A stretch of DNA of 64,000 nucleotides from Polystyrenella longa (GTDB lineage: Bacteria; Planctomycetota; Planctomycetia; Planctomycetales; Planctomycetaceae), in assembly GCF_007750395.1 (NCBI RefSeq), contig NZ_CP036281.1, positions 3,681,001 to 3,745,000 of the forward strand, given 5' to 3'. This document shows positions 1 through 64,000 of this stretch, piece after piece. Under the pieces are notes generated by a model. It had not been told where the DNA came from, ran no database searches, and saw nothing but the letters and a program-made list of their open reading frames with translations. Numbering within the stretch: the first letter of the stretch is position 1; every line of letters begins with the position of its first letter. The position numbers were made by a program, and so were the translations under genes.

Positions 1-467
1 AACGCGTCGGACGGTGGTTTCAGTCGAGTCTGCTTCTTCTTTTGATCGGCTCCTGCAGCAATCTCCTCGGGAGCTTTGAGCGACCGCAGTCTCCCTTTAT
101 CTTTCGATTCCGACTCTGGTTTGGCAGGGACGAATTCGATTCCCTCAGGAAAAACCAGCTTGAAAGTCGGTAGTTTGGGAACATGAGGTTTCCACCGGCT
201 GTTCACTTCGACATTTGTCACCAGGTCCGCCGAAATGATTTCCATTCGTGGCTGACGCGTCAAAGCGCCGTTGATCCCGGAGAGAAAGATATCCACCGGC
301 ATTTCCAACTCGGACAACTGCACCGCAGGCGCAGGAAACGTTTCCGCAAGTCTGGCTCGCAGATCACGATTGGCTTCGGAGTCGACACTTGAGGCAGGGA
401 CTGTCGAGAGACCGGGACTGGTCGTCGAAATCGTAGGGAAGGATTGTGTGGCAGGCTGTTCGGTCAT
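1..467 (-). CDS. Hypothetical protein, partial (C-terminus beyond window)
   Basis: A minus-strand reading frame stays open from an ATG at 467 to the left edge of the window, about 155 codons, so the C-terminus is missing. It begins MTEQPATQSF and has a Ser/Thr/Pro-rich first 40 residues, then a more ordered stretch (around 45-110) with several hydrophobic strand-like segments, then a Lys/Glu-rich tail. No signal peptide, membrane segment or motif is recognisable and I do not know its function. It lies 68 bases downstream of the next minus-strand gene, so the two may be co-transcribed. No strong SD precedes the ATG; another ATG 17 bases upstream is out of frame. The uninterrupted frame and codon choice support a real gene. 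Confidence 0.6.
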   Translation of the reverse strand, partial: MTEQPATQSFPTISTTSPGLSTVPASSVDSEANRDLRARLAETFPAPAVQLSELEMPVDIFLSGINGALTRQPRMEIISADLVTNVEVNSRWKPHVPKLPTFKLVFPEGIEFVPAKPESESKDKGRLRSLKAPEEIAAGADQKKKQTRLKPPSDA

Positions 468-535
468 CGGATTTTTTCTGGCATCAGATGCTGACTTGTA
501 GGCAGATCAATACGTCAGGCGGCTCGATGTGTGAC

Positions 536-1054
536 TCAGGCACGCTGTTTCACTTGTTGCAGAGCTTCCTGCAATGCCTGTTTTACCCGCTCAAAAGGTT
601 CAAATAAATCGGTCTCGTGCGAAACCAGGTTCCCCAGTTCATACAGGACATCACGGTCAGTGGGGTGCCGTTCGTGGAAACTGATTTTCTGAAGTCCTAA
701 TGGCAAACTATCTGGCCCTGCGTTTGCCTCTTCCTGCAAAAACCCAATTGGCCGATCGACATGATCGCGAAGTCCCAGCACGCGTTCGTCGTCTGTCAGC
801 ACCAAATCCGGTTTGACGCCGATTTTCTCAATTAACGTTTTTCCAATCAACTCGTTATACAGGTAAGGAACCAGAGTCGGTCCGAAGAGTACTTCCTGGG
901 TGTGGTTCGGGCGAACGGGAGCAGTACACTGAAATTCCAGTGGACGTCCAAAATGATTCGTCACCAGCAGTCCACCCACATATCCGCGGTCTTTAACTTC
1001 GACTGCTGACAGGAATCCAAGATGAAGTTGCTTTTTCGTACCACCCGCCGGCAT
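536..1054 (-). CDS. Conserved-looking hypothetical protein (172 aa)
   Basis: A soluble protein of about 172 residues with no signal peptide or membrane helix. The frame can be extended 14 codons upstream, but the internal ATG at 1054 has an AAGGA about 9 bases before it, so I take that start (MPAGGTKKQLHLGF). The first half is rich in beta-type residues with a VKDRGYVGGLLVTN segment and a RPLEFQCTAPVRPN segment. The second half is acidic and ends in a helix-prone tail rich in Gln, Lys and Glu. I do not recognise the family. It probably forms a transcription unit with the downstream partial gene. Nothing in the neighbours indicates a role. Confidence 0.65.
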   Translation of the reverse strand: MPAGGTKKQLHLGFLSAVEVKDRGYVGGLLVTNHFGRPLEFQCTAPVRPNHTQEVLFGPTLVPYLYNELIGKTLIEKIGVKPDLVLTDDERVLGLRDHVDRPIGFLQEEANAGPDSLPLGLQKISFHERHPTDRDVLYELGNLVSHETDLFEPFERVKQALQEALQQVKQRA

Positions 1055-1555
1055 GCAATTTTTCCTTATCCGTGCAGCCCGCAGGCTACTTGTCATTCAT
1101 ATCAGTTCATCATTCAGGTTTTTGCACGAGACAATAGTGGTATCGACCAGACCTAATCCGATCCATCATCGTGGTCTATCCGAAATTGCCTTTATGCTCT
1201 GGTCTCATCGACCTTCAGAACCCGTAACTTGAATACTGTTGTTTAAGTTTCCTTGACGCTTACAACAGTAATTCTTGACCAGTTCCCGTTCAGGGTTGAA
1301 TCTATAAGTCATTTTAGGACAATAGGTTGAGCTGCATTATCAATGGTGGAACTGCTACGCATTTGTAAACCTGTTTGCTGTGAATCTGCGTAAAACAGGA
1401 AAACTTTGCAGCCATTATGATGGTTCCCTTTTTAAAAATGGGCAGCCGTTTACTTTTAAGATAAAGCCATTGAATCAAAACAAGCTTATCTGATGATTTT
1501 CCTTCCTGATTCGTCCCGTCCGTTTCCAGTTTAACTCCACCAATGAGTTCCATTG
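1055..1555. other. Intergenic region, divergent
   Basis: About 500 bases between a minus-strand hypothetical and the plus-strand ligase, so it should carry both promoters. It is AT-richer than its flanks. A 79-codon minus-strand frame (1314-1553) exists, but it has AT-biased codons and no SD, so I do not call it. I see no tRNA, terminator or clear repeat. Confidence 0.4.
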
Positions 1556-2857
1556 ATGCCAGACTTCCCCTTATTAAACGCGAACCGCGACGAACTGACC
1601 TCTCATCAGATAGAGCGATTTCGCAAGTTGCTGGACAGCGTCTTGCCGGGCAACTCGTTCTGGCTAAAGAAAATCATCGAGGCGGGTTGGAAACCAGAGC
1701 AATTCCAGACACTGGAGGATCTCAAGAGTTTTCCGCTGACGACCAAACAGGAACTCGTGGCCGACCAGTTAGACAACGGTCCGTATGGATCGAACCTGAC
1801 CTACCCCATTGAAAAGTATTCCCGGCTACATCAAACATCGGGGACGACGGGGAAACCAATGCGCTGGTTGGATACCCCCGACAGCTGGAACTGGTTGATG
1901 CAATGTTGGGCACAGATTTTTGAACTGATTGGCTTAAGAGACGAAGACCGATTTTACTTCCCGTTTTCCTTCGGGCCCTTCCTCGGGTTCTGGGCTGCAT
2001 TCGATGGTGCGAATCGATTCGGTAACCTCTGCATCTCGGGAGGGGGCATCAGCAGCGAAGCTCGTTTGCGAATGATGCTTGAGCATGAAGCAACTTTAAT
2101 CTGCTGCACACCGACCTATGGAATGCGGTTAATTGAAATCGCCGAAGCGGAAGGTATTGATATCAAAAACTCTGCCGTGCGTGGTCTCATTGTCGCCGGA
2201 GAACCGGGGGGTTGTATTCCTGCGATTCGAGAGCGGCTGACCGAGGGTTGGAACGCGCGGGTCTTCGACCATTGGGGCATGACTGAAATCGGTGCACTCG
2301 CCGTCGAAGAAGCAGACTGCCCTGATACACTCACGATGCTCGAAACCGAATGCATTGTCGAGATCCTCGATCCCCAAACGCTTGAGCCTGTGCCACCGGG
2401 TAAACCGGGCGAATTGATCATTACAAATCTGGGCCGTTACGGTTCCCCACTCATTCGGTATCGAACGGGGGATATCGTCGAAGTCGAGACGAATGCCCAT
2501 CCTCACGGTCGATCTCTCATGCGTCTAAAGCAGGGGATTCAGGGCCGTACGGACGACATGATTACGATCCGCGGCAATAACTTTTATCCCTCGGCAGTTG
2601 AAGCGATCCTGCGAGAGTTCGCTGATCTTGTGGAATACAGACTGGTATTAATTACAGTCAAATCCATGGGCCATCTGAAAATCGAAGCCGAATTAAAACC
2701 TAACCTGAGTACAAAAGAGCAAGAACACATCAAGTCGACGATGTCGGAGGCACTACGACTTCGCTTGAACTTCTCTCCCGAACTGGTTCTCGCCACTCCT
2801 GAGTCACTCCCCCGATTTGAAATGAAGGGGAGAAGATTGGTGAGAGAAACAGAGTAA
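1556..2857 (+). CDS. Phenylacetate-CoA ligase-like AMP-dependent ligase
   Basis: An adenylate-forming enzyme of the PaaK type, which activates a carboxylic acid with ATP and passes it to CoA. The P-loop-like motif RLHQTSGTTGKPMRW lies near residue 92, the adenylation-core element HWGMTE near 240, and a YRTGDIV segment followed by a GRTDDMITIRGNNFYPS hinge near 325-345; all are typical of the PaaK subfamily. The length (about 433 aa) matches single-domain PaaK proteins. ATG at 1556 is preceded directly by TTG at 1553, and neither has a good SD. No phenylacetate pathway genes are nearby, so the substrate is unknown; it may be an aryl or fatty acid. The gene stands alone, 257 bases before the oxidoreductase. 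Confidence 0.85.
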   Translation: MPDFPLLNANRDELTSHQIERFRKLLDSVLPGNSFWLKKIIEAGWKPEQFQTLEDLKSFPLTTKQELVADQLDNGPYGSNLTYPIEKYSRLHQTSGTTGKPMRWLDTPDSWNWLMQCWAQIFELIGLRDEDRFYFPFSFGPFLGFWAAFDGANRFGNLCISGGGISSEARLRMMLEHEATLICCTPTYGMRLIEIAEAEGIDIKNSAVRGLIVAGEPGGCIPAIRERLTEGWNARVFDHWGMTEIGALAVEEADCPDTLTMLETECIVEILDPQTLEPVPPGKPGELIITNLGRYGSPLIRYRTGDIVEVETNAHPHGRSLMRLKQGIQGRTDDMITIRGNNFYPSAVEAILREFADLVEYRLVLITVKSMGHLKIEAELKPNLSTKEQEHIKSTMSEALRLRLNFSPELVLATPESLPRFEMKGRRLVRETE

Positions 2858-3114
2858 GATGATGCTGTACCCCTCTGATTGATGCTTCCTGTGGAACATC
2901 GCTCCAGAGTCAACTGATGACTTATATTGGAAGTTGCAATTGGTTGTATTGTATACAGGGGACCGGTATCCTTGCTGATGAAAAGCGGACTTCCCCATCT
3001 TCACCAAGCAGTTCTATAAGTAGAAATCCTACACCTGGTAATCCACTCCAGCGAATCGCAACTCTGATTCAAAGAAAATACGAGTCAGAGAAATCATAAG
3101 AAGGAATACAATCC

Positions 3115-4314
3115 ATGGACACAACGAACGGCAAGTTAAATCGTAAATTGAATATGGCTCTGATCGGTGGTGGTGCAGGGTCCTTTATTGGCCGCGTCCA
3201 TGCGACTGCGGCTGTCCTTGATAACCGGGCTGCTCTGGTCGCGGGGGCACTGTCTTCCAATCCGGAGAGAGCCAAAGCGTCGGCTCCTTCTTACGACATC
3301 AAAGAAAATCGCGCGTATACTTCTATCGACGAGTTGATCGCCAAGGAAAGTAAACTTCCCGAAGGGGAACGAGTCGATTTTGTCTCCGTCGCCACTCCCA
3401 ACTTCACCCACTTCGAACTTGCAAAAAAAGCCGTAGAAGCGGGATTCAATGTCATCTGTGACAAACCGATGACATTTGACCTGGATCAGGCGGAAGACCT
3501 GCTCAAAACAGTGGAAGCTTCTGGCGTCGTTTTTGCGGTCTCGCACAACTACACTGGTTACCCTCTCGTCCGTCAGGCGCGTGAGATGATTCTCTCGGGT
3601 GAACTCGGTGAGATTCAGGCGATTCGCTCGAACTACATCCAAGGCTGGCTGCGAAGCCGCCTCGAAGAAGAGGACCAGAAACAGGCTGCCTGGCGAACTG
3701 ACCCGAAGAAATCGGGAGCCGCAGGTGCCTTTGGTGACATTGCGACCCACGCTTACAACCTGGGTCGTTATATGACTGGCCTGTTACCGGAAGAGATTTC
3801 CTGCAACTTGAAGGTCTTCGTCCCCGGTCGTCAACTCGACGACTACGGCCATGCGGTCGTCCGTTTTGAAAACGGAGCACTGGGAACTGTCACAGCCAGT
3901 CAGATTTCCCATGGTCGTGAAAATGATCTGTTCATCGAAATCGACGGGACTAAAGGAGCCATTCAGTGGCGACAAGAAGAACCGAATCAGATGATCGTTC
4001 GTTGTAATGGCGAGCCTCACAAAATATACACTCGTGATCCGAATGCTTCCTTTATGAATGGTATGGGGGCCGCCGCCTGTCGCTTGCCTGCAGGTCACCC
4101 GGAAGCTTTCTTTGAAGCCTTCGGTAATGTCTATCGTTCGGCATACGATGCAATGGTTGCCCGCGCAACTGGCGAATCGTTCGAGAAAAAAGAGACCATT
4201 TATCCAAACGTGTACGATGGCGTCGAAGGGATGTACTTCATCCAGCAGTGTGTTGCCAGCTCATCCGAGAATGGTGCCTGGTTGCCAATGAAGCATCCTG
4301 CTGCCCGTCGATAA
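3115..4314 (+). CDS. Gfo/Idh/MocA family oxidoreductase
   Basis: A 399-residue NAD(P)-dependent sugar or cyclitol oxidoreductase. The N-terminal Rossmann fold starts at [16 protein letters not shown] (about residues 11-26), with the glycine-rich dinucleotide loop. The family CDKPM catalytic lysine motif is near 117-122, followed by the C-terminal alpha/beta domain with [20 protein letters not shown] (about 202-221), where the His is the usual substrate residue. AAGGA about 11 bases before the ATG supports the start. There is no signal peptide, so it is cytoplasmic, unlike many planctomycete members that carry a Tat leader. The symporter gene starts 70 bases downstream, so the two may share a transcript. 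The exact sugar substrate cannot be read from sequence. Confidence 0.88.
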
Positions 4315-4384
4315 GGGATTGCTTACACAAAAGGTACTGGCGTCCTCTCCGCTTCCCCTCTTATCTTGATCGTGTGCGAACCCT

Positions 4385-6040
4385 ATGAAATCGTTATTGA
4401 ATCTTCCGCTGCATTATCAAATTTTAATCGCACTGATCGTTGGCTCACTTCTGGGTATCGCCTTCAAACCACCCGTGGTGACGCCGCAGAATATTGTCGG
4501 AACAGTTCAAATCGAGAACGGTGACTTTGTCCTCTCTGAAACTGGTGACGGAGGAAAAACTTACTTTCAAACGACGATCAAAGCGACACCGGATGATCCG
4601 GACAAACAGATGGGAGAGTTGGAACGCCGATTCGACGCTGTAGCGGAAGTCATCAAAGCGGCTCCCGGACAATCCGAATACACGTACACGATCTCGGATC
4701 CTTCCGTTCAACTGATTTCGGAACGGAACAGCATCACTATCCGTTACGTGCGAGAGCAAGAGGGCAAACAGGCGATCTCTTCCATCAAGGCGGCTTCCCG
4801 TGATACTTTAATAAAGGAACATCCCGCCTGGGTCAGTTTCTACGATGAACAGAGTCAGGACTGGCGACACATCCTCGTGTTGGGGGCGAAAGCCCTTGGT
4901 GATATTTTCCTGTCGCTGCTCAAAATGGTAACCATTCCACTGATTGTAACCTCATTAATTTCGGGGATTACTGGTCTCGGTTCGAGTTCACAATTCGGCC
5001 GCATGTTCGGTCGTACTTTATTGTATTACCTCTGTACTTCAGTACTGGCGATCACCACCGGATTGATCATGGTTAATCTGATTCAACCAGGAGTAGGAGC
5101 GATTTTGCCCGGAGGTGGTGAAATTGTCGCCGGAGAAAACGAATCGCTGGCGGGTGTTTTCCTGGGTCTTGTGGATAAATTGATTCCGACCAACATCGTA
5201 GAAGCCCTGGCGAATGCCGATTTTCTATCCATCATTTTCTTCAGTATTCTGTTTGGTATCTTCACAATCTATGCGGGTGGAAAAACAGCCGAGTTCATCA
5301 CAAAAATGGCAAATTCTGGCTTTGAAGTGATGATGCGAATGACCATGGGGATCATTCATCTGGCCCCACTTGGAGTGCTCGCCTTCATGTATTACGCCAC
5401 GGCCACACAAGGCCTGGATATCTTTATCACGTTAAGCTGGTATATGCTGGCTGTCTTTATGGCATTGCTGTTTCACGCCGCTGTGGTTCTTCCCCTGATT
5501 CTCAAATTCGTGGCAAAGACCTCTCCGCTCGCCTTTGCGAAAGCAATGAGCCCTGCCCTGATGACGGCCTTCTCTACTGCCTCTTCTAATGCCACCCTTC
5601 CGTTAACGATCACCAGCGTGGAACAACGGGGCAAAGTCTCAAACAAGGTCAGTTCATTCGTACTTCCTTTGGGAGCCACGATCAACATGGATGGAACCGC
5701 CCTGTATGAGGCAGTGGCTGTTCTCTTTATCGCACAGGCGACGCCCGGAATTGATCTGATAATCATGGATCAGATTCTGGTGGCAGTGACCGCCCTGCTC
5801 GCCAGTGTGGGAGCAGCGGGAATCCCACATGCGGGACTTGTGATGATGGCAATTGTGTTGCAGGCAGTCGGTTTACCGCTGGAAGCACAGGGAATCATCA
5901 TTGCCGTCGACCGCGTTCTCGACATGTGCCGCACGACAGTTAATGTCTGGAGCGACTCCTGTGGTTGTGCCGTGATCGACCGCTTTGAATCCGGAACTAC
6001 CGGTTCTACCGATGAGGTTCTCATCGCTGGTGAAGGTTAA
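4385..6040 (+). CDS. Dicarboxylate/amino acid:cation symporter (DAACS) with periplasmic insert
   Basis: A secondary transporter of the glutamate/dicarboxylate family in the inner membrane. The core motifs are present: a serine-rich re-entrant loop STASSNATLPLTI (about 398-410), the NMDGTALYE motif (about 434-442) and the DMCRTTVNVWSD helix (about 513-524) that binds substrate and cation. The usual protein is about 420-450 residues; this one has 551 because about 120 residues, rich in Thr, Glu and Lys, lie between the first membrane helix (residues 10-28) and the next one (about 165). That stretch would face the periplasm. The canonical NV-G-D motif reads NVWSD here. Substrate is probably a C4-dicarboxylate, glutamate or aspartate. 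It follows the oxidoreductase gene closely. Confidence 0.88.
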   Translation: MKSLLNLPLHYQILIALIVGSLLGIAFKPPVVTPQNIVGTVQIENGDFVLSETGDGGKTYFQTTIKATPDDPDKQMGELERRFDAVAEVIKAAPGQSEYTYTISDPSVQLISERNSITIRYVREQEGKQAISSIKAASRDTLIKEHPAWVSFYDEQSQDWRHILVLGAKALGDIFLSLLKMVTIPLIVTSLISGITGLGSSSQFGRMFGRTLLYYLCTSVLAITTGLIMVNLIQPGVGAILPGGGEIVAGENESLAGVFLGLVDKLIPTNIVEALANADFLSIIFFSILFGIFTIYAGGKTAEFITKMANSGFEVMMRMTMGIIHLAPLGVLAFMYYATATQGLDIFITLSWYMLAVFMALLFHAAVVLPLILKFVAKTSPLAFAKAMSPALMTAFSTASSNATLPLTITSVEQRGKVSNKVSSFVLPLGATINMDGTALYEAVAVLFIAQATPGIDLIIMDQILVAVTALLASVGAAGIPHAGLVMMAIVLQAVGLPLEAQGIIIAVDRVLDMCRTTVNVWSDSCGCAVIDRFESGTTGSTDEVLIAGEG

Positions 6041-6298
6041 TTTGCGGGTTGGGAAAAGTCTCCGTTTAAGCTGTACCACTTGTAGAGCTTAACTCGCAGG
6101 GACTCGCGATATCCCCGACGCGATGTTTGTCCAGACTCGCCTTCCTACGGCAACGAGTCGATATCGAATCTGTACCGCGGTCATTCCGTAAGGAACTCGC
6201 AACTTCTTCGCGCGCTATCTTTGCCCGCGAAACTTGTACAGTTTTCGCTCGCCTTTACGCATCCGTTCCGGATCAATCGTTCGCAGGGCACCATCATT

Positions 6299-7897
6299 AT
6301 GAATCATGGATTAAAAATTAGCACAGCTTCTGTACCTCAACGTCAGTGGCTCGACCCTGACTTTCTCGCCTGGATCCAATCCAATTGCAGCGAATTGCGA
6401 AAGATCACTGGATGGCCGGTGCACTTTGTGCCCTCTCAACAGAATTCAACTGAAAAAGAGCCTCAGGCTCCCGTTCAGGAACATTGCTGGGTGACGGAAG
6501 TCAACGACGGTGAAACTCGTGTAGGACATCTTCGCGTCGATTTACCCGACATCGATCCGCCAGAATGTTCTTTCCAAACCATGCGTGAAATGGTCGAACT
6601 GACCAGCAAGCTACTCAGCGCCTGCTCCGTTCGTCAGCGGCTTTCGGTCACCTACGCTCAGGAACTGTCGACGCTCGTGTCGCTCGATTTCACCTGCTCT
6701 ACGGAAATGAATCTGATCGACCGACTAAGCAGCATTCTCGATGTTGCCATTGAACTATCCGGTTACAAAGAGGCCGGGTTCTATTTACTTGAACCTGAAA
6801 ACAGCTGCCTCAAACTTCGCGTGCGTACGTCTCGGGCGAGTTTTAGAATTCCTCAGACTCAGCGGGAATTAACTGTCGACTCCGCCGATGTGGAAATCTT
6901 CTCCCAGGGTTCCCTTCTGGTGCGGCGCAATCAGGAGAGCGAGTATGAAGAGTCTCTTCCGCATGATGCGGCCGTCGGATTCGGTCTGGTTGTGAAATCG
7001 GAGACGGGACCGCTGGGGACTGTCTGGTTCTGGGATCGTCGCGACAAAGTTCCAACGGAACGCGAAATCCACGTGCTGCAATCAATCTCAACTCAGATCG
7101 CACAAATGCTGGAGAAGGTGGTGCTCATGAAAGAGAGCGCCGTCCAGCGTCGCATGCAGCATGACCTGATTCAAGCTTCCGCCTGTCAACCGGAACAGAT
7201 TGTTCAGTATCAACCGGAGAACGGCCTCTGGGAAGCTGCCGGAATATGCACAAGTCGTTTTGAACTCGGCGGCGACGTCTTCGAATTGATCGCTCTAGAC
7301 GAGCATCACACTTTGATTGCTGTCGGAGATGCCTCGGGTGACAGTGTTCCCGCCGCGATGATCATGTCGACCGTCCGAGGTGCGCTGCGTTCTCTTGCCA
7401 GTTCTCCCATTGAAGAGCTAATGGACCCGGCTGCGATTATGTATCGAGTCAATAACGTGTTGTGTGAACTGACACCCTCCCATCAGTTCATGAGCATGCT
7501 TATTGGAATTCTCGATACTTCTGAGAATTGCTTTCGATATTCCAACGCGGGACATCCCACGCCATTTTATTCACGCGATTGTGAAGTAGAAGCGTTACAG
7601 TCGCATGGAGTTCTGCTGGGAGTGATGGAAGATGCTGAGTATGACTACTCTGAACTTAGCCTTCGTCCGCAGAGCCTTCTTGTCTTCTACAGTGACGGCA
7701 TCAGCGAAGCGATGAATGATCGAAAAAAGTTATTTCATTCCGAGGGAATCGTTCGTGGTCTCAAAGGCTGTCTTCTCGGTACTGCCCAGGAAGTCTTTGA
7801 AGAAATCTGGGCGAATATGGAAGGACACAGCCAGGGAGCGGACGAACCGGATGACCGCACACTGGTGATTCTGAGAATGCTATCCGACAGCGAGTAA
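6299..7897 (+). CDS. GAF-domain PP2C/SpoIIE-type Ser phosphatase
   Basis: A cytoplasmic 532-residue protein combining a central GAF-like sensor (about residues 110-275) with a C-terminal SpoIIE/RsbU-type PP2C phosphatase (about 310-530). Phosphatase features include the FELGGDVFELIALDEHH start, the GDASGDSVPAAMIMS metal-binding Asp/Gly motif, YSDGISEAMND, and the terminal DDRTLVIL. Such enzymes dephosphorylate anti-anti-sigma proteins or other signalling partners. ATG at 6299 is chosen; the frame could extend to a TTG at 6221, but that stretch lacks a start signal. The gene converges on a response regulator only 26 bases downstream. There is no receiver domain in this protein, so the neighbour could supply the input, although they are on opposite strands. 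Confidence 0.85.
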   Translation: MNHGLKISTASVPQRQWLDPDFLAWIQSNCSELRKITGWPVHFVPSQQNSTEKEPQAPVQEHCWVTEVNDGETRVGHLRVDLPDIDPPECSFQTMREMVELTSKLLSACSVRQRLSVTYAQELSTLVSLDFTCSTEMNLIDRLSSILDVAIELSGYKEAGFYLLEPENSCLKLRVRTSRASFRIPQTQRELTVDSADVEIFSQGSLLVRRNQESEYEESLPHDAAVGFGLVVKSETGPLGTVWFWDRRDKVPTEREIHVLQSISTQIAQMLEKVVLMKESAVQRRMQHDLIQASACQPEQIVQYQPENGLWEAAGICTSRFELGGDVFELIALDEHHTLIAVGDASGDSVPAAMIMSTVRGALRSLASSPIEELMDPAAIMYRVNNVLCELTPSHQFMSMLIGILDTSENCFRYSNAGHPTPFYSRDCEVEALQSHGVLLGVMEDAEYDYSELSLRPQSLLVFYSDGISEAMNDRKKLFHSEGIVRGLKGCLLGTAQEVFEEIWANMEGHSQGADEPDDRTLVILRMLSDSE

Positions 7898-7923
7898 ACA
7901 CGAACGACCATCGTAAGCGAAGC

Positions 7924-8643
7924 TTATTCCCAGTCGTCGATGATTTCCTGCAGATCGCCGTTATGCTCTTCCTCCATATTCACGACGGCCGTATTCATGA
8001 TAGCCGTATTCATGATAGCCGTATTCATGATAGCCGTATTCATGATAGCTGTATCAATACGTTCCGCCACTGGTGGTGAATGAGGTCTCTGCTCCGCTGA
8101 GGCGGGGGCGACTGCGATCGGTTGTGCCTTGACCTGCATTTCACGAACGACAGGCGATGCACTGATACGACTCGGTTGAGCGCGTTCCATCACAGGTGCT
8201 GAGGAGGTTTCATCCTGATTTGAATCGGTGAATCGAGGCAAACCGAGGCGTTCTCGTTCGCGACGAGTAACCAGACGATTTACCTTTTGCTTCAGCTCTT
8301 CTTTGCTGAAACTGGTTTTGATGACGTAGTCGTTCGCACCTTCTTTGATCGCAGAAAGCACGGTTTCGCGACTGGCGTCGGACGTCAGCATAATAACGCT
8401 CGTGTACTGTAAAGAGGCATGGCTGCGAAACGCTTTGAGCGTCTTGATTCCATCCCACTGAGGCATTTGGATATCGACGATCGCGATATCGGGCGGATAT
8501 TCGACCGCCTTATAAAAGCCATCCGCGCCATCACTCGCCACAGAGACGAGATAATCGGTGCGCAACAATGAGACCAACAAACTCCTGAAGAGCGGGTCAT
8601 CATCGATGATGAGAACTTTATGACGTTTGGCAATCGGCTGCAT
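7924..8643 (-). CDS. Response regulator with receiver domain and repetitive C-terminal tail
   Basis: A 239-residue protein with an N-terminal CheY-like receiver (about residues 8-130): acidic pair IIDDDP, phosphoacceptor Asp in [12 protein letters not shown], the Thr position in VIMLTSDA and the late Lys in YVIKTSFS. After the receiver there is no DNA-binding or enzymatic domain. Instead there is a low-complexity linker (about 140-205), then four TAIMN pentapeptides and a TAVVN variant, then an acidic end LQEIIDDWE. The output is probably protein-protein contact. A short hypothetical gene lies 87 bases upstream on the same strand and the GAF-phosphatase converges from the other side. No strong SD is visible before the ATG. 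Confidence 0.85.
7976..8055. repeat. 15-bp tandem repeat inside response-regulator gene
   Basis: Four near-identical 15-bp units reading gtattcatgatagcc on the plus strand occupy 7991-8050. A degenerate copy lies on the left (7976-7990) and a partial one on the right. The unit is a multiple of three, so copy-number changes keep the reading frame and add or remove one TAIMN pentapeptide at a time near the C-terminus of the response regulator. Confidence 0.9.
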
Positions 8644-8730
8644 GGGGATTGTCGCTTCGATTTGACAAATCAGAAAAAAACTGCGACGGGAAAAACTCCA
8701 ATTCTTCCCGGAACTCCTGGTGCCTTTATA

Positions 8731-8910
8731 TTAAGACACCCGTTCAACTTCATTAAGAAAGTCGAACGAACTGTTTAAAGTCGACAACAATTCCTGTGTT
8801 CGACTGGACAGCCGAATGCTGCCACACAATTCCAGTTCTTCATCAAGACACGATGAATGGCGGCTGATTTCTGGCTCTTTGAGTTGAGGCAGTGCTTCTA
8901 AAATCGACAT
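8731..8910 (-). CDS. Small hypothetical protein (59 aa)
   Basis: A short frame starting MSILEALPQLKEP and ending in a helix-prone STLNSSFDFLNEVERVS. It lies upstream of the response regulator on the same strand, with 87 bases between them that include a 6-bp-stem hairpin (8687-8710). The frame can be extended to an ATG-like start at 8967. There is no strong SD, no motif and no signal peptide. Its acidic, leucine-rich character resembles small regulatory partners, but I have no family for it. It could be a chance frame. Confidence 0.35.
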   Translation of the reverse strand: MSILEALPQLKEPEISRHSSCLDEELELCGSIRLSSRTQELLSTLNSSFDFLNEVERVS

Positions 8911-9383
8911 TCGAAAACCCAATACGTGATAGATTAATAATTGGAGGTCGGACCCTTCTCCAAACATCGCTTTAGTAAAGCCGGAATTAGGAAAATTGGG
9001 TCTGTTAGACAGGTATGCTCAAATATAGGATGGAGAAAACGGGGAAGAGATGAAAACTTTGCCGATTTTCTTCGTATGCGAAGAGTTGCGGTCGGAGATA
9101 TCCCTGACCCGTGCGAAAAGCACCACCGTTAAAATTGGTTCAATATGGGCACCATCCATGCACTTCACAACTCAGTAAGCCTCGTGCGGTCCGTTAGGTT
9201 GCAATTCCTGCGAGAGACCTTTATATGCCCCTATTCATCTCAGAATGGTGATTTCCACTCCCAATCGGTATACTGCTTTACTTTGTTCGGCGGGGATCAC
9301 CCGGCGACGGGACCAGTCAAACTTCGTTGGCTGATCCTTCTGACTAATCCTTTAAACCGACCTAATCCGAACGACTAGTAAAT
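8911..9383. other. Intergenic region upstream of rhaB
   Basis: About 470 bases before the rhamnulokinase gene. Two frames of 60-80 codons on the plus strand (8941-9132, 9145-9378) show no SD and no protein-like composition, so they are not called. No tRNA or terminator is seen. It presumably holds the promoter of rhaB-queG. Confidence 0.35.
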
Positions 9384-10868
9384 ATGGCGCTTCAATACTT
9401 TTTAGGAGTCGACCTGGGGGCCGAAAGTGGCCGCGTAATCGCGGGGCAATTCGACGGAAAACGTATTTCGTTAAACCCTCTCCACCGATTTCCGAATGGT
9501 CCCGTCAATCTCGGATCGACCCTTCGTTGGAATGTGCTGGGGCTGTGGAGTGAAATCCAGAACGGACTTCGACTCGCCGCTTCGGAATGTGGGAAAGATA
9601 TCGCCTCTGTTGGCGTCGATACCTGGGGCGTCGATTATGTGCTGCTGACTAAAAACGAAGAGATCGTCGGTCAGCCATATCACTACCGCGATTCACGAAA
9701 TGAAGGGGTCATGCAGGGAGCCTTTTCTACTGTTCCCCGTTCCGAGATTTATGCGCAGACTGGCCTCCAGTTCATGGAGTTCAACACACTCTATCAATTG
9801 CTAGCCTTCAAACAGGCCGAACCTGGACTTCTGAAAGAAGCGGCTCACTTCCTGATGATGCCCGACTTCCTCCACTTCTGCATGAGCGGTAGTAAAGTCG
9901 TTGAGTTCACCAACGCGACGACCACCCAATGCCTCCATGCCACTCGCAAGAACTGGGCCGATAATCTGCTGACCCGTTTCGGCCTTCCAACCGAGATTTT
10001 CCCACAAGTCGTCCAACCCGGAACGCGATTAGGGAAATTGCGTGAATCCGTCGCGAATTCGACCGGCCTCTCCCGCATCGAAGTCATCGCGCCCGCAACC
10101 CACGACACGGGAGCCGCAGTTGCCGCCGTTCCCACTCGACATACGGGCAAAGCCAACTGGGCTTATATCAGTTCGGGAACCTGGTCTTTGATGGGATTGG
10201 AACTTCCCGAAGCGATCCTCACCGAAGCCGCTCTCGCCCAGAATGTCACCAATGAAGGAGGGGTCGACGGCACCTATCGTTTATTGAAAAACATCATGGG
10301 GCTCTGGTTAATCCAAGAGTGCAAACGGAGCTTCGAACGGAAAGGAAATTCACTTGGATACGGTTCCCTAATGAATCTGGCTCGCGATGCCAAGCCGTTT
10401 CGGTCACTGGTGAACCCCGACGATCACCGTTTCCTGAAACCAACCGACATGGTGACGGAGATTAGAAACTCCTGCAAAGAGACCAGCCAGCCAGTTCCGG
10501 AAACAGAGGGTGAATTCATTCGCTGTGCCATGGAAAGTCTCGCCTTAAAGTACCGCATGGTTCTCGAAGGACTTCAGGAACTCTCCGGTGAAAAAGTAGA
10601 GGTCATTCATATTGTGGGTGGTGGTTGCCAGAATACATTACTGAACCAGATGACGGCGAATGCGTGCGGTGTTCCAGTCGTCGCGGGTCCGGTGGAAGCA
10701 ACTGCCCTCGGAAACATTCTGCTCCAGGCACGCGCCCTGGGCGAAGTCGATTCCCTGAGTGATATTCGGGAAATCGTCCAAAACTCCGAGTCACTCAGCG
10801 AGTTCGAACCCGAAGATCAAACCGCCTGGAATGAAATTTACAGCCGCTTCCTGGAATTATCAGCGTGA
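9384..10868 (+). CDS. rhaB: Rhamnulokinase (FGGY family)
   Basis: A 494-residue sugar kinase that phosphorylates L-rhamnulose to rhamnulose-1-phosphate. The N-terminal FGGY phosphate loop [12 protein letters not shown] (residues 7-18) and the [13 protein letters not shown] segment (about 75-87) are diagnostic for Rha[14 protein letters not shown] and [12 protein letters not shown] (about 238-275) form the second nucleotide-binding part, and [17 protein letters not shown] (about 410-426) is the C-terminal adenosine motif. No rhamnose isomerase or aldolase lies alongside, so the pathway is split in this genome. The stop codon overlaps the GTG start of queG by four bases, so the two are translationally coupled despite unrelated functions. 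Confidence 0.9.
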
Positions 10869-12055
10869 CCAATCTGAGTCGGACAGAAGCGAGCGACCAG
10901 ATAAAACAGTCCGCTCTCCAGATCGGTTTCGAACTGGTGGGAATCGCTCCTGCTGTCCAACCCAGTGGATACTCACACCTCCTCGATTGGCTCGATAAAG
11001 GGTACGCCGGCGAGATGGGGTACATCGAACGTCGTCGCGAAGCTTATTCCGACCCCAGCTTTGTGCAACAACAAACACGCAGCCTTGTGGTCTGTGCCTG
11101 GAATTATCGTTCTCAGGAACCAGTTCCAACGGAACCGACAGAAGGTCGAGTTGCACGTTACGCCTGGAGCGGGATCGATTATCACGATTATTTGCGTGAC
11201 AGACTTCAACAACTGGCGGAGCAGATCCGTAACACGTTGCCAGAAGCACGGACCCGCTGTGCCGTCGATACCGCCCCTTTGCTGGAACGAGATTTCGCCC
11301 GACTCGCTGGCCTCGGCTGGTTCGGTAAAAACACAATGTTAATTAACAAACGAAAAGGGAGTTGGTTACTACTCGGTGTTGTCCTTGTCGATCAGGAGTT
11401 GGCGTACGATAAACCTCACGAAACCGATCACTGCGGAACCTGCACTCGCTGCCTCGATGTTTGTCCCACCGATGCCTTCACCGAACCGGGAGAACTCGAT
11501 GCCCGCAAATGTATCTCATATTTGACGATCGAACTTAAAGACTCGATTCCCACGGAATTTCGAGCACCCATGGGCGACTGGCTGTTTGGTTGCGACCTCT
11601 GTCAGGATGTCTGTCCGTGGAATAACAAGAGCCCGATATCGACGAATACGGAAGTCCAACCTCGAATCGATCTGAATCCGATCTCCGCCACGGAGTTGTT
11701 TGAACTCAGCGAATCGGATTTGAAGGCGAAATTAAAGACCAGCCCACTATTACGACCAGGCCGGGCCGGACTGCTGAGGAATGCGGCCATTGTATTGGGA
11801 AATAGCGGCGACCCGCATGTGGTTCCCGTCCTGTCTAAGGCCCTTCATAACGAAGAGACTCCGGTTATCCGGACCGCCGCTGCCTGGGCGTTGGGGGAAT
11901 TGGGGGGTACGGAAGCTCGGCAAGCCCTCCAGGAGCAGTGTGAAGTGGAGGAGAATCAGGAAGTACGGAGTGAAATCGAGGAGGCAATCCGCCGTTTGCC
12001 CCGGCCACAGAAGGACGACGCAATTCCCGGTTCGAATTCGACTTCGGACTTGTGA
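10865..12055 (+). CDS. queG: Epoxyqueuosine reductase
   Basis: This iron-sulfur and cobalamin-dependent enzyme carries out the last step of queuosine tRNA modification, reducing epoxyqueuosine. The 396-residue protein shows two [4Fe-4S] motifs, [12 protein letters not shown] (about 191-202) and [11 protein letters not shown] (about 244-254), and the cobalamin/substrate-region [20 protein letters not shown] (about 140-159). The C-terminal part (about 300-380) forms a HEAT-like repeat pair, as in many QueG proteins. It starts with GTG inside the rhaB stop (GTGA overlap). It is cytoplasmic. No other queuosine gene is in the window. Confidence 0.92.
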
Positions 12056-12213
12056 ACCGTCTTCTCGACGGGGTACACTGAAGTTCCCCATACAGACGAC
12101 CGACAGGTCCATCGAGTCCTGTTCGCAGTCTGTTATCCCACCTGTAAAGTTCGTCAGTAATTCTCATCTGACGCATCGAGACACACCTGTTGTACTTCCT
12201 GTGAGGTTATTCC

Positions 12214-13101
12214 ATGTTCGCGCTGCACCGCTCGCTATTGATTTTTTCCCTGTTGATTATTTCCCAGTTGTTTACTGGTAGCTGGGCCTATGCTCAGGAA
12301 GAGAAACCAGCTGAAGAGAAAAAAGAAACGCCTCCGCCGATCATCGTCGATCAGAATCTGAATCAGATAATCCGGAAAGAATTACGCAAGCAGGAAAGCG
12401 ATCCTGCTCTAACGGAAGCCGACCTCAAGAATGTCTACATTCTGGATGCTTATAGTAGTGAGATCGCCAATCTGGCTGGCTTGGAAAAATGTACGAATCT
12501 GGCCAAGCTGGACATTCACGAAAACACAATCGTCGACATCACCGCTTTGGCGACCTTAACGAACCTGCAGTGGTTGGACCTCTCCAAAAATCAGGTTGTC
12601 GATCTGAAACCGCTGGCCGGTCTGAAAAAAATGCAGTACCTGAAGCTGACCGAGAACAAGGTCACCGCTTTGACCGGGTTGGAAGAACTGGTCAAACTCT
12701 CGGCATTAATGCTCGAAAAGAATGAAGTCACTGATATCGCTCCTCTGACGAAGTTGACGAAACTGAGTTCGCTGCAACTGGACCAGAACCAGGTTAAGGA
12801 TCTTACTCCGCTCGCCGGGGTCACCGGTTTGAATTCGCTGGGTCTGGCCAACAACCAGATCGAAGATGTTTCAGCACTCAAGGCAATGACCGAACTTCGA
12901 TACACCATGCTGCAGCACAACAGCATCGGAGACATTACTCCTCTTGTTGAAATGGCCGAAGCCGATGCCAACGGTCCCAAACGATTCGCTCCCTACTGGC
13001 GTTTGTATTTGAAAGGGAATCCCCTTTCCGAAGAAGCACAAACAGCGCTCATCGAACGCCTGAAAGCGATCCATGTCCGCGTCGATCTGGAACGTGACTA
13101 A
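12214..13101 (+). CDS. Exported leucine-rich-repeat protein
   Basis: A 295-residue secreted protein. Residues 1-28 form a signal peptide ending near AYAQE, followed by a Lys/Glu-rich linker. From about residue 70 to 250 there are about seven 22-residue leucine-rich repeats of the SDS22/internalin type (for example LTNLQWLDLSKNQVVDLKPL). The C-terminal cap carries PYWRLYLKGNPLS. GAGG 8 bases before the ATG supports the start. A strong terminator follows the stop codon (from 13127), so this gene ends its own unit. The function is probably protein binding in the periplasm or at the cell surface; the partner is unknown. Confidence 0.85.
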   Translation: MFALHRSLLIFSLLIISQLFTGSWAYAQEEKPAEEKKETPPPIIVDQNLNQIIRKELRKQESDPALTEADLKNVYILDAYSSEIANLAGLEKCTNLAKLDIHENTIVDITALATLTNLQWLDLSKNQVVDLKPLAGLKKMQYLKLTENKVTALTGLEELVKLSALMLEKNEVTDIAPLTKLTKLSSLQLDQNQVKDLTPLAGVTGLNSLGLANNQIEDVSALKAMTELRYTMLQHNSIGDITPLVEMAEADANGPKRFAPYWRLYLKGNPLSEEAQTALIERLKAIHVRVDLERD

Positions 13102-13126
13102 AGCTAGACAGCGCAAAACATTCTAC

Positions 13127-13162
13127 AGGTCACGTCCCTCAACTTTCGGACGTGACCTTTTT
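13127..13162 (+). terminator. Intrinsic terminator after LRR gene
   Basis: An 11-bp perfect stem (aggtcacgtcc at 13127-13137 with ggacgtgacct at 13148-13158), a 10-base loop and a following T run. It lies 26 bases after the LRR stop codon. Confidence 0.9.
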
Positions 13163-13249
13163 ATTGGGAATGGTACAGTGGTGCTTCTCGATACCTGTCC
13201 CTGATCATCATTCCTCAGTCCCCTCATTCCGTAAGAGAATCGCTCACTC

Positions 13250-14803
13250 ATGCGCCGTAATGTGGTCTCCCTGGAGGCAGCCGCAGAACTTGTCCTATCG
13301 GGGCAAACAGTGGTTACCGCTGGCTTCGTCGGCATCGCCTTTCCCGAAGCTATCGCCATTTCTATCGAACAACGCTTTCTCAACGAAGGCGAACCTCGTG
13401 ATCTCACTCTGATGTATGGCGCGGGTCAAGGGGATGGCCGGACACGAGGCATCAACCATTTCGGCCACGAAGGCCTGGTGAAGCGAGTGATTGGTGGACA
13501 TTGGGGGCTAGTCCCACGAATGGGTGAATTAGCGCTTCAGAATAAGATCGAAGCCTACAATTTCCCGCAAGGAGTCCTCATCCATCTGCTCCGCGACATC
13601 GCCGCCGGCAAACCAGGCACAATCACCCATGTCGGGCTGGATACATTCATCGATCCCGATCAAACGGGAGGGCGGATGAATCAAATCACCTCTGAACCTC
13701 TGGTTGAAAAGATTAATCTCGTGGATCGCGATTGGTTGTTTTATAAAGCGTTCCCCATCCATGTCGCCTTGATTCGCGGAACGACTGCCGATCCCCTCGG
13801 GAATATCACCATGGAACGCGAAGCGATGATGGGAGAAGTTCTCGCCGCCGCACACGCCGCCCATAACAGTGGCGGTAAAGTCATCTGCCAGGTAGAACGC
13901 CTATCCGAAGAACGAGCCGAAGCACGGGACGTTGTGGTTCCCTGCCATCTCGTCGATGCCGTTGTCGTATCGCCAGCGGAACATCATCATCAGACGTTCG
14001 CAACAGAGTTCAACCCCGCCTTCAGCGGTACCACGCACACAGACAAAATACATCATCTGGATCCTCTTCCTCTCTGTCCCCGTAAGTTGATTGCACGCCG
14101 CGCGTTTCTGGAAGTACGAAAAGAACGGGTGATCAATCTGGGTATCGGTTTACCGGAGGGAATTGCCCGGGTCGCCCAGGAGGAAGGGCTCGAAGAAGAC
14201 TTACTCCAGACGATTGAATCAGGATTGATCGGTGGCACCCCCGCGGGTGGACTCGATTTTGGAGCTTCGTATTACCCGCTCGCCATGATCGATTCCGCCA
14301 GCCAGTTCGACTTCTACGATGGGGGCGGCCTCGATGCGGCCTGTCTAGGCGCCGCCGAGATTGATGCTCGGGGAAATGTGAATGTGAGTCGCTTTGGCGA
14401 CCGCCTGCCGGGCGTCGGTGGATTCGTGAATATCAGTCAGAACGCAAGAAAAGTTTTGTTCTGCGGAACGTTCACTGCCGGTGGTCTGGAAGTCGAAATC
14501 GGCGAAAAATCGATCCACATTCGCAAAGAAGGAATCACTCGAAAGTTCCGGCAGGAAGTGCAGCAGATTTCCTTCAGCAGTGAGTACGCTCTCCAGCAAA
14601 ACCAACAAGTCTGGTATCTGACCGAGCGGGCGATCTTCGAATTAACACTCAAAGGATTGCGGCTCGTGGAAATCGCTCCCGGAATTGATCTGGTACGGGA
14701 CATTCTGGCACGAATGGATTTCAAACCGATTATTGATGATTATCAAATTATGCCAGAGATCATTTTCGCTCCGGGCAAGATGAACATTGGCTGCCGATGC
14801 TAA
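13250..14803 (+). CDS. Acyl-CoA:acetate/3-ketoacid CoA-transferase (YdiF-like)
   Basis: A 517-residue fused alpha-beta CoA-transferase that moves CoA between an acyl-CoA and a free acid such as acetate or a short ketoacid. The alpha half contains VVTAGFVGIAFPEAIAISIE and the GAGQGDGRTRGINHFGHEG stretch (about 63-81). The beta half contains NLGIGLPEGIA (about 293-303) and the catalytic glutamate in ESGLIGGTPAGG (about 323-334). The length matches YdiF/propionate CoA-transferases. The true substrate is uncertain. It has its own upstream space of about 90 bases after a terminator and is followed by a small minus-strand gene. Confidence 0.88.
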   Translation: MRRNVVSLEAAAELVLSGQTVVTAGFVGIAFPEAIAISIEQRFLNEGEPRDLTLMYGAGQGDGRTRGINHFGHEGLVKRVIGGHWGLVPRMGELALQNKIEAYNFPQGVLIHLLRDIAAGKPGTITHVGLDTFIDPDQTGGRMNQITSEPLVEKINLVDRDWLFYKAFPIHVALIRGTTADPLGNITMEREAMMGEVLAAAHAAHNSGGKVICQVERLSEERAEARDVVVPCHLVDAVVVSPAEHHHQTFATEFNPAFSGTTHTDKIHHLDPLPLCPRKLIARRAFLEVRKERVINLGIGLPEGIARVAQEEGLEEDLLQTIESGLIGGTPAGGLDFGASYYPLAMIDSASQFDFYDGGGLDAACLGAAEIDARGNVNVSRFGDRLPGVGGFVNISQNARKVLFCGTFTAGGLEVEIGEKSIHIRKEGITRKFRQEVQQISFSSEYALQQNQQVWYLTERAIFELTLKGLRLVEIAPGIDLVRDILARMDFKPIIDDYQIMPEIIFAPGKMNIGCRC

Positions 14804-14850
14804 CGGTAGACCTGTTAACATGACAGCTGATGGCGTGCCGTTGGTGAAAC

Positions 14851-15021
14851 TTAGGATCCTGGTTTCCGCATGCCGCTTTTCATCAGTAACCAACCGAAGA
14901 CCAAGATCGCAAACAGCGCGATGGTGTATTTTACCGGAGTCAGGTGCTTCCACTGGTACATGACCATGTCGTAGTAATAGTCACCGTAGTAAGTGAACGT
15001 TTCAGCGATAGTGGACCACAT
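14851..15021 (-). CDS. Small single-pass membrane protein (56 aa)
   Basis: A 56-codon minus-strand gene, easily missed because of its size. It starts MWSTIAETFTYYGDYYYDMV, continues with a polar turn, then a hydrophobic helix KYTIALFAILVFGWLLM (about residues 31-47) and a basic tail ending MRKPGS. An excellent GAGGT lies 9 bases before the ATG. The N-terminal Tyr/Asp/Trp-rich segment and one membrane helix suggest a small inner-membrane protein. The basic end after the helix predicts a cytoplasmic C-terminus, giving N-out/C-in. It sits between the CoA-transferase and sulfatase genes on the opposite strand and has no obvious partner. Function unknown. Confidence 0.7.
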   Translation of the reverse strand: MWSTIAETFTYYGDYYYDMVMYQWKHLTPVKYTIALFAILVFGWLLMKSGMRKPGS

Positions 15022-15242
15022 AGATGACGACCTCGAAGTTGGAACTCACAGCAAAAGGCCGAGTCGGATCAGAAGAATCAGATCGGCGCGTGGTAAGAAA
15101 ATTTCCCACTCTCTGGATATAGCTCACAAAGTGGACTTTGCCAAATTTGATTTTCAACGAGGCTTTATTTTCCTTCAGCCCGCTGCGGATAGAGGTTACC
15201 CTTTATAGAACCGAACCAGTTTACCCGTCTCCCGGAAATGGA

Positions 15243-16697
15243 ATGAGCAGAAACGACGCCATGAATGATCCTGCCAATACATCCAAGGCTTCCCGCCGTC
15301 AATTTGTAAAACAGGTCTCTGCCGGAGCAGTCGCCACCCTGCTGACCGGCTCAAAATTGCTACAGGCTGCCGAGACCGTCCCGGAGAAACAGCCCAACCT
15401 GCTTTTTGTCTGTACTGATCAGCAACATTGGGAAGCGCTCGGTTGCGTGGACACCTTCTTTAAGACACCGGCGATGGACCAACTGGCCGAGGAAGGCACC
15501 CGGTTCAACGAGACCTACTGCACGACGCCGCAATGTTCCGCCAGTCGTTCCTCGTTGCTCACGGGGTTCTACCCCAGCGCTACCGGCGTTTACAATAATA
15601 TGGACGCCGCAGCTGGAAACCCGCTCTCCCAGAAAACGATTGGTGCTCATCTCCAGGAAGCAGGTTATGACACAGCCTATTTCGGTAAATGGCACCTGGG
15701 CGATAATCCCACTGGCAATGCAGGATGGGATGAACGCGTCATAGATAAGTCGGACCCGAAGATTACGGAACTCGGAATCGACTACCTGAAGAGAAAACAA
15801 AACAGCGAAAAACCGTTCGCCCTCTTTTTGATGTATGTGAACCCCCATGACATCTATCATTATCAACCTGACAAAAGCAAGGTTGATGACTTACCGATTT
15901 CCTTGCCGAAGTCATGGTATGAGGACGATCTGTCGACCAAACCGAGCGTACAGAAAAGATTCATGACGCATAATCAGGGTTGGAATCTGTTCGAACGGGA
16001 TCAGAAGTATTGGGAAGAATATCACGCCTACTATCGTGACGTCGTCCAACTAGTCGATACTCAGTTGGGCCAAGTTCTGAGTGCGTTGGATCAATTCAAG
16101 CTGACTTCATCCACCTGCCGGTTCTTTACCTCGGATCATGGCGACATGGATACGCACCATCGTCTCATCTACAAGGGCCCTTTCATGTACGACCAGATGG
16201 TTCGGGTCCCATTCATTGCCTCGATTCCGGAACAGCATCGTTCAACCGAGCAGCCTCAAACCAGCGACGACTTTATGATTCTGACCGATGTCGTTCCCAC
16301 TCTCCTCGATTTCGCAGGTGCCTCCGTGCCCGAATGTGATGGCCAGTCGCTCAAACCATTTTTAACAGGCTCCGGAAAGATGCCTAACCGGGAAGCAGTG
16401 ATCAGTCAATACTATGGGAAGCAGAACTGGGTGAACCCTATTCGCATGGTGAGAACGAAGAAGTACAAATACAATCGCTACATTGAACATGGCGAAGAAC
16501 TGTACGACTTGGAACAGGATCCGCATGAGATAGTGAATCTGGCAAATGATGGAGACTACAGCGAAGTAAAACAGGAACTGTCCGCCCAGTTGGATGCTTG
16601 GATCAAGCAACATCAAGATCCGTTTGACACATTCAGTTCGAACGATTCTGCACGCCCTGATCCGGCCGAACGGCGACCGAAAGACCGGAGAACTTAG
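15243..16697 (+). CDS. Type I sulfatase, Tat-exported
   Basis: A formylglycine-dependent sulfatase of 484 residues that hydrolyses sulfate esters. The Tat leader carries SRRQFVKQVSAGAVATLL (about residues 17-34), predicting export of a folded enzyme. The modified cysteine is in CSASRSSLLTGFYPS (about residue 98), with the sulfatase signature second half GKWHLGDN at about 147. Metal ligands include the Asp of CTDQQHW near residue 58 and FTSDHGDMDTHH near residue 297. The first metal pair reads DQ rather than DD. The frame extends further upstream to a TTG, but ATG at 15243 places the twin-arginine near the N-terminus. Planctomycetes use many such enzymes on sulfated algal polysaccharides; the specific substrate is unknown. 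Confidence 0.88.
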   Translation: MSRNDAMNDPANTSKASRRQFVKQVSAGAVATLLTGSKLLQAAETVPEKQPNLLFVCTDQQHWEALGCVDTFFKTPAMDQLAEEGTRFNETYCTTPQCSASRSSLLTGFYPSATGVYNNMDAAAGNPLSQKTIGAHLQEAGYDTAYFGKWHLGDNPTGNAGWDERVIDKSDPKITELGIDYLKRKQNSEKPFALFLMYVNPHDIYHYQPDKSKVDDLPISLPKSWYEDDLSTKPSVQKRFMTHNQGWNLFERDQKYWEEYHAYYRDVVQLVDTQLGQVLSALDQFKLTSSTCRFFTSDHGDMDTHHRLIYKGPFMYDQMVRVPFIASIPEQHRSTEQPQTSDDFMILTDVVPTLLDFAGASVPECDGQSLKPFLTGSGKMPNREAVISQYYGKQNWVNPIRMVRTKKYKYNRYIEHGEELYDLEQDPHEIVNLANDGDYSEVKQELSAQLDAWIKQHQDPFDTFSSNDSARPDPAERRPKDRRT

Positions 16698-16733
16698 GCC
16701 CTTGGTTTCGTATGAACAGATAAGTATCGCGTG

Positions 16734-17612
16734 CTATTCGCTCAACGGACCATACAGCTCGGGGCGGCGGAAACGGAAGAGGTACTCGGGTTCCGCACGC
16801 GCCTGAATAAGATCATCTCGTTGAAGTTTGTAGCTTAGCAGTCCTGGTTCGTCACCCGGTTGGGTCCAAGTCGCCAGCTTCTCACCACGAGGCCCCACGA
16901 TCAGCCCCCCTCCCGGAAAGTTTTGCGAGACTCCCGCACAGGTCACTTCTCCGACATAGTTACAGGCCACACCAAAGACACCGTTCTCGGCACAACGGGC
17001 CGCCAGGGCTGTCGACGCCCAAGCTTCCCATCCCGCAGGAGTACGCGGGGGAGGATCGGCCGCGAAGGGGAATAGGACGATCTCTACATTCTGAACGGCC
17101 AGTAAGCGAGTCGATTCGGGGAGCAGGGTGTCAAAACAGATATTACAGCCTATCCGGCCGAGTTCTGTCTGAACGACCGTCGGCCCTTCTCCACCGTTGT
17201 AGAACGGTGTTTCAAACATGGGAATATGCATCTTACGCCATTTGCCGCACAGCCCGTCCGGTCCAACCAGAATCTGGCTGTTGAACATCAGGTTGCCGGC
17301 ATCTTCCAGTAATCCGACAGAAAACCAAAGGTCATGCGTTTTCGCCATATCGACGAGTTGGTGAACCGCAGGGCCAGGGACACTGATCGCCGATTGTCGA
17401 GCGATAGACAGTGCTTGCCGTAACCACGCTTCATGGTCGCCCGTGGGATGATTGGGAATGAACCCGGTCAACGAGAGTTCTTGGAACAGGACCAGTTCCG
17501 CTCCCGCTTGTTTGGTTTGTTTCAGCCAACGGTCGATTCGCTCCAGGTTCCCCTGGTAATCGTTCGGTTTCGTATCCACCGCAACAGCAGCGACCTGTAC
17601 CTGTTCCCGCAT
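16734..17612 (-). CDS. Carbon-nitrogen hydrolase (nitrilase superfamily)
   Basis: A 292-residue amidase of the nitrilase superfamily. The catalytic triad is visible: Glu in LVLFQELSLTGF (about 44), Lys in GKWRKMHIPMFE (about 132) and Cys in GCNICFDTLLPE (about 164). Such proteins cleave amides, carbamoyl groups or nitriles in the cytoplasm. ATG at 17612 has GAGG about 9 bases upstream; a TTG codon directly precedes it. It ends 36 bases from the sulfatase stop on the opposite strand (convergent), and the ClpP-like gene lies 72 bases upstream on the same strand. The substrate cannot be assigned. Confidence 0.87.
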   Translation of the reverse strand: MREQVQVAAVAVDTKPNDYQGNLERIDRWLKQTKQAGAELVLFQELSLTGFIPNHPTGDHEAWLRQALSIARQSAISVPGPAVHQLVDMAKTHDLWFSVGLLEDAGNLMFNSQILVGPDGLCGKWRKMHIPMFETPFYNGGEGPTVVQTELGRIGCNICFDTLLPESTRLLAVQNVEIVLFPFAADPPPRTPAGWEAWASTALAARCAENGVFGVACNYVGEVTCAGVSQNFPGGGLIVGPRGEKLATWTQPGDEPGLLSYKLQRDDLIQARAEPEYLFRFRRPELYGPLSE

Positions 17613-17684
17613 CAATTCAGTCCTCTGATTTATCGATCAGCCGAATAATTCATCCCGACGATCAGTGTAACTATTACAAGCCGT

Positions 17685-18275
17685 TTACGAATTCGTTGTA
17701 ATTTGAGTCCAGAGATCACCTGAAAACAGATCGATCTGGGTCGCCAGACCTTCGGCGGCAAATTCAACTCCGGAGACAAATTTACCCGGACGACTCCATT
17801 CATTCAGTTTTTCCGCTGGGAGTTCCAGAAACTGTGAGAGCAGTTGGTCGACCTGTTCTTCTAACAGTTTGAAATGCCGCGTCCACTCGGCGGCTTCTTC
17901 CAATCGGCAATCTTCGTCGCTACGCCAGCGCATGGGATGGAACAGTAAGGTCGACTGTGCAGTCACAAATCGCTTCACACAGGCGGAGAAAGGTAACAGC
18001 GCTGCCGAGGAGCACTCGCCGGTCACGACGCCAGTGGCTTCCAGTCCGCGAAGTCGAATGAGCGTGGCCAACGCAAGGCCGACGTAGACACTTCCGCCGC
18101 AAGAGTCGAAATAAATCACTCCACGACTTCGCCGGGGGACTTCGAGCAGTTTCTCCGTCAGTTCCCCTTCTTTGTCGGTCAGATCTCCCAGAATGCTGAT
18201 CTCCCAATCGGGTGACGGGGTCTTGGAAAGTTTTTTCGAAAAAGGGCTGGGATAGGCCTGCAATTTGCGTTTCAA
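17685..18275 (-). CDS. ClpP/crotonase-fold serine protease-like protein
   Basis: A 196-residue protein of ClpP-like fold. The oxyanion element DSCGGSVYVGLALATLI (about residues 57-73), the serine region GECSSAALLPFSA (about 86-98) and the histidine in LLFHPMRW (about 110-117) line up with the ClpP triad segments. In my alignment the third member, the Asp in the ERDRF segment of ClpP, falls on Gly in SRPGKFVSG, so the acid may be missing. The start is TTG at 18275, with AGGA 9 bases upstream. No Clp ATPase gene is nearby. It may be an active peptidase with a rewired triad or a non-catalytic relative. Confidence 0.7.
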   Translation of the reverse strand: MKRKLQAYPSPFSKKLSKTPSPDWEISILGDLTDKEGELTEKLLEVPRRSRGVIYFDSCGGSVYVGLALATLIRLRGLEATGVVTGECSSAALLPFSACVKRFVTAQSTLLFHPMRWRSDEDCRLEEAAEWTRHFKLLEEQVDQLLSQFLELPAEKLNEWSRPGKFVSGVEFAAEGLATQIDLFSGDLWTQITTNS

Positions 18276-18766
18276 GTCGTCTCTTCCTGTTCCGGGTTGT
18301 GTGCGACTGATTGAAAGTCGTTTCTGCGTTGGATACGGAGAACAAACGAGCCTCTTCCAGGATCACCGTTCTGTATTATCACTCCAGTTCTCCACTTTTA
18401 TCCAGCTTTAGACTCGACTGCAATCAAAGCTGCCCGGTACGATAGATAAAACGGGCATTCCGTCCCATTTAACGCAATTTGCCGGTGCCTTTCATCAGCC
18501 TCGAAATGCTTGTTAGCGTTGAAGATGGAACATCTGATCAATTTGGAGAAGCCGCCACGCAGCTACTCCCGTTGATCGATGACCCGAAACCCGAATCAGC
18601 ACTCAGGGCCTGTTTCGGATGATTACAAAATCCGTGTGAGATAAGTATTCCCGCAAATGCGTCTCCCACCGCCAGTCGACCTGGCCCGACGCACCTTCAG
18701 TTCATTCCCGCAACCGACCTCGTCGTTGACTGGGAAACGTGAAAATTCGCAAAGGAGATTTCCACC
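18276..18766. other. Intergenic region, divergent
   Basis: About 490 bases between the ClpP-like gene and the DUF6807 gene, carrying both promoters by position. I see no RNA gene, repeat or open frame of merit. AAAGGAG near its right end is the SD of the DUF6807 gene. Confidence 0.35.
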
Positions 18767-19678
18767 GTGAAATGGTTTGTTTTCTGTACTCTGGCGTTTT
18801 TCGGACTCGCCGAAATGCAAAATCTGGCTGCTGCGGACGCGACTGTGCAGCTGCTTAAAAAAGATTCCACCATCCAGGTCAATATTGGCGGCCAGGAATT
18901 CACGGTGTTGCAATTCAGCGATGAATACATGAAACCTTTCTTCGCTCCTGTTCATGCTCCCAACGGAGAAATCATCACCCGATCGCTGGAAGGCATCGAA
19001 GATCATCCACACCACAAAGGTATCTGGCTGTCTCTGGACGAAGTCAACGGCCTCAATTTCTGGGGTGAAGAAGCAAAAATCCAAAACGCCGGCGTTGAAG
19101 TCGTTGTCGCGGAAGGCAATCCCGCCCAGCTGCGTTTGACTAACAACTGGTTGGGAACAGATGGCAAACCTTTGCTCGTCGAACAAACCAATGTCAAAAT
19201 CTACAACAGTCGCATGATCACGTACGATACGACGTTGAAAGCGGTCGTGGAAAAAGTTGAATTCGCCGACACCAAGGAAGGAATGTTTGGAATCCGTCTG
19301 CGAGACGGCATGCGTGAAAAAGAAGAAGGACAAGTCATCAACTCCCAGGGCGCCAAGACAACGGCCAACTGCTGGGGCAAAACAGCCGACTGGGTCGACT
19401 ATTTTGGACCTGTTGAAGGAAAAACGGTCGGAGTCGCTCTGTTCGACCATCCGAATAACTTCCGCCCTTCTCGCTACCATGTTCGCAACTATGGCCTGTT
19501 TACCATCAATCCCTTTGGCGAGGGAATCTACACCGATGGTGCCAATGCAGCCGCACCGGTCACCTTGATGCAAGGTAATTCGATTCGACTTCGTTACGGA
19601 TTGTACGTTCACAACGGCGACACGACCGAAGGCAACGTCTCACAGGCTTATCGTCAGTATCTCGGTCTGGCCGACTGA
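18767..19678 (+). CDS. Secreted DUF6807 (PmoA-like) family protein
   Basis: A 303-residue exported protein with a signal peptide over about residues 1-23 (ending LAAADA). It belongs to the planctomycete family often labelled PmoA-like, now DUF6807. The characteristic segments are FAPVHAPNGEIITRS, then DHPHHKGIWLSLDEVNGLNFW (His-rich, about 83-103), and near the end VRNYGLFTINPFGEG. It has no relation to methane oxidation that can be supported here. The histidine cluster could bind a metal or a sugar. The GTG start has AAGGAG about 10 bases upstream. A perfect terminator follows, so it is monocistronic. Confidence 0.82.
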   Translation: MKWFVFCTLAFFGLAEMQNLAAADATVQLLKKDSTIQVNIGGQEFTVLQFSDEYMKPFFAPVHAPNGEIITRSLEGIEDHPHHKGIWLSLDEVNGLNFWGEEAKIQNAGVEVVVAEGNPAQLRLTNNWLGTDGKPLLVEQTNVKIYNSRMITYDTTLKAVVEKVEFADTKEGMFGIRLRDGMREKEEGQVINSQGAKTTANCWGKTADWVDYFGPVEGKTVGVALFDHPNNFRPSRYHVRNYGLFTINPFGEGIYTDGANAAAPVTLMQGNSIRLRYGLYVHNGDTTEGNVSQAYRQYLGLAD

Positions 19679-19702
19679 ATTCTGACTGAACCTAGATAAC
19701 TC

Positions 19703-19737
19703 AAAGCCTGTTGGAAATTTCCGACAGGCTTTATTTT
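19703..19737 (+). terminator. Intrinsic terminator after DUF6807 gene
   Basis: A near-perfect inverted repeat: aaagcctgt (19703-19711) pairs with acaggcttt (19724-19732), and the intervening ggaaatttcc is itself self-complementary. T-rich bases follow. Confidence 0.85.
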
Positions 19738-19865
19738 CGCCCCATTCGAAAAACCATTTTCAGTCGCCAGGCGAGTTTGAGGTATAGAAAAGGTGATTCA
19801 CGCAGGAAAAACACCCGGTTCCTCTGCAGATACGGGACAGAACTCAACTGCCGGCGCTGTCAGCG

Positions 19866-19893
19866 TTGCGACGGGCGGGGCAGACTCTATAAT
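19866..19893 (+). promoter_or_regulatory. Candidate sigma-70 promoter for aspS
   Basis: An exact TATAAT at 19888-19893 with TTGCGA (19866-19871) 16 bases upstream. It would give a leader of about 120 bases before the GTG start of aspS. No mapped start supports it. Confidence 0.4.
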
Positions 19894-20020
19894 ACGCGTC
19901 TTGCATTCTTCCCCTCCGGTCGCGTGATGCGGCCTGTTCGACGGGGTCTTCATATGCGCTGACCGGTTCCATTTTCGAGGACCGATTCCCTCCAATCCTT
20001 GTTTTCAGGGTTATCCGACG

Positions 20021-21793
20021 GTGTTACGAACCAGAACTTGTGGTGAATTACGAGTTGAACAGGCAGGCGAAACCGCCACTCTTTGTGGCTGGGTAGATAG
20101 TTGGCGCGACCATGGTGGCGTTGTCTTCATCGACCTGCGCGATCGCTACGGAAAGACTCAGGTCGTCTTTCACCCGGAAGTCGGCGATGACTTTCATGAA
20201 AAATCGCGGACCTTACGCAATGAAGATGTCATCAAAGTCATCGGCACTGTTACGGAACGAGGCAAGGATGCGATTAACCCGAAAATCGAAACGGGTAAAA
20301 TCGAGATCAAAGTCAGCGAACTGGAAGTGCTCAACAAAAGCCTGACTCCTCCCTTCGAACCCGGCGCAATGGAACTACCGGGTGAAGAGTTGCGTTTGAA
20401 ACATCGCTTCCTTGACCTCCGTCGTCAAAACCTCCAACAGGCAATGGTTCTGCGACACAAAATCTGTCAGATCACCCGGGACTATTTCAACAACCTCGAT
20501 TTCCTCGAAATCGAAACCCCCATGCTGGGACGTAGTACGCCTGAAGGTGCTCGCGACTACTTGGTTCCGAGCCGCGTGCATCCAGGTTCTTTCTACGCCC
20601 TGCCCCAATCACCTCAGATTTACAAACAGATCCTGATGATTGCGGGCTACGACCGCTATTATCAAATCGCTCGCTGTTTTCGCGACGAAGACTTGCGTGC
20701 CGATCGCCAACCCGAGTTCACCCAGATCGACCTGGAAATGGCATTCGTTGACCAGGAAGACATTCTGACTTTGGTCGACGGCCTGATGTCGGCGATGATT
20801 AAAGGCATTAAAGGTCAGGATGTCAGCCTGCCCCTGCCACGATACACTCATGCTGAAGTGATGGAAAAATACGGTAACGACAAACCGGACTTGCGATTTG
20901 GCATGGAACTCGTCGAAATCACGGCTTTAGGAGCGGAATGTGACTTTGGCGTGTTTAAGAATGTCGCTTCCTCTGGTGGACGTATCCGCGGACTGAACGC
21001 CAAAGGAGCCGCGACCAAATACAGCCGAAAGGACATCGACGGCCTGACTGCCTTCGTGGGTGATTACGGTGCCAAAGGACTTGCCTTCTTCCGCGTCAAT
21101 GAAGAAGGACTCGATTCCCCCATCGCGAAGTTCTTCTCGGCCGATCATCAACAGACCATCATCAAAAGCCTGGACGCCGAACCTGGCGACCTGCTCTTCT
21201 TTGTAGCTGACAAAGGAAGCGTCACCTCCGCTGCCTTAGCTGCCCTGCGAGGACGACTGGGTAAAGAACTCGAACTATACGATCCCAACGAATTCAAATG
21301 TGCCTGGGTCGTGGACTTTCCCATGTTCCATCACAACGAAGACGAAAAACGGTGGGACGCCGAACATCACCCATTCTGCCAACCTAACGACGACGACGTC
21401 GAAAAGTTAAAATCATCCCCGGGGGAAGTACGAGCGAAAGCGTACGACCTCATTATTAACGGATATGAATCGGCAAGCGGAAGCGTTCGTATTCACAGTC
21501 CCAAGATTCAGCAGCAGATCTTCGACCTGCTCGGCATCGCCGAAGAGGAAGCCGAAGCCCGCTTTGGATTCCTCTTGGAAGCTCTCCGCTACGGGGCACC
21601 ACCTCACGCTGGAGTCGCACTGGGACTGGACCGACTTGTAATGCTGTTCCTCGGACATGAAAACATCCGCGACGTCATCGCGTTCCCCAAAACGCAAAAA
21701 GCAAGCGACCTCTTGAGTGGTGCTCCGGCCGAAGTCGATGCTAAACAGCTGCGTGATCTGTTTATTAAAACTGACGTTCCGCCAATGAAATAA
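20021..21793 (+). CDS. aspS: Aspartyl-tRNA synthetase
   Basis: This class II synthetase charges tRNA-Asp with aspartate. The 590-residue length is that of the bacterial type with an inserted GAD domain (about 285-420). The N-terminal OB-fold anticodon domain includes [20 protein letters not shown] (about 22-41). Class II motif 1 lies around [20 protein letters not shown] (about 161-180), motif 2 in [19 protein letters not shown] (about 217-235) and motif 3 in [19 protein letters not shown] (about 533-551). The start is GTG; an AGGG about 11 bases upstream may serve as SD. Two hairpins follow the stop, the second a strong terminator, so the gene stands alone. Confidence 0.97.
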
Positions 21794-21800
21794 ACGGGAT

Positions 21801-21827
21801 AAGCGAGGCAAATTTGGCTCGCTTTCA
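21801..21827 (+). terminator. Weak hairpin after aspS
   Basis: aagcgag (21801-21807) pairs with ctcgctt (21818-21824) 7 bases after the aspS stop. The T run is short, so it may only assist the stronger terminator that follows. Confidence 0.5.
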
Positions 21828-21843
21828 ATTTGAATATTATTCC

Positions 21844-21884
21844 AACAGCTATTTCGCTATCTCGGTGAAATGGCTGTTTTTTTC
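21844..21884 (+). terminator. Intrinsic terminator of aspS
   Basis: A 12-bp stem with a single internal mismatch (aacagctatttc with gaaatggctgtt), an 11-base loop, then a long T run. Confidence 0.88.
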
Positions 21885-22113
21885 GTTCCCCGTCAATTCT
21901 CGCTTCATTGTCTGGCAGGAAGACTGGTCAACGGTTGCTTTTAGATTGAAGTTCTTGACAATAGAAGCGGCCCTGAAACTCCCTCGTTAGTAATAATGGC
22001 CCTTGTTTTACAGTCTTAGAAACACCGCAAATGGGTTTCAGGTTGGTTCTATATTAAGAATCTCACCTTTACTCGCAAATCTGAATAATACCTATCCCGA
22101 ATGGAGTTCTCCC

Positions 22114-23103
22114 ATGAAACGGTTTGCTGTTTTACTTGCGGCCCTCGCCCTCATTGGTTGCGCCGGTTCCGACTCTGCTGATTCCAGTGCCGACAATGGC
22201 GAAAAGACCTATCGCATTGCCGTCATTCCCAAAGGAACAACACACGAGTTCTGGAAATCGGTTCATTACGGAGCAGAACAGGCGGCCAAAGAACATGGCA
22301 ACGTAGAAATTCTCTGGAAAGGCCCCCAACTGGAAAACGACCGCGAAGGCCAGATATCGGTCGTTCAGAACTTCATCGGCAATGTCGATGGAATTGTGCT
22401 CGCCCCACTCGATTCGCAAGCACTCGTGGAGTACGTGGACGAAGCCGTCGAATACAAAATCCCCGTCGTGATTTTCGACAGTGGTCTGGACGACACTTCG
22501 AATATCGTCAGCTACGTAGCGACTGATAACTACAACGGAGGTGCGATGGCCGCACGCCGGATGGGCGAACTTCTGAACGGAGAAGGAGATGTCATTCTGC
22601 TTCGCTATAACCCGGGAAGTGAGAGCACCGAGCAACGAGAAGAAGCATTTCTGGAAACACTCAAAAAAGAGTTTCCCAACGTCAATATTCTTTCATCAGA
22701 TCAATACTCGGGGACGACTCCTGCCTCCTCACTCGCGAAGGCGACGCAGGTACTTGATACCTACAAGAATGAAGTCGATGGCATCTTCGCTGTATGCGAA
22801 CCAAACGCCGCAGGTACATTGAAGGCCTTACAGGAACTGGAACTTGCCGGCGATGTTAAATTCATCGCATTCGATCCCAACACCGACCTGGCAAATGGCC
22901 TTAGCGATGGAACAGTTCATGGCATCGTTCTGCAGGACCCCGTCGCGATGGGCTACTTAGGAGTCAAGACTCTGCTGGACCATATCGATGGCAATGACAT
23001 TGATAAACGCGTCAACACGGGTGAGTACGTTGCGACTCCTGAGAACATGAAAGAAGAAGAAATGTCGAATCTACTGGCGCCCCCTCAATTCGGTGGCGAA
23101 TAA
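22114..23103 (+). CDS. Sugar ABC transporter substrate-binding lipoprotein (RbsB-like)
   Basis: A periplasmic binding protein of 329 residues with a lipoprotein leader MKRFAVLLAALALIGCAGS, the lipid-bearing Cys at 16. Typical ribose/xylose-type binding-protein segments follow: YRIAVIPKGTTHEFWKSVHY, NVDGIVLAPLDSQALV, PVVIFDSGLDD and YVATDNYNGG. GGAG lies 8 bases before the ATG at 22114; the frame extends 37 codons further upstream but without a start signal. It is the first gene of the transporter set, 110 bases ahead of the ATPase. The bound sugar is not predictable, although this class usually takes aldopentoses, hexoses or inositol. Confidence 0.9.
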   Translation: MKRFAVLLAALALIGCAGSDSADSSADNGEKTYRIAVIPKGTTHEFWKSVHYGAEQAAKEHGNVEILWKGPQLENDREGQISVVQNFIGNVDGIVLAPLDSQALVEYVDEAVEYKIPVVIFDSGLDDTSNIVSYVATDNYNGGAMAARRMGELLNGEGDVILLRYNPGSESTEQREEAFLETLKKEFPNVNILSSDQYSGTTPASSLAKATQVLDTYKNEVDGIFAVCEPNAAGTLKALQELELAGDVKFIAFDPNTDLANGLSDGTVHGIVLQDPVAMGYLGVKTLLDHIDGNDIDKRVNTGEYVATPENMKEEEMSNLLAPPQFGGE

Positions 23104-23213
23104 GCTTTTTCATACAAGAATAGAACGTCCTCTCTGTTGGTATGATTTTCCGCTGTTACTAATTGATCTGGTCCTGATTTTCGTGGTCCTGGTTTCTTAG
23201 TACTGTCATCGAG

Positions 23214-24713
23214 ATGCCCATGTCCGATACGTTGTTGACGATGCGAAACATCAGCAAGCGGTTTGGTGCGACTCAAGCATTGAAAGACGTCCATTTTGAC
23301 GTCAAAGCGGGGAAGATTCTGGCACTGGTAGGCGAAAATGGTGCCGGTAAAAGCACACTAATGAAAGTGCTGAGCGGAGCGCATAGTCCCGATTCGGGCG
23401 CAATGCAGTTATGCGGTAAACCGTACTCTCCTGCTGGGCCGCATGAAGCTCGACTGGCCGGCATCAGCATGATTTATCAGGAACTGAATCTGGCGCCAGA
23501 TTTATCTGTTGAAGATAACATCATGCTCGGTCGCGAAGACAGTGTTGCCGGATTTCTGAGTCGATCTGAGCAGTACCCGCGCGTTCGCGACGCCCTTGCC
23601 AAGCTGGGGCACCCCGGCCTCAAACCCCACACTCTCGTTCGAGAACTTTCCATCGCAGCTCAACAGCTCGTAGAAATCGCGCGAGCACTCGTTTTCGACA
23701 GCAAAGTCGTTGTGTTCGATGAACCGACCAGTTCATTGACGCAGCACGATGTCCGACACCTTTTCAAGGTAATTAACCAGTTGAAAGAACAGGGGTTGGG
23801 GATCATTTATATTTCACACTTCTTGGAAGAAGTCCGCGAGATTGGTGATGAATACGCTGTACTCCGAGATGGAGAATCGGTCGGGAGTGGTTCGCTGGAA
23901 GGAACGAGTGAAGAGGATATTGTGCGACTGATGGTAGGCCGCGATGTGAATGAACTCTTTCCCCAGGTACCACACACGCCAGGCGAAACGGTCGTGCAGA
24001 TCTCCAATCTTTCCGGAGAAAAAATCCCCCGCAAGGTGGAGCTTAATATTCGACGTGGTGAAATCCTGGGTATCTCAGGATTGGTGGGGGCCGGGCGAAC
24101 CGAGTTGATCCGCTGTATGTATGGGCTTGATCCCATTCGAACTGGCCAAGTTAAAGTGAACAACATCGACGTCCGTCCGACACCGGCCAATATGATTGAA
24201 CGAGGCATCGGAATTGTCTCGGAAGATCGCAAACAGGAAGGACTCGCTCAAAACTGTTCCATTAGCGACAACATCACATTCAGCAATCTGGCTCCTTATT
24301 CTTCCTTTGGATTATTGAATCTGAATAAGCGTTACCAAGCTGTCCTGAAGTGGATGCAGAAGTTACAGGTAAAAGCACATTCGCCCGAACAAATGCTGGT
24401 CGAGCTATCTGGTGGCAACCAACAGAAAGTGGCTCTGGCCCGAGTGATGCACCAGGAGGCAGACATTTTTCTATTCGACGAACCGACCCGGGGAATCGAT
24501 GTGGGAACCAAATCAGAAATTTATCGCCAGATGGGCGAGCTGGCCGCGCAAGACAAAGCGATTGTCTTCGTCAGTTCCTACCTGACAGAACTGCTGGCGG
24601 TGTGTGATCGCATTGCGGTCATGTCCCGAGGACAATTACTGGAAGTTCGCCCTCGTGCGGACTGGACAGAGGAATCATTGATGAGTGTGGCGATATCGGG
24701 TGAGGCATTATGA
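23214..24713 (+). CDS. Sugar ABC transporter ATP-binding protein (RbsA/MglA type)
   Basis: A 499-residue protein with two fused ABC domains, as in ribose, xylose and galactose importers. The first domain has Walker A GENGAGKST (about 38-46), a signature that reads LSIAAQQLVEIARAL as expected for this family, and Walker B VVVFDEPTSSL. The second domain (about 255-495) has a degenerate Walker A region GLVGAGRTEL, signature LSGGNQQKVALARV (about 399-412) and Walker B IFLFDEPTRGID. ATG at 23214 is followed by a second ATG two codons later. The stop overlaps the permease start by four bases, indicating coupled expression. Confidence 0.93.
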   Translation: MPMSDTLLTMRNISKRFGATQALKDVHFDVKAGKILALVGENGAGKSTLMKVLSGAHSPDSGAMQLCGKPYSPAGPHEARLAGISMIYQELNLAPDLSVEDNIMLGREDSVAGFLSRSEQYPRVRDALAKLGHPGLKPHTLVRELSIAAQQLVEIARALVFDSKVVVFDEPTSSLTQHDVRHLFKVINQLKEQGLGIIYISHFLEEVREIGDEYAVLRDGESVGSGSLEGTSEEDIVRLMVGRDVNELFPQVPHTPGETVVQISNLSGEKIPRKVELNIRRGEILGISGLVGAGRTELIRCMYGLDPIRTGQVKVNNIDVRPTPANMIERGIGIVSEDRKQEGLAQNCSISDNITFSNLAPYSSFGLLNLNKRYQAVLKWMQKLQVKAHSPEQMLVELSGGNQQKVALARVMHQEADIFLFDEPTRGIDVGTKSEIYRQMGELAAQDKAIVFVSSYLTELLAVCDRIAVMSRGQLLEVRPRADWTEESLMSVAISGEAL

Positions 24714-25768
24714 GTTCAAATAAAACTAACCAAACATCAACAGAATATCCCAAACCGTTTCCCGCGGATACCAAACCTCCCCGCTTGAACTTCGACTTCA
24801 TGAACGGGCTGGCTCAGTTTGGGGCGTTGATCGTGATCTTTATCATCTTCTCGATCGCGGAATGGTATTTCATGGGATATACCAGTTTCGCATCCGTGCG
24901 AAATGTGCGATCGATCATTTCACAAACATCAGTCGTTGCCGTGGCTGCCCTGGGGATGACAATCATTATCATCGCGGGCGGAATCGACCTGTCTGCTGGA
25001 ACCGCGATTGCTTTGAGCGCGACCGTTCTGGCGTGGTGCCTCAAGTCCGATTTCTCCGCAATGATCGCTATTCCCGCAGCGATTCTAACGGGAATGTTAT
25101 GTGGTGCGTTAAACGGAATCTTGATCAGCACTTTACGTGTAGTTCCGTTTATAGTCACTCTGGGTACGATGACGTTGTACCTGGGTATCGCCAAGATGGT
25201 GGCCGACGAAACGACGATCCGCCCTGACAAAGAGACACAGATTCCCGACTGGTTGGAAATATTTACCAGCATCCGAACCGACTCTCTTTATCTGGGAATG
25301 CCCAGCGGTATTTGGTTGATCATTCTGGTGGCAGCACTGACCATCATCCTGTTGAGGTTCACTGTCTTCAGTCGCTACATTTTTGCACTCGGTTCCAATG
25401 AATCAACGGCACGGTTGTGTGGGATTAATGTTCCCTGGACCAAGATTGGACTCTATTCGCTGGCGGGGTTGTTCGTCGGCTTAGCAGGCGTCTACCAGTT
25501 CTCAAGACTGTCCACTGCCGAGCCAACGTCCGGAATTGGGCTGGAATTGAAGATCATCGCTGCTGTCGTCATTGGTGGAGGGTCGCTCAATGGAGGACGA
25601 GGGTCTGTGATCGGTACATTGACCGGCTCGATCATTATCTATCTAATTGGCAATGGTTGCACGAAGGTCGGCCTCACCAACCCGGTTCAGGATATTGCTC
25701 TGGGGGTCATTATTATTGCGGCCGTGACCATCGACCAATTACGTCAACGACGGATTGAAAAGTCCTGA
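24710..25768 (+). CDS. Sugar ABC transporter permease (RbsC type)
   Basis: A 352-residue inner-membrane permease with about nine or ten hydrophobic segments. RbsC-family marks include SVVAVAALGMTIIIIAGGID (about 71-90), the VPFIVTLGTMTLYLGIA stretch and the cytoplasmic coupling region SRYIFALGSNESTARLCGIN (about 222-241), then AAVVIGGGSLNGGRGSVIGT (about 284-303). The first 30 residues are polar and cytoplasmic, longer than in RbsC. ATGA overlap with the ATPase gene. The esterase gene starts 47 bases after the stop and could be read through from this operon. Confidence 0.92.
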   Translation: MSSNKTNQTSTEYPKPFPADTKPPRLNFDFMNGLAQFGALIVIFIIFSIAEWYFMGYTSFASVRNVRSIISQTSVVAVAALGMTIIIIAGGIDLSAGTAIALSATVLAWCLKSDFSAMIAIPAAILTGMLCGALNGILISTLRVVPFIVTLGTMTLYLGIAKMVADETTIRPDKETQIPDWLEIFTSIRTDSLYLGMPSGIWLIILVAALTIILLRFTVFSRYIFALGSNESTARLCGINVPWTKIGLYSLAGLFVGLAGVYQFSRLSTAEPTSGIGLELKIIAAVVIGGGSLNGGRGSVIGTLTGSIIIYLIGNGCTKVGLTNPVQDIALGVIIIAAVTIDQLRQRRIEKS

Positions 25769-25815
25769 ACCGCCACCGTGGTTATACTTGCCTCACCCAA
25801 TGAGAAATTGAATCT

Positions 25816-26937
25816 ATGCGACTCCCGCATTTCATCGTGCTGATTACTCTTTTCAGCCTGTCCGTGATTGTCATTCATCGACACCCTCTGATCGCTGACG
25901 ATTCCACTGCGTCGGAAAACCAGGCACATCTTGAGGTGATGACTTTTCAAACGGCTTCCGGAGAAACAAAACCAGTCCAAACACTCAATGACTGGCAGAA
26001 ACGGAAAACGCAGATCCTGGCGAATATGCAACTGGTCATGGGACCGCTTCCCCTGCCGGAGATTCCCGTACCTCTTGAATTAACGGTACTGGAGGAAACG
26101 ACCGTCGATGGTATTCTTCGACAGAAAATCGCTTACCATACTGAGTCATTGGAGCGGAAAGTTCACGCCTATTTGTTTCGTCAGGCGGAAGTCCCCGGTC
26201 TAACGGCGGCCGTTTTATGTTTGCACCAGACGACAGGAATTGGAAAAGAGGAACCAGTCGGAATGGGCACCAAACCCAACTTGCATTATGCTTTTCATCT
26301 GGCGAAGCGGGGTTATGTTACCCTTGCCCCTGATTACCCCACCTTCGGCGAATATCAAATCGACTTAACAACGGAGAACAGATACCAGAGCGGCACGATG
26401 CGGGCAATTTACGACAATCAACGTGCTCTCGATTTACTGCAATCGCTCCCGGAAGTGGATGACGAACGGATTGGTTGTCTCGGGCACTCTCTCGGCGGAC
26501 ACAATACGATGTTCACCGCCGCATTTGATGATCGTATTAAAGCGATTGTCTCCAACTGCGGTTTCACTCGATTCCACAAATATTACGGTGGGGATCTCCG
26601 CGGTTGGTCGAGTGATCGATACATGCCCTTGATACGGACGACCTACCAAAGTGACCCGAATCAGGTTCCGTTTGACTTTCCAGAGATCATTGCCTGCTTC
26701 GCCCCTCGTGCATTTCTGGCGAGTTCTCCACTTTACGATAGTAATTTCGAAGTGAGTGGGGTTCAGGACTCAATCGATCTGGCTTTGCCTGTGTATGATC
26801 TGCATGGCGTATCGAACCATCTCAAGGTGAACTACCCAGTGAGTGAACACGATTTCCCTCTCGAAGCCCGCGACGTTGCGTATCATTTTTTAGACCTGCA
26901 CCTGCAACATACACCCACTGAGATTCCCTCTCGCTGA
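25816..26937 (+). CDS. Exported alpha/beta-hydrolase (acetylxylan-esterase/dienelactone-hydrolase-like)
   Basis: A 373-residue secreted hydrolase with an N-terminal signal peptide (about residues 1-27). The nucleophile elbow GHSLGGHNTMF is near residue 223, the acid is probably in the DSNFEVSGVQD region (about 310), and the histidine is in VSEHDFPLEARD near residue 346. A substrate-side histidine pair lies in LCLHQTTGIGKEE (about 136). The closest recognisable group is the planctomycete acetyl-xylan esterase-like hydrolases, which release acyl groups from carbohydrates. Its position just after a sugar ABC importer fits a role in producing the imported sugar, but this is inference. SlyX follows 29 bases later. 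Confidence 0.82.
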   Translation: MRLPHFIVLITLFSLSVIVIHRHPLIADDSTASENQAHLEVMTFQTASGETKPVQTLNDWQKRKTQILANMQLVMGPLPLPEIPVPLELTVLEETTVDGILRQKIAYHTESLERKVHAYLFRQAEVPGLTAAVLCLHQTTGIGKEEPVGMGTKPNLHYAFHLAKRGYVTLAPDYPTFGEYQIDLTTENRYQSGTMRAIYDNQRALDLLQSLPEVDDERIGCLGHSLGGHNTMFTAAFDDRIKAIVSNCGFTRFHKYYGGDLRGWSSDRYMPLIRTTYQSDPNQVPFDFPEIIACFAPRAFLASSPLYDSNFEVSGVQDSIDLALPVYDLHGVSNHLKVNYPVSEHDFPLEARDVAYHFLDLHLQHTPTEIPSR

Positions 26938-26966
26938 CCTTCCTCCTTTGGACTAACGATTAACCC

Positions 26967-27191
26967 ATGTCACCACCCGACACCGAAGCTCTCCTCCTGC
27001 GGATTACTGATCTGGAAATGTTGTTCACGCATTTGCAGCATGACGTGCAGCAATTAAATGGCGTCGTTCTGGAACAGCAGTCACAACTGGACGATCTTCG
27101 ACACATCAATGAGAAACTGCAACAACATATTGAAGAAATCGAAGGAACGGAAGAACGCAACCCGAGCGATGAACGGCCACCGCATTATTAA
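26967..27191 (+). CDS. slyX: SlyX family protein
   Basis: A 74-residue protein with the SlyX pattern: a heptad-rich coiled coil over residues 8-60 (RITDLEMLFTHLQHDVQQLN onward) and the conserved C-terminal ERPPHY. Its role is unknown in any organism. It was named from a gene beside slyD in Escherichia coli. It follows the esterase gene by 29 bases and is probably co-transcribed. No terminator separates it from the transporter operon upstream. Confidence 0.85.
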   Translation: MSPPDTEALLLRITDLEMLFTHLQHDVQQLNGVVLEQQSQLDDLRHINEKLQQHIEEIEGTEERNPSDERPPHY

Positions 27192-27401
27192 GGGATCCCG
27201 GTCCAAGGTTCCCACAATAGACACGAGGGTGTCACCATTACTCTGGACTTGCTAACCCGAAAACATCCGCAACCAGTTACAAGACAAATACGACCATGAC
27301 AAGTTCTTCTGGTAATGGTATTTCCTTCCGATAACGATTAATCGCGCCGCAATAACACCCACGCCCGGCCAATTGCCCTGCCTTGGATTTCAAAATATAT
27401 T

Positions 27402-28820
27402 ATGAGCGAAAAAACGTTTCGGACGACCCCCACCGACTCCTCCGGCATGCCATCCGGAATTCCATACATTATCGGAAATGAGGTAGCGGAACGATTCAGT
27501 TACTATGGGATGAAGGCGATTCTCACCGTCTTTATGACCGAGTATCTGATAAATTCCTCGGGCGAGTTGGCGTTGATGTCAGATGGTGAAGCAAAGAAGG
27601 CGATTCATCTCTTCACCGCCTGCAACTATTTCACTCCGATTATCGGGGCGATTGTTGCGGACTGGTTGTTTGGTAAATACAAAACAATCCTGTGGTTATC
27701 GATTGTCTACTGTCTTGGCCACCTTGCCCTTGCACTGGATGAGACACGCTTCGGACTGACCGTCGGTTTGACATTACTCGCGATTGGCTCCGGGGGGATC
27801 AAACCTTGTGTGTCGGCCCACGTCGGCGATCAATTTGGACGGAATGCATCGCATCGCTTTAACCAGGTTTTCAACTGGTTCTATTACTCGATCAATATTG
27901 GGGCATTCGCCTCGACTTTACTTACCCCCATCCTGCTGCATTATTATGGGCCTTCGGTCGCCTTCGGCGTTCCGGGATTGCTGATGTTAATAGCGACATT
28001 CATCTTCTGGTTCGGACGGAATGAATTCGTTCACATTCCCCCCAAGGGAAAACAGTTCTGGCAAGAGCTGGCTGAACCGAAGACACAGAAAGCAATTCTG
28101 GGTCTGATCCCAATCTATATTCTGGTCTCGATTTTCTGGTCCTGTTTTGATCAGACAGCCTCTGCCTGGGTGCTGCAGGCTAAAGCCATGGAAAACCAAC
28201 TGGGTGACCTGGTCCTGTTCGGGGCTCAGCCATTTAATTGGCTACCAGAGTGGTGGAGTGAAATAGAAATTCGTAATTCCCAGATGCAGGCAGCGAATCC
28301 ATTGCTGATCCTGATTCTCGTACCTCTGTACGCGAAAGTGATTTATCCACTAATCAACAAGATTTACCCTCTGACTTATTTGAGAAAAATGAGCCTGGGA
28401 ACTTTCCTCTGTACGGCGGCATTTGGCCTGACCAGTCTGATTCAACACAGCATCGACACCCATGCCCCAGGTCATGTGCATATTCTGATGCAATTGATTC
28501 CCTACGTCTTACTCACCATGTCCGAAGTGATGGTTTCGATTACCTGTCTAGAATTCTCCTACACGCAGGCTCCTAACAACTTAAAATCATTCGTCATGTC
28601 GTTCTACCTGCTGTCGGTCTCTCTAGGGAACTTCATCACCTATCTGGTTAATCTAGTGATTACGCGCGACGACGGTACTCAGATGTTGGAAGGAGCCGAC
28701 TATTACTGGTTCTTCACTGGTTTAGCATTTCTATCCGCATTGGCACTGACCTGGCTCTCCATGCGTTATCGCGAGGTGTTGTATGTGCAAGGACCTGAAT
28801 CAACCGAGCCGAAACCTTAA
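27402..28820 (+). CDS. POT-family proton-coupled oligopeptide transporter
   Basis: A 472-residue inner-membrane transporter of the major facilitator type with about twelve hydrophobic segments. The proton-coupling ExxER motif is in GNEVAERFSYYGMKAIL (about residues 25-41), and the family signature continues in GAIVADWLFGKYKTILWLS and GSGGIKPCVSAHVGDQFG (about 129-146). Such proteins import di- and tripeptides with protons. It has a longer loop between the middle helices (about 275-300) that contains EWWSEIEIRNSQMQ. It is transcribed alone: 210 bases separate it from slyX and 265 from the next gene. Confidence 0.9.
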   Translation: MSEKTFRTTPTDSSGMPSGIPYIIGNEVAERFSYYGMKAILTVFMTEYLINSSGELALMSDGEAKKAIHLFTACNYFTPIIGAIVADWLFGKYKTILWLSIVYCLGHLALALDETRFGLTVGLTLLAIGSGGIKPCVSAHVGDQFGRNASHRFNQVFNWFYYSINIGAFASTLLTPILLHYYGPSVAFGVPGLLMLIATFIFWFGRNEFVHIPPKGKQFWQELAEPKTQKAILGLIPIYILVSIFWSCFDQTASAWVLQAKAMENQLGDLVLFGAQPFNWLPEWWSEIEIRNSQMQAANPLLILILVPLYAKVIYPLINKIYPLTYLRKMSLGTFLCTAAFGLTSLIQHSIDTHAPGHVHILMQLIPYVLLTMSEVMVSITCLEFSYTQAPNNLKSFVMSFYLLSVSLGNFITYLVNLVITRDDGTQMLEGADYYWFFTGLAFLSALALTWLSMRYREVLYVQGPESTEPKP

Positions 28821-29085
28821 ATCACAACTTTTTCAATGCGGACCACTGGTCAACAGTTCGTTGATCATTTACAACTGGTTCAAGGACATAAAAGCGTTAT
28901 TTGCTGCTGGTGATCACATCGAATCATTCATTGAGGAAGTGTCTTCCGGCTGACAACTTACCGAAGTCGTCCCCACCAAGCTTATATTGTTGTTGAGACT
29001 GCTCGCCCGATTTGTATTTTTTCAGGGCGTGGTCCAAGTAATCACCGATGGAGACTGAGAGCCACATTCTGAAAGGAAGTCGTAA

Positions 29086-29625
29086 ATGTCTTTGCGTAAA
29101 TTAGCTGTATTGGCCCTGTTGATCGGGCTGCTTCCCTGGGTTGCCGGTTGTGGTAATGGAGACGATGGTCTTCAAGAATTCGAACCGAGCACATCCCATG
29201 AGGATGATCACGACCATGACGAACACGGTCATGAAGAACACGGTCCGCACGACGGACACCTGGTTGATCTGGGCGACCACAAATATATGGCGGAAGTCGT
29301 TTTTGACGCAGCTGACCATAAAGTGGGCGTCTACATTCTTGACCATGACGAAATGAAGGCTTACCCGATTGATCAGACGGAAATCGGCGCCCATCTTCAC
29401 ATCGGCGAAGAAGAGCAGGAATTCAAATTGACCGCCAAACCACAGGAAGGTGACCCCGAAGGGAAATCATCCTACTTTGAGCTGGCAGGTAATGAGATCA
29501 TCAAAGAACACGTCACCGACGCCGAAGACCTGGAAGGGGAAATCATCGTCACAGTTGATGGCGAGACTTACGAAGGCGAGATCATGCATCATCATGATCA
29601 TGATCATGACGACCACGATCACTAG
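29086..29625 (+). CDS. Histidine-rich lipoprotein, probable metal binding
   Basis: A 179-residue lipoprotein: leader MSLRKLAVLALLIGLLPWVA followed by the lipobox Cys at about 22. A His/Asp/Glu cluster covers about residues 38-57 (DDHDHDEHGHEEHGPHDGH) and a second one closes the protein (MHHHDHDHDDHDH). The middle part, about 60-165, is an ordered domain with strand-like segments KYMAEVVFDAADHKVGVYIL and EIIVTVDGETYEGEI. The clusters resemble zinc- or nickel-binding tails, so a metal chaperone or sensor role in the periplasm is likely, but I know no assigned family. AAGGAAG about 8 bases before the ATG fixes the start. It is isolated, with a strong terminator downstream. Confidence 0.8.
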   Translation: MSLRKLAVLALLIGLLPWVAGCGNGDDGLQEFEPSTSHEDDHDHDEHGHEEHGPHDGHLVDLGDHKYMAEVVFDAADHKVGVYILDHDEMKAYPIDQTEIGAHLHIGEEEQEFKLTAKPQEGDPEGKSSYFELAGNEIIKEHVTDAEDLEGEIIVTVDGETYEGEIMHHHDHDHDDHDH

Positions 29626-29684
29626 ACCTGTTGCCACCTGAAATAAGACGTAGCCCTCTAATCATTATTGTGGCCAACGCTGAC

Positions 29685-29734
29685 AAAACTCCTGACTTCG
29701 ATGTCATTGAACATCTTAGTCGGGAGTTTTTTTT
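29685..29734 (+). terminator. Intrinsic terminator after His-rich lipoprotein gene
   Basis: aaaactcctgact pairs with agtcgggagtttt (one G-T pair), with a second hairpin gatgt/acatc at its tip, followed by eight T. It also lies downstream of the convergent ATPase gene. Confidence 0.88.
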
Positions 29735-29784
29735 ATTCCCCGCGTGGCATACCAAACTGAAAAACTCCGACCAGTCAAATCGTC

Positions 29785-30477
29785 CTAAGCCTGGCTCTCT
29801 TTGGCTTGATCTCCAGTCGCTTCTGCTGGAGCGGGATGTTCTTGACGCTTCAGACTACCTGACTCAAGTCGGTACAGAACATCTGCCAGTTGCACGGCTT
29901 CTTCCATACTATGGGTAATATGCAAAGTCGTGGTGTGGAAATGTTGTTTGACCGTCTGCAGGACGGAATACATTTCCAAACGGGTTTGTTCGTCCAGTGC
30001 AGAAAGTGGTTCATCCAGGCATAAGACATCAGGATGAAAAGCGAGTGCCCTACCGAGAGAAATTCGTTGGCGCTCTCCACCGCTCAGCCCCGTGGGATAC
30101 CTGTCCAGTAATTGCTTCAGGCCCAACACTTCTGCCAGTTCATCGACCCGGCATTTCGTTTGCTCTTTGGACCATTTTCGAATCTCGAGTGCAAAACTGA
30201 GCTGTTCGTGAACCTTCAGATTAGGAAACAGCGCTGCTTCCTGCGGGACGAAACCGATATCTCGCATTCCCGGTTTGGCATTCGTCACTTCTTCGCCACC
30301 GATGATAATCTTCCCGCTGACGACGGATTTCAATCCACAGAGCCCTTCCAGCAAGGTCGTTTTGCCACAACCCGTTCTTCCCATCAGAACAGCGTATTCA
30401 CCACGGGGAATTTCGAAGGATAGATTCTCCAGTCGAAAAGCTCCAGCTTTTAACGTCAGATTTTCGACTTGAATCAT
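29785..30477 (-). CDS. Orphan ABC transporter ATP-binding protein
   Basis: A 230-residue single ABC ATPase. Walker A GRTGCGKTTLLEGLCGL (about 33-49), Q-loop VPQEAALFPNLKVHEQL (about 77-93), signature LSGGERQRISLGRAL (about 134-148), Walker B VLCLDEPLSALD (about 155-166) and switch His in THSMEEAVQLAD (about 187). The short length and the FALEI(R) region resemble molybdate, sulfate or Fe3+ importer ATPases. No permease or binding protein is adjacent, so its substrate is unknown. ATG at 30477 is taken, since the 37 upstream codons have no family similarity. No clear SD. The C-terminal 20 residues are Ala/Glu-rich and variable. Confidence 0.85.
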   Translation of the reverse strand: MIQVENLTLKAGAFRLENLSFEIPRGEYAVLMGRTGCGKTTLLEGLCGLKSVVSGKIIIGGEEVTNAKPGMRDIGFVPQEAALFPNLKVHEQLSFALEIRKWSKEQTKCRVDELAEVLGLKQLLDRYPTGLSGGERQRISLGRALAFHPDVLCLDEPLSALDEQTRLEMYSVLQTVKQHFHTTTLHITHSMEEAVQLADVLYRLESGSLKRQEHPAPAEATGDQAKESQA

Positions 30478-30949
30478 GGGAGTTACCGAATCGGGAAGCC
30501 AATGGAAGGTGTGTGAAAATCGGGTGGGCCAGCTATGTGGTTTAATAACAGTATACGATGGGCGGGATGCTTTCAACGGATTCCGCAATCACCCGCAGGG
30601 TTAAACTGAACTACCTGATTTAACATTCTCGCTATCGACAGCATTCCCCGCCTTTTACGCACCTTTCCTGAAATCGTTAATCGTCACATTGCGAATTCCG
30701 TGAGAAATCGCACCCCCAGAGCATCGAGGTAAGGTGACTCTTCATGGATTTTGTCTGCCCGGTCTCCGATAGAACTACTAGAAGCGTAACAATTGATACT
30801 TCGCGACCGAACCACCCACCGGGCGGTTTTGCTCTTCCGAAACGAGTTCGGAACGCAATAAGCAAAGTATTTCAGACCTTTCAGGAACTAAGGCAGCCGC
30901 CTCTTCGGGAACAATTCCCCCTCAGCGGCGCCAGTCAGGATATTTCCTC
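30478..30949. other. Intergenic region, divergent
   Basis: About 470 bases separating the ATPase gene and the histidine kinase gene. Nothing beyond an expected pair of promoters is seen; two chance frames (60-95 codons) lack SD and protein-like composition. Confidence 0.35.
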
Positions 30950-31762
30950 ATGTCGGATCAGAATGTGCAAACGTTGGAACAGAAACTGGACGCCCTCCAA
31001 CTGGAGAACGAACAGCTCAGAAATCAATTGATGCAATCGCAGAAGATGAGCAGCGTCGGCGCACTCGCGGCATCCATCACGCATGAATTTAATAATATCC
31101 TGACGACGACGATCAACTATGCCAAAATGGGGTTACGCCACAATGACGAGGCGACCCGCGAAAAGGCGTTCAACAAAATTTTGAATGCCGGACAGCGTGC
31201 CGCCAAAATCACGACGGGTATGCTCTCTTACGCCCGAAATCATAATGAACAAAAAGAGGCCACCGACCTGGTCCAGTTGGTGGAAGAGGTTCTGGTACTC
31301 GTTGAGAAAGACCTGCAGATCCACCGGGTGAACTTGGAAACCCGCTTTGAAGGTCGACCATTCGCCAGTTTAAATGCGAATCAGGTCCAACAGGTTTTAC
31401 TCAATCTGATTGTCAATGCACGCCAGGCGATGGATGGAGGTGGACGCATGGTGATTGGCGTTCTGGCCAATCAGGATTCCAACACAGCTGAGATTTCAGT
31501 TCGAGACAGTGGCTCGGGGATACCCGCCGATCAGCTCCAAAAAATCTTCCAACCTTTTTTCACGACGAAAAAGGCCGATGCACGTGGTCAGGGAGGAACG
31601 GGTTTGGGGCTTTCCATGTGCCGCGAAGTGATCGAAGCGCATCAGGGCCGAATCCGAGTGGAAAGTCAAGTAGGCGAAGGAACCACGTTCACTTTACGTT
31701 TCCCACTAGCAGTCGTTCAAGGCGATGCCGCCTCCAACTTGCGAATGCATCTGGCAAGTTAA
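30950..31762 (+). CDS. Soluble sensor histidine kinase without sensor domain
   Basis: A 270-residue cytoplasmic histidine kinase. Residues 5-35 are a coiled coil (TLEQKLDALQLENEQLRNQL), followed by the dimerisation and phosphorylation helix with His in AASITHEFNNILTTTINYA (about 47-65), an HEFNN-type H box. The ATPase domain has the N box QVLLNLIVNARQAMDGGG (about 146-163), G1 DSGSGIP and G2 GGTGLGLSMCREVIEAHQG. There is no PAS, GAF or membrane segment, so its signal must come through a partner binding the coiled coil. No response regulator is adjacent. AGGA about 10 bases upstream supports the ATG. Confidence 0.87.
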   Translation: MSDQNVQTLEQKLDALQLENEQLRNQLMQSQKMSSVGALAASITHEFNNILTTTINYAKMGLRHNDEATREKAFNKILNAGQRAAKITTGMLSYARNHNEQKEATDLVQLVEEVLVLVEKDLQIHRVNLETRFEGRPFASLNANQVQQVLLNLIVNARQAMDGGGRMVIGVLANQDSNTAEISVRDSGSGIPADQLQKIFQPFFTTKKADARGQGGTGLGLSMCREVIEAHQGRIRVESQVGEGTTFTLRFPLAVVQGDAASNLRMHLAS

Positions 31763-31947
31763 ACTGGAAAAGCCTGACAGCCCCTGCCGTTTGATTACCA
31801 AAACGCAAAAAGACGGCATCCCTAAAAAACGACATTGCCTAACCGTGTCGGAACATCTCTCCCGTTTCACATTGTCAGCGCCGCGCGTTGTTCGATAAGA
31901 TGCGTGTGAGGACTATAAACCGACACGCGCACAGGCAATTTGAATTC

Positions 31948-32370
31948 ATGTCCAATAATCTTGATGACGTCCGTATACGGCAGGCAATCCTGACCGATCT
32001 CGATAAGCTACAGGATTTCATCACCCCTTTTGTCGAGCAAAACAAAATTCTTCCCCGCACGGTGGATGAATTGAACCTGCTCGCGCACAGTGGATTCGTT
32101 GCTCTCAAAGGAGACGAGCTCATTGGATTCGCCGCTTTGGAAATCTATTCTCCCAAGCTGGCGGAAATTCGCAGCCTGGTAGTCCAAGACGAGTGGCAGG
32201 GAATCGGTGTTGGTAAAAAACTGGTCCAATCCTGCGTCGATATGGCACGGAACAAAAACATTCTGGAAGTGATGGTCGTTACTGCCAGCGATGACTTCTT
32301 TCAATCCTGCGGCTTCGATTACACGCTGCCTGGGCAGAAAAAAGCATTGTTCATGCAAACTCGCGAGTAA
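31948..32370 (+). CDS. GNAT-family N-acetyltransferase (ArgA-like)
   Basis: A 140-residue acetyltransferase that resembles the stand-alone GNAT domain of N-acetylglutamate synthase. Acetyl-CoA binding is marked by EIRSLVVQDEWQGIGVGKKLV (about 70-90), with the QGIGVG pyrophosphate loop. The C-terminal half has VMVVTASDDFFQSCGFDYTL, where the FF-SCGF segment is typical of ArgA/YhbS-like enzymes. ATG at 31948 is used; an upstream TTG could add 20 residues but has no SD. It may acetylate glutamate for arginine synthesis, but no arg gene is adjacent. The cyclophilin gene converges 12 bases downstream. Confidence 0.8.
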   Translation: MSNNLDDVRIRQAILTDLDKLQDFITPFVEQNKILPRTVDELNLLAHSGFVALKGDELIGFAALEIYSPKLAEIRSLVVQDEWQGIGVGKKLVQSCVDMARNKNILEVMVVTASDDFFQSCGFDYTLPGQKKALFMQTRE

Positions 32371-32382
32371 AACCTGCTGGCA

Positions 32383-33087
32383 CTACTTGATGATCGTCGC
32401 TGTTTTAATGTAGTCGAGTTTTGGATACTGCTGTTTGAGGAACCCGTTACCTTCGTCTGCAATGCGTCCCTGCAAACGAGATGGTTTTTCACCATAGCCC
32501 GAGTAGAGCGCGTCCACGACTTTCATTCCCTCGACGACTTCGCCAAAAGGAGCGAATCCCATTCCGTCCAACCTACCGTTGTTGCCGTAGTTAATGAACA
32601 TCTGGGTTGTACGAGAATTCGGCTGTCCCGTCGCTGCAAAAGTGATACGTCCTCTGGTGTTCGATTTCCGAACAGGATCATCCTTCAGTGGTGCATCGCG
32701 AAACTTTTGGTTGGCCACCGGATCGTTACTGATACCAAACTGGGCCATGAAACCGTCCACCACTCGGAAGAAGGCGGTATCCGTGAAGAAGCCACTTTCA
32801 ACAAGTTCTTTGAGTCGTTCTGATCCTCGAGGAGACCAGTCTGGGTGAACTTCGATGATGATGTCCCCCTTAGTGGTTTCGAATTTGACTTTATACGTGT
32901 TTGTCTCTTCTTCCGCTGCCGGTTTTAGTTCCGATTCGGCACTGGCCAGTCGCACGGCGCCATCGTCAGACTGTGAGGCTGATTCCGACTTACGCGTTTC
33001 CAGTTGCGTATCAGACTGAGAAGCCATACAGCCAGTGAAGACCACGCAGATTCCCATGAACAGAAGTGAGCGATAATACGAATTCAT
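32383..33087 (-). CDS. Cyclophilin-type peptidyl-prolyl isomerase lipoprotein
   Basis: A 234-residue periplasmic isomerase that speeds proline cis-trans changes during protein folding. A lipoprotein leader ends with the lipobox TGCMA (Cys at 20), followed by a low-complexity linker to about residue 65. The cyclophilin domain begins with YKVKFETTKGDIIIEVHPD, has the active-site Arg segment FFRVVDGFMAQFGIS (about 105-119), then GRITFAATGQPNSRTTQMFI (about 145-164) and the EVVEGMKVVDALY end. The usual FFI reads MFI and the QGG after the Arg motif reads QFG. Outer-membrane or inner-membrane anchoring is not decided by sequence. Confidence 0.88.
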   Translation of the reverse strand: MNSYYRSLLFMGICVVFTGCMASQSDTQLETRKSESASQSDDGAVRLASAESELKPAAEEETNTYKVKFETTKGDIIIEVHPDWSPRGSERLKELVESGFFTDTAFFRVVDGFMAQFGISNDPVANQKFRDAPLKDDPVRKSNTRGRITFAATGQPNSRTTQMFINYGNNGRLDGMGFAPFGEVVEGMKVVDALYSGYGEKPSRLQGRIADEGNGFLKQQYPKLDYIKTATIIK

Positions 33088-33366
33088 CTTTATTTCTCTC
33101 TGATTTGTTCTTTAGACCGATTTCCAGATATAGATCAGACTATCAAAACCATCACCGGCTGAAAATGCCGGTCCTGCTCTTGCCGCTGGTTTTTACGCGT
33201 CTGCTTCCCGCTGCTCTCGGACCGCGAAATCTTCACCTGCCGTAAGAATCTGCATCTTTATAAGACTCGCCCTGTGAATTTCAGGCGTGAATCTTCTATG
33301 ATCTGTCCGGAAAGATTCTCATCAACACCAATAGAGAGCCGCTCATAACATTAAGGAAGAGTTTTT

Positions 33367-33687
33367 ATGTCCGCAGCCGTGGTCTATGTCACAATGCCTT
33401 CCTCGGAGCAGGCAGAATCACTTGCGCAGATCGTCGTCACAGAGAGATTGGCGGCATGTGCGAATATCGTCCCTCAGATAAAATCCGTCTATCGCTGGGA
33501 AGAAGAAGTTCAAACCGCTGACGAATGTCTCGTTTACTTTAAAACCAGTCAGGATCGCGTACAGGGATTAATCGCTCGTGTCCAGGAGTTACACGAATAC
33601 GAAGTTCCCTGCATCACCTCGTGGCCTATCACTAAAATCCTTCCCGAATATTTCAGCTGGATTCAGGATTCGACCAGCAGTCCGTGA
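33367..33687 (+). CDS. cutA: Divalent-cation tolerance protein CutA
   Basis: A 106-residue CutA1 protein, a small trimeric ferredoxin-like fold linked to copper tolerance in Escherichia coli but of uncertain general function. Family marks: VVYVTMPSSEQAESLAQIVV (residues 5-24), the ERLAACANIVPQIKSVYRWE stretch (26-45), then ECLVYFKTS and HEYEVPCITSWPI (about 76-88). It is cytoplasmic, without leader. AAGGAAG (33353-33359) lies 7 bases before the ATG. The thioesterase gene starts 51 bases later in the same direction, so the two may be an operon. Confidence 0.93.
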   Translation: MSAAVVYVTMPSSEQAESLAQIVVTERLAACANIVPQIKSVYRWEEEVQTADECLVYFKTSQDRVQGLIARVQELHEYEVPCITSWPITKILPEYFSWIQDSTSSP

Positions 33688-33738
33688 ACGCGATTGTATT
33701 TCTGATTTATTCCCAACCTTTTTGCTTGAAAGTCACCC

Positions 33739-34158
33739 GTGGCTCTGATTTATGAACATCACCTGACTGTCCCTCCCGATGCGATTGATGGGCAAGGGCA
33801 TGTGAACAATGTGGTGTACCTCAACTGGATGCAGGATGCCGCCGTGGCGCATTCGTCGGCGCAGGGTTGGACTAATGCCCGGTATAAAGAGACGGGATTC
33901 AGTTGGGTCGTGCGAACTCACACGATTGAGTACCTCCGTGAAGCCTTTTTGAACGAAGAAATTACCGTCCGCACCTGGATCGCCAACATGAAGAAGGTGA
34001 CTTCCCTGCGCCGGTATGAGATTGTTCGTGACAGAGACGAAGCCATACTCGCTAAAGCCGCCACGAACTTTGCCTTCATCAACCGGAAAACGGCCAAGAT
34101 TATGCGGGTGCCACCGGAACTGATCAACAGCTTTGAAATCGTTCCCGATCAGACCTGA
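33739..34158 (+). CDS. Acyl-CoA thioesterase (4HBT hotdog fold)
   Basis: A 139-residue hotdog-fold thioesterase. The catalytic region PPDAIDGQGHVNNVVYLNWM (about residues 12-31) contains the Asp and GHVNN typical of 4-hydroxybenzoyl-CoA thioesterase/YbgC relatives. The start is GTG at 33739. The substrate acyl chain is unknown. The final ten bases overlap the end of the minus-strand ABC-2/CPBP gene, so transcription of the two genes collides. Confidence 0.85.
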   Translation: MALIYEHHLTVPPDAIDGQGHVNNVVYLNWMQDAAVAHSSAQGWTNARYKETGFSWVVRTHTIEYLREAFLNEEITVRTWIANMKKVTSLRRYEIVRDRDEAILAKAATNFAFINRKTAKIMRVPPELINSFEIVPDQT

Positions 34159-36356
34159 TCAATAGATGTTTGAGTGCGCAGCCGCTTCTGAATCTTCCGT
34201 TCCCGAAGAAACCAGAAAGTCGCGACTAGCGCCACCAAGAATGCCCCCACCAGCACCGACATGGGTAAATGCGAGGCTTCTTCTGACGCCCAGTCAAAGT
34301 ATTCGGAAATCTCTTTGGGGAACGTCGAGATCGTCAGCAGCAATCCATTGTGCAGCACGTGGAATACCATTCCCGGGTACAGAGACCCTGAATACCAGCG
34401 AAGCAGCCCCAGCAGTACTCCCAAGGCGAAACTCGGAAAGAACCGTCCCAGCAGCATATTCGCGGCGATCACATGAAACAGCCCGAATAGAAAAGAGGTC
34501 AACAGGATCGTCGTCCATTTCGAATAGGATGTCCGACAAGCGGAAAACAGGAATCCGCGGAAGAACAGCTCTTCGCAGACCGCCGGAACAATCGCATACG
34601 CCAACAGTTTCCAGAAGAGACTGAGATTGGCGAATCCCTCTTCAAAACTGGAGAAGTAGGACTTCATCTCGCTGATCGCTGACTCGGATGAAAAGAGGAC
34701 GTTGAACTCGTACAGGAAAGGCCACAGTGACAACGAGTAGAGAAAAGCGACGCCAAACCAGTTCAATCGAGGACGTTTCAGACAGAATGTTGAGCTAATG
34801 CGGGAGTGTGAAATCACCGTAAATAGCAGTGGCAATCCGGCGAATAACACCACCGTGATCAGAATCGACATCAAAGATCGAATCAACATCGAGTGGGCGT
34901 CCGTCGCCAGAGCATCCACGGCAAATCGAGAAAGGATACGACTGGCATTCATAAAGACGGGAATCAAAATCGCCAGACAGATAAGAGCGTTGGACAACGT
35001 CGGTACCTCATGCTGTTTCTGGCGCGACTTCCATAAATCCGACCAGGATCCTTCACTGCCGTATAAAATGGCATCAGTTCCGAAGATCCTCGAAGCGATG
35101 AAAAGACTGATCCATGTGTAGAACAAGGTCGACGAAATCACGATAATCGCCGTCTGGAAACTGAGACCTCCCGAAAAGAGATCGCGGCCCAGCATGACCA
35201 TGTTGATCAGCGGAACCCAGGCAAGTGTGCTTGAAAGTTTGATTCCGGGTAACAGGCAAAGAACTCCGGGGGCAATGGAGACAAGCATCAACGGAATCAG
35301 GTACGCCTGGGCTTCTTTGAAACTGCGGGCAAAACTGGTAACACATAATAAAACAGCCGAAAAGAATGAGGCGAAAACAAACAACATCCCCAGTACTTGC
35401 ATCAGGAACAGCAGCGAAAAACTCCCCTCGTCGAAAATCAATTGGTCGACACCGATGGCAAAAATGGTCACCATCATCGAACAAAGATTGATTATTGCCG
35501 TCAGCATGGCCACCGTTAGAACCGCGATATATTTAGCCTGCAATAACGAAATGCGGGAGATAGGGGCCGAGATCAATGTCTCCAAAGTCTGTCTTTCCCG
35601 CTCTCCCGCCGTCAGGTCGATTGCTGGATAAACGGCCCCCGTGACAGTCATCAGAATCAAGATGAGGGGAATGACCGTTGCGATTGAGATTGGTCCCGCT
35701 TCTTTGTCTTCCAACGGTGCCAGATCAAACGAAACGGGGAGTTCGGCATCGCCATGGGACTTCAGGAATTCAGCGACGAAATTCTGATTCACCGCCTGGA
35801 GGCGTTGTTGTAGATGATAGAGCGCGTTTTCGCTCAGGCTGACGCCTGGAATGTATACGATCTCAAGCTGTTCTTGTGGGGGACCCCGCTCACCCTGTGG
35901 TTGGGACGAACCTGTCGATCGGATAAACAGGTCGATCTGCCTGTTCGTGAGTAAATTTTCATAGCTTGTGCCATAGTCGGAGATCAGCTTGAAAGTCAGA
36001 ACAATTTCATTCCGCCCCCCCTGAATGATCTGCTCAATCGCCAGCTCCTCGGCCGATCGCGGGTCGTCTTCTTCAACTTGTTCAGCCTGTCGATCTGCCG
36101 CGGCCGCCTCTCTGAGAAAATGGGATCCTTGACTGTAGAGTGATTTCAGACGATCAAGTTCGTCGTTATTTTCACAGCAGACAATATATTCCGACGATTC
36201 AAAGGAACCGATCTGCGTGAAAAGAAACTTGTGCAGAATGATCCCCAGCAAAGGGTAAACCAGCATCGGCATCAGGATGAGGGTACCGACGGTCCTGCGA
36301 TCCCGCAGTGTCTCCCGCAATTCCTTCAGAGTGAGCCGCCAAAACCGGACCGTCAT
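34149..36356 (-). CDS. ABC-2 type permease fused to CPBP intramembrane protease
   Basis: A 735-residue membrane protein with two parts. The N-terminal half (about 1-425) is a NatB/ABC-2 type permease: one helix at about 25-45, a large extracytoplasmic domain (about 50-235), then about five helices, with the AIDLTAGERERQTLETLISA coupling segment near 256-275. The C-terminal half (about 480-720) is a CPBP (Abi) metalloprotease with EELFFRGFLFSACR (about 612-625), FGLFHVIAAN (about 641) and HVLHNGLLL (about 686), the three metal-binding motifs of that family. Fusions of this kind occur in planctomycetes. The partner ATPase (NatA-like) is not adjacent. The protein may export a peptide or ion and cleave a membrane substrate. 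Confidence 0.87.
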   Translation of the reverse strand: MTVRFWRLTLKELRETLRDRRTVGTLILMPMLVYPLLGIILHKFLFTQIGSFESSEYIVCCENNDELDRLKSLYSQGSHFLREAAAADRQAEQVEEDDPRSAEELAIEQIIQGGRNEIVLTFKLISDYGTSYENLLTNRQIDLFIRSTGSSQPQGERGPPQEQLEIVYIPGVSLSENALYHLQQRLQAVNQNFVAEFLKSHGDAELPVSFDLAPLEDKEAGPISIATVIPLILILMTVTGAVYPAIDLTAGERERQTLETLISAPISRISLLQAKYIAVLTVAMLTAIINLCSMMVTIFAIGVDQLIFDEGSFSLLFLMQVLGMLFVFASFFSAVLLCVTSFARSFKEAQAYLIPLMLVSIAPGVLCLLPGIKLSSTLAWVPLINMVMLGRDLFSGGLSFQTAIIVISSTLFYTWISLFIASRIFGTDAILYGSEGSWSDLWKSRQKQHEVPTLSNALICLAILIPVFMNASRILSRFAVDALATDAHSMLIRSLMSILITVVLFAGLPLLFTVISHSRISSTFCLKRPRLNWFGVAFLYSLSLWPFLYEFNVLFSSESAISEMKSYFSSFEEGFANLSLFWKLLAYAIVPAVCEELFFRGFLFSACRTSYSKWTTILLTSFLFGLFHVIAANMLLGRFFPSFALGVLLGLLRWYSGSLYPGMVFHVLHNGLLLTISTFPKEISEYFDWASEEASHLPMSVLVGAFLVALVATFWFLRERKIQKRLRTQTSIDQV

Positions 36357-36790
36357 AGATGTCGATTCTATTTTGCCGAGGAGAATGTGAGCAGAAAAAT
36401 CCGAATCCAGGACAAGGATAGATAAGAACAGCGCTCGATGTCGATTATCATAGCGGCCTCACTGGGGGAGACCAACCTTGATAAATAAACGCCTGTTTGT
36501 ACAGGTAGTCGTCAGAATGGGGTCCTAAATCGCCGTAAATCCAGTTCGCCAGCAATTCTTACGTCATGAGGGTTGAAAAACAGCTTTCACCCGCTTACAT
36601 TCCCCAATTCAATTACAAAAACAGAAATCACCGTAAGTCTGTACAATTCGGTACACGAAGCCTTCGAGTATATTTCTCAATTTTAGTTTGTACTAAAGTT
36701 GAGTATGTGCTGAAGTTGAGTTTGTCTATCGGAATTAAATACGAATCTCGTATTGATCACCTTACAACTATCCTCAAGGAGAACAGCCGG
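36357..36790. other. Leader region of rpsD
   Basis: About 430 bases between the divergent ABC-2/CPBP gene and rpsD. It holds a 17-base period tandem (aagttgagtatgtgctg at 36696-36712, then aagttgagtttgtctat at 36713-36729) and a short inverted repeat (tgtac at 36640-36644, gtaca at 36651-36655). A frame runs into rpsD in phase from 36566, but the region has no SD at an earlier start. These elements could be promoter or autoregulation sites of S4; this is unproven. Confidence 0.4.
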
Positions 36791-37399
36791 ATGGGGCGCT
36801 ATACGGGCCCAAAGGGAAGAATCAATCGTCGTCTAGGCACGGCGGTGTTCGAGAATGCCGGAGCAACCCGCGCACTGGATCGACGCGATTTCCCTCCGGG
36901 GCAGCACACCCGACGTAAAAAAGTTTCTACCTACGGTCTCGCACTGCAGGAGAAACAGAAAATCAAATATTACTATGGCTTGCGTCAGGGACAGCTTCGA
37001 ATTTATTTCGATAAAGCACGTCGCACTAAAGGGAACACCGGCGAACAGCTGTTGATCCTTTGCGAACGTCGGCTGGACAACGTTATCCGTCGAGCTGGAC
37101 TGTGTAAAACCCGTCCACAAGCACGACAGGGGATTGCACACGCTCACTTCCAGGTAAATGGTCGGACTGTCAAAAGTCCTTCTTTCCTGTGTCGTCCGGG
37201 TGATGTCATTACTCTCCGTAACCGACCGGGTCTGGTAAAACTCTACAAAGAGATCGTCGAAGAAGTCGTGGGGCAACCCGCTGACTGGATCAACTCTGAT
37301 CCCAAAGGCTTAACCGCCACTGTCGCGACTTTACCTTCCTTTGAAGATGTCAGCCTGCCGGTAGAAGTCGGTCAGGTCGTCGCCTTCCTGTCTCGCTAA
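36791..37399 (+). CDS. rpsD: 30S ribosomal protein S4
   Basis: A primary rRNA-binding protein that starts assembly of the 30S body. The 202-residue chain begins MGRYTGPKGRINRRLG and contains the S4 RNA-binding domain, with RLDNVIRRAGLCKTRPQARQ (about 97-116) and the VNGRTVKSPSFLCRPGDVI segment. The N-terminal region lacks the zinc-type four-Cys cluster, so it is the zinc-free form. AAGGAG 9 bases before the ATG at 36791 fixes the start; the upstream in-frame extension is not coding. S4 stands alone here with its own terminator rather than in the rpsM-rpsK-rpsD-rpoA cluster. Confidence 0.97.
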   Translation: MGRYTGPKGRINRRLGTAVFENAGATRALDRRDFPPGQHTRRKKVSTYGLALQEKQKIKYYYGLRQGQLRIYFDKARRTKGNTGEQLLILCERRLDNVIRRAGLCKTRPQARQGIAHAHFQVNGRTVKSPSFLCRPGDVITLRNRPGLVKLYKEIVEEVVGQPADWINSDPKGLTATVATLPSFEDVSLPVEVGQVVAFLSR

Positions 37400-37422
37400 G
37401 CGAGACCCTATACCAATCCATC

Positions 37423-37458
37423 AAGCTGGAGCTGTTTCGACAGGCTCCAGCTTTTTTT
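37423..37458 (+). terminator. Intrinsic terminator of rpsD
   Basis: aagctggagc (37423-37432) pairs perfectly with gctccagctt (37444-37453), followed by T residues; 24 bases after the rpsD stop. Confidence 0.93.
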
Positions 37459-37555
37459 ATGTCCCGACGCCCGGTTTCTTTCCTCTTCTCTGCTTTCAAG
37501 CATCCTCATCCAAAGAGGAAACTCCACGCTGTTTGCTCAGAATAAAGCTTGATTG

Positions 37556-37585
37556 TTGACAGGACCCGTGCGATGGGGACACAAT
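37556..37585 (+). promoter_or_regulatory. Candidate promoter for cytochrome c'-like gene
   Basis: A perfect TTGACA at 37556-37561 and CACAAT at 37580-37585, 18 bases apart, about 115 bases before the GTG start. The -10 match is only partial. Confidence 0.4.
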
Positions 37586-37698
37586 CAAATTGCGCATGCA
37601 AATTGACGCATTCTGTGCAACTCCCCACGGCGGGATGCATGCAACAAATGCTATTGATATCACCATGACCATCAGAATTGAAAACCAGGGAGAACATT

Positions 37699-38451
37699 GT
37701 GATCCGACTTACTGCCGCTTTACTATTGCTGACTTTCTCGATGACAGCCGTCACCAGTGCTGTTGCCGACGAAATGCCAGTCCATACGCTGCCAGTCGCC
37801 GATTTGAAATCGGAAGCTGACTTCAACGTTCAGTATGTTACTGAAGTACTGGAAAAGCTGGAGAGCGATGACAAATACGATGACGTGAAGAAAAAAGTCA
37901 AACGCGCAGGCGCAACGCTCGCTGTCGTGGCTCAGGTCATCGCCACACATCCCGATGCTGAATCTGCCGGCGTAGCCGCCGCTGATCTGCGAGATGCAGG
38001 AATCGCCATTCGTGACGCCCAGGACGCCGCCGCCGCCAAAGCAGGACTGGCATCCGCCATCAAAGCCTACGCCGGTGAAGCCAGCGGAACCGCCGTCAGC
38101 GAACATGAGTGGAAAGGTCTGATCGGAATGCACGACATGATGGAAGTGATCACCTATCGCTCCAGCCGACTCCGCCGTGGTGTCCGTCGTCTCCGCGAAC
38201 CTCAGGAAGACAAACTGCACGCAGTTGCAATTGCTGTTCTTTCTGTTCCCATGGAAGCAGACACACACGAAGTCAAAGACGAAACACTCATTCCCGAGTG
38301 GCAGAAGATGTCTAAAGCGTCTCAGGACCTCGCTGTAAAACTGGCCAAAGCCATGGCCGAAGAAAACGAAGAAGAAGCTCAGGATTTATACAAGTCCTTG
38401 GGAGAAACCTGTAAAGCCTGCCATACTCAATTCCGCCACGAAGAAGAGTAA
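37699..38451 (+). CDS. Exported cytochrome c'-like protein with one heme site
   Basis: A 250-residue periplasmic protein with a signal peptide (about 1-24, cleaved near AVADEM). The single c-type heme site CKACHTQFRHEEE lies at the extreme C-terminus, the position and style of cytochrome c' (CxxCHxxFR). The body is almost wholly helical, with Ala- and Lys-rich amphipathic segments. At 250 residues it is about twice the length of a classic cytochrome c', so the N-terminal half may be a second helical bundle without heme. The GTG start has GGGAG 8 bases upstream; an earlier TTG is less likely. A bidirectional terminator follows. Confidence 0.8.
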   Translation: MIRLTAALLLLTFSMTAVTSAVADEMPVHTLPVADLKSEADFNVQYVTEVLEKLESDDKYDDVKKKVKRAGATLAVVAQVIATHPDAESAGVAAADLRDAGIAIRDAQDAAAAKAGLASAIKAYAGEASGTAVSEHEWKGLIGMHDMMEVITYRSSRLRRGVRRLREPQEDKLHAVAIAVLSVPMEADTHEVKDETLIPEWQKMSKASQDLAVKLAKAMAEENEEEAQDLYKSLGETCKACHTQFRHEEE

Positions 38452-38490
38452 GCTGCAGCTTAAGAGAGTTTGTTCTCCAACAAACCACAG

Positions 38491-38530
38491 AAAAGCCGGT
38501 GCTGAGCAACGCTCAACACCGGCTTTTTTA
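38491..38530. terminator. Bidirectional intrinsic terminator
   Basis: aaaagccggtg and caccggctttt flank an inner stem tgagc/gctca. Six or more T follow on the plus strand and four on the minus strand. It serves both the cytochrome gene and the convergent PQQ-repeat gene. Confidence 0.92.
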
Positions 38531-38563
38531 TTTCAACAGACTTAACAGACCAAACAAAGAAGT

Positions 38564-39832
38564 CTATTCCTGCTCAACACAGAACAAGGACTTATTCGTT
38601 CTTAAAAAGATTTGTCCGTTCGAAAATGCGGGAGTAGAATTTGAACGTTCGTCGAAAGTGTTCACAGCAATTTCCTGGAACTCATTCGGGTTGGCGGCAA
38701 AAACAATCGTGGACCCATCTTTTGCAGTGGCATAGATACGCCCATCTGCCATGACCGTCGCTCCCCAGTAGTCGTCCGTGCCACGGGTCTTCCACTGCTC
38801 TTCCCCATCATTCTTCACGTCGATGCATTGAATGATTCCGGGCCCCGCATTGGCCATATAAATATAATCGCCAACAATGACGCCTGTACTGACACGAGAT
38901 GGCTGTCGTTTCGGTGTGTACCAGATACGATTCGACTCGGTAGCATCTCCTTCGCCGGTCAGCGTAAATCCGAGAGCAGGCCCTTTATACCCTCCCATGG
39001 CAACTCCGATGGAATCCCCAATCGCGGTCGATGAATACACCAGATCGCCACGTTCACTGGGCAAACCGCCAACGAACCATAGCTCCTCCCCTGACTGGGG
39101 ATCTAATGCAAGCACACGACTGGGCATGCTGCAGACAAGTTGATTTTTGCCGTCGACTTTAACGATGACAGGTGTACTCCAGGAACCAACTTTCTTTCCA
39201 CTCAGGTCATCCGTTCCACCCGGTTCGTCTTTCTTCCAGACTTCTTCGCCATCGGAAAGCGTTAATGCCACCATGAAGGTATTTTCACCCGGCCCATAGA
39301 ACTGATAGACCTTGTCTTGATAGATCACTGGTGACGAACCATAACCCCAGACATGTTTAACCGGTCCATAGCTTTTGTGCCAAAGCTCATTGCCCGAGTG
39401 ATCATAACAATAGATACCCGGAGTTCCATGCCAGACAACAACACAGTCCTCATTGGCAGCTGGGGTAGTGCCTGCGTACGGATTGGTCTGGTGAGTCTCT
39501 TCATTGGGTTCGGATTGAACCACTTTATTCCAGAGTTCATCGCCGGTATTGCGATCGAAACAGTGCAAGGTTCGTTCCGAACCATCTTCATTAGCCGAAG
39601 TGACATACACAAGCCCATCAATGGCGATGGGACTGCCGTTGCCATCACCGGGCAACTCCGCTTTCCATTTTAAGTTTTTCTCACTGCTCCATTCGGTCGG
39701 GTAGGCAGCATCGGTTGCCACTGCGTTCGCCATCCCCCCCCTGAAGCCGGGCCAATCAGCCCCTTCTGTCGTAATGCCAGAACCAATGGCGAGAAGTAAC
39801 CCCGCACTCATAATCGCGACCTGTCTCAACAT
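38564..39832 (-). CDS. Exported PQQ-type beta-propeller protein
   Basis: A secreted 422-residue protein with a signal peptide over about residues 1-24, then repeated blade motifs such as GLVYVTSANEDGSERTLHCF, GIYCYDHSGNELWHKSYGPV and RVLALDPQSGEELWF, about six to seven blades of the PQQ-like (BamB/pyrrolo-quinoline quinone) kind. No dehydrogenase catalytic Asp/Ca motif is clear, so it is most likely a non-catalytic propeller as in many planctomycete outer-surface proteins. Two ATGs occur at 39835 and 39832; the SD spacing (GAGG) fits the second. It lies downstream of the ALDH gene by 150 bases. Confidence 0.85.
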   Translation of the reverse strand: MLRQVAIMSAGLLLAIGSGITTEGADWPGFRGGMANAVATDAAYPTEWSSEKNLKWKAELPGDGNGSPIAIDGLVYVTSANEDGSERTLHCFDRNTGDELWNKVVQSEPNEETHQTNPYAGTTPAANEDCVVVWHGTPGIYCYDHSGNELWHKSYGPVKHVWGYGSSPVIYQDKVYQFYGPGENTFMVALTLSDGEEVWKKDEPGGTDDLSGKKVGSWSTPVIVKVDGKNQLVCSMPSRVLALDPQSGEELWFVGGLPSERGDLVYSSTAIGDSIGVAMGGYKGPALGFTLTGEGDATESNRIWYTPKRQPSRVSTGVIVGDYIYMANAGPGIIQCIDVKNDGEEQWKTRGTDDYWGATVMADGRIYATAKDGSTIVFAANPNEFQEIAVNTFDERSNSTPAFSNGQIFLRTNKSLFCVEQE

Positions 39833-39982
39833 CATTCTTCCTCTTTTCCGAATTAGTTTTTAGACATCACCTACAACAAACGTGAGTGCGTTGCAGAAGA
39901 CGTTATCCTCAATCAGGACAGCTTGTTTATTATCCTGACGAATATCACATTGCACAAGCGAAGTTTGCAAACCGGAGCCTGT

Positions 39983-41341
39983 TCAGGCGATCCATACAGT
40001 CTTCACATTGACGAATTCATGAATGCCTGGTTTTCCCAATTCGCGACCGTACCCGGAATTCTTGATACCACCAAAACTGATTCTTGGATCGGACTTCACA
40101 ATCTCATTCACAAAGACGGCACCACTTTCGATGCGGGGAACCAGCTTATCCGCAAGCTCAATATTTTTCGTCCAGAGGGAACCGCCGAGTCCGAAACTGG
40201 AATCATTCGCCAACTGAATCGCATGATCAACGTCATTCGCTTCAACTAAAACAGCTACCGGCCCGAACATCTCTTCTTGGAACGCGATGTTATCTGGTTT
40301 GATATTCTCCAGAAGCGTAGGAGCATAATAACTGCCGACTCGGTCCAGCGGTTTTCCGCCACATACCAGTACACCTCCCTGCTGCACACTCTTTTCGACC
40401 TGGGTGTGTAGTTCTTCACGAAGGTCCTGTCGCGCCATCGGGCCGATATCGGTCGCTTCATCCAACGGGTCACCGACTTTCAACGATTCGATCCTAGAGA
40501 CGAGAGCATCCTTGAACTCCTTTATGATCTCGGTCTGCACGATAAACCGTTTCGCTGCAATACAGCTCTGGCCCGTGTTCTGCATCCGTCCTTTAATAGC
40601 TTTTGCAGCGACATCGTCGATATCGACATCGGCCAGGACTATAAAAGGATCCGAGCCTCCCAACTCCAAAACAGATTTCTTAATCTGCTTGCCCGCCTGC
40701 CCTGCAACTGCTCGGCCAGCCTCTTCGCTGCCTGTTAAGGTAACCGCTTTGATATGCGGACTGTCGATAACTTTTTCAATCGCGGAAGATTTCAGGGGCA
40801 ATGTCGACCAGACATGCGGAGGAAACCCAGCCTCCTCCGTCAATTGTTGAATCGCAATCGCGCAACCTTGCACATTGGAGGCATGTTTTAACAGGCCAAC
40901 ATTTCCTGCCATCAGATTCGGAGCCAGAAAACGAAAAACCTGCCAGAACGGAAAGTTCCAGGGCATCACGGCTAGTACAGGGCCCAGTGGGTCATAACGA
41001 AAGTAGCTGTGACTGGCAGACGTCTCAACGGGAACAGGTTGCAGAAACTCTTCCGCCCGCTCCGCATAGAATTCGCAAACTAAGGCACATTTCTCGATTT
41101 CGGCGGTTGATTCCGAAATCGGCTTTCCCATTTCATTGGTGATCAGCCTGGCATAGATCTCCTTGTCGGACTTCAATCCGCTTGCCAGATTGAGCATCAT
41201 TTTCTTGCGACTATCGAAAGACGTCTCACGCCATTCTTTATACGCATTCGCAGAGAATTGAAGCTGCTCCGTGACTTGCTGCTCAGTCCAAACCGGATAC
41301 TCCCCGATCAATTCTCCATTCGCTGGATTGATGGACTTCAT
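39983..41341 (-). CDS. NAD(P)-dependent aldehyde dehydrogenase (succinate-semialdehyde type)
   Basis: A 452-residue oxidoreductase of the ALDH family that oxidises a semialdehyde to the acid. The catalytic Glu is in LELGGSDPFIV (about 227), the Cys in NTGQSCIAAKRF (about 261), with AVMPWNFPFWQVFRFLAPNL (about 119-138) in the cofactor fold and GPVAVLVEANDVDHAI near 355. The MKSINPANGELIGEYP start is characteristic of succinate-semialdehyde dehydrogenases. GGAGG about 6 bases before the ATG marks the start. It is 37 bases downstream of the M24 gene, so it is very likely in the same operon. Its substrate may be set by that pathway (see findings). Confidence 0.9.
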   Translation of the reverse strand: MKSINPANGELIGEYPVWTEQQVTEQLQFSANAYKEWRETSFDSRKKMMLNLASGLKSDKEIYARLITNEMGKPISESTAEIEKCALVCEFYAERAEEFLQPVPVETSASHSYFRYDPLGPVLAVMPWNFPFWQVFRFLAPNLMAGNVGLLKHASNVQGCAIAIQQLTEEAGFPPHVWSTLPLKSSAIEKVIDSPHIKAVTLTGSEEAGRAVAGQAGKQIKKSVLELGGSDPFIVLADVDIDDVAAKAIKGRMQNTGQSCIAAKRFIVQTEIIKEFKDALVSRIESLKVGDPLDEATDIGPMARQDLREELHTQVEKSVQQGGVLVCGGKPLDRVGSYYAPTLLENIKPDNIAFQEEMFGPVAVLVEANDVDHAIQLANDSSFGLGGSLWTKNIELADKLVPRIESGAVFVNEIVKSDPRISFGGIKNSGYGRELGKPGIHEFVNVKTVWIA

Positions 41342-41378
41342 TGTTCCCTCCTATTCTGGTTGACGGAACAGCGGTCAG

Positions 41379-42482
41379 TTAATATCCGGTGGGAATCGTG
41401 GTTATCTTTTCGAGCCCCGACTCACCAAGATAATAAACTTCTTCGATCCGCAGTCCCCCTTTGAGTTCATCGTGATACAGACCAGGCTCGACTGTAAACA
41501 AATCTCCGACCTCGAAATAATCGTCCCATTCAGGATTCAAATGAGGTGCCTCGTGTGGAGAAAGACCGAGCCCATGACCGAGGTGGTGCGGAAACGACCA
41601 ACCTCGATAGTCATTGAGACTATTATAGGCGTTTTCGTAAACTTCGCGGCAACTGACCCCGGGACGCACCGAGGATTCGACCAGTTGAATGGCCTCCAGC
41701 ACCTGCTCACGCGCTTCCTCCTGGGCAGCAGAGGGACTATCCACGGCTATCGTCCGGCACATATCGCTACGATACCCACGACACTCGACACCCAGGTCGA
41801 TGACGGCTAACTCGCCCGATTCGGCCGGGCGATAACGAGGTAATCCCCCCCCTTCCCCACAGCGGAAGTCGTTCCCGAAGAAACCGAAATGTTCTCCTTG
41901 AAGATTGCCCAGAATCTGCATCATTCCTGCGTACAACTCGACTTCGGTAACACCCACTTTGAGATTTTCACGCACGTACTCATAGGCTGCTTCCGTTGTC
42001 TGAAACAATCTTTTGAAGAGTTCGATTTCGTCGTCATACTTTCGGCGTCGCTGTTTTAATATTGCCGGATACAGGTCGACCTGCTCGATCCCCTCCACGG
42101 GAAGCAATCCGGGACGGATACCGAAGTCGACGCCCAGCCTTTTCACATTGTGTAATTCGGTGGACAACTCGAGCAGGCTGTTTTGCAGTTGCTCTTCCAC
42201 CATCGTCGCGACTTTGTTGAAAATATAGTTCTTCTTAATGTCAACCGCCGTGGGCCAGTCGCATTCGAACGGCATGACCAGAGTCCGCACGCCATCACGA
42301 GTCATCAGGAACAAGGGTGCAAAAAAAGGACGTTCCCAGTAAGCGGCGTAATAATGCACATGTCGTGGATCGCCAATTAAGACGGCATCCAACTGTTGCT
42401 CTTCCATCAAGCGTACGAGGTGCTGTTGTCGCTCTTCGCAGGATTTAACGGATAAAGTGGGAATTGGCGAGTGGACTTGCAT
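41379..42482 (-). CDS. M24 metallopeptidase family protein (Xaa-Pro aminopeptidase/creatinase fold)
   Basis: A 367-residue pita-bread fold enzyme. The five metal ligands are present: two Asp in VIDLGVECRGYRSDMCRT (about 227-244), His in FPHHLGHGLGLSPHE (about 298-312) and two Glu in FTVEPGLYHDELKGGLRIEE (about 331-350). The N-terminal half is the creatinase-like domain. Members hydrolyse Xaa-Pro peptide bonds, but others open cyclic or amidine substrates (creatinase, ectoine hydrolase DoeA). AGGA 8 bases before the ATG supports the start. It is flanked by an RraA-family gene and an ALDH, and the AspA-family gene diverges beyond, which suggests small-molecule catabolism rather than peptide digestion. 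Confidence 0.9.
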   Translation of the reverse strand: MQVHSPIPTLSVKSCEERQQHLVRLMEEQQLDAVLIGDPRHVHYYAAYWERPFFAPLFLMTRDGVRTLVMPFECDWPTAVDIKKNYIFNKVATMVEEQLQNSLLELSTELHNVKRLGVDFGIRPGLLPVEGIEQVDLYPAILKQRRRKYDDEIELFKRLFQTTEAAYEYVRENLKVGVTEVELYAGMMQILGNLQGEHFGFFGNDFRCGEGGGLPRYRPAESGELAVIDLGVECRGYRSDMCRTIAVDSPSAAQEEAREQVLEAIQLVESSVRPGVSCREVYENAYNSLNDYRGWSFPHHLGHGLGLSPHEAPHLNPEWDDYFEVGDLFTVEPGLYHDELKGGLRIEEVYYLGESGLEKITTIPTGY

Positions 42483-42505
42483 AGTCGTATCCTGTGATGC
42501 TCTAC

Positions 42506-42537
42506 TTAAGTGTTAATAATGTTAAGTGTTAATAATG
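42506..42537. repeat. Perfect 16-bp tandem duplication before M24 gene
   Basis: ttaagtgttaataatg occurs twice in direct tandem (42506-42521 and 42522-42537) in the 87-base gap between the RraA-family gene and the M24 gene. In the transcribed direction it lies just upstream of the M24 start. It could be an operator pair or a recent slippage duplication. Confidence 0.8.
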
Positions 42538-42569
42538 TTTCCAAAGATACTGATTCAGTGAATCAGAAC

Positions 42570-43220
42570 TTATAAAACACCGAATTTTTCATAGGCTTCG
42601 GTCGCTTTCATTCCTGCTTTGATCGCATCTCGGGTCACGTTTTCAGCGTTAATTTTTCCCCAGGCATCCTGCAACACCTGCAATTCGACTTGCCGGGGAA
42701 CCACGACCACACCATCAATGTCAGCCATCACCAGGTCGCCCGACTCGAACCGAACACCATCGATCTCCACAGGGACATCATATTCAACAACCCGTTGCCG
42801 GTGCTGAGAGTCGTAAGGGGAAGTTCCGGCGGCATAAACAAGAAAGTCCATTTCCCGCATCTGGCGAACGTCTCGAACGCACCCATTAATGAGTGCACCG
42901 ACACAACCCTGGTTCCGTGCTGCGGTGGAGAGTAATTCTCCCCAAATCCCCGATCGGCGAGAGCCTTGAGCAGCAGCGATGATGACATCGTCCGGCTGAC
43001 AGGAATCAACCGCTTTGAGTTCCTGCTCGTAGGGGTTCGGATCTTCGTGAGCCATATCCATCCACAAAGTGGTCTTACAGCGTCCCACCAGCGGACGGTC
43101 CACTGTTAATGGTCGCAATTCAATGCGGGGCGACTGATGCCGAAACCCCAGACTATCCAACACATCACATAAAACAGCGGTATAAAATTTTTCGCGGATT
43201 AACTCCAACGTGATTTCCAT
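42570..43220 (-). CDS. RraA-family protein (aldolase or ribonuclease regulator fold)
   Basis: A 216-residue RraA/MenG-fold protein. Typical marks are DVIIAAAQGSRRSGIWGELL (about 77-96), ALINGCVRDVRQMREMDFLV (about 110-129) and GDLVMADIDGVVVVPRQ near 160-175. Family members either bind RNase E or act as class II aldolases on 4-hydroxy-4-methyl-2-oxoglutarate-type acids. Given its neighbours, an enzymatic role is the better guess here. The gene is the first of the minus-strand unit RraA - M24 - ALDH. No strong SD precedes the ATG. It is divergent to the AspA-family gene with about 250 bases between. Confidence 0.88.
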   Translation of the reverse strand: MEITLELIREKFYTAVLCDVLDSLGFRHQSPRIELRPLTVDRPLVGRCKTTLWMDMAHEDPNPYEQELKAVDSCQPDDVIIAAAQGSRRSGIWGELLSTAARNQGCVGALINGCVRDVRQMREMDFLVYAAGTSPYDSQHRQRVVEYDVPVEIDGVRFESGDLVMADIDGVVVVPRQVELQVLQDAWGKINAENVTRDAIKAGMKATEAYEKFGVL

Positions 43221-43471
43221 GAGATGACTCGATTTCTATACTGGGTGGTTCCTGCCAGATCATGTCGTCCGACCAGATTCTGAATAAGCTGCATCCTAGC
43301 ATGAGTGGTACAATTATTTGTAGCCTCCGTCAGTACGTATGATCATACGAGTCATTATTTAAGTCCCCACACTGTTCCCTCAATCCTACGAACCTTTCTG
43401 GAATACTGCAAAGTTTTCTCAAGCTGATAACAATGCTGTCCCTTCCATCGCTTCTGAATGAAAGCTCAACC

Positions 43472-44482
43472 ATGTCGCTATCAAAAATCGAAATCACCGG
43501 GCAACATGAAGGGCCGCATCTGTTGATCACGGGTGGTGTTCATGGAGACGAGTTTGAACCGATGGTGGCGATCCAGCGATTGGAAACGTACCTCTCTACG
43601 AGAACTACCGGACTCCATGGAAGAGTGACATTGATTCCGATTGTTAATGAAGCGGCTTTCGCACGTGGTTCACGAACTGCCGACGATGAAAAAGACCTCG
43701 CACGAACCTGCCCCGGAAATGCTGAGGGAACCATCACCGAGCAGATCGCCGATCAATTGACTGCAGAGATTCGACAAGCGGATTGTTACATGGACCTGCA
43801 TACGGGCGGCACACGGATTGCGGTCTATCCGCTGACTGGTTACATGCTGCACACGGATCCCAAAGTATTAGAGACATCACGCCGTATGGCACAGGCGTTT
43901 GGGCTTCCCGTCGTCTGGGGAACAACACCGAACCTCGATGGCAGGTCTCTTTCAATCGCAAGAGAGGTTCCCATCCCTGCGATATACACTGAATATCTGG
44001 GGGGAGGAACATGCTCACCGCGCGGAGTCAGGGCTTACATACAAGGATGCCTGAATGTCCTCCATGAGCTTCAACTGCTGGAGGGCGATGCCCCCCGACT
44101 CGACCCGGGAACCTCACGTGAGTTCGTGCAATTGACTATCGAAGACGACCGGGAACAAGCGGGCCATATGCAGATCAATCACCCGGCTTCGCGGGCTGGT
44201 TTATGGACGCCCGAAGTCGAATTGGGCAGCTACGTTGAGAAGGGAGAAAGATTGGGAACCATCGCTTCTGCAGATGGAAAACAGCAATCGGAAGTCGTCG
44301 CTAATCAGACGGGATTGGTACTGGTGCTGCGTACATTTTGTTATGTCGCTCAAGAAGAGTTTCTTGCAGTCATCCTGGAACCACCGACGGAGGAAGCCGG
44401 CTCAATGATGCAACAGATTTCAAAACATCAACCCTTGTTTATGCATTCCGTCTCCCTGAATCAGCTGCTAGACTGTAATTAG
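43472..44482 (+). CDS. Succinylglutamate desuccinylase/aspartoacylase-family deacylase
   Basis: A 336-residue zinc hydrolase of the AspA/AstE (M14-like) family that removes an acyl group from an N-acylated amino acid. The zinc ligands are His and Glu in LLITGGVHGDEFE (about 17-29) and the later His in CYMDLHTGGTR (about 104-114). The pattern GRVTLIPIVNEAAFARGSRT with a following TCPGNAEGTITEQIAD resembles ectoine-pathway DoeB-type deacetylases more than aspartoacylase. ATG at 43472 is used; a start at 43433 would add 13 residues, neither has a strong SD. It has a C-terminal beta-domain with GLWTPEVELGSYVEKGERLG, as in this family. It diverges from the RraA gene. Confidence 0.85.
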   Translation: MSLSKIEITGQHEGPHLLITGGVHGDEFEPMVAIQRLETYLSTRTTGLHGRVTLIPIVNEAAFARGSRTADDEKDLARTCPGNAEGTITEQIADQLTAEIRQADCYMDLHTGGTRIAVYPLTGYMLHTDPKVLETSRRMAQAFGLPVVWGTTPNLDGRSLSIAREVPIPAIYTEYLGGGTCSPRGVRAYIQGCLNVLHELQLLEGDAPRLDPGTSREFVQLTIEDDREQAGHMQINHPASRAGLWTPEVELGSYVEKGERLGTIASADGKQQSEVVANQTGLVLVLRTFCYVAQEEFLAVILEPPTEEAGSMMQQISKHQPLFMHSVSLNQLLDCN

Positions 44483-44530
44483 TAACTGCCCCAACTTCCC
44501 ACCATTTAACCAATGCCCCCGAGGAAATTG

Positions 44531-45922
44531 ATGCTCCGTCTGCTGCGACCCGCTGTTGTATCTTTCCTGATTCTAAGTAGCTGTACTTTCCTTGCGGCCG
44601 CTGAATGGCAAGCCGGTTTGTCGAAAGCAGCCATCACACCACGCAAACCGGTATGGCTTTCGGGATACGGTGGACGTGATCGCCCCGCAGAGGGAAAAGT
44701 CCACGACCTCTTTGCCAAGGCTGTTGCGTTTCAGTCGCCTTCCGGCACACGCTTAGTTCTGGTGACCACGGACCTTGGTTCCATGTCTCCCGAGATTTAC
44801 AATCACGTACTTCGGCAGGCCGAAAGTCAGTGGAAACTCGGTCGTGAAGCATTGGTCATCAATGCCTCCCATACTCATTGTGCCCCGGAAATCTGTGCCG
44901 AACGTCGTGTCTTTCACAAACTGACTGACCAGGCCGAAGCCGATCTCGTTGATTACATCGACAATCAACTAAAACCGACACTCGTTAAGCTGGTAGGCGA
45001 TGCGCTCGCCGACTTGAAACCGGCGCAACTCAGTGTGAGTCAGTCGGCGGCCTACTTCGGTAAAAGCCGGCGGTTCCCCACGACTGAGGGCGAATTCATC
45101 AACCAGCGGAACGACGCTGGAATTACAGACAACACCGTTCCCGTCCTGAAGATTACAGGGCCAAAGGGGAAACTCCGCGGTGTACTGTTTGGATATGCCT
45201 GCCATAACACGACATTGGCTTTCTATCAGTTTTGTGGAGACTACGCCGGTTTCGCCCAGTACGACATTGAAGAGCAGCATCCAGGGGCAGTCGCGATGTT
45301 TGTGATGGGCTGTGGTGGTGATCAGAACCCATACCCTCGCCATGGTCCGAATGGTCTGAACTATTGCAAACAGCATGGCCGTGAACTGGCTGACGCCGTC
45401 CTTACTTCCCTTAAGGGGCCGCAACTGGCAATCAAAGGGGAATTGCAAGTCGCCTCAACCGATGTAACACTTGATCTGGAACCACTGCCTCCTTTGGAAA
45501 CGATTCGAACTCAAGCGGAAGGTGGTCAGGAAACTCCGACATCTCGCAAAGCCAATTATCTACTTAAGCAAATCGAAACTAATGGACAGGTCGATTTAAC
45601 TCAGAACTGCCCGTTGAATGTCGCCCGGTTTGGCGACGATCTACTGTTTGTGTTTGTAAGTGGCGAAACGGTTCTTGATTACGCCCGTCTCTGTCAGTTC
45701 GCCTTTGGCGGACAGATGGTCTGGGTCGCCGGTTATAACAACGATGTCTTCGCCTACCTTCCTTCCCAGCGAATCTTGCTGGAAGGTGGCTATGAAGGGC
45801 GAACGGGCATCATCCACCAACTGACCCCGACTCCATTCCTGCCTACGGTAGAAGATAGGGTCATGGGTGGAATTCGGCAATTGGTCGAAAAAGTCTCTCA
45901 ACCCGTACCAGTCACAAAATAA
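44531..45922 (+). CDS. Secreted neutral-ceramidase-like protein, copy 1
   Basis: A 463-residue exported protein of the neutral/alkaline ceramidase N-terminal family. The signal peptide is about residues 1-27 (ending LAAAEW). Zinc-ligand positions are preserved: His in NASHTHCAPE (about 119), His in FGYACHNTT (about 229), Glu in FVSGETVLDYARL (about 380) and Tyr in GYNNDVFAYLPS (about 417). The usual nucleophile motif GDVSPN reads GCGGDQNPYPR, so the serine is replaced by Asn. GAGG six bases before ATG at 44531 supports that start. A paralogue follows on the same strand. The enzyme may hydrolyse another N-acyl or ester substrate. Confidence 0.85.
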   Translation: MLRLLRPAVVSFLILSSCTFLAAAEWQAGLSKAAITPRKPVWLSGYGGRDRPAEGKVHDLFAKAVAFQSPSGTRLVLVTTDLGSMSPEIYNHVLRQAESQWKLGREALVINASHTHCAPEICAERRVFHKLTDQAEADLVDYIDNQLKPTLVKLVGDALADLKPAQLSVSQSAAYFGKSRRFPTTEGEFINQRNDAGITDNTVPVLKITGPKGKLRGVLFGYACHNTTLAFYQFCGDYAGFAQYDIEEQHPGAVAMFVMGCGGDQNPYPRHGPNGLNYCKQHGRELADAVLTSLKGPQLAIKGELQVASTDVTLDLEPLPPLETIRTQAEGGQETPTSRKANYLLKQIETNGQVDLTQNCPLNVARFGDDLLFVFVSGETVLDYARLCQFAFGGQMVWVAGYNNDVFAYLPSQRILLEGGYEGRTGIIHQLTPTPFLPTVEDRVMGGIRQLVEKVSQPVPVTK

Positions 45923-46016
45923 GAAACCAAGCCGCCGATCCTGTAGCATTCGTTGGCTCCACCAGAAGGTTTTCGTTTCAACTTTAATAATACCCTATCG
46001 ATTGAGTTTTCTATCC

Positions 46017-47429
46017 ATGATGTTCCTGTCTCGTATTCGTGTACTGACCGTCGCAACCGGCCTGCTTTTGATCGTCTCTCTGTTCGCTGGATCAGTAGAG
46101 GCTCAGGCTGGTTGGAAAGCTGGCCTGGCTGAAGCCAATATCACTCCCGAGACAGCCATGTGGATGGCGGGCTATGGTGGACGCTCCAAACCAGCCACCG
46201 GTAAACGACAAGACCTCTGGGTGAAAGTCGCCGCCATCGAAGACGAATCTGGAAACCGAGCCGTCATCTTCAGCACCGACTTATTAGGAATTCCCCAGTC
46301 CATTTACAACAACGTCTGTGCAGAATTAGAGAGCAAACATCAGCTCAGTCGTTCGCAGATCATGCTAAACAGCTCACATACCCATAGCGGCCCCGTCTTG
46401 AGAGGAGCGTTACATGACATCTACCCATTGGACGAACATCTATTAGATCTGATTGAAGACTATTCCAACAAACTAGAGAACACACTCGTCAATATTGCAG
46501 GTGAAGCGTTGGAGAGTTTGGCACCGGCGACGTTAAGAGCAGGAAACGGGTCTGCCGACTTCGCCGTGAATCGCCGAAACAACAGCGAAGGGGCCGTCCC
46601 TTCCTTGCGAGAAAAAGGAGAAGCTCTGGCTGGCCCCGTCGACCATGATGTTCCTGTACTGGCGATTTACAATGACAAAAAGGAACTTACTGCCGTCATC
46701 TTCGGTTATGCTTGTCACAATACAGTCATGGGTGACTATCTGTGGCATGGAGACTACGCTGGCTTTGCACAGGCCGCATTCGAAGAGAAACATCCGGGAG
46801 TAACCGCTCTATTTTACATGGGCTGTGGTGGCGACCAGAATCCCATTCCCAGACGCGAAGAAAAACTACTGACCGTGTATGGCGAAAAACTGGCCAACGC
46901 CGTCGATCAGGTTGTCAGCGATGATAGCCAATTGACTACACTTTCGCCCAAGCTTGAAACAACACATCAGTTTGTCGAACTCCATCTCGCCGATCAGCCC
47001 ACTGCAGACGAACTACAGGAGATCATCGATAACCCCAATCGAGCGGAATATCAGAAACGGTGGGCGTCCCGTCTGCTGAAAGAAATGGAAGACGGAACCA
47101 CTTTCGTAACTAGCTACCCGCTTCCTATTCAAGCCTGGGAACTGGGCGACCAGCAATTGTGGTTAACGATTGGTGGCGAAGTAACCGTCGACTATTCGCT
47201 GGGCTTCAAAAAGATGTTTGGCAAGCAAACCTGGGTGGCCGGATACTGCAACGATGTCCCCGCATATATTCCTTCGCTGCGAGTTCTGGAAGAAGACAAA
47301 GTAAAAATGGGCTACGAAGGCCACAGTTCCATGATGGTCTATGGGCTTCCCGCATTTCGCTGGGCCGACGATGTCGAAGACCAGATCGCCAATGGCATGA
47401 CTGAACTTGTTAAACAGGTCCGGCCTTAA
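46017..47429 (+). CDS. Secreted neutral-ceramidase-like protein, copy 2
   Basis: A 470-residue paralogue of the preceding gene with its own signal peptide (about residues 1-29). The same zinc ligands appear: His in SSHTHSGPVLRG (about 121), His in FGYACHNTVM (about 239), Glu in GGEVTVDYSLGF, Tyr in GYCNDVPAYIPSLR (about 417). The nucleophile segment reads MGCGGDQNPIPRRE, again with Asn for serine. Copy 2 keeps SHTHSGP, closer to genuine ceramidases than copy 1 (SHTHCAP). Two adjacent ATGs (46017, 46020) are possible starts with no good SD. The intergenic gap is 94 bases, so they may be co-transcribed. This is a tandem duplication that has diverged. Confidence 0.85.
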   Translation: MMFLSRIRVLTVATGLLLIVSLFAGSVEAQAGWKAGLAEANITPETAMWMAGYGGRSKPATGKRQDLWVKVAAIEDESGNRAVIFSTDLLGIPQSIYNNVCAELESKHQLSRSQIMLNSSHTHSGPVLRGALHDIYPLDEHLLDLIEDYSNKLENTLVNIAGEALESLAPATLRAGNGSADFAVNRRNNSEGAVPSLREKGEALAGPVDHDVPVLAIYNDKKELTAVIFGYACHNTVMGDYLWHGDYAGFAQAAFEEKHPGVTALFYMGCGGDQNPIPRREEKLLTVYGEKLANAVDQVVSDDSQLTTLSPKLETTHQFVELHLADQPTADELQEIIDNPNRAEYQKRWASRLLKEMEDGTTFVTSYPLPIQAWELGDQQLWLTIGGEVTVDYSLGFKKMFGKQTWVAGYCNDVPAYIPSLRVLEEDKVKMGYEGHSSMMVYGLPAFRWADDVEDQIANGMTELVKQVRP

Positions 47430-47562
47430 AGACCGCGTCTGGGTTCCAGAGGCGAGGTTGGATAGAACATATCGCATGTAACCGTGGTGGGTTCTGGCTG
47501 CTTAAAATCACGTTTGTGAAAACTTCTCGTGTTCTGTAGCCGCTAAACTTTCCTGGAAAAAT

Positions 47563-49893
47563 TTAGAACTCGAACTTTGCCCAGTAGATTTGCTGTCGAT
47601 CGTATCTAGTCCGATAGTCATCCAGGATGACCTCGATATCGGGCTCGATCAGTTCCTTGAGCTTCTGGCTGCCTTTGACCTTCAGGATCAGTTGCTGATT
47701 GAAGTCATGCAGCTGGGGAGAAATGTAGAAGGTGTGTCCGCTACCCAGAGTCTTGGTGACCTGTAAGGTCGTGCTGTCGCCCTTATGACTGGTCAGTTTC
47801 GCTTCCAGCGGCACAGTTCTTCGGCGTGAAGATAACCTCGCGAGTTGGACTTCTAGCCCTCTGCATTCGATCCAGTCGACTTTGACTTCATCCTGAGGGA
47901 CAAACGCCTCGTATTCTATTTCCAACTGATCGAGATTCCGGTTTTGCAGCGCCATCCAGTCAAACAGTTGGACCTGCTCCTCGCGATACCACTCCGAGAC
48001 ACGATTAGGATACTGGGCATAAATCAGATCACTATTCCCCTGAAACATCTTGTTTAACAACGCAGAATGGCGACCGTCATATTCGCCCCCCACAAGATAC
48101 CAAGGCAATCTCTTGCCATTCTGCCAGTAATGAAGAGCATCTTCGGCATGTCGCCCGCGAATGCTGATGACTCCTGCGAAAAGATCGGGATGCAATATTC
48201 CGGCATCGATTGCCGCATCGCCGCCATCCCCAATCCCGGCGATGAACACCTTATCTGAATTCACAGAAAACTGACGTCGAACTTCCATCAATGCCTGATG
48301 AATCCGTTTGAGTTCTAGAAGATTGTGGTTATAGCGAAGCCCCTGCGTTACCTGAAATTGAGGCACCACCAGCAAGTAACCTCGACGTAAAGTCTCGCCC
48401 GTTTCCTCAGCAGTCCCCCCCCACCATTCGAGAAAGGTCTGAGGATCAATTCCGGTAGGTGGCAATGCAAGCAGTACCGGGTATTGCCGAAAGGGAGAAT
48501 ATTCCAGAGGTGGCAGTACCGAGTATTTCATCTCGTTGTCCTGATGATCGCGCAGGGTCAAATCGACCTGTGTCCCCCCAGTAATGGGAGTATCGGAAGG
48601 AACGGGGGGAAGATTTTGCAATAAAGCGGTCAGCCGCTCCGCGTTCAAGCTTTCGATCGATTTGATTTGATTGACGAGCTGGGCATCATGTTCGCGGGAT
48701 CTCAGGAAGTCATACACGAGAAACCGAGCCTGCCATAAATTTAAAGTCAGCTGCAAATCGTCAACTGCTGCTTCCGCCCCCAGTATCCAACCGGAATAGG
48801 CGAGGGCCAGCCTTTCTTCTGCAGTCAGCGTGGCATCTTTCTCCAGTTCAAAGAATGAATTCAATCGAGGAAGCGATGCCTGAGAGAGTTCTTCTGATAC
48901 GATTCGCCGAATCAGGTTCAGCTTGGGATCTTCCTCGTGATTGGCCAGTTGACTTTGCAGTTCCGCAAGAATGAGCGGCGTCGAATCCAACCTTTCGAGG
49001 TCAGTCGCATATTGTTTAATAAACTTATCAATTTCAAACAGCACTTCGGGAGCTATATCATTTCGTGGCAAAGCTTGGGCGGATTCATAGGCCAAGTCGT
49101 ACTGACCCAGTTGGCGCCGGGTCTGGATTTCATTGAAGAGCTTTAACGCCAGTTGCTCTCGAATTTCGAGCCGGACGTCCTCGTATTCTTTACCATCGGT
49201 TGCGTATTTTTCTGTAAGTTCATCAAGGAACTGATAGGCCTCGTAAGTTTTATCCGCCTGAATATAAAAACGAGCGATCGAACGCTGCATTTTGGGATCA
49301 TCAATATCGGCAGACGAAAGCAGTAGCTTGTGCAGAATTGCGGGCGGAATGGAGTCTGTACTGAGAGTGACATCCCATTCGTAATTGAGGCCCTGAACTT
49401 TAACATATCGGGGATGCAGAAACGTAATGCCTTGAATAACCAGTATATTGCCGCGTGAAGTATGAATAGTGACTTCACGTTGACCTAGTTCATCAAAGGG
49501 GGTGATCTTTCCAACACCTTGTAAGAGCTTCAGCGGAATCGATTTGCGTCCAGATTTCACCTGCGGGATTTTAAAAATATCAAAAGCGGATAAGAGGTCG
49601 CTTTTCACCGTCCGACCATCAACTGCCAGCAGGTCATCGGAGATATAGTAGGTCCGAATCTGGTCATCAACCTGGATAATCGGGTTGTACCGAAATTCGC
49701 CCTCTTTTCGAGGATCACCGATGTTTCGCTGGTTCGTATTTACGATGTACTGATCGATACTGCGAATCAGCTTGCTATCACCTCGAAGAACAAACCCATT
49801 CTCCAAACGAATCTCGTCTGCAGAACTTAATGGAGCAAATACGCCCATCATCAGGAAGGCGATTAAAACAGAATTGGCAAATTGAGATTTCAT
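47563..49893 (-). CDS. Large secreted protein with nucleophile-less alpha/beta-hydrolase domain
   Basis: A 776-residue exported protein, signal peptide about residues 1-25. Residues 25-200 hold strand-rich segments around RLENGFVLRG and VTIHTSRGNILVI. Residues 200-420 are mostly helical, TPR-like. From about 450 to 660 there is a PHB-depolymerase or prolyl-oligopeptidase-like domain: VLLALPPTGIDPQTFLEWWG, then GYLLVVPQFQVTQ, and the elbow FIAGIGDGGDAAID (about 551), where the G-x-S-x-G serine is Gly. GGEYDGRHSALLNKMF (about 605) would hold the acid. The C-terminal 90 residues are beta-rich. Convergent with the ceramidase pair. Confidence 0.75.
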   Translation of the reverse strand: MKSQFANSVLIAFLMMGVFAPLSSADEIRLENGFVLRGDSKLIRSIDQYIVNTNQRNIGDPRKEGEFRYNPIIQVDDQIRTYYISDDLLAVDGRTVKSDLLSAFDIFKIPQVKSGRKSIPLKLLQGVGKITPFDELGQREVTIHTSRGNILVIQGITFLHPRYVKVQGLNYEWDVTLSTDSIPPAILHKLLLSSADIDDPKMQRSIARFYIQADKTYEAYQFLDELTEKYATDGKEYEDVRLEIREQLALKLFNEIQTRRQLGQYDLAYESAQALPRNDIAPEVLFEIDKFIKQYATDLERLDSTPLILAELQSQLANHEEDPKLNLIRRIVSEELSQASLPRLNSFFELEKDATLTAEERLALAYSGWILGAEAAVDDLQLTLNLWQARFLVYDFLRSREHDAQLVNQIKSIESLNAERLTALLQNLPPVPSDTPITGGTQVDLTLRDHQDNEMKYSVLPPLEYSPFRQYPVLLALPPTGIDPQTFLEWWGGTAEETGETLRRGYLLVVPQFQVTQGLRYNHNLLELKRIHQALMEVRRQFSVNSDKVFIAGIGDGGDAAIDAGILHPDLFAGVISIRGRHAEDALHYWQNGKRLPWYLVGGEYDGRHSALLNKMFQGNSDLIYAQYPNRVSEWYREEQVQLFDWMALQNRNLDQLEIEYEAFVPQDEVKVDWIECRGLEVQLARLSSRRRTVPLEAKLTSHKGDSTTLQVTKTLGSGHTFYISPQLHDFNQQLILKVKGSQKLKELIEPDIEVILDDYRTRYDRQQIYWAKFEF

Positions 49894-50037
49894 GAACCTG
49901 ATAACAGCCCTGTCACTGGTGCGAGAAGCAGAAGAATCTTGGCCCTTATATTGTAGGTCATCCCGCGGCCTCTGAGGAGAGGAATTTCGCGGTGGTTCGA
50001 CTCATGAAAACTGGGCATGCATCCGCAATCGCTTTGA

Positions 50038-51768
50038 CTAACCTGTAATCATGGGAAGCCAGTCTTCACGGAACAGGAACGCAATCCATCCGGCGCCGAG
50101 TAAAACGACGATAATGATGAGGTAGACAATAAAACCAATCCCCCCAACCATCCCCTGAAAGAGGTTCTTAACCCATTTCCACCGTTTCTGCCGGTCATAT
50201 TGCTGAGCCAGTTTTTCGTACTGCTGGGCCGTGTTTTTTCCACGCTGATCAGCCGTATCCTGAGCAATCCGTTGATGCATGAATCCCTGGAATTCCACGT
50301 ATTGCGTTAAAGGAACGAATTGTCCCTTATTCCCCTCGCGCGCCCGGGCACGTTTATCAAACATCCCGGCTTTGATTCCCTTGATCACTTGCTCGGTCGA
50401 GAATTTATTGAGAGTCGACTTGCCTTGGGCGTCGAAGAACCGGACGTACCAGGCTTTACCAGCTGACGTTTCCATGGTTCGGGAAACTTCGGCCTGTTGA
50501 GCGTCCTGTGCCGAATTAGGCGGGGTATAAGCGGGCGTAGTTCCCCCTGTAGTTCCCCCACCCGGTTTCGATCCAATTGCTGTGTGCCCGCCGGGCGACT
50601 GTGTGACCCCTCCGCGGCTGGACATGCCCATACTACTGGGATGTCCGATTCCCGCACTCTCAACCGCCCCATCTATAAAACTCAAAGAGGGTGAATGTAA
50701 TCCGAGTCCGACTAGATCATTGACCAATTCTGCACAATCGCCGTAGCGGGCATTGGGATCTTTGGCCAGCATTTTATCAATCATCAAATCGAGACGACTC
50801 GGAATCTCGCTGTTGATCTGCCGGGCACTCTTAAAAGTACCTTTTTCTTTTTCCAGAATCAGTTCGAGGGTATCTTTCCCTTTGAAAGGAAGTTCACCTG
50901 TGAGGAAATAGTAGAGTGTACAACCGAGGGCATAGATATCGGTACGCAGATCGACATGCTTGGCATTTCTTGCCTGCTCCGGGGCCATGTAGAGAGGTGT
51001 TCCCAGTCCCGTGCCGCTCTGAGTCATTGAGACGTCTTCATCAATCGCCTTGGCGAGACCAAAGTCAGCGACTTTCACAATCCCTTTGGATGTGATCAAA
51101 ATATTATCTGGTTTGATATCACGATGGATCATTTTCAGATCGTGAGCCTGCTTCAATGCCTGAGCACATACCAGAACGACATGCAACGAGTCACCGACAG
51201 TCAATCGTTTCCGCTGATTCATCCAGACCTGCATGCTGTAACCGTCGATGTATTCGATGGCTACATAGTTGATTCCCTTCTGGGAATCCGCTGCGTAAAC
51301 CTGAACCACGTTCGGATGGTGTAATCGTGCCATAGAGCGTGCTTCGCGCAGAAAACGTTCCACGAAGTCCGGTTTCTTCGCCAGTTCTTTGGACAACGTT
51401 TTAATGGCGACGGGACGATCCAGGCTGACTTGCTGAGCCAGAAAGACTTCACCCATGCCCCCCTTACCAAGACGCTTGCGTAGACGAAAGTCGCCCAACT
51501 GGGTTGCCTTTTTTCCTGATGACGGAGTGTTCGATTTCCCAGGAAGATTCGGCACGGATGGTGGCACAGGCGAAGGGGTCGAGGGCTGGGGAGGTGTGTC
51601 CGGCATGATCGGTTTCGTCTCTGAATTGGATTCCGCAGCCCCAATAACGGTCGCCCCCAGTGCATTAATCTGTGTCTGATCTGGAGTTGGCTTCGCTCCC
51701 TGCCTCTGACTGGAATGATGCGAAGGAGAGGTGAGCGATTTGTCCTGTGGAGGAAGTGAAGCAGTCAT
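50038..51768 (-). CDS. Membrane-anchored Ser/Thr protein kinase
   Basis: A 576-residue eukaryotic-type kinase. An N-terminal Pro/Ser-rich region of about 90 residues precedes the kinase domain (about 92-355): GKGGMGEVFLAQQ glycine loop, VAIKTL lysine, catalytic IHRDIKPDNILI (about 218-229) and VADFGLAKAI (about 238-247). After a Gly-rich linker (about 385-425) comes a compact GYF_2-like module with AWYVRFFDAQGKSTLNKFST (about 442-461). The C-terminal membrane helix is at about 540-562, IVYLIIIVVLLGAGWIAFLF. The membrane segment ends near the C-terminus with basic residues inside, so the kinase faces the cytoplasm. The target is unknown. Confidence 0.9.
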   Translation of the reverse strand: MTASLPPQDKSLTSPSHHSSQRQGAKPTPDQTQINALGATVIGAAESNSETKPIMPDTPPQPSTPSPVPPSVPNLPGKSNTPSSGKKATQLGDFRLRKRLGKGGMGEVFLAQQVSLDRPVAIKTLSKELAKKPDFVERFLREARSMARLHHPNVVQVYAADSQKGINYVAIEYIDGYSMQVWMNQRKRLTVGDSLHVVLVCAQALKQAHDLKMIHRDIKPDNILITSKGIVKVADFGLAKAIDEDVSMTQSGTGLGTPLYMAPEQARNAKHVDLRTDIYALGCTLYYFLTGELPFKGKDTLELILEKEKGTFKSARQINSEIPSRLDLMIDKMLAKDPNARYGDCAELVNDLVGLGLHSPSLSFIDGAVESAGIGHPSSMGMSSRGGVTQSPGGHTAIGSKPGGGTTGGTTPAYTPPNSAQDAQQAEVSRTMETSAGKAWYVRFFDAQGKSTLNKFSTEQVIKGIKAGMFDKRARAREGNKGQFVPLTQYVEFQGFMHQRIAQDTADQRGKNTAQQYEKLAQQYDRQKRWKWVKNLFQGMVGGIGFIVYLIIIVVLLGAGWIAFLFREDWLPMITG

Positions 51769-52299
51769 GATAGAGCCTCACAATTTCTATAGAGTGTTAT
51801 TGGGATTCACTACGGAAGAAAAATAATCGATATGATAAAACGAGAAAACGCCTAGCGCGAATAAGAACGGACGTTACCACAATCAAGAAGTAGTGGTGCT
51901 GTCGATGGAATGCGCAGACAAATTCGGATAATAAGACAGAGAATGCAGTCTATGTGCAGGCGAATTGCCGTAAGGAAAGGTAAGAACTTAGAGAGAAGGC
52001 CCGAAGCAGATCAGGTAGGAAATGGCCAGAATTGCCAGCCTTAGTCTGTAAGTACTATTTATCCATTATGTTGAAACGACAACACTTACGCAAATCCAAT
52101 TTGGGATCTGACCTTATTTTCAGGTGGAGATTTTTATCTCTTGGTCGATACCGATCTCGTTCTCTTTTTCACTCACTGGCACTGAGAATGAAAGAGACCG
52201 CGATTTTCGCCGTAAGTCGGGGGCTACCTTCAACTAATCGTCTTGGAGTATTTCGTGGGGAGGCTGGCAATTAAACCGAACACCATCATTTCCATTCTC
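51769..52299. other. Intergenic region between kinase and hybrid kinase genes
   Basis: About 530 bases, AT-richer than the flanking genes. One 80-codon plus-strand frame (52032-52274) has no SD and no recognisable protein character. I see no RNA gene, terminator or repeat. The Ser/Thr kinase promoter should be at its left end (minus strand). Confidence 0.4.
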
Positions 52300-54357
52300 T
52301 CAGATTATTGAAGCATCCAGCTGAGACTTGGGCAAAAAATGACGAATCTGGTTGAGCAAGGTCGGTTTACTGATCGGTTTAGTTAGATATTCGTCGCAAC
52401 CGGCTTCCAGACATTTTTCGCGATCGCCCTCCATCGCGTGTGCGGTGACTGCAATGACGGGGATATCATTCCTTAAATTTCGCATCGCACGCGTCGCTGT
52501 GTAACCATCCATAACCGGCATTTGCATGTCCATAAGCACGACATCAAAGGGGCTTTTTTCGGACGACCACCCTGCTTTCAACTCTTCTTCATTCGCGATT
52601 GGCCAGGCACCATACATAGCCGTCAGCGCTTCTTCGCCATGTTCGGCGATGGTCACTTCTGCCCCGGCCTTTTTGAGAATAAACGAAATCAATCGCTGAT
52701 TATCCGGACCATCATCAACCAGCAGAACGCGACAATTCAGCTTGTCACCCATTCCCAGATTGGCTTTGATCACCTTGGGTGTTTCCTCTGGATTTAAAGT
52801 CTGTCCATCAATCATTTCTACGGAAGTAAGGTCGCCGATCGCAATACTGATCGAGAAGGTACTGCCTTGTCCCACTTCGCTTGTGACTTTGATTTCCCCG
52901 CCCAGGTTTTCAGTCAGATATCTGGAGATTGCCAATCCCAACCCAGTGCCGCCGTATTTTCGGCTTAACGAGTAATCGGCCTGTGTGAATGGTTCAAACA
53001 AATGCGTCAAATCTTCGTCGCGAATACCAATTCCCGTATCGATCACATCAATCAGCAACATCCCCTCTTCTCGTCCTTCCGAATGGACAACCACTTTCAC
53101 TTCACCACTGTCGGTGAATTTAATTGCATTGCCGATGATATTCGTCAGCACCTGACGATACCGATCCGGATTGGTAAAGATGTTGGACGGTATATCTCCC
53201 TGATAGGTTAACTTCAGGTCGAGGTTTTTCTTCTTCGCGACTGGCATTAGTCGTTTAGCACATTCATTAACCAAACGAACTGGGCAGCAATTTTTACTTT
53301 CCAATCGTAGTTGCGTTGTATCCAGATTGGAATAATCAAGAATGTCGTTGATAATCTCGAGAAGATGTTCACCGTTACGCTTGATGGTGTAGGTCGCTTC
53401 GAGTGTGTCTGGATCGTTCGAGTTGTTGTGTAGAATATCGGCATACCCCATGATCGCTGTCATCGGCGTCCGGATTTCATGGCTCATATTCGCGAGGAAC
53501 TCATTCTTGGCTTTATTGGCAACCTGTGCTTCGTCATGAGCTTTCCGGAGGGCGATCTCGCTTCTTTTCTGAGCCGAAATATCCCACGCCAGTGAAAGCT
53601 GTACAACGTGATCCTGCTCCAACTCTAAAGGAACAGAAGTGGTCCGCATCCAACGCCGCGTCCCTTTTAGACCCTGCATTACGTATTCGATCGTAATCCG
53701 ATTTCCAGCACATGCAGACTCGCTCATCTGCTTGACGCCTTCCTGGTATTCTGGAAGAACAAAATCGATCAGCGACTTTCCGATCAGATCGGAAGAGCTG
53801 TCCGCTTCCATCATCTCCAGACCGGCTCTGTTAATTTCGATAATTACTCCTTGAGGGTCTGTCAGCAGCACACTTTCAGGCGTTGCATTATTGATGGCTC
53901 GGACCTGAGATTCACTGTGACGTAATTTCTTGCGTTCTCGACGCAGTTCCGTGTTCTGTCGATACTGAGTGGTAACATCTTCGATGCAGACGAGAGCAAA
54001 ATCACCCTGCTCCGGCATCGGCTGGACTGTTACCCGCTGCACCATCTTCCAGCACTGATCTACTGAGCCTAGGTTGACGGGAATCAGTGCATCATGGAGC
54101 GATGGAGATAGGACAATCGATTGCTGAGAATCGAAGACGTGGCCCACTCGCACACGAAACCGTTTGATTCCAGCCTCGGAACAGAACTCGCTAAGATTTT
54201 TCCCGACAGCATCCTTTTGCGAAATTCCGCTCCACTGGATGAGTGTCTTATTCCAACTATACAGATTCAATTCTCGATCGATAATACACACTCCAACTGG
54301 TAACAGGTCGTAATGGCTATCGGAGAACTGAGTATGCGGCAACGAGAGGAATGTCAC
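52300..54357 (-). CDS. PAS-containing hybrid sensor histidine kinase
   Basis: A 685-residue soluble kinase. Two PAS-type segments (about 12-115 and 155-270) are followed by the HisKA helix with NEFLANMSHEIRTPMTAIMG (about 287-306), the HATPase domain with N box QVLTNIIGNAIKFTD, DTGIGI and GGTGLGLAIS. A C-terminal receiver (about 550-670) has RVLLVDDGPDN, phosphoacceptor Asp in VVLMDMQMPVMDG (about 610) and the Lys in YLTKPISK. No membrane segment. The start is GTG at 54357 with a weak SD. It is last in a minus-strand unit with CheC-like and CheY-like genes (118 and 90 base gaps), so it probably feeds phosphate to the CheY-like protein. Confidence 0.9.
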   Translation of the reverse strand: MTFLSLPHTQFSDSHYDLLPVGVCIIDRELNLYSWNKTLIQWSGISQKDAVGKNLSEFCSEAGIKRFRVRVGHVFDSQQSIVLSPSLHDALIPVNLGSVDQCWKMVQRVTVQPMPEQGDFALVCIEDVTTQYRQNTELRRERKKLRHSESQVRAINNATPESVLLTDPQGVIIEINRAGLEMMEADSSSDLIGKSLIDFVLPEYQEGVKQMSESACAGNRITIEYVMQGLKGTRRWMRTTSVPLELEQDHVVQLSLAWDISAQKRSEIALRKAHDEAQVANKAKNEFLANMSHEIRTPMTAIMGYADILHNNSNDPDTLEATYTIKRNGEHLLEIINDILDYSNLDTTQLRLESKNCCPVRLVNECAKRLMPVAKKKNLDLKLTYQGDIPSNIFTNPDRYRQVLTNIIGNAIKFTDSGEVKVVVHSEGREEGMLLIDVIDTGIGIRDEDLTHLFEPFTQADYSLSRKYGGTGLGLAISRYLTENLGGEIKVTSEVGQGSTFSISIAIGDLTSVEMIDGQTLNPEETPKVIKANLGMGDKLNCRVLLVDDGPDNQRLISFILKKAGAEVTIAEHGEEALTAMYGAWPIANEEELKAGWSSEKSPFDVVLMDMQMPVMDGYTATRAMRNLRNDIPVIAVTAHAMEGDREKCLEAGCDEYLTKPISKPTLLNQIRHFLPKSQLDASII

Positions 54358-54475
54358 AGATTTATCCCATCGATCAGAAGAACGAAGTTACAAAAAATGA
54401 ATTGGCATTTATTAAGTTACTTGTCAGGATTTACGTAACAGAAAACAAAGCAAACAAAGTAGAGGGGATTGAATA

Positions 54476-55081
54476 TCAGTCATCCAGGACTTTGGCCAGA
54501 AGTCGCCTCAAGCATTCCACCTGAAAGACGATAATCAAACTTCCGCGAATATCCCGACTGGCAATATTAAAGTTCGCATTAGCCACCAGTATGGTAAGCT
54601 CTTCACCAGCTTCTTCGGTCACGTTGTTCTGCATATAAGAGAGCAAATCGATCTGAGGTAGAAATTCCGGCAACGAATAATCCAAACCACACTCGAACAG
54701 ATTCGAGACAGACCCGAGTACCGCGTTCAACACGATATTCCCAACTTCTTCCAGGATTCCTTCCAGGTCAAAGTCAAATTCGTCCGCCTCGTCTTCAACA
54801 TCGCCCACGAAGTGTGCAAGGCTGAGAGCACTCTTGCTCGGAAACGAAAGCGACGCTTGACCGTTCAATCCACCTTGGAACTTCTGACAGATTAACGTCT
54901 GAGAGTCCGAATCGGTTTGATCCACATGCAGGGAAACGTCTCGGGGGCTACAGGCAACCACTCGAGGAACAGAAAGCTCGATCCACGAATCGGTGATTTC
55001 GCTGAGAGCAGCGGCAGCTCGGCCTGTTCCGATATTAATAATTTCGGCTAATGCATCGAGTTGTTCGACGGTTGTGTTCAT
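54476..55081 (-). CDS. CheC-like phosphatase
   Basis: A 201-residue CheC/CheX-fold protein, a phosphatase for phosphorylated CheY. Two copies of the ExxN active-site helix are seen: ALAEIINIGTGRAAAALSEI (about 8-27) and GILEEVGNIVLNAVLGSVSN (about 106-125). The remainder alternates strands and helices as in CheC. ATG at 55081 is used, since the upstream extension starts with TTG and lacks an SD. It lies between the CheY-like receiver gene (upstream, 90 bases) and the hybrid kinase gene (downstream, 118 bases). No flagellar or chemoreceptor gene is near. Confidence 0.85.
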   Translation of the reverse strand: MNTTVEQLDALAEIINIGTGRAAAALSEITDSWIELSVPRVVACSPRDVSLHVDQTDSDSQTLICQKFQGGLNGQASLSFPSKSALSLAHFVGDVEDEADEFDFDLEGILEEVGNIVLNAVLGSVSNLFECGLDYSLPEFLPQIDLLSYMQNNVTEEAGEELTILVANANFNIASRDIRGSLIIVFQVECLRRLLAKVLDD

Positions 55082-55171
55082 GTTTGGTTCTCGATTCAAG
55101 ATCGCGATAATTCGACTGGATGAGATGGACTTCAATCCGGCACGAAGGAGAGTAAAGGAGTTCCGAGTGGG

Positions 55172-55546
55172 TTAACAAACAGGTAAAGACAAGGCATCCT
55201 TTACAGCGGCGATTAAATCTTCCGGCTGCACTGGTTTATTCAGAAAGGCGGAAATACCGAGTCGGTCACATTCCGCTCGTGTCGTCTTCTGAATGTCGGC
55301 CGAAGCCATGATGACGGGAAACTCACTTGTTCGTTTACGAACTTCCGCCAGCAATTCGACTCCTGACATCTCCGGCATCAGATTGTCCGAAACCAGACAG
55401 GTCAGCTCTGTTTCCCGTTCAATAAATATCTTCAATGCTTCTTTTCCATCCCGAGCCTGAATCACTTCAAAACCATGGCTCACCAATGCTCTTACAATCA
55501 TTTTCCGTGAAAGAGTTGAATCCTCTGCGACGAGTATGAATGGCAT
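55172..55546 (-). CDS. CheY-like stand-alone receiver domain protein
   Basis: A 124-residue single-domain response regulator. The acidic pocket is in FILVAEDSTLSRKMIV (about 3-18), the phosphoacceptor Asp in LVSDNLMPEMSGVELL (about 53-68), the Ser at the usual Thr place in FPVIMASAD and the Lys in LNKPVQPEDL (about 103). There is no output domain, so it acts through protein contacts as CheY does. GGAG 8 bases before the ATG supports the start. It is the first gene of the CheY-CheC-hybrid kinase unit. The upstream 480 bases are hairpin-rich. Confidence 0.9.
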   Translation of the reverse strand: MPFILVAEDSTLSRKMIVRALVSHGFEVIQARDGKEALKIFIERETELTCLVSDNLMPEMSGVELLAEVRKRTSEFPVIMASADIQKTTRAECDRLGISAFLNKPVQPEDLIAAVKDALSLPVC

Positions 55547-55967
55547 GTGTTTGCTCCGGAGTTATGAATTTCAAGAAAGGCAATGAATCGAACCCGCCCC
55601 GAAGGGTATCGATTACTCTGGCTGATCCAATGCGAATACAGAATTTTGGGAACGGGTTATTGTTTACTCCAAAAACATATGTTGCGTTTTAGCAACCGTC
55701 TTGAGGTCTTAACCTGCAAATTGGGTATTGAGCGCCAATAGGGCCCCCCTATTTCCGGCACAACCCGCACCACCTGAATTCAGACCTCAAATCGGCCGTC
55801 TTGCAAACGTTTCTAGAAAGAAACAGGCAGCCGCTATTGAGCGGCTTTATCCGTCTCCATAACGAAAAGAAACAGCCCCTTTTTCATCCTTAAAGGCGAG
55901 GGTTTCGACTATCAGTTCCGCAATAACGTTGCACTCAGGTGCGTCAGTTAATCGTCGTTGAGCGCAT
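55547..55967 (-). promoter_or_regulatory. Hairpin-rich leader upstream of CheY-like gene
   Basis: No protein-like frame. Several perfect stems cluster at 55681-55846. gttgc (55681-55685) pairs with gcaac (55692-55696). ttgaggtct (55701-55709) pairs with agacctcaa (55782-55790) and encloses attgg/ccaat and aatagg/cctatt. gtttc/gaaac follows near 55809-55824, and agccgc (55829-55834) pairs with gcggct (55841-55846). The density suggests a structured RNA or operator region; no known riboswitch consensus is recognised. Confidence 0.4.
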
Positions 55968-55998
55968 AAAAAAACGGACACCCGAGAGTGTCCGTTTT
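55968..55998 (-). terminator. Intrinsic terminator of zinc-ribbon gene
   Basis: An 11-bp perfect stem (aaaacggacac with gtgtccgtttt), a 6-base loop and a seven-T run when read on the minus strand. It lies 27 bases after the stop of the zinc-ribbon gene. Confidence 0.92.
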
Positions 55999-56025
55999 CA
56001 TATTTGATGTTTAACCCAAGGGAGC

Positions 56026-56724
56026 TTATTCGCGGTAAAGCAATCGACCACAGGCGCGACAGAAGCGGATTTTACCCATATTGAGCTCAACCATGATATT
56101 GGGTTCCAGCATGGTGTAGCACTCGGAACAGGCATTGGACTCGACGGCTGCCAGAGCCGTATCCGAGTGAGCTGCGACCAAACGCTGGTATTGTGCCCGT
56201 TCAGAAACAGGAATACACGTTTCCGCCTCTTTTAGAGAAGAACGCAATTTGTCATTCTCTTCCTGTAGATCGGGGATCGTCGCTTCAAAGGTGGTCTTAA
56301 ACTGGCCAAAGTCCGCTTTAGAGGCCTCTAGCTCTGTCTGCAGTTTTTCAATAGCCTTCGCTTGAGCGTCGATTCCATCCAGGCATTCGAGAATCTCGTC
56401 TTCAAGGACACTGTTCGCAACTTTGTCGGCCTCGATCTGCGACGTGATGATTTCGTATTCCCGATTCGATGAGGCTTCGTTCAGCTTCCTTTTGAGTGTA
56501 TCGATTTTGGCTTCATTGGTCTTCAGCTGCAGTGTTTTTTGATCGCTCGTCATCTTGAGTTGTTTTTGCTTCTGACGGGCTGCTTCCAACTCGGTTTCTT
56601 TTTTGCTTACGATCTGCTCGCGAGCGGCGATACGTTTGGGGCCTGCTTCCAATTTCCCTTGTACGGCTTGAAGTCTTCGATGTAATTCGTGCAGATCTTT
56701 AAGGTCTGCTGCGGTCGTACTCAT
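56026..56724 (-). CDS. Coiled-coil protein with C4 zinc ribbon
   Basis: A 232-residue soluble protein. Residues 5-170 are a long coiled coil in which Lys, Glu and Gln heptads dominate (for example ELEAARQKQKQLKM). The C-terminal part has a zinc ribbon: Cys pair in ACSECYTML (about 200-205) and Cys pair in RFCRACGRLLY (about 222-230). This is the widespread C4 zinc-ribbon/hypothetical family (CT398-like). AGGAG lies about 10 bases before the ATG. It follows rpoD but is separated by a terminator, so it has its own transcript or is a partial read-through gene. Exact role unknown. Confidence 0.85.
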   Translation of the reverse strand: MSTTAADLKDLHELHRRLQAVQGKLEAGPKRIAAREQIVSKKETELEAARQKQKQLKMTSDQKTLQLKTNEAKIDTLKRKLNEASSNREYEIITSQIEADKVANSVLEDEILECLDGIDAQAKAIEKLQTELEASKADFGQFKTTFEATIPDLQEENDKLRSSLKEAETCIPVSERAQYQRLVAAHSDTALAAVESNACSECYTMLEPNIMVELNMGKIRFCRACGRLLYRE

Positions 56725-56791
56725 CCGTTATACTCTCCTGGGGAAGCGTTCAAGATCACTTGCAATACGTTCTACTATATCAAACATACAT

Positions 56792-56819
56792 AAAAAAAGC
56801 CGGTCACAAGGACCGGCTG
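56792..56819 (-). terminator. Intrinsic terminator of rpoD
   Basis: agccggtcc/gaccggct stem with a short loop; a T run follows in the minus-strand sense (a-run at 56792-56798). It lies 7 bases beyond the rpoD stop. Confidence 0.9.
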
Positions 56820-56825
56820 ATCGAA

Positions 56826-58472
56826 TCAATTTGAAATGTTGGCTGCCGCCAGGGTATCTAAAAACCCTTTTAGCTGCTTACTCCTGACAGGATGTTGCAG
56901 CTTGCGGACGGCTTTCGCCTCGATCTGGCGAACCCTCTCGCGGGTCACTTTGAAGATTCGTCCGACTTCTTCCAACGTGTAGGTATAGCCATCTCCCAAG
57001 CCGTAGCGGAGTTTGATGATTTCCCGTTCACGATAGGTGAGAGTCTTAAGGACGATATCAATTTTGTCCTTCAGCATCTCCTGGGTAGCGGCGTTGACAG
57101 GGCTGTCGCTGCCACTGTCTTCGATGAAATCACCGAAGTAGCTGTCTTCACTTTCTCCGACAGGCCGATCGAGACTGATCGGATGGCGGGAAATCTTCAT
57201 AACACGACGAGTTTCTTCAAGACTGACTTCGGCAGCTTCGGAAGTCTCTTCGAGGGTTGGTTCCCGTCCGAGTTCCTGAACCAGCCGTTTACTTACTTTT
57301 CGCAGCTTGGACATCGTCTCGATCATATGAACCGGGATACGAATTGTCCGAGCCTGGTCCGCAATAGCGCGGGTGATCGCCTGACGAATCCACCAAGTGG
57401 CGTACGTCGAGAACTTATAGCCGCGGCGATATTCATATTTATCAACCGCACGCATCAGTCCCGTATTCCCTTCTTGAATCAGGTCGAGGAAGCTCAGGCC
57501 ACGGTTACGGTATTTCTTGGCAATCGAAACCACCAGTCGCAGGTTACCACCGGAAAGGTCTCGCATCGCCTGTTCGTAGGCGAAGAACCGCTCCTGAGTT
57601 TCCTGAACACGGGTTTTCAATGATTGAGGAGTCTCCAGCGTCATGATCATCAGGTCATGCAATTCACGCTGCAGGTTGGCTCTTTCGTCTTTGGCTGTTT
57701 TCAATCGTTGCAGGTTTTTAATCTGCGATTCCAGCTCAAGCATACGAATGGAAATCTGCTCCAAACGTCGCATGCTAGGCTGCAAACGCTGTGTTCGCAG
57801 GCTGAGTTCTTCAACGAGGGTGACCATCTTACGACGACGGAACATCAAGCGGTTTTCGGCGGCGCGGCGTTCTTTGTCGCTCGCCTCTTCCGAAATCATA
57901 GTCTCGAAGTCTTTAATGTTCTGCTCACGCAGCGGACGAAGTGTTCCCAGGTTATGCGGCATCCGCCCCAGGATCTGGTCTTTCTCGAGTGACTCGGTCA
58001 TCGAAATTTTGATGGTACGGTCAAACGGAAGTTCAGATGCGTCGACTTTCGTAAGAATGCCGATCGCTTCGCCCATGACGTAATCGCCTGAGATGAGGAA
58101 ACGTCGGAACAATTTCCGCGTTAACTCAATCTGTTTGGCCAGATTGATTTCTTCCTCACGTGTCAGCAGAGGAATCTCACCCATCTGGGTCAGATACATC
58201 CGCACGGGGTCGTCAATGCGACGCGATTTGTCTTCGGTCGACATCTCCCGAACACGGGGTTTACGTTTTTTGGAACCATCGGCAGGTTCAACTGGTGCGT
58301 CATCCTTGACCAGAGGAAGATCGAGCTCTTCCAGCGACATGACCAGGTGATCGAGCTTTTGAGGATTGTCCGCTTCATCAGGCAGGTATCCACTTGCCTC
58401 ATGATAGGTAACAAATCCTTGCTCTCTACCTTTTTCAATTAGTGATTTCAGTTCTTGATCTAAGCGATGCAC
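56826..58472 (-). CDS. rpoD: Primary RNA polymerase sigma factor (sigma-70)
   Basis: A 548-residue housekeeping sigma factor. Region 1.2 is around [20 protein letters not shown] (about 86-105). A non-conserved insert rich in Arg/Glu helices (about 115-300) follows, then region 2 with [20 protein letters not shown] (about 308-327) and [20 protein letters not shown] (about 340-359, the -10 recognition and melting part). Region 4 ends with [20 protein letters not shown] (about 501-520). The start is GTG at 58472, with GGAGG eight bases upstream; the frame runs on across the dnaG stop, but that extension is not needed. The gene follows dnaG by 22 bases. Confidence 0.95.
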
Positions 58473-58494
58473 TCGCGTTTCCTCCCGGTTCAGG

Positions 58495-60453
58495 TCAAGT
58501 ATTGTCGGTGGCTCGTTGTCGGTGGAAGTTAGCCGCTTTTTGCAACAACTCAATAGCCGTTACATCCAGCGTTGATCCGACAGAAGTCTCCGCAGTCAAG
58601 GAGACCATCTGCTTTTTAATTTCTGACAAGGCATCACGTTCCTGAAGGCGTCGTTTTATTAATCTGACTGCCTGATGCAGAAAACGGGAGACTGTTTCGC
58701 CCTCAATTTCGATGCTCGACTCCCGAATCCTCGAAGAGATATCGAGTTTGCGTGAGAGTTCATCAATGAGGCCGATAAAATTCTTCGATGGTGTATCTTC
58801 TACAGTTGCCATCAATCGATTGACTGTCGGCAACTGGTCTTGTTCGTATAAGTCGAAACAGAGTTGCAACAAGGATGCCAAATCTTGGTTTTCCAGAACT
58901 TCTGGAGAAATCTGCTGGCTCACCCAAAACGTTGTTTCTGGTTCTTCCAGAATACATTGAAGCAATTCGCATTCCGGATTGGAGACTAATTCGTTTTCAG
59001 TCCACATTTTCTGTACAAGTGTCGACTTCACTTCCGCTGGTACTGATGTTTCAGAATGGGCCGAATGAATTTGGTTTTGCCGGGCTGCATTCCGCCGCTG
59101 TTGCTGAATTCGCTGATGGCCGAGTTCCTGACGTTTCTCCACAAGCTTCTGGCGGAGTACTGATTCATTCACAGAGAGTCGCTGGGACAGGCGGTTTAAG
59201 ATCAGGTCTTCTTTTAATGTACCCTTAATATTGCTGCTCAAGCGAATTAGATCGAGCATTTCGTCCAGGGACTTCTCTCGACCGTGCAGAGTATCGCTAT
59301 TTCGTTCGCGACAAATCTGATATTTGTACTCAAGTGCCTCAGGGGCATTATCCAGCAGGTTTTGCAGGCTCTCAGGCCCGTTTTCCTCTATGTATTCAGC
59401 AGGATCCTGCCCTTCCGGCAGAATCAGAATTCGTAAGTCCACGTCGTGAGACAGGAACTGAGAGATCGAACGCTCGGTGGCGTTTCGGCCGGCGTCATCG
59501 CCGTCGTACACCAGTACCATTTTCTTGCGAGCGAATCTTCTGAGAAGTTTCACATGCGGTTCCGTCAAAGCGACGCCCAAGGTGCCCACCACATTACAGA
59601 TTCCATACTGATGAAGCGTAATGGCGTCGGTGTACCCTTCGACGACCACGGCAACTTCCGATTTTCGAATCGCTTCTTTGGCGACATGGAAGCCGTAAAG
59701 AAGTTCGCTTTTGGAAAAAATCTCGCTGTCAGCACTGTTCAGATATTTCGGTTGGCCTTCATTTGCCAAACCGGGCAAAATTCTTCCACCGAAGGCGACT
59801 GGATCCCCTTTGTCGTTGCGAATCGGAAACATGACACGTTGCCGAAAATCATCATAGTAGCCTTCGCCCTCATTCCGCTGACGGGCGAGGCGAGCCTCAA
59901 AAAGCTGTTTTGGGCTGAATTTGTTCTGGGCACGACCAATCAGCCAATCCCAACCACCGGGATGATACCCCATGCGGAATTGGAGGATGGTTTCGTCGGT
60001 AAAACCGCGATCTTCATACAGGTACCGGCGTGCCGCCTCGGCCTGCGGACTATCCATCAGGAACTGATGGAACTCGTTTTCCGCCCAGCGAACGACTTCG
60101 ATCAAGCTCGCCTTTTGGTTTTTCTTTTCGGGCGAAAAACGCCCCATCGTCTTCGGACGTTCCAGGTTGGCTCGATCTGCCAGTTTGTCGAGTGCTTCGA
60201 CAAACTCGAGGCTGTCGATTTTCATCAGGAACGAAAAGCAGTCGCCCCCTTCCTGACAGGCCCAGCATTTATAGGTCTGACGTTCAGTCGAGACGTTCAT
60301 AGAAGGTTTATGATCGTCGTGAAACGGGCAAATGCCTTCGTACTCGCGACCGCCCCGCTTTGGCGTCAAGGTGACATATTCAGATATCAGGTTGACGATG
60401 TCAGTTTGGGCTCGAACGGTCTCTTTGAAATCATTGGGAAATTCAGTTGACAC
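58495..60453 (-). CDS. dnaG: DNA primase
   Basis: A 652-residue primase that lays RNA primers for replication. The N-terminal CHC2 zinc finger has [12 protein letters not shown] (about 41-52) and [19 protein letters not shown] (about 60-78). The catalytic TOPRIM domain has [16 protein letters not shown] (about 270-285) and [12 protein letters not shown] (about 316). The C-terminal part (about 460-640) is the helicase-binding region, divergent. The start is GTG at 60453, with an AGGGG about 7 bases upstream. It heads the dnaG-rpoD operon. rpsU, which often precedes dnaG, is absent. Confidence 0.96.
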
Positions 60454-60863
60454 CCGCGACCCCTTGAGACTTGTGACCCTGAGCAGTTCGTTCCCAATCA
60501 AGTCAGTTTACCCAGTAACTGAAATGACGCGTCCCCTCACATTGAAAGGACTGTGATTGGTTCGGTGATGCTTGCTCTGCGCCGAACATTACAATTTTAC
60601 ATACTGTTGACCTCGCGTCAAGCAATCGCTTTTTTTCCGGGCCATTTGGAGGACATCATAAATCAATTGCCTGCAAGACATTAATTCATCTCCTGATCGT
60701 TAAGGTAGTCTGTTTAAGGAATAATTTACCCGATCTTCTAAATCGGAAAGTCGTGACAAACTCCCCCGGATACCGCAACTTCTAATTTATGGCGTTTTTT
60801 TAGACAGCAACATTCAGTTGGCAAACAATTTCGGTTGCCCTCTGCTGATAGAATTTACAAAAT
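60454..60863. other. Intergenic region between dnaG and thrC
   Basis: About 410 bases carrying divergent promoters for dnaG (minus) and thrC (plus). It is AT-richer than the genes. I see no RNA gene or strong hairpin. The start of thrC is uncertain, so its right boundary may be later. Confidence 0.35.
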
Positions 60864-62408
<1,545 letters not shown>

Positions 62409-62443
62409 GTTACTATAGCGGGGAGTTCCAACCAAAAGAGTGG

Positions 62444-62472
62444 CCCAGACGATCTCGCCAGAGTCGTCTGGG
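62444..62472 (+). terminator. Hairpin after thrC
   Basis: A perfect 9-bp inverted repeat (cccagacga at 62444-62452 with tcgtctggg at 62464-62472), 35 bases after thrC. No T run follows, so Rho-independent termination is uncertain; it may also be a protein-binding site. Confidence 0.45.
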
Positions 62473-62642
62473 TTGCGAAGCAACACTAAGCGTTAATTGT
62501 GTACATAGGTGAATCGGTCGAGGAACCAATACACCTCGAGATGCACACTTATTGACGGTTGCTCTCTGACCTCAAAATGTGTGTGTGTGATCACGAGTTT
62601 TCGAACCGTCCACTTTTCCAGCGTCACCCATGGAGGGCTGCT

Positions 62643-63215
62643 ATGTTTCGTCTATCTCTTATCGTGGTCACTTGTTTTTGCGTTTGCCTACAATTGACCG
62701 CGGCAGAAAAGCCGAAAACGATTGAGACGGAAATCGCCCTCTTGGAGATGACTCTTTCGGCGGAAGACGCGGAGAGGATCACCGAGAAACAGCCAACGCT
62801 TGCTGATCCCAAAGCATGGCTCACCTGGGCGGAAAAGCAGAAAGTGTTGAAAACCGTCTATCGAGTGACCATCAGAGCGATGCAGGATCAACCGACCAGC
62901 GTCCATATTGCCACCCCCGTATCCGATGACCTTCCCAAGGAACTCGACGAGTTGAAGGCTGGATTTTCGGTCGATCTGAAGTCGAAAATCAAACCCGAAG
63001 GCATCGTTTCAGTAATTAATGCTCAGAACCTCGTCGTTGGTGAATGGAAAAAGGCAGAACTGGCACCGCGGCTGAACGCATTCGGGATCAATACAGTAGT
63101 AATTGCTAAAGACGGCGAAAGAATCCTGCTTGCTGGTCCCCATTTACAAATCGGCCAACTCAAGCAAGGGGACCTGGTCGTCACGTTGAAACCACGTGTA
63201 AAATCTCAGCAATGA
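62643..63215 (+). CDS. Exported hypothetical protein (190 aa)
   Basis: A secreted protein with a signal peptide over about residues 1-20 (FRLSLIVVTCFCVCLQLTAA). The mature part is mixed helix and strand with segments VLKTVYRVTIRAMQDQPTSV and FGINTVVIAKDGERILLAG near the end. No family is recognised. GGAGG eight bases before ATG at 62643 fixes the start. The stop overlaps an upstream start candidate of the VOC gene, and the chosen VOC start lies 20 bases downstream, so the two are probably co-transcribed. Confidence 0.75.
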   Translation: MFRLSLIVVTCFCVCLQLTAAEKPKTIETEIALLEMTLSAEDAERITEKQPTLADPKAWLTWAEKQKVLKTVYRVTIRAMQDQPTSVHIATPVSDDLPKELDELKAGFSVDLKSKIKPEGIVSVINAQNLVVGEWKKAELAPRLNAFGINTVVIAKDGERILLAGPHLQIGQLKQGDLVVTLKPRVKSQQ

Positions 63216-63235
63216 AGCAAGATTGGGAGAAGCCC

Positions 63236-63595
63236 ATGCCCATCACCTTTGGTCATGTCGCACCGACGCTCTTTGTGAACGATGTTAATCGATCCCTGAG
63301 TTTTTGGCAGGACCAACTTGGATTCGAGGTCATCTACACCAATGGCGCACCTATCAGTTTCGCCATCATTCGCCGCGACGTGTCGGAGATTCATCTGGCT
63401 GTCAAACCTGATTTCGCCGGTACCAGCCACTGTCACATTATGGTAGTTGACATCGAACCACTCGCCGAACGATCTATGGCAAACGATGTGAAAATCACTC
63501 AACAATTGACCAAACAACCGTGGGGCTTGAGTGATATGATTATTGCAGATCCGGATGGCAATACACTGGAAATCGCGGGGCAGGTTGCCGCTTAG
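63236..63595 (+). CDS. VOC superfamily protein (glyoxalase/bleomycin-resistance fold)
   Basis: A 119-residue vicinal-oxygen-chelate protein. The two beta-alpha-beta units are visible: HVAPTLFVNDVNRSLSFWQD (about 6-25) with LGFEVIYTNGAPISFAIIRR, then HCHIMVVDIEPLAERSM (about 72) with LSDMIIADPDGNTLEI (about 100-115). The closing DPDGNTLE holds the metal-binding Glu. Family members include glyoxalase I, dioxygenases and antibiotic-binding proteins, so the exact role is open. ATG at 63236 is favoured by GGGAG about seven bases upstream; an ATG at 63212 would overlap the preceding gene by four bases. Confidence 0.85.
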   Translation: MPITFGHVAPTLFVNDVNRSLSFWQDQLGFEVIYTNGAPISFAIIRRDVSEIHLAVKPDFAGTSHCHIMVVDIEPLAERSMANDVKITQQLTKQPWGLSDMIIADPDGNTLEIAGQVAA

Positions 63596-63597
63596 TA

Positions 63598-64000
63598 CTA
63601 ATCCTTAGATGGACTTATAAATTGGGAAGCTGGCGTCGTAGCGATTACGCCTTGAAGCTTTTCGATGGTAAGCGCAGTCCCGGATTTTACTGGTTTTATC
63701 GTAATAGCAACGGCCTGTATCGTACTTCCTGACGAGACAACATGAATCCCTTTTTTGCCAGTGGTGATCACCATCGGGTCTTCGCCCTTTTTCTCGAAAA
63801 CAATCCTGGTACCGGTCATCTTCTTCCGGCTCTTTTCAAAGGTGATTTCGACCTCGTTTTCAGATTCTCCTTTATGGAACCTGAAAAACTGCGATCCATC
63901 TAAAGCGACTGGCGAATTATCGACTTTGATTTGCAAATCGTTTGCCAGTGAATCATCCGCAAGCACGGCCTCCGAGAATGCAAACATCACTAAGCTGAGC
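63598..64000 (-). CDS. Exported hypothetical protein, partial (N-terminus beyond window)
   Basis: The 3' part of a minus-strand gene, open to the right edge. The visible N-terminal side reads LSLVMFAFSEAVLADDS, which looks like the end of a signal peptide with cleavage before DD, so the true start is just outside the window. The mature part is about 120 residues with a strand-rich composition (for example GTRIVFEKKGEDPMVITTG and AVAITIKPVKSGTALTIEKL) and no recognised family. It converges on the VOC gene with a 2-base gap. It probably acts outside the cytoplasm; no more can be said. Confidence 0.6.
   Translation of the reverse strand, partial: LSLVMFAFSEAVLADDSLANDLQIKVDNSPVALDGSQFFRFHKGESENEVEITFEKSRKKMTGTRIVFEKKGEDPMVITTGKKGIHVVSSGSTIQAVAITIKPVKSGTALTIEKLQGVIATTPASQFISPSKD

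Follow-up and report, generated by a model that had tools for sequence, protein, structure and literature searches.

What does a locus degrade that sets an M24-fold metallohydrolase, an AspA/AstE-family deacylase, and an aldehyde dehydrogenase (ALDH) beside an RraA-family protein? The first three recall the breakdown of ectoine by the Doe (DoeA-DoeB-DoeC-DoeD) and Eut (EutABCDE) systems, and an earlier note on this DNA proposed an ectoine pathway with a further RraA step, while allowing for a different N-acyl or amide substrate. We find that ectoine does not hold up as the substrate and that the more cautious wording stands as a possibility. The locus lies in a window of 64 kb, by which we mean the whole stretch of DNA analyzed, and comprises the following features.

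39983 to 41341, minus strand: ALDH of the succinate-semialdehyde type (Sad/PRK09406-like), 452 aa (Pfam Aldedh, 1e-134)
41379 to 42482, minus strand: metallohydrolase with the M24 fold, from a planctomycete clade of its own (Pfam Peptidase_M24, 7e-39; Creatinase_N, 7e-6)
42570 to 43220, minus strand: RraA-family protein, class II pyruvate aldolase/decarboxylase-like (Pfam RraA-like, 2e-35)
43221 to 43432, no strand: intergenic region of 212 bp separating RraA from the divergently oriented AspA
43433 to 44482, plus strand: predicted AspA/AstE-family (DoeB-like) zinc deacylase (Pfam AstE_AspA_cat, 4e-26)

The open reading frames agree with these coordinates and confirm the arrangement first described, with RraA, M24, and ALDH in a single minus-strand run (gaps of 87 and 37 bases) divergent from the AspA gene, for which an ATG at 43472 may be the true start. 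The family assignments of all four proteins are likewise supported by Pfam. Neither promoter-like sites in the intergenic region nor terminators rose above chance, and an Rfam search of positions 38000 to 48000 returned no match.

Model scores, phylogeny, and the metal site together argue that the M24 protein is not a DoeA/EutD ectoine hydrolase. It reaches 22 bits against the DoeA model TIGR02993 (cutoff, 613) and 45 bits against NF038259 (cutoff, 575), whereas the positive control, EutD of S. meliloti, scores 839 bits; among 40 related genomes, none encodes a DoeA above the model cutoff. In the tree, the M24 clade of the window and the EutD/DoeA group fall on opposite sides of a branch with support of 100/99, the bootstrap being not fully settled. 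All five metal ligands are intact (D229, D240, H303, E332, and E347) and the corresponding segments read VIDLG, SDMCRT, GHG, VEPG, and RIEE, while EutD, with FFEIAG, PLSRT, and HFMTGLW, has largely lost these ligands as judged by sequence comparison; our account of the EutD mechanism draws on the sequences of solved structures. Within the M24 creatinase/prolidase/aminopeptidase P superfamily, the protein shares the pita-bread fold and the complete ligand set but forms a clade of its own, in which the conserved M24 histidine is replaced by a GGxPR segment and R216 is invariant. Its AlphaFold2 model (pLDDT, 92) is closest to creatinase (Z, 35) and prolidase (Z, 34), although the fold is uninformative as a discriminator, with creatinase, prolidase, EutD, and DddP spanning about 5 Z units. 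A contig scan of genomes with the M24 protein as the query gave one close relative only.

As the earlier note had supposed, the AspA protein resembles DoeB and not AstE. Its fold matches the DoeB-group structures 3na6, 6twm, and 3cdx at Z values of 33 to 34 (for 6twm, 33.3, with 2.2 Å over 293 residues and 27% identity), compared with 17 to 18 for AstE; together with a score of 18 bits against the AstE model, this argues against a succinylglutamate desuccinylase, and AstE forms a very long branch in the family tree. DoeB is also its sole substantial NCBIfam match. However, identity with DoeB/EutE (N2-acetyl-2,4-diaminobutyrate deacetylase) itself appears to be ruled out on sequence grounds, since the protein scores 98 bits against the DoeB model TIGR02994 (cutoff, 402.7; EutE as a control, 654) and has lost the asparagine of an Asn-Arg pair. 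This pair is the substrate-carboxylate pair of M14/aspartoacylase enzymes. Whereas EutE, AstE, and all other planctomycete paralogues examined carry LNR or MNR at this site, every row of the AspA clade examined reads DLAR (A90, R91), and the DoeB-group zinc site (H37, E40, H123, and E187) is invariant. The groupings with Xaa-Pro peptidases and with AstE, which had been named as arguments against ectoine, are not observed, as M24 falls outside the former and AspA outside the latter; at the same time, neither protein is DoeA or DoeB. The active-site differences from the ectoine enzymes suggest that the substrate is probably another amide or N-acyl amino compound.

The RraA protein belongs to the RraA/HMG-CHA aldolase superfamily, possessing its fold and the catalytic Arg-Asp pair (R116-D117), and probably functions as a class II pyruvate aldolase or decarboxylase. 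It scores 83 bits against the equivalog model for HMG/CHA aldolase (LigK/PcmE; cutoff, 304.5), and its clade displays an invariant E95-X20-R116-D117, with Glu in place of the first Asp of the D-X20-R-D motif that was reportedly defined by Mazurkewich in 2014. In HMG/CHA aldolase, Arg-123 is essential (PMC5065237).

The ALDH scores best against the succinate-semialdehyde family PRK09406 (561 bits, below the equivalog cutoff of 730) and matches PDB entry 4it9 with an E value of 5e-143. It had been counted as part of the gene set, which we cannot confirm: across the Planctomycetaceae survey its linkage is unique to the window genome, and a contig of the same genus has no ALDH between a PQQ-type gene and M24. 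Membership in a conserved pathway is thus unsupported, and ALDH is probably a lineage-specific neighbor that is cotranscribed in the window genome. Of the four genes, M24, RraA, and AspA form the set that recurs across planctomycetes.

That these three belong together is supported by both co-occurrence and linkage. Among 170 Planctomycetaceae genomes, 35 carry M24, 105 AspA, and 118 RraA. Of the M24 genomes, 33 contain AspA (Fisher P = 3e-6; genus level, 9e-4) and 32 contain RraA (P = 1e-3; genus level, 8e-3), and AspA and RraA are found together in 85 genomes (P = 6e-5; genus level, 2e-3). These tests treat genomes as independent although they are not, and phylogeny enters only through the genus-level collapse. 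No more than 10 kb separates AspA and RraA in 7 of the 85 genomes having both, where 0.25 would be expected (Poisson P = 9e-9), or in 4 of 33 after collapse to genera (P = 3e-6), and their head-to-head arrangement is retained in four genera of the family; M24 and AspA are linked in 6 of 53 (0.16 expected; P = 2e-8). Outside Planctomycetaceae (about 256 genomes, an estimated count), co-occurrence persists for AspA with M24 (OR, 6.0; P = 3e-6) and with RraA (OR, 6.7; P = 6e-7) but is gone for M24 with RraA (OR, 0.9; P = 1), so the tie between the latter two may run only through AspA.

In several planctomycete families the linked M24, RraA, and AspA genes are often joined by an MlrC-type (M81) hydrolase, and further frequent partners are a threonine-synthase-like pyridoxal phosphate (PLP) enzyme, an SDR, and an aminotransferase. 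MlrC neighbors RraA in 10 genera and also neighbors AspA, as in the order RraA-MlrC-AspA (genomes G421 and G423) or PALP-SDR-AspA-MlrC close to RraA (G409), and one genome shows PALP-AspA-class IV aminotransferase-M24 (G199). These M81 proteins, though of the microcystinase family, score only 125 to 153 bits against a cutoff of 999. In two genomes (G403 and G235), an RraA-family gene is divergent from M24 and adjoins AspA, MlrC, PALP, and an aminotransferase; it belongs to a different RraA subfamily (27 to 29% identity), which favors a requirement for an RraA-type step but is no evidence of orthology. AspA adjoins an HpcH/HpaI-type aldolase in eight genera and RraA in four, so a pyruvate-aldolase-type enzyme recurs beside it. 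The window itself contains no MlrC, aminotransferase, SDR, HpcH, or PhyH gene, and its single PALP match (60852 to 62405; 24 to 28% identity) and single Gfo/Idh match (22 to 24% identity) are distant.

We see a roughly even chance that M24, RraA, and AspA are the locally encoded portion of a module by which planctomycetes catabolize an amino compound that is amide-linked or N-acylated but is not ectoine. What we observe is the gene content, the conservation of both co-occurrence and linkage, metal and zinc sites that remain intact, and active-site changes specific to the clades; from this we infer the catalytic steps, their order, and the substrate class. Metal-dependent hydrolases (M24 in the window; M24 and/or MlrC-type M81 elsewhere) would cut a C-N bond of the substrate, and the DoeB-like zinc deacylase would strip an acyl group to release a free amino acid. 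Conversion to a 2-oxo acid could then fall to PLP enzymes, whose genes are part of the linkage in other genomes but not in the window, and RraA would split the product; in the window genome, the ALDH could optionally oxidize the resulting aldehyde. FlDet with alpha-KGSA dehydrogenase offers a precedent for such a handover from an RraA-family enzyme to an ALDH (PMC8563752). Our search found no characterized enzyme within the three clades and, in the open-access literature, no pathway combining RraA with M24 or with AspA. Somewhat short of even is the chance that the genes mark a so far undescribed route by which planctomycetes process a common natural compound of the amide type, following a Eut/Doe-like recipe with other subfamilies, added MlrC and RraA types, and two clade-specific active-site changes.

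It is unlikely, though worth weighing, that the locus instead serves peptide scavenging, in which an M24 prolidase or aminopeptidase variant and MlrC- and AspA-type enzymes trim unusual (iso- or D-) peptides and RraA is loosely connected. The top PDB sequence matches of M24 are Xaa-Pro dipeptidases, MlrC comes from a microcystin-peptide hydrolase family, and the cyanophycin-dipeptide hydrolase CphZ is a structural neighbor of AspA (Z, 27). However, the M24 protein lacks the histidine carried by PepP, PepQ, and YpdF and groups apart from these Xaa-Pro peptidases in the tree (where the placement of EcPepQ is unsure because of its long branch), and among the recurring neighbors one meets not peptide importers but enzymes such as aminotransferases, aldolases, and PLP lyase-like enzymes. 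Improbable, too, is the absence of any common pathway, with general-purpose hydrolases and a pyruvate-type aldolase brought together by chance or shared regulation: the three genes are indeed far apart in most Planctomycetaceae genomes (just 3 of 35 show M24 linked to the other two) and M24-RraA co-occurrence is confined to that family, but linkage far exceeds expectation, the same partners appear in other families, and co-occurrence persists at the genus level.

Very improbable is a sugar-acid route in which M24 and AspA are bystanders and RraA acts like FlDet, an RraA-family enzyme that converts 2-keto-3-deoxyglucarate to 2-oxoglutarate semialdehyde and feeds an ALDH, alpha-KGSA dehydrogenase (PMC8563752). 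The shared run of ALDH and RraA in the window fits this, but the ALDH scores only 304 bits against the alpha-KGSA dehydrogenase model, its linkage to RraA is confined to one genome, and amide hydrolases recur as linked partners of RraA. Catabolism of ectoine or hydroxyectoine with an extra RraA step is the most doubtful of all, for although some planctomycetes produce ectoine (PMC5924519; PMC13342039), DoeB structures are nearest in fold to AspA, and the superfamily recipe extends to a fold-type II PLP (dehydratase-type) enzyme and an aminotransferase in relatives, every window member tested is of another subfamily, RraA and MlrC have no Doe/Eut counterpart, ALDH is not conserved in the planctomycete set, and the window, generic ABC ATPases excepted, has no homologue of the eut-type transporter, EutB, EutC, the regulator, or the other genes of the pSymB eut region.

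A non-ectoine amide module, if real, would provide a functional context for three protein clades common in Planctomycetia. It would also call for caution in annotating these clades as ectoine hydrolase, N-acetyl-diaminobutyrate deacetylase, Xaa-Pro peptidase, or RNase regulator, and the two clade-specific substitutions offer direct test points for substrate specificity.

The four-gene layout and the family calls of the earlier note are borne out by the ORF coordinates, the gaps within the minus-strand run (37 and 87 bases), and Pfam matches to Aldedh, Peptidase_M24 with Creatinase_N, RraA-like, and AstE_AspA_cat. A divergent region of 212 bases separates this run from the AspA-family gene, and the four genes match the window in composition (GC, 0.50 to 0.53 versus 0.505).

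36566-37399 (+), ribosomal protein S4-like ORF, called with a long N-terminal extension
39983-41341 (-), aldehyde dehydrogenase (ALDH)
41379-42482 (-), M24-family protein
42570-43220 (-), RraA-family protein
43433-44482 (+), AspA/AstE-family protein
44513-47429 (+), two tandem neutral-ceramidase-like proteins (Cer1, Cer2), 30 bases after the AspA gene

The real start of the S4-like gene is probably downstream of the called one. The order AspA-Cer1-Cer2 is also present in two genomes of the same genus (G001 and G002); Cer1 matches Pfam Ceramidase_alk, and there is no match in NCBIfam. As N-acyl amide hydrolases by family, these proteins may share an amide theme with the locus.

M24, RraA, and AspA do belong together, as previously proposed. 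Among the 170 Planctomycetaceae genomes, AspA is found in 33 and RraA in 32 of the 35 that bear M24, and with kinship handled by genus collapse only, genus-level p values are 9e-4 (M24-AspA), 8e-3 (M24-RraA), and 2e-3 (AspA-RraA). All three genes are linked in the window genome (G000), G001, and G018, and four genera (G000/G001, G018, G011, and G182-G184) share a head-to-head arrangement of AspA and RraA. Outside the family, in an estimated 256 or so genomes, AspA is associated with M24 (OR 6.0) and with RraA (OR 6.7), and an M24-RraA association is absent.

The ALDH, which the earlier note had placed in the same set, is most reasonably seen as added locally, and in this genome it may still contribute to the pathway. 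It is succinate-semialdehyde dehydrogenase-like by model score and PDB match, with close homologues in 20 of the 170 family genomes. Across these genomes it is linked to the other three genes only in the window genome, does not co-occur with M24 (p 0.25) or AspA (p 0.23), and is weakly associated with RraA (p 0.04). In G001 a PQQ-type gene abuts M24, with neither an ALDH nor an ALDH fragment between.

The suggested identity of the M24 protein as ectoine hydrolase (DoeA, or EutD) is contradicted by model scores, tree, and metal ligands. With TIGR02993 (cut-off 613) the protein reaches 22 bits, compared with 839 for the positive control, S. meliloti EutD from pSymB; a second DoeA model (cut-off 575) gives 45 bits, and none of 40 related genomes, window genome included, holds a match above cut-off. 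A 69-protein M24 tree places it inside a planctomycete clade of 33 rows, separate from the known and annotated EutD/DoeA rows, with both groups supported at 100/99. All five metal ligands (D229, D240, H303, E332, and E347) are retained and invariant in the window clade, whereas EutD has most of them replaced (FFEIAG, PLSRT, HFMTGLW). The His upstream of the first ligand in PepP, PepQ, YpdF, and EutD is missing from this clade, which has an invariant GG and R216 there (GGxPR); its position is taken by R216 or G212, according to the placement of a four-residue alignment gap. A planctomycete M24 family that is sister to the window clade (loci L014-L030) likewise lacks this conserved His (GGLPT/GGPPT). 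The predicted structure (pLDDT 92) most resembles creatinase and prolidase; EutD and DddP rank only a little lower, so fold does not decide function. Another planctomycete M24 protein, L157 (G010:C485:8433-9572), branches basally within the EutD part of the tree and scores 134 bits to TIGR02993 (cut-off 613).

The reading of the AspA-family protein as DoeB-like holds for its fold, yet the protein is not DoeB (EutE). Z scores for its predicted structure (pLDDT 92) are 33-34 with 3na6, EutE 6twm, and 3cdx, 27 with CphZ, and about 18 with both AstE and mammalian aspartoacylase. Against the DoeB model it scores 98 bits where 403 are required (control EutE, 654). The catalytic Glu and zinc ligands are invariant in its clade. 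An Asn-Arg pair binds the substrate carboxylate in this enzyme class; this site reads LNR or MNR in EutE, in AstE, and in each of the other planctomycete paralogues examined, and DLAR in every clade member examined, with Asn replaced by Ala. In a quick tree, which gave long-branch warnings, a branch with SH-aLRT 92 sets the clade apart from the remaining rows.

The RraA protein is probably an enzyme and not an RNase regulator, since R116 and D117 are invariant in its clade and E95, 21 residues upstream of R116, is present in 33/33 rows. Mazurkewich, in 2014, reportedly described an HMG/CHA aldolase with Asp at the place of E95. HMG/CHA aldolase depends on Arg-123, an essential residue, and the motifs are present in most homologues of RraA (PMC5065237).

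By simple ORF calls in the related loci, RraA adjoins MlrC (M81) in 10 genera within the family, AspA adjoins SDR in 15, HpcH/HpaI aldolase in 8, and RraA in 4, and M24 adjoins Gfo/Idh and SDR genes in 3. In other families the genes are tightly clustered (genomes G403, G235, G199, G421, G423, G409, G286, and G262), and their partners there are an MlrC-type M81 hydrolase, a PLP enzyme resembling threonine synthase, an SDR, and an aminotransferase that is either glutamate-semialdehyde-aminomutase-like or of class IV; G409 has an IclR-type regulator, and in G403 a formamidase-type gene lies beside RraA. None of these partner genes was found within the 64-kb window. RraA orthologues stand head-to-head with an MlrC-type gene in many Planctomycetaceae (loci L140, L141, L131, L209, L210, L219, and L224), several with a threonine-synthase-like PLP gene adjoining MlrC. 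In G403 (L238:6698-7366) and G235 (L239:6985-7899), another RraA subfamily (27-29% identity; the G403 member of G-X20-R-D-X2-E type) replaces the window-type RraA beside M24.

Ectoine consumers were placed among Proteobacteria in earlier surveys (PMC5924519) and later extended to other phyla (PMC13188858), the latter with no mention found of Planctomycetota. The gene mixture, in which amide hydrolases occur together with PLP enzymes and aldolases of the pyruvate type, is consistent with stepwise breakdown of an amide-linked or N-acylated amino compound, its chemistry read throughout from the families. Such a compound would first be hydrolysed and then deacylated; the product would be converted into a 2-oxo acid, which would undergo C-C cleavage or decarboxylation, and in this genome an aldehyde would then be oxidised.

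Follow-up and report, generated by a model that had tools for sequence, protein, structure and literature searches.

Neutral ceramidases work by a zinc-water mechanism, as their structure papers describe, and the known chemistry of the ceramidase superfamily is amide hydrolysis. The Ser of human neutral ceramidase reportedly proved necessary for activity in mutagenesis, a requirement that a structural role of this residue could also explain. 2zws and 4wgk are the neutral ceramidases of Pseudomonas and human, respectively. In one review of the human structure (PMC6952831), His196, Arg257, Tyr579 and Tyr591 of the human enzyme are called critical, and Ser354, which lies at the base of the pocket and stabilises Arg257, is absent from the residues so named. 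Alkaline ceramidase belongs to another family, according to a further source (PMC9436119). A literature search for the subfamily described below found no study of it in the library covered.

The window, a stretch of 64,000 nucleotides of the Polystyrenella longa genome, contains two neighbouring genes, here called A and B, whose features are collected in Table 1. Both reading frames were intact, and 94 bp separated them. The length of A was counted from the first ATG; the start at 44531 given in an earlier note on this DNA is a later in-frame ATG. Judged by eye, both proteins begin with a hydrophobic, signal-like segment, which is consistent with export. Promoter and terminator scans gave signals within the range of shuffled sequences. 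Both proteins passed the curated cut-off of 32.1 bits of PF04734 (Ceramidase_alk). The genome itself held four close members, namely A, B, one at 2603511 and one within a 1594-aa frame at 837400; a PF04734 scan of this genome returned 12 stretches in 11 genes and missed gene A, although A passed the same model elsewhere. Our reading, to which we give a probability of about 0.6, is that both proteins belong to the neutral ceramidase superfamily as exported zinc hydrolases with an intact catalytic site, and that they act outside the cytoplasm on a small polar amide or ester substrate and not on ceramide.

Table 1. Positions in the window of genes A and B, their aligned active-site residues and the upstream deacylase gene
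Feature	Position	Strand	Basis
M14 AstE/AspA-type deacylase, 30 bp upstream of A	43433..44482	+	PF24827 92.3 bits
Gene A, predicted ceramidase-fold zinc hydrolase, DxNPxPR subfamily	44513..45922	+	469 aa; PF04734 48 bits; model pLDDT 93.5
A: HTH motif, His120 (predicted zinc ligand) and His122 (human His196 counterpart)	44870..44878	+	profile alignment to 2zws; invariant in 80 rows
A: Arg187, human Arg257 counterpart	45071..45073	+	Arg in 80/80 relatives, 5/5 haloarchaeal and 3/3 canonical rows
A: His231, predicted zinc ligand	45203..45205	+	phmmer, profile and MAFFT alignments
A: Asn272 at the ceramidase Ser position	45326..45328	+	phmmer to 2zws; Asn in 56/56 homologues >150 bits
A: Glu385, predicted zinc ligand	45665..45667	+	profile alignment to 2zws; invariant in 80 rows; MAFFT
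A: Tyr415, predicted zinc ligand	45755..45757	+	profile alignment to 2zws; invariant in 80 rows; MAFFT
A: Tyr427, human Tyr591 counterpart	45791..45793	+	profile alignment to 2zws; invariant in 80 rows; MAFFT
Gene B, predicted ceramidase-fold zinc hydrolase, DxNPxPR subfamily, clade other than A's	46017..47429	+	470 aa; PF04734 63.5 bits; model pLDDT 92.5
B: HTH motif, His121 and His123	46377..46385	+	invariant in A3 alignment (47 sequences)
B: Arg187, human Arg257 counterpart	46575..46577	+	invariant in A3 alignment (47 sequences); MAFFT
B: His234, predicted zinc ligand	46716..46718	+	A3 alignment
B: Asn275 at the ceramidase Ser position	46839..46841	+	sequence; A3 alignment; MAFFT
B: Glu388, predicted zinc ligand	47178..47180	+	A3 alignment
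B: Tyr417, predicted zinc ligand	47265..47267	+	A3 alignment
B: Tyr433, human Tyr591 counterpart	47313..47315	+	A3 alignment

Structures were predicted with AlphaFold2 for A (pTM 0.91; alignment of 80 sequences from the window and GTDB proteins) and for B (pTM 0.90; alignment of 47 sequences). The earlier note had proposed a comparison of such models with Pseudomonas ceramidase, and the match was close: VIA-align aligned A with 2zws at Z 40.5 (rmsd 3.1, 395 residues) and B at Z 39.4 (rmsd 3.2, 392 residues), and with 4wgk at Z 37.5 and 36.2, respectively. Matches to these two structures spanned 386-395 residues, and the next families reached Z of at most 6.8; BapA, ornithine acetyltransferase, nylon hydrolases and others in that range were rejected as sharing a common arrangement only. 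Foldseek gave E values to 2zws of 3.0e-29 and 3.6e-30 for the A and B models, and the profile of the family resembled 2zws far beyond chance (E 1.8e-23). The predicted fold of A and B is thus that of the neutral ceramidase catalytic domain. The aligned part of the 646-residue 2zws chain was 1-490 for A and 1-488 for B; because the match stops near residue 490, A and B lack an equivalent of the C-terminal domain that makes up the remainder of the Pseudomonas chain.

The active site was compared position by position. The family profile aligned the zinc-ligand positions His, His, Glu and Tyr with those of 2zws, the stretch with Glu and Tyr being weak when taken alone (9.3 bits). The observation in the earlier note that both copies keep these four residues, here treated as predicted ligands, therefore stands, and they did not vary in 80 rows. 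The whole catalytic set (His120, His122, Arg187, His231, Glu385, Tyr415 and Tyr427 in A numbering) was invariant in these 80 aligned rows and identical, by MAFFT, in three canonical ceramidase rows. Among 56 homologues scoring above 150 bits, the first five of these residues were present in every one, and the two Tyr in 55, with one gap. Where columns were conserved at 90% or more, A deviated at seven and B at five, none of them among the seven catalytic positions. In the proposed mechanism, zinc held by His120, His231, Glu385 and Tyr415 would activate a water molecule, and His122, Arg187 and Tyr427 would act as their counterparts do in ceramidases.

In place of the Ser or Thr of the ceramidase GD-x-S-P-N motif, A and B carry Asn. 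Three alignments agreed on this correspondence, which the earlier note had proposed: phmmer placed the Asn of GGDQNP in A against the Ser of GNLSPN in 2zws; HHalign, with an 80-sequence profile against two canonical ceramidases, set it opposite the Thr of the first; and MAFFT set it opposite Thr, Ser and Ser of the Kitasatospora, Legionella lytica and Nocardia proteins, respectively, the Nocardia row being residues 1-760 of an unannotated ORF of 951 residues. One of the two peptide patterns used in the GTDB scan was G[GA]DQNP[LYI]PR, so that conservation of Asn in the A2 alignment is partly by construction. Because that pattern contained the Asn, its conservation is judged here from whole-protein searches and from loci found without the motif. 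The family alignment at this position that had been suggested as a check gave Asn in all 56 homologues above 150 bits, which were found without the motif and are the best-scoring loci and paralogues, not a random sample. Asn was likewise present in 33 of the 33 loci without the search motif among the 78 usable GTDB loci; two of the original 80 (L129 and L132) had been dropped for internal stops. Farther out the site varied. Five haloarchaeal relatives had Asn, Asn, Lys, Lys and Lys, and the 11 distant paralogues at or below 150 bits (of 67 trimmed relatives) had three Ser, three Thr, two Asn, one Val, one Gly and one gap.

The earlier note had interpreted this Asn as the loss of a nucleophile. 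We find the reading that A and B lack the nucleophile doubtful. The site looks unlike that of a nucleophile, because its residue changes from one group to another and those of the metal site, the Arg and the Tyr do not. The review places Ser354 at the pocket base, where it holds Arg257, in what is described as a structural part (PMC6952831), and counterparts of the four critical human residues are kept in A and B along with the zinc ligands. That A and B are pseudo-enzymes which gave up catalysis together with the Ser is favoured only by the premise that the Ser is nucleophilic; against it stand the invariance of the catalytic set in 80 rows, the structural part described for the Ser and the absence of A and B deviations at catalytic positions, and we regard it as very improbable. 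In the catalytically intact enzymes that we favour, Asn272 would line the base of the pocket and hold the Arg side.

Besides the Asn, a set of residues marks A and B as members of a subfamily, defined here by D-x-N-P-x-P-R. Asn272, Arg276, Arg186, Cys230 and the full catalytic set were present in both proteins, C233 of B being the counterpart of Cys230 of A. Arg55, Arg186, Cys230, Cys267, Arg276, Asp389, Arg420 and Glu424 were invariant or nearly so in the subfamily and not in the canonical rows. Counts in the 56 homologues were 56 for Arg186, Cys230 and Arg276, 55 for Cys267, 54 for Asp389 and Glu424 and 53 for Arg420; the position of Arg55 held Arg in 48 and Lys in eight. Several of these subfamily-specific residues are charged, which suggests, as far as sequence can tell, a polar or acidic substrate.

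These marks bear on whether A and B could be ordinary ceramidases (N-acyl-sphingosine amidases), with Asn taking over the function of Ser. The fold and catalytic residues are shared, and the Ser site is Thr in the Kitasatospora protein, which is annotated as a ceramidase and encoded beside a sphingomyelinase gene. However, the NCBIfam neutral ceramidase model NF041649, with a cut-off of 1200, gave 25.9 bits for B and no match for A at E 0.01, and no gene of the genome reached this cut-off. The C-terminal domain is missing, and an invariant Arg is specific to the subfamily. We therefore consider ceramide cleavage by A and B unlikely. The subfamily build, with D-x-N-P-x-P-R, an extra Arg186 before the catalytic Arg, a Cys next to the second His of the zinc site and no ceramidase C-terminal domain, would instead belong to extracytoplasmic enzymes that cleave an amide or ester bond, a chemistry expected from superfamily membership. 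Their substrate would be small and polar, and perhaps acidic or of carbohydrate type.

The subfamily is widespread. Matches at E of 1e-20 or better were found in 51 of the 59 genomes searched, that of the window included, and the GTDB scan returned at least 590 stretches encoding relatives. Titles of the 80 GTDB loci listed named Planctomycetota, Verrucomicrobiota, Acidobacteriota and Omnitrophota, with some unplaced, and relatives also occurred on haloarchaeal plasmids. The separate zinc hydrolase subgroup suggested in the earlier note thus exists, and its confinement to planctomycetes does not hold. A phylum-wide DNA motif search matched 17 of 294 genomes; its pattern restricts which residue may follow the first Pro, which makes the count a strict lower bound, and it was not used.

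A and B were 37-39% identical. A quick FastTree tree of 149 rows, which elsewhere had long branches and weak forks, placed A in a set of 75 rows (support 98) and B in a set of 52 rows (support 97). The two sets were mutually exclusive, and a local tandem duplication was rejected as the origin of the pair. By match coordinates, A and B lay side by side in the genus of the window (G001 and G002), and no other genome searched had this arrangement. Since they adjoin only there, the pair is, as read from the tree and match coordinates, one of old paralogues that belong to separate clades and came together later. Among the other loci flagged for members side by side, only L100 had a second clear member next to the first (72.2 bits). 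The large neighbours flagged in L147 and L148 proved by Pfam to be DUF7133 without PF04734, and the flagged neighbours of 440-513 aa had no Pfam match (L147, L151 and L158) or fell below the cut-off (L119, 25.4 bits).

The M14 deacylase gene upstream of A had been read in the earlier note as fitting an amide- or acyl-cleaving locus. M14, A and B are codirectional, separated by 30 and 94 bp, in an order that both other members of the genus keep, and the genes for RraA, an M24 peptidase and an aldehyde dehydrogenase are divergent from the M14 gene. All of these together with A and B could form one pathway for an N-acylated compound; in two of the 80 GTDB loci (L107 and L113), M14 also had a family member at a distance of 2-4 kb, and RraA lay near the A orthologue in G026. 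In contrast, the M14 gene was present in 25 of the 59 genomes (the window's own included, E 1e-30), many of them fragmented assemblies, and it was in the genus of the window alone that it adjoined one of the family members listed. Eight of eight M14 loci fetched from other genera, of which L181 covers only 5 kb, contained no A or B homologue; RraA was beside M14 in two of the eight, with M24 also in one of these two. Ten scanned neighbours of A and B orthologues outside the genus, from seven loci, showed nothing recurrent. The argument for an amide-cleaving locus is weak; the deacylase is probably not part of the A and B system, and a single pathway seems unlikely. Ectoine degradation was rejected, with M14 at 98.3 bits against a DoeB cut-off of 402.7 and DoeA matches at 45 and 22.2 against 575 and 613. 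No carbohydrate genes were found directly beside A and B. At L138, a kinase gene matching the window kinase at 50038-51768 (488 bits) was about 3.4 kb from a B-type member, in the same order as in the window; L077 had a weaker match to this kinase (180 bits).

Stronger hints to the substrate than those from the neighbours of family members in general come from haloarchaeal neighbours, DegT genes and fusions to a heme-bearing module. Five haloarchaeal regions were viewed, from seven haloarchaeal rows (H6-H12) among the 30 matches listed. Sulfatase and Gfo/Idh/MocA genes were present in all five, and four each had DegT and a sugar-phosphate isomerase or TIM-barrel protein; in two, DegT was an abutting or overlapping gene. 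In bacteria, five of the 80 GTDB loci contained DegT, which in L095, L111 and L156 followed immediately downstream in the same orientation. The same-strand bacterial neighbours were otherwise mixed, with raw counts among 96 of seven DUF1501, seven sulfatases, five DASS transporters, three ROK, two DegT and two fucosidases. An operon listing covered 69 of the 78 loci and had a mis-chosen frame in the row of L157. The DASS transporter beside five members was rejected as a substrate clue, the other four being 84-94% identical to the first and hence of one lineage.

A family member lay within a very long open frame (at least 1390 aa) in 25 of the 59 genomes. Five of five long proteins scanned were fusions of PF04734 with DUF7133 (L083, L151, L033, L169 and L158), three of which also matched cytochrome c, and NCBIfam PVC-type heme-binding models matched both of the two long proteins scanned with them. 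The heme-bearing module may be a dehydrogenase. A separate DUF7133-cytochrome gene was directly beside the member in L147 and L148; such adjacency is weak evidence, because DUF7133 gives 25 stretches in the window's own genome.

The carbohydrate-type neighbours in haloarchaea and the heme-module fusions would also suit cleavage of some other bond with the same metal site, such as a lactone or glycoside. The known superfamily chemistry is amide hydrolysis, and nothing points to a specific other bond, which makes this quite improbable. For the amide or ester hydrolases that we prefer, the idea of a polar substrate, possibly of carbohydrate type, is no more than a lead. Tentatively, and with only a modest chance of being right, the D-x-N-P-x-P-R proteins of several bacterial phyla, with their haloarchaeal relatives, might form an unrecognised enzyme class that works outside the cytoplasm and deacylates polar carbohydrates, amino-sugar-like ones among them; aminotransferases and oxidoreductases, or in the fusions the attached heme-bearing module, would then receive the product. 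The annotated copies in the haloarchaeal regions viewed are called ceramidase-domain or hypothetical proteins, though one fixed residue of the active site and the overall build distinguish the subfamily from ceramidases. If our reading is right, the stretches with relatives would represent a large group of exported zinc hydrolases without a known substrate, and the site that holds Asn, Ser, Thr or Lys would offer a handle on the part of that residue in the ceramidase mechanism.

Set beside known systems, the subfamily of A and B is a variant of a known fold. With the catalytic domain of neutral ceramidase (2zws, 4wgk; PF04734), A and B share a fold of about 390 residues, the four zinc-ligand positions, the second His, the Arg and the second Tyr. 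They differ from it in having Asn for Ser/Thr, D-x-N-P-x-P-R with an invariant Arg276, the extra Arg186, and Cys230 and Cys267, in the missing C-terminal domain after residue ~490, and in an identity of 19-23% in the structural alignments. The proteins from haloarchaeal plasmids, which carry the label 'neutral/alkaline non-lysosomal ceramidase N-terminal domain-containing protein' or that of a hypothetical protein, are 29-38% identical to A and B and keep Arg55, Arg186 and Cys230 in five of five; they differ in having Asn or Lys at the Ser site and in their regions with sulfatases, Gfo/Idh/MocA and, in four of five, DegT. The fusions of PF04734 with DUF7133, with or without HEAT and cytochrome c, share the subfamily domain with its Asn (L083 and L033) and are open frames of ~1400-2000 aa, whereas A and B stand alone.

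Genes encoding proteins of 438-513 aa were found just upstream of family members, that is, relatives of the two ceramidase-like genes of the window. Against Pfam, these upstream genes yielded either 0 matches or 25.4 bits, their similarity to the family member being too low for Pfam. The upstream gene is a distant partner that recurs beside family members.

A family member lay inside a long frame in 25 of the 59 genomes (the window's own included). Pfam placed a ceramidase-like domain and DUF7133 in one fusion at L083, further such fusions were present at loci L151, L033, L169 and L158, and most of these also carried HEAT repeats and a heme domain. The same make-up was seen in unfused neighbour genes.

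Features and their coordinates (L-numbers, individual loci with their own numbering)
Feature	Locus	Coordinates	Strand	Basis
438-513-aa upstream gene	L147	390-1730
438-513-aa upstream gene	L151	1196-2515
438-513-aa upstream gene	L158	8472-10010
438-513-aa upstream gene	L119	8558-9889
438-513-aa upstream gene	L034	143-1456
Ceramidase-like + DUF7133 fusion	L083 (G000:C1:832000-846000)	2002-6783	-	Pfam
Unfused genes, fusion make-up	L147	3158-6148
Unfused genes, fusion make-up	L148	1-2988
RraA-like gene side	window	39983-43220	-
M14 AstE/AspA-type deacylase, divergent	window	43433-44482	+
DegT/DnrJ aminotransferase and directly adjoining ceramidase-like gene, haloarchaea	L176	10741-13290
DegT/DnrJ aminotransferase and directly adjoining ceramidase-like gene, haloarchaea	L177	10748-13281
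776-aa protein	window	47563-49893	-	Pfam: no match
B-type gene and kinase	L138	9767-16500
B-type gene and kinase	window	46017-51768
Annotated neutral ceramidase	L173	2402-4423

The divergent RraA-like/M14 arrangement was found again in other genera (L181, L188), at loci without ceramidase-like genes, and an M24 peptidase was present once; RraA and the M14 deacylase may form a separate catabolic module of their own.

The aminotransferase also directly adjoined the ceramidase-like gene at three bacterial loci (L095, L111, L156), and at five (L137, L141, L142, L143, L145) a sodium:sulfate/dicarboxylate symporter gene lay directly downstream, the other four symporters being 84-94% identical to that of L137. 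At L138, from another lineage, a B-type gene lay a few kb from a protein kinase gene, as in the window, and the two kinases matched at 488 bits. The C-terminal part of the 776-aa protein was weakly polyhydroxybutyrate depolymerase-like. On a Kitasatospora indigofera plasmid (L173), an annotated neutral ceramidase carried Thr at the Ser position, and its gene adjoined a sphingomyelin phosphodiesterase gene.
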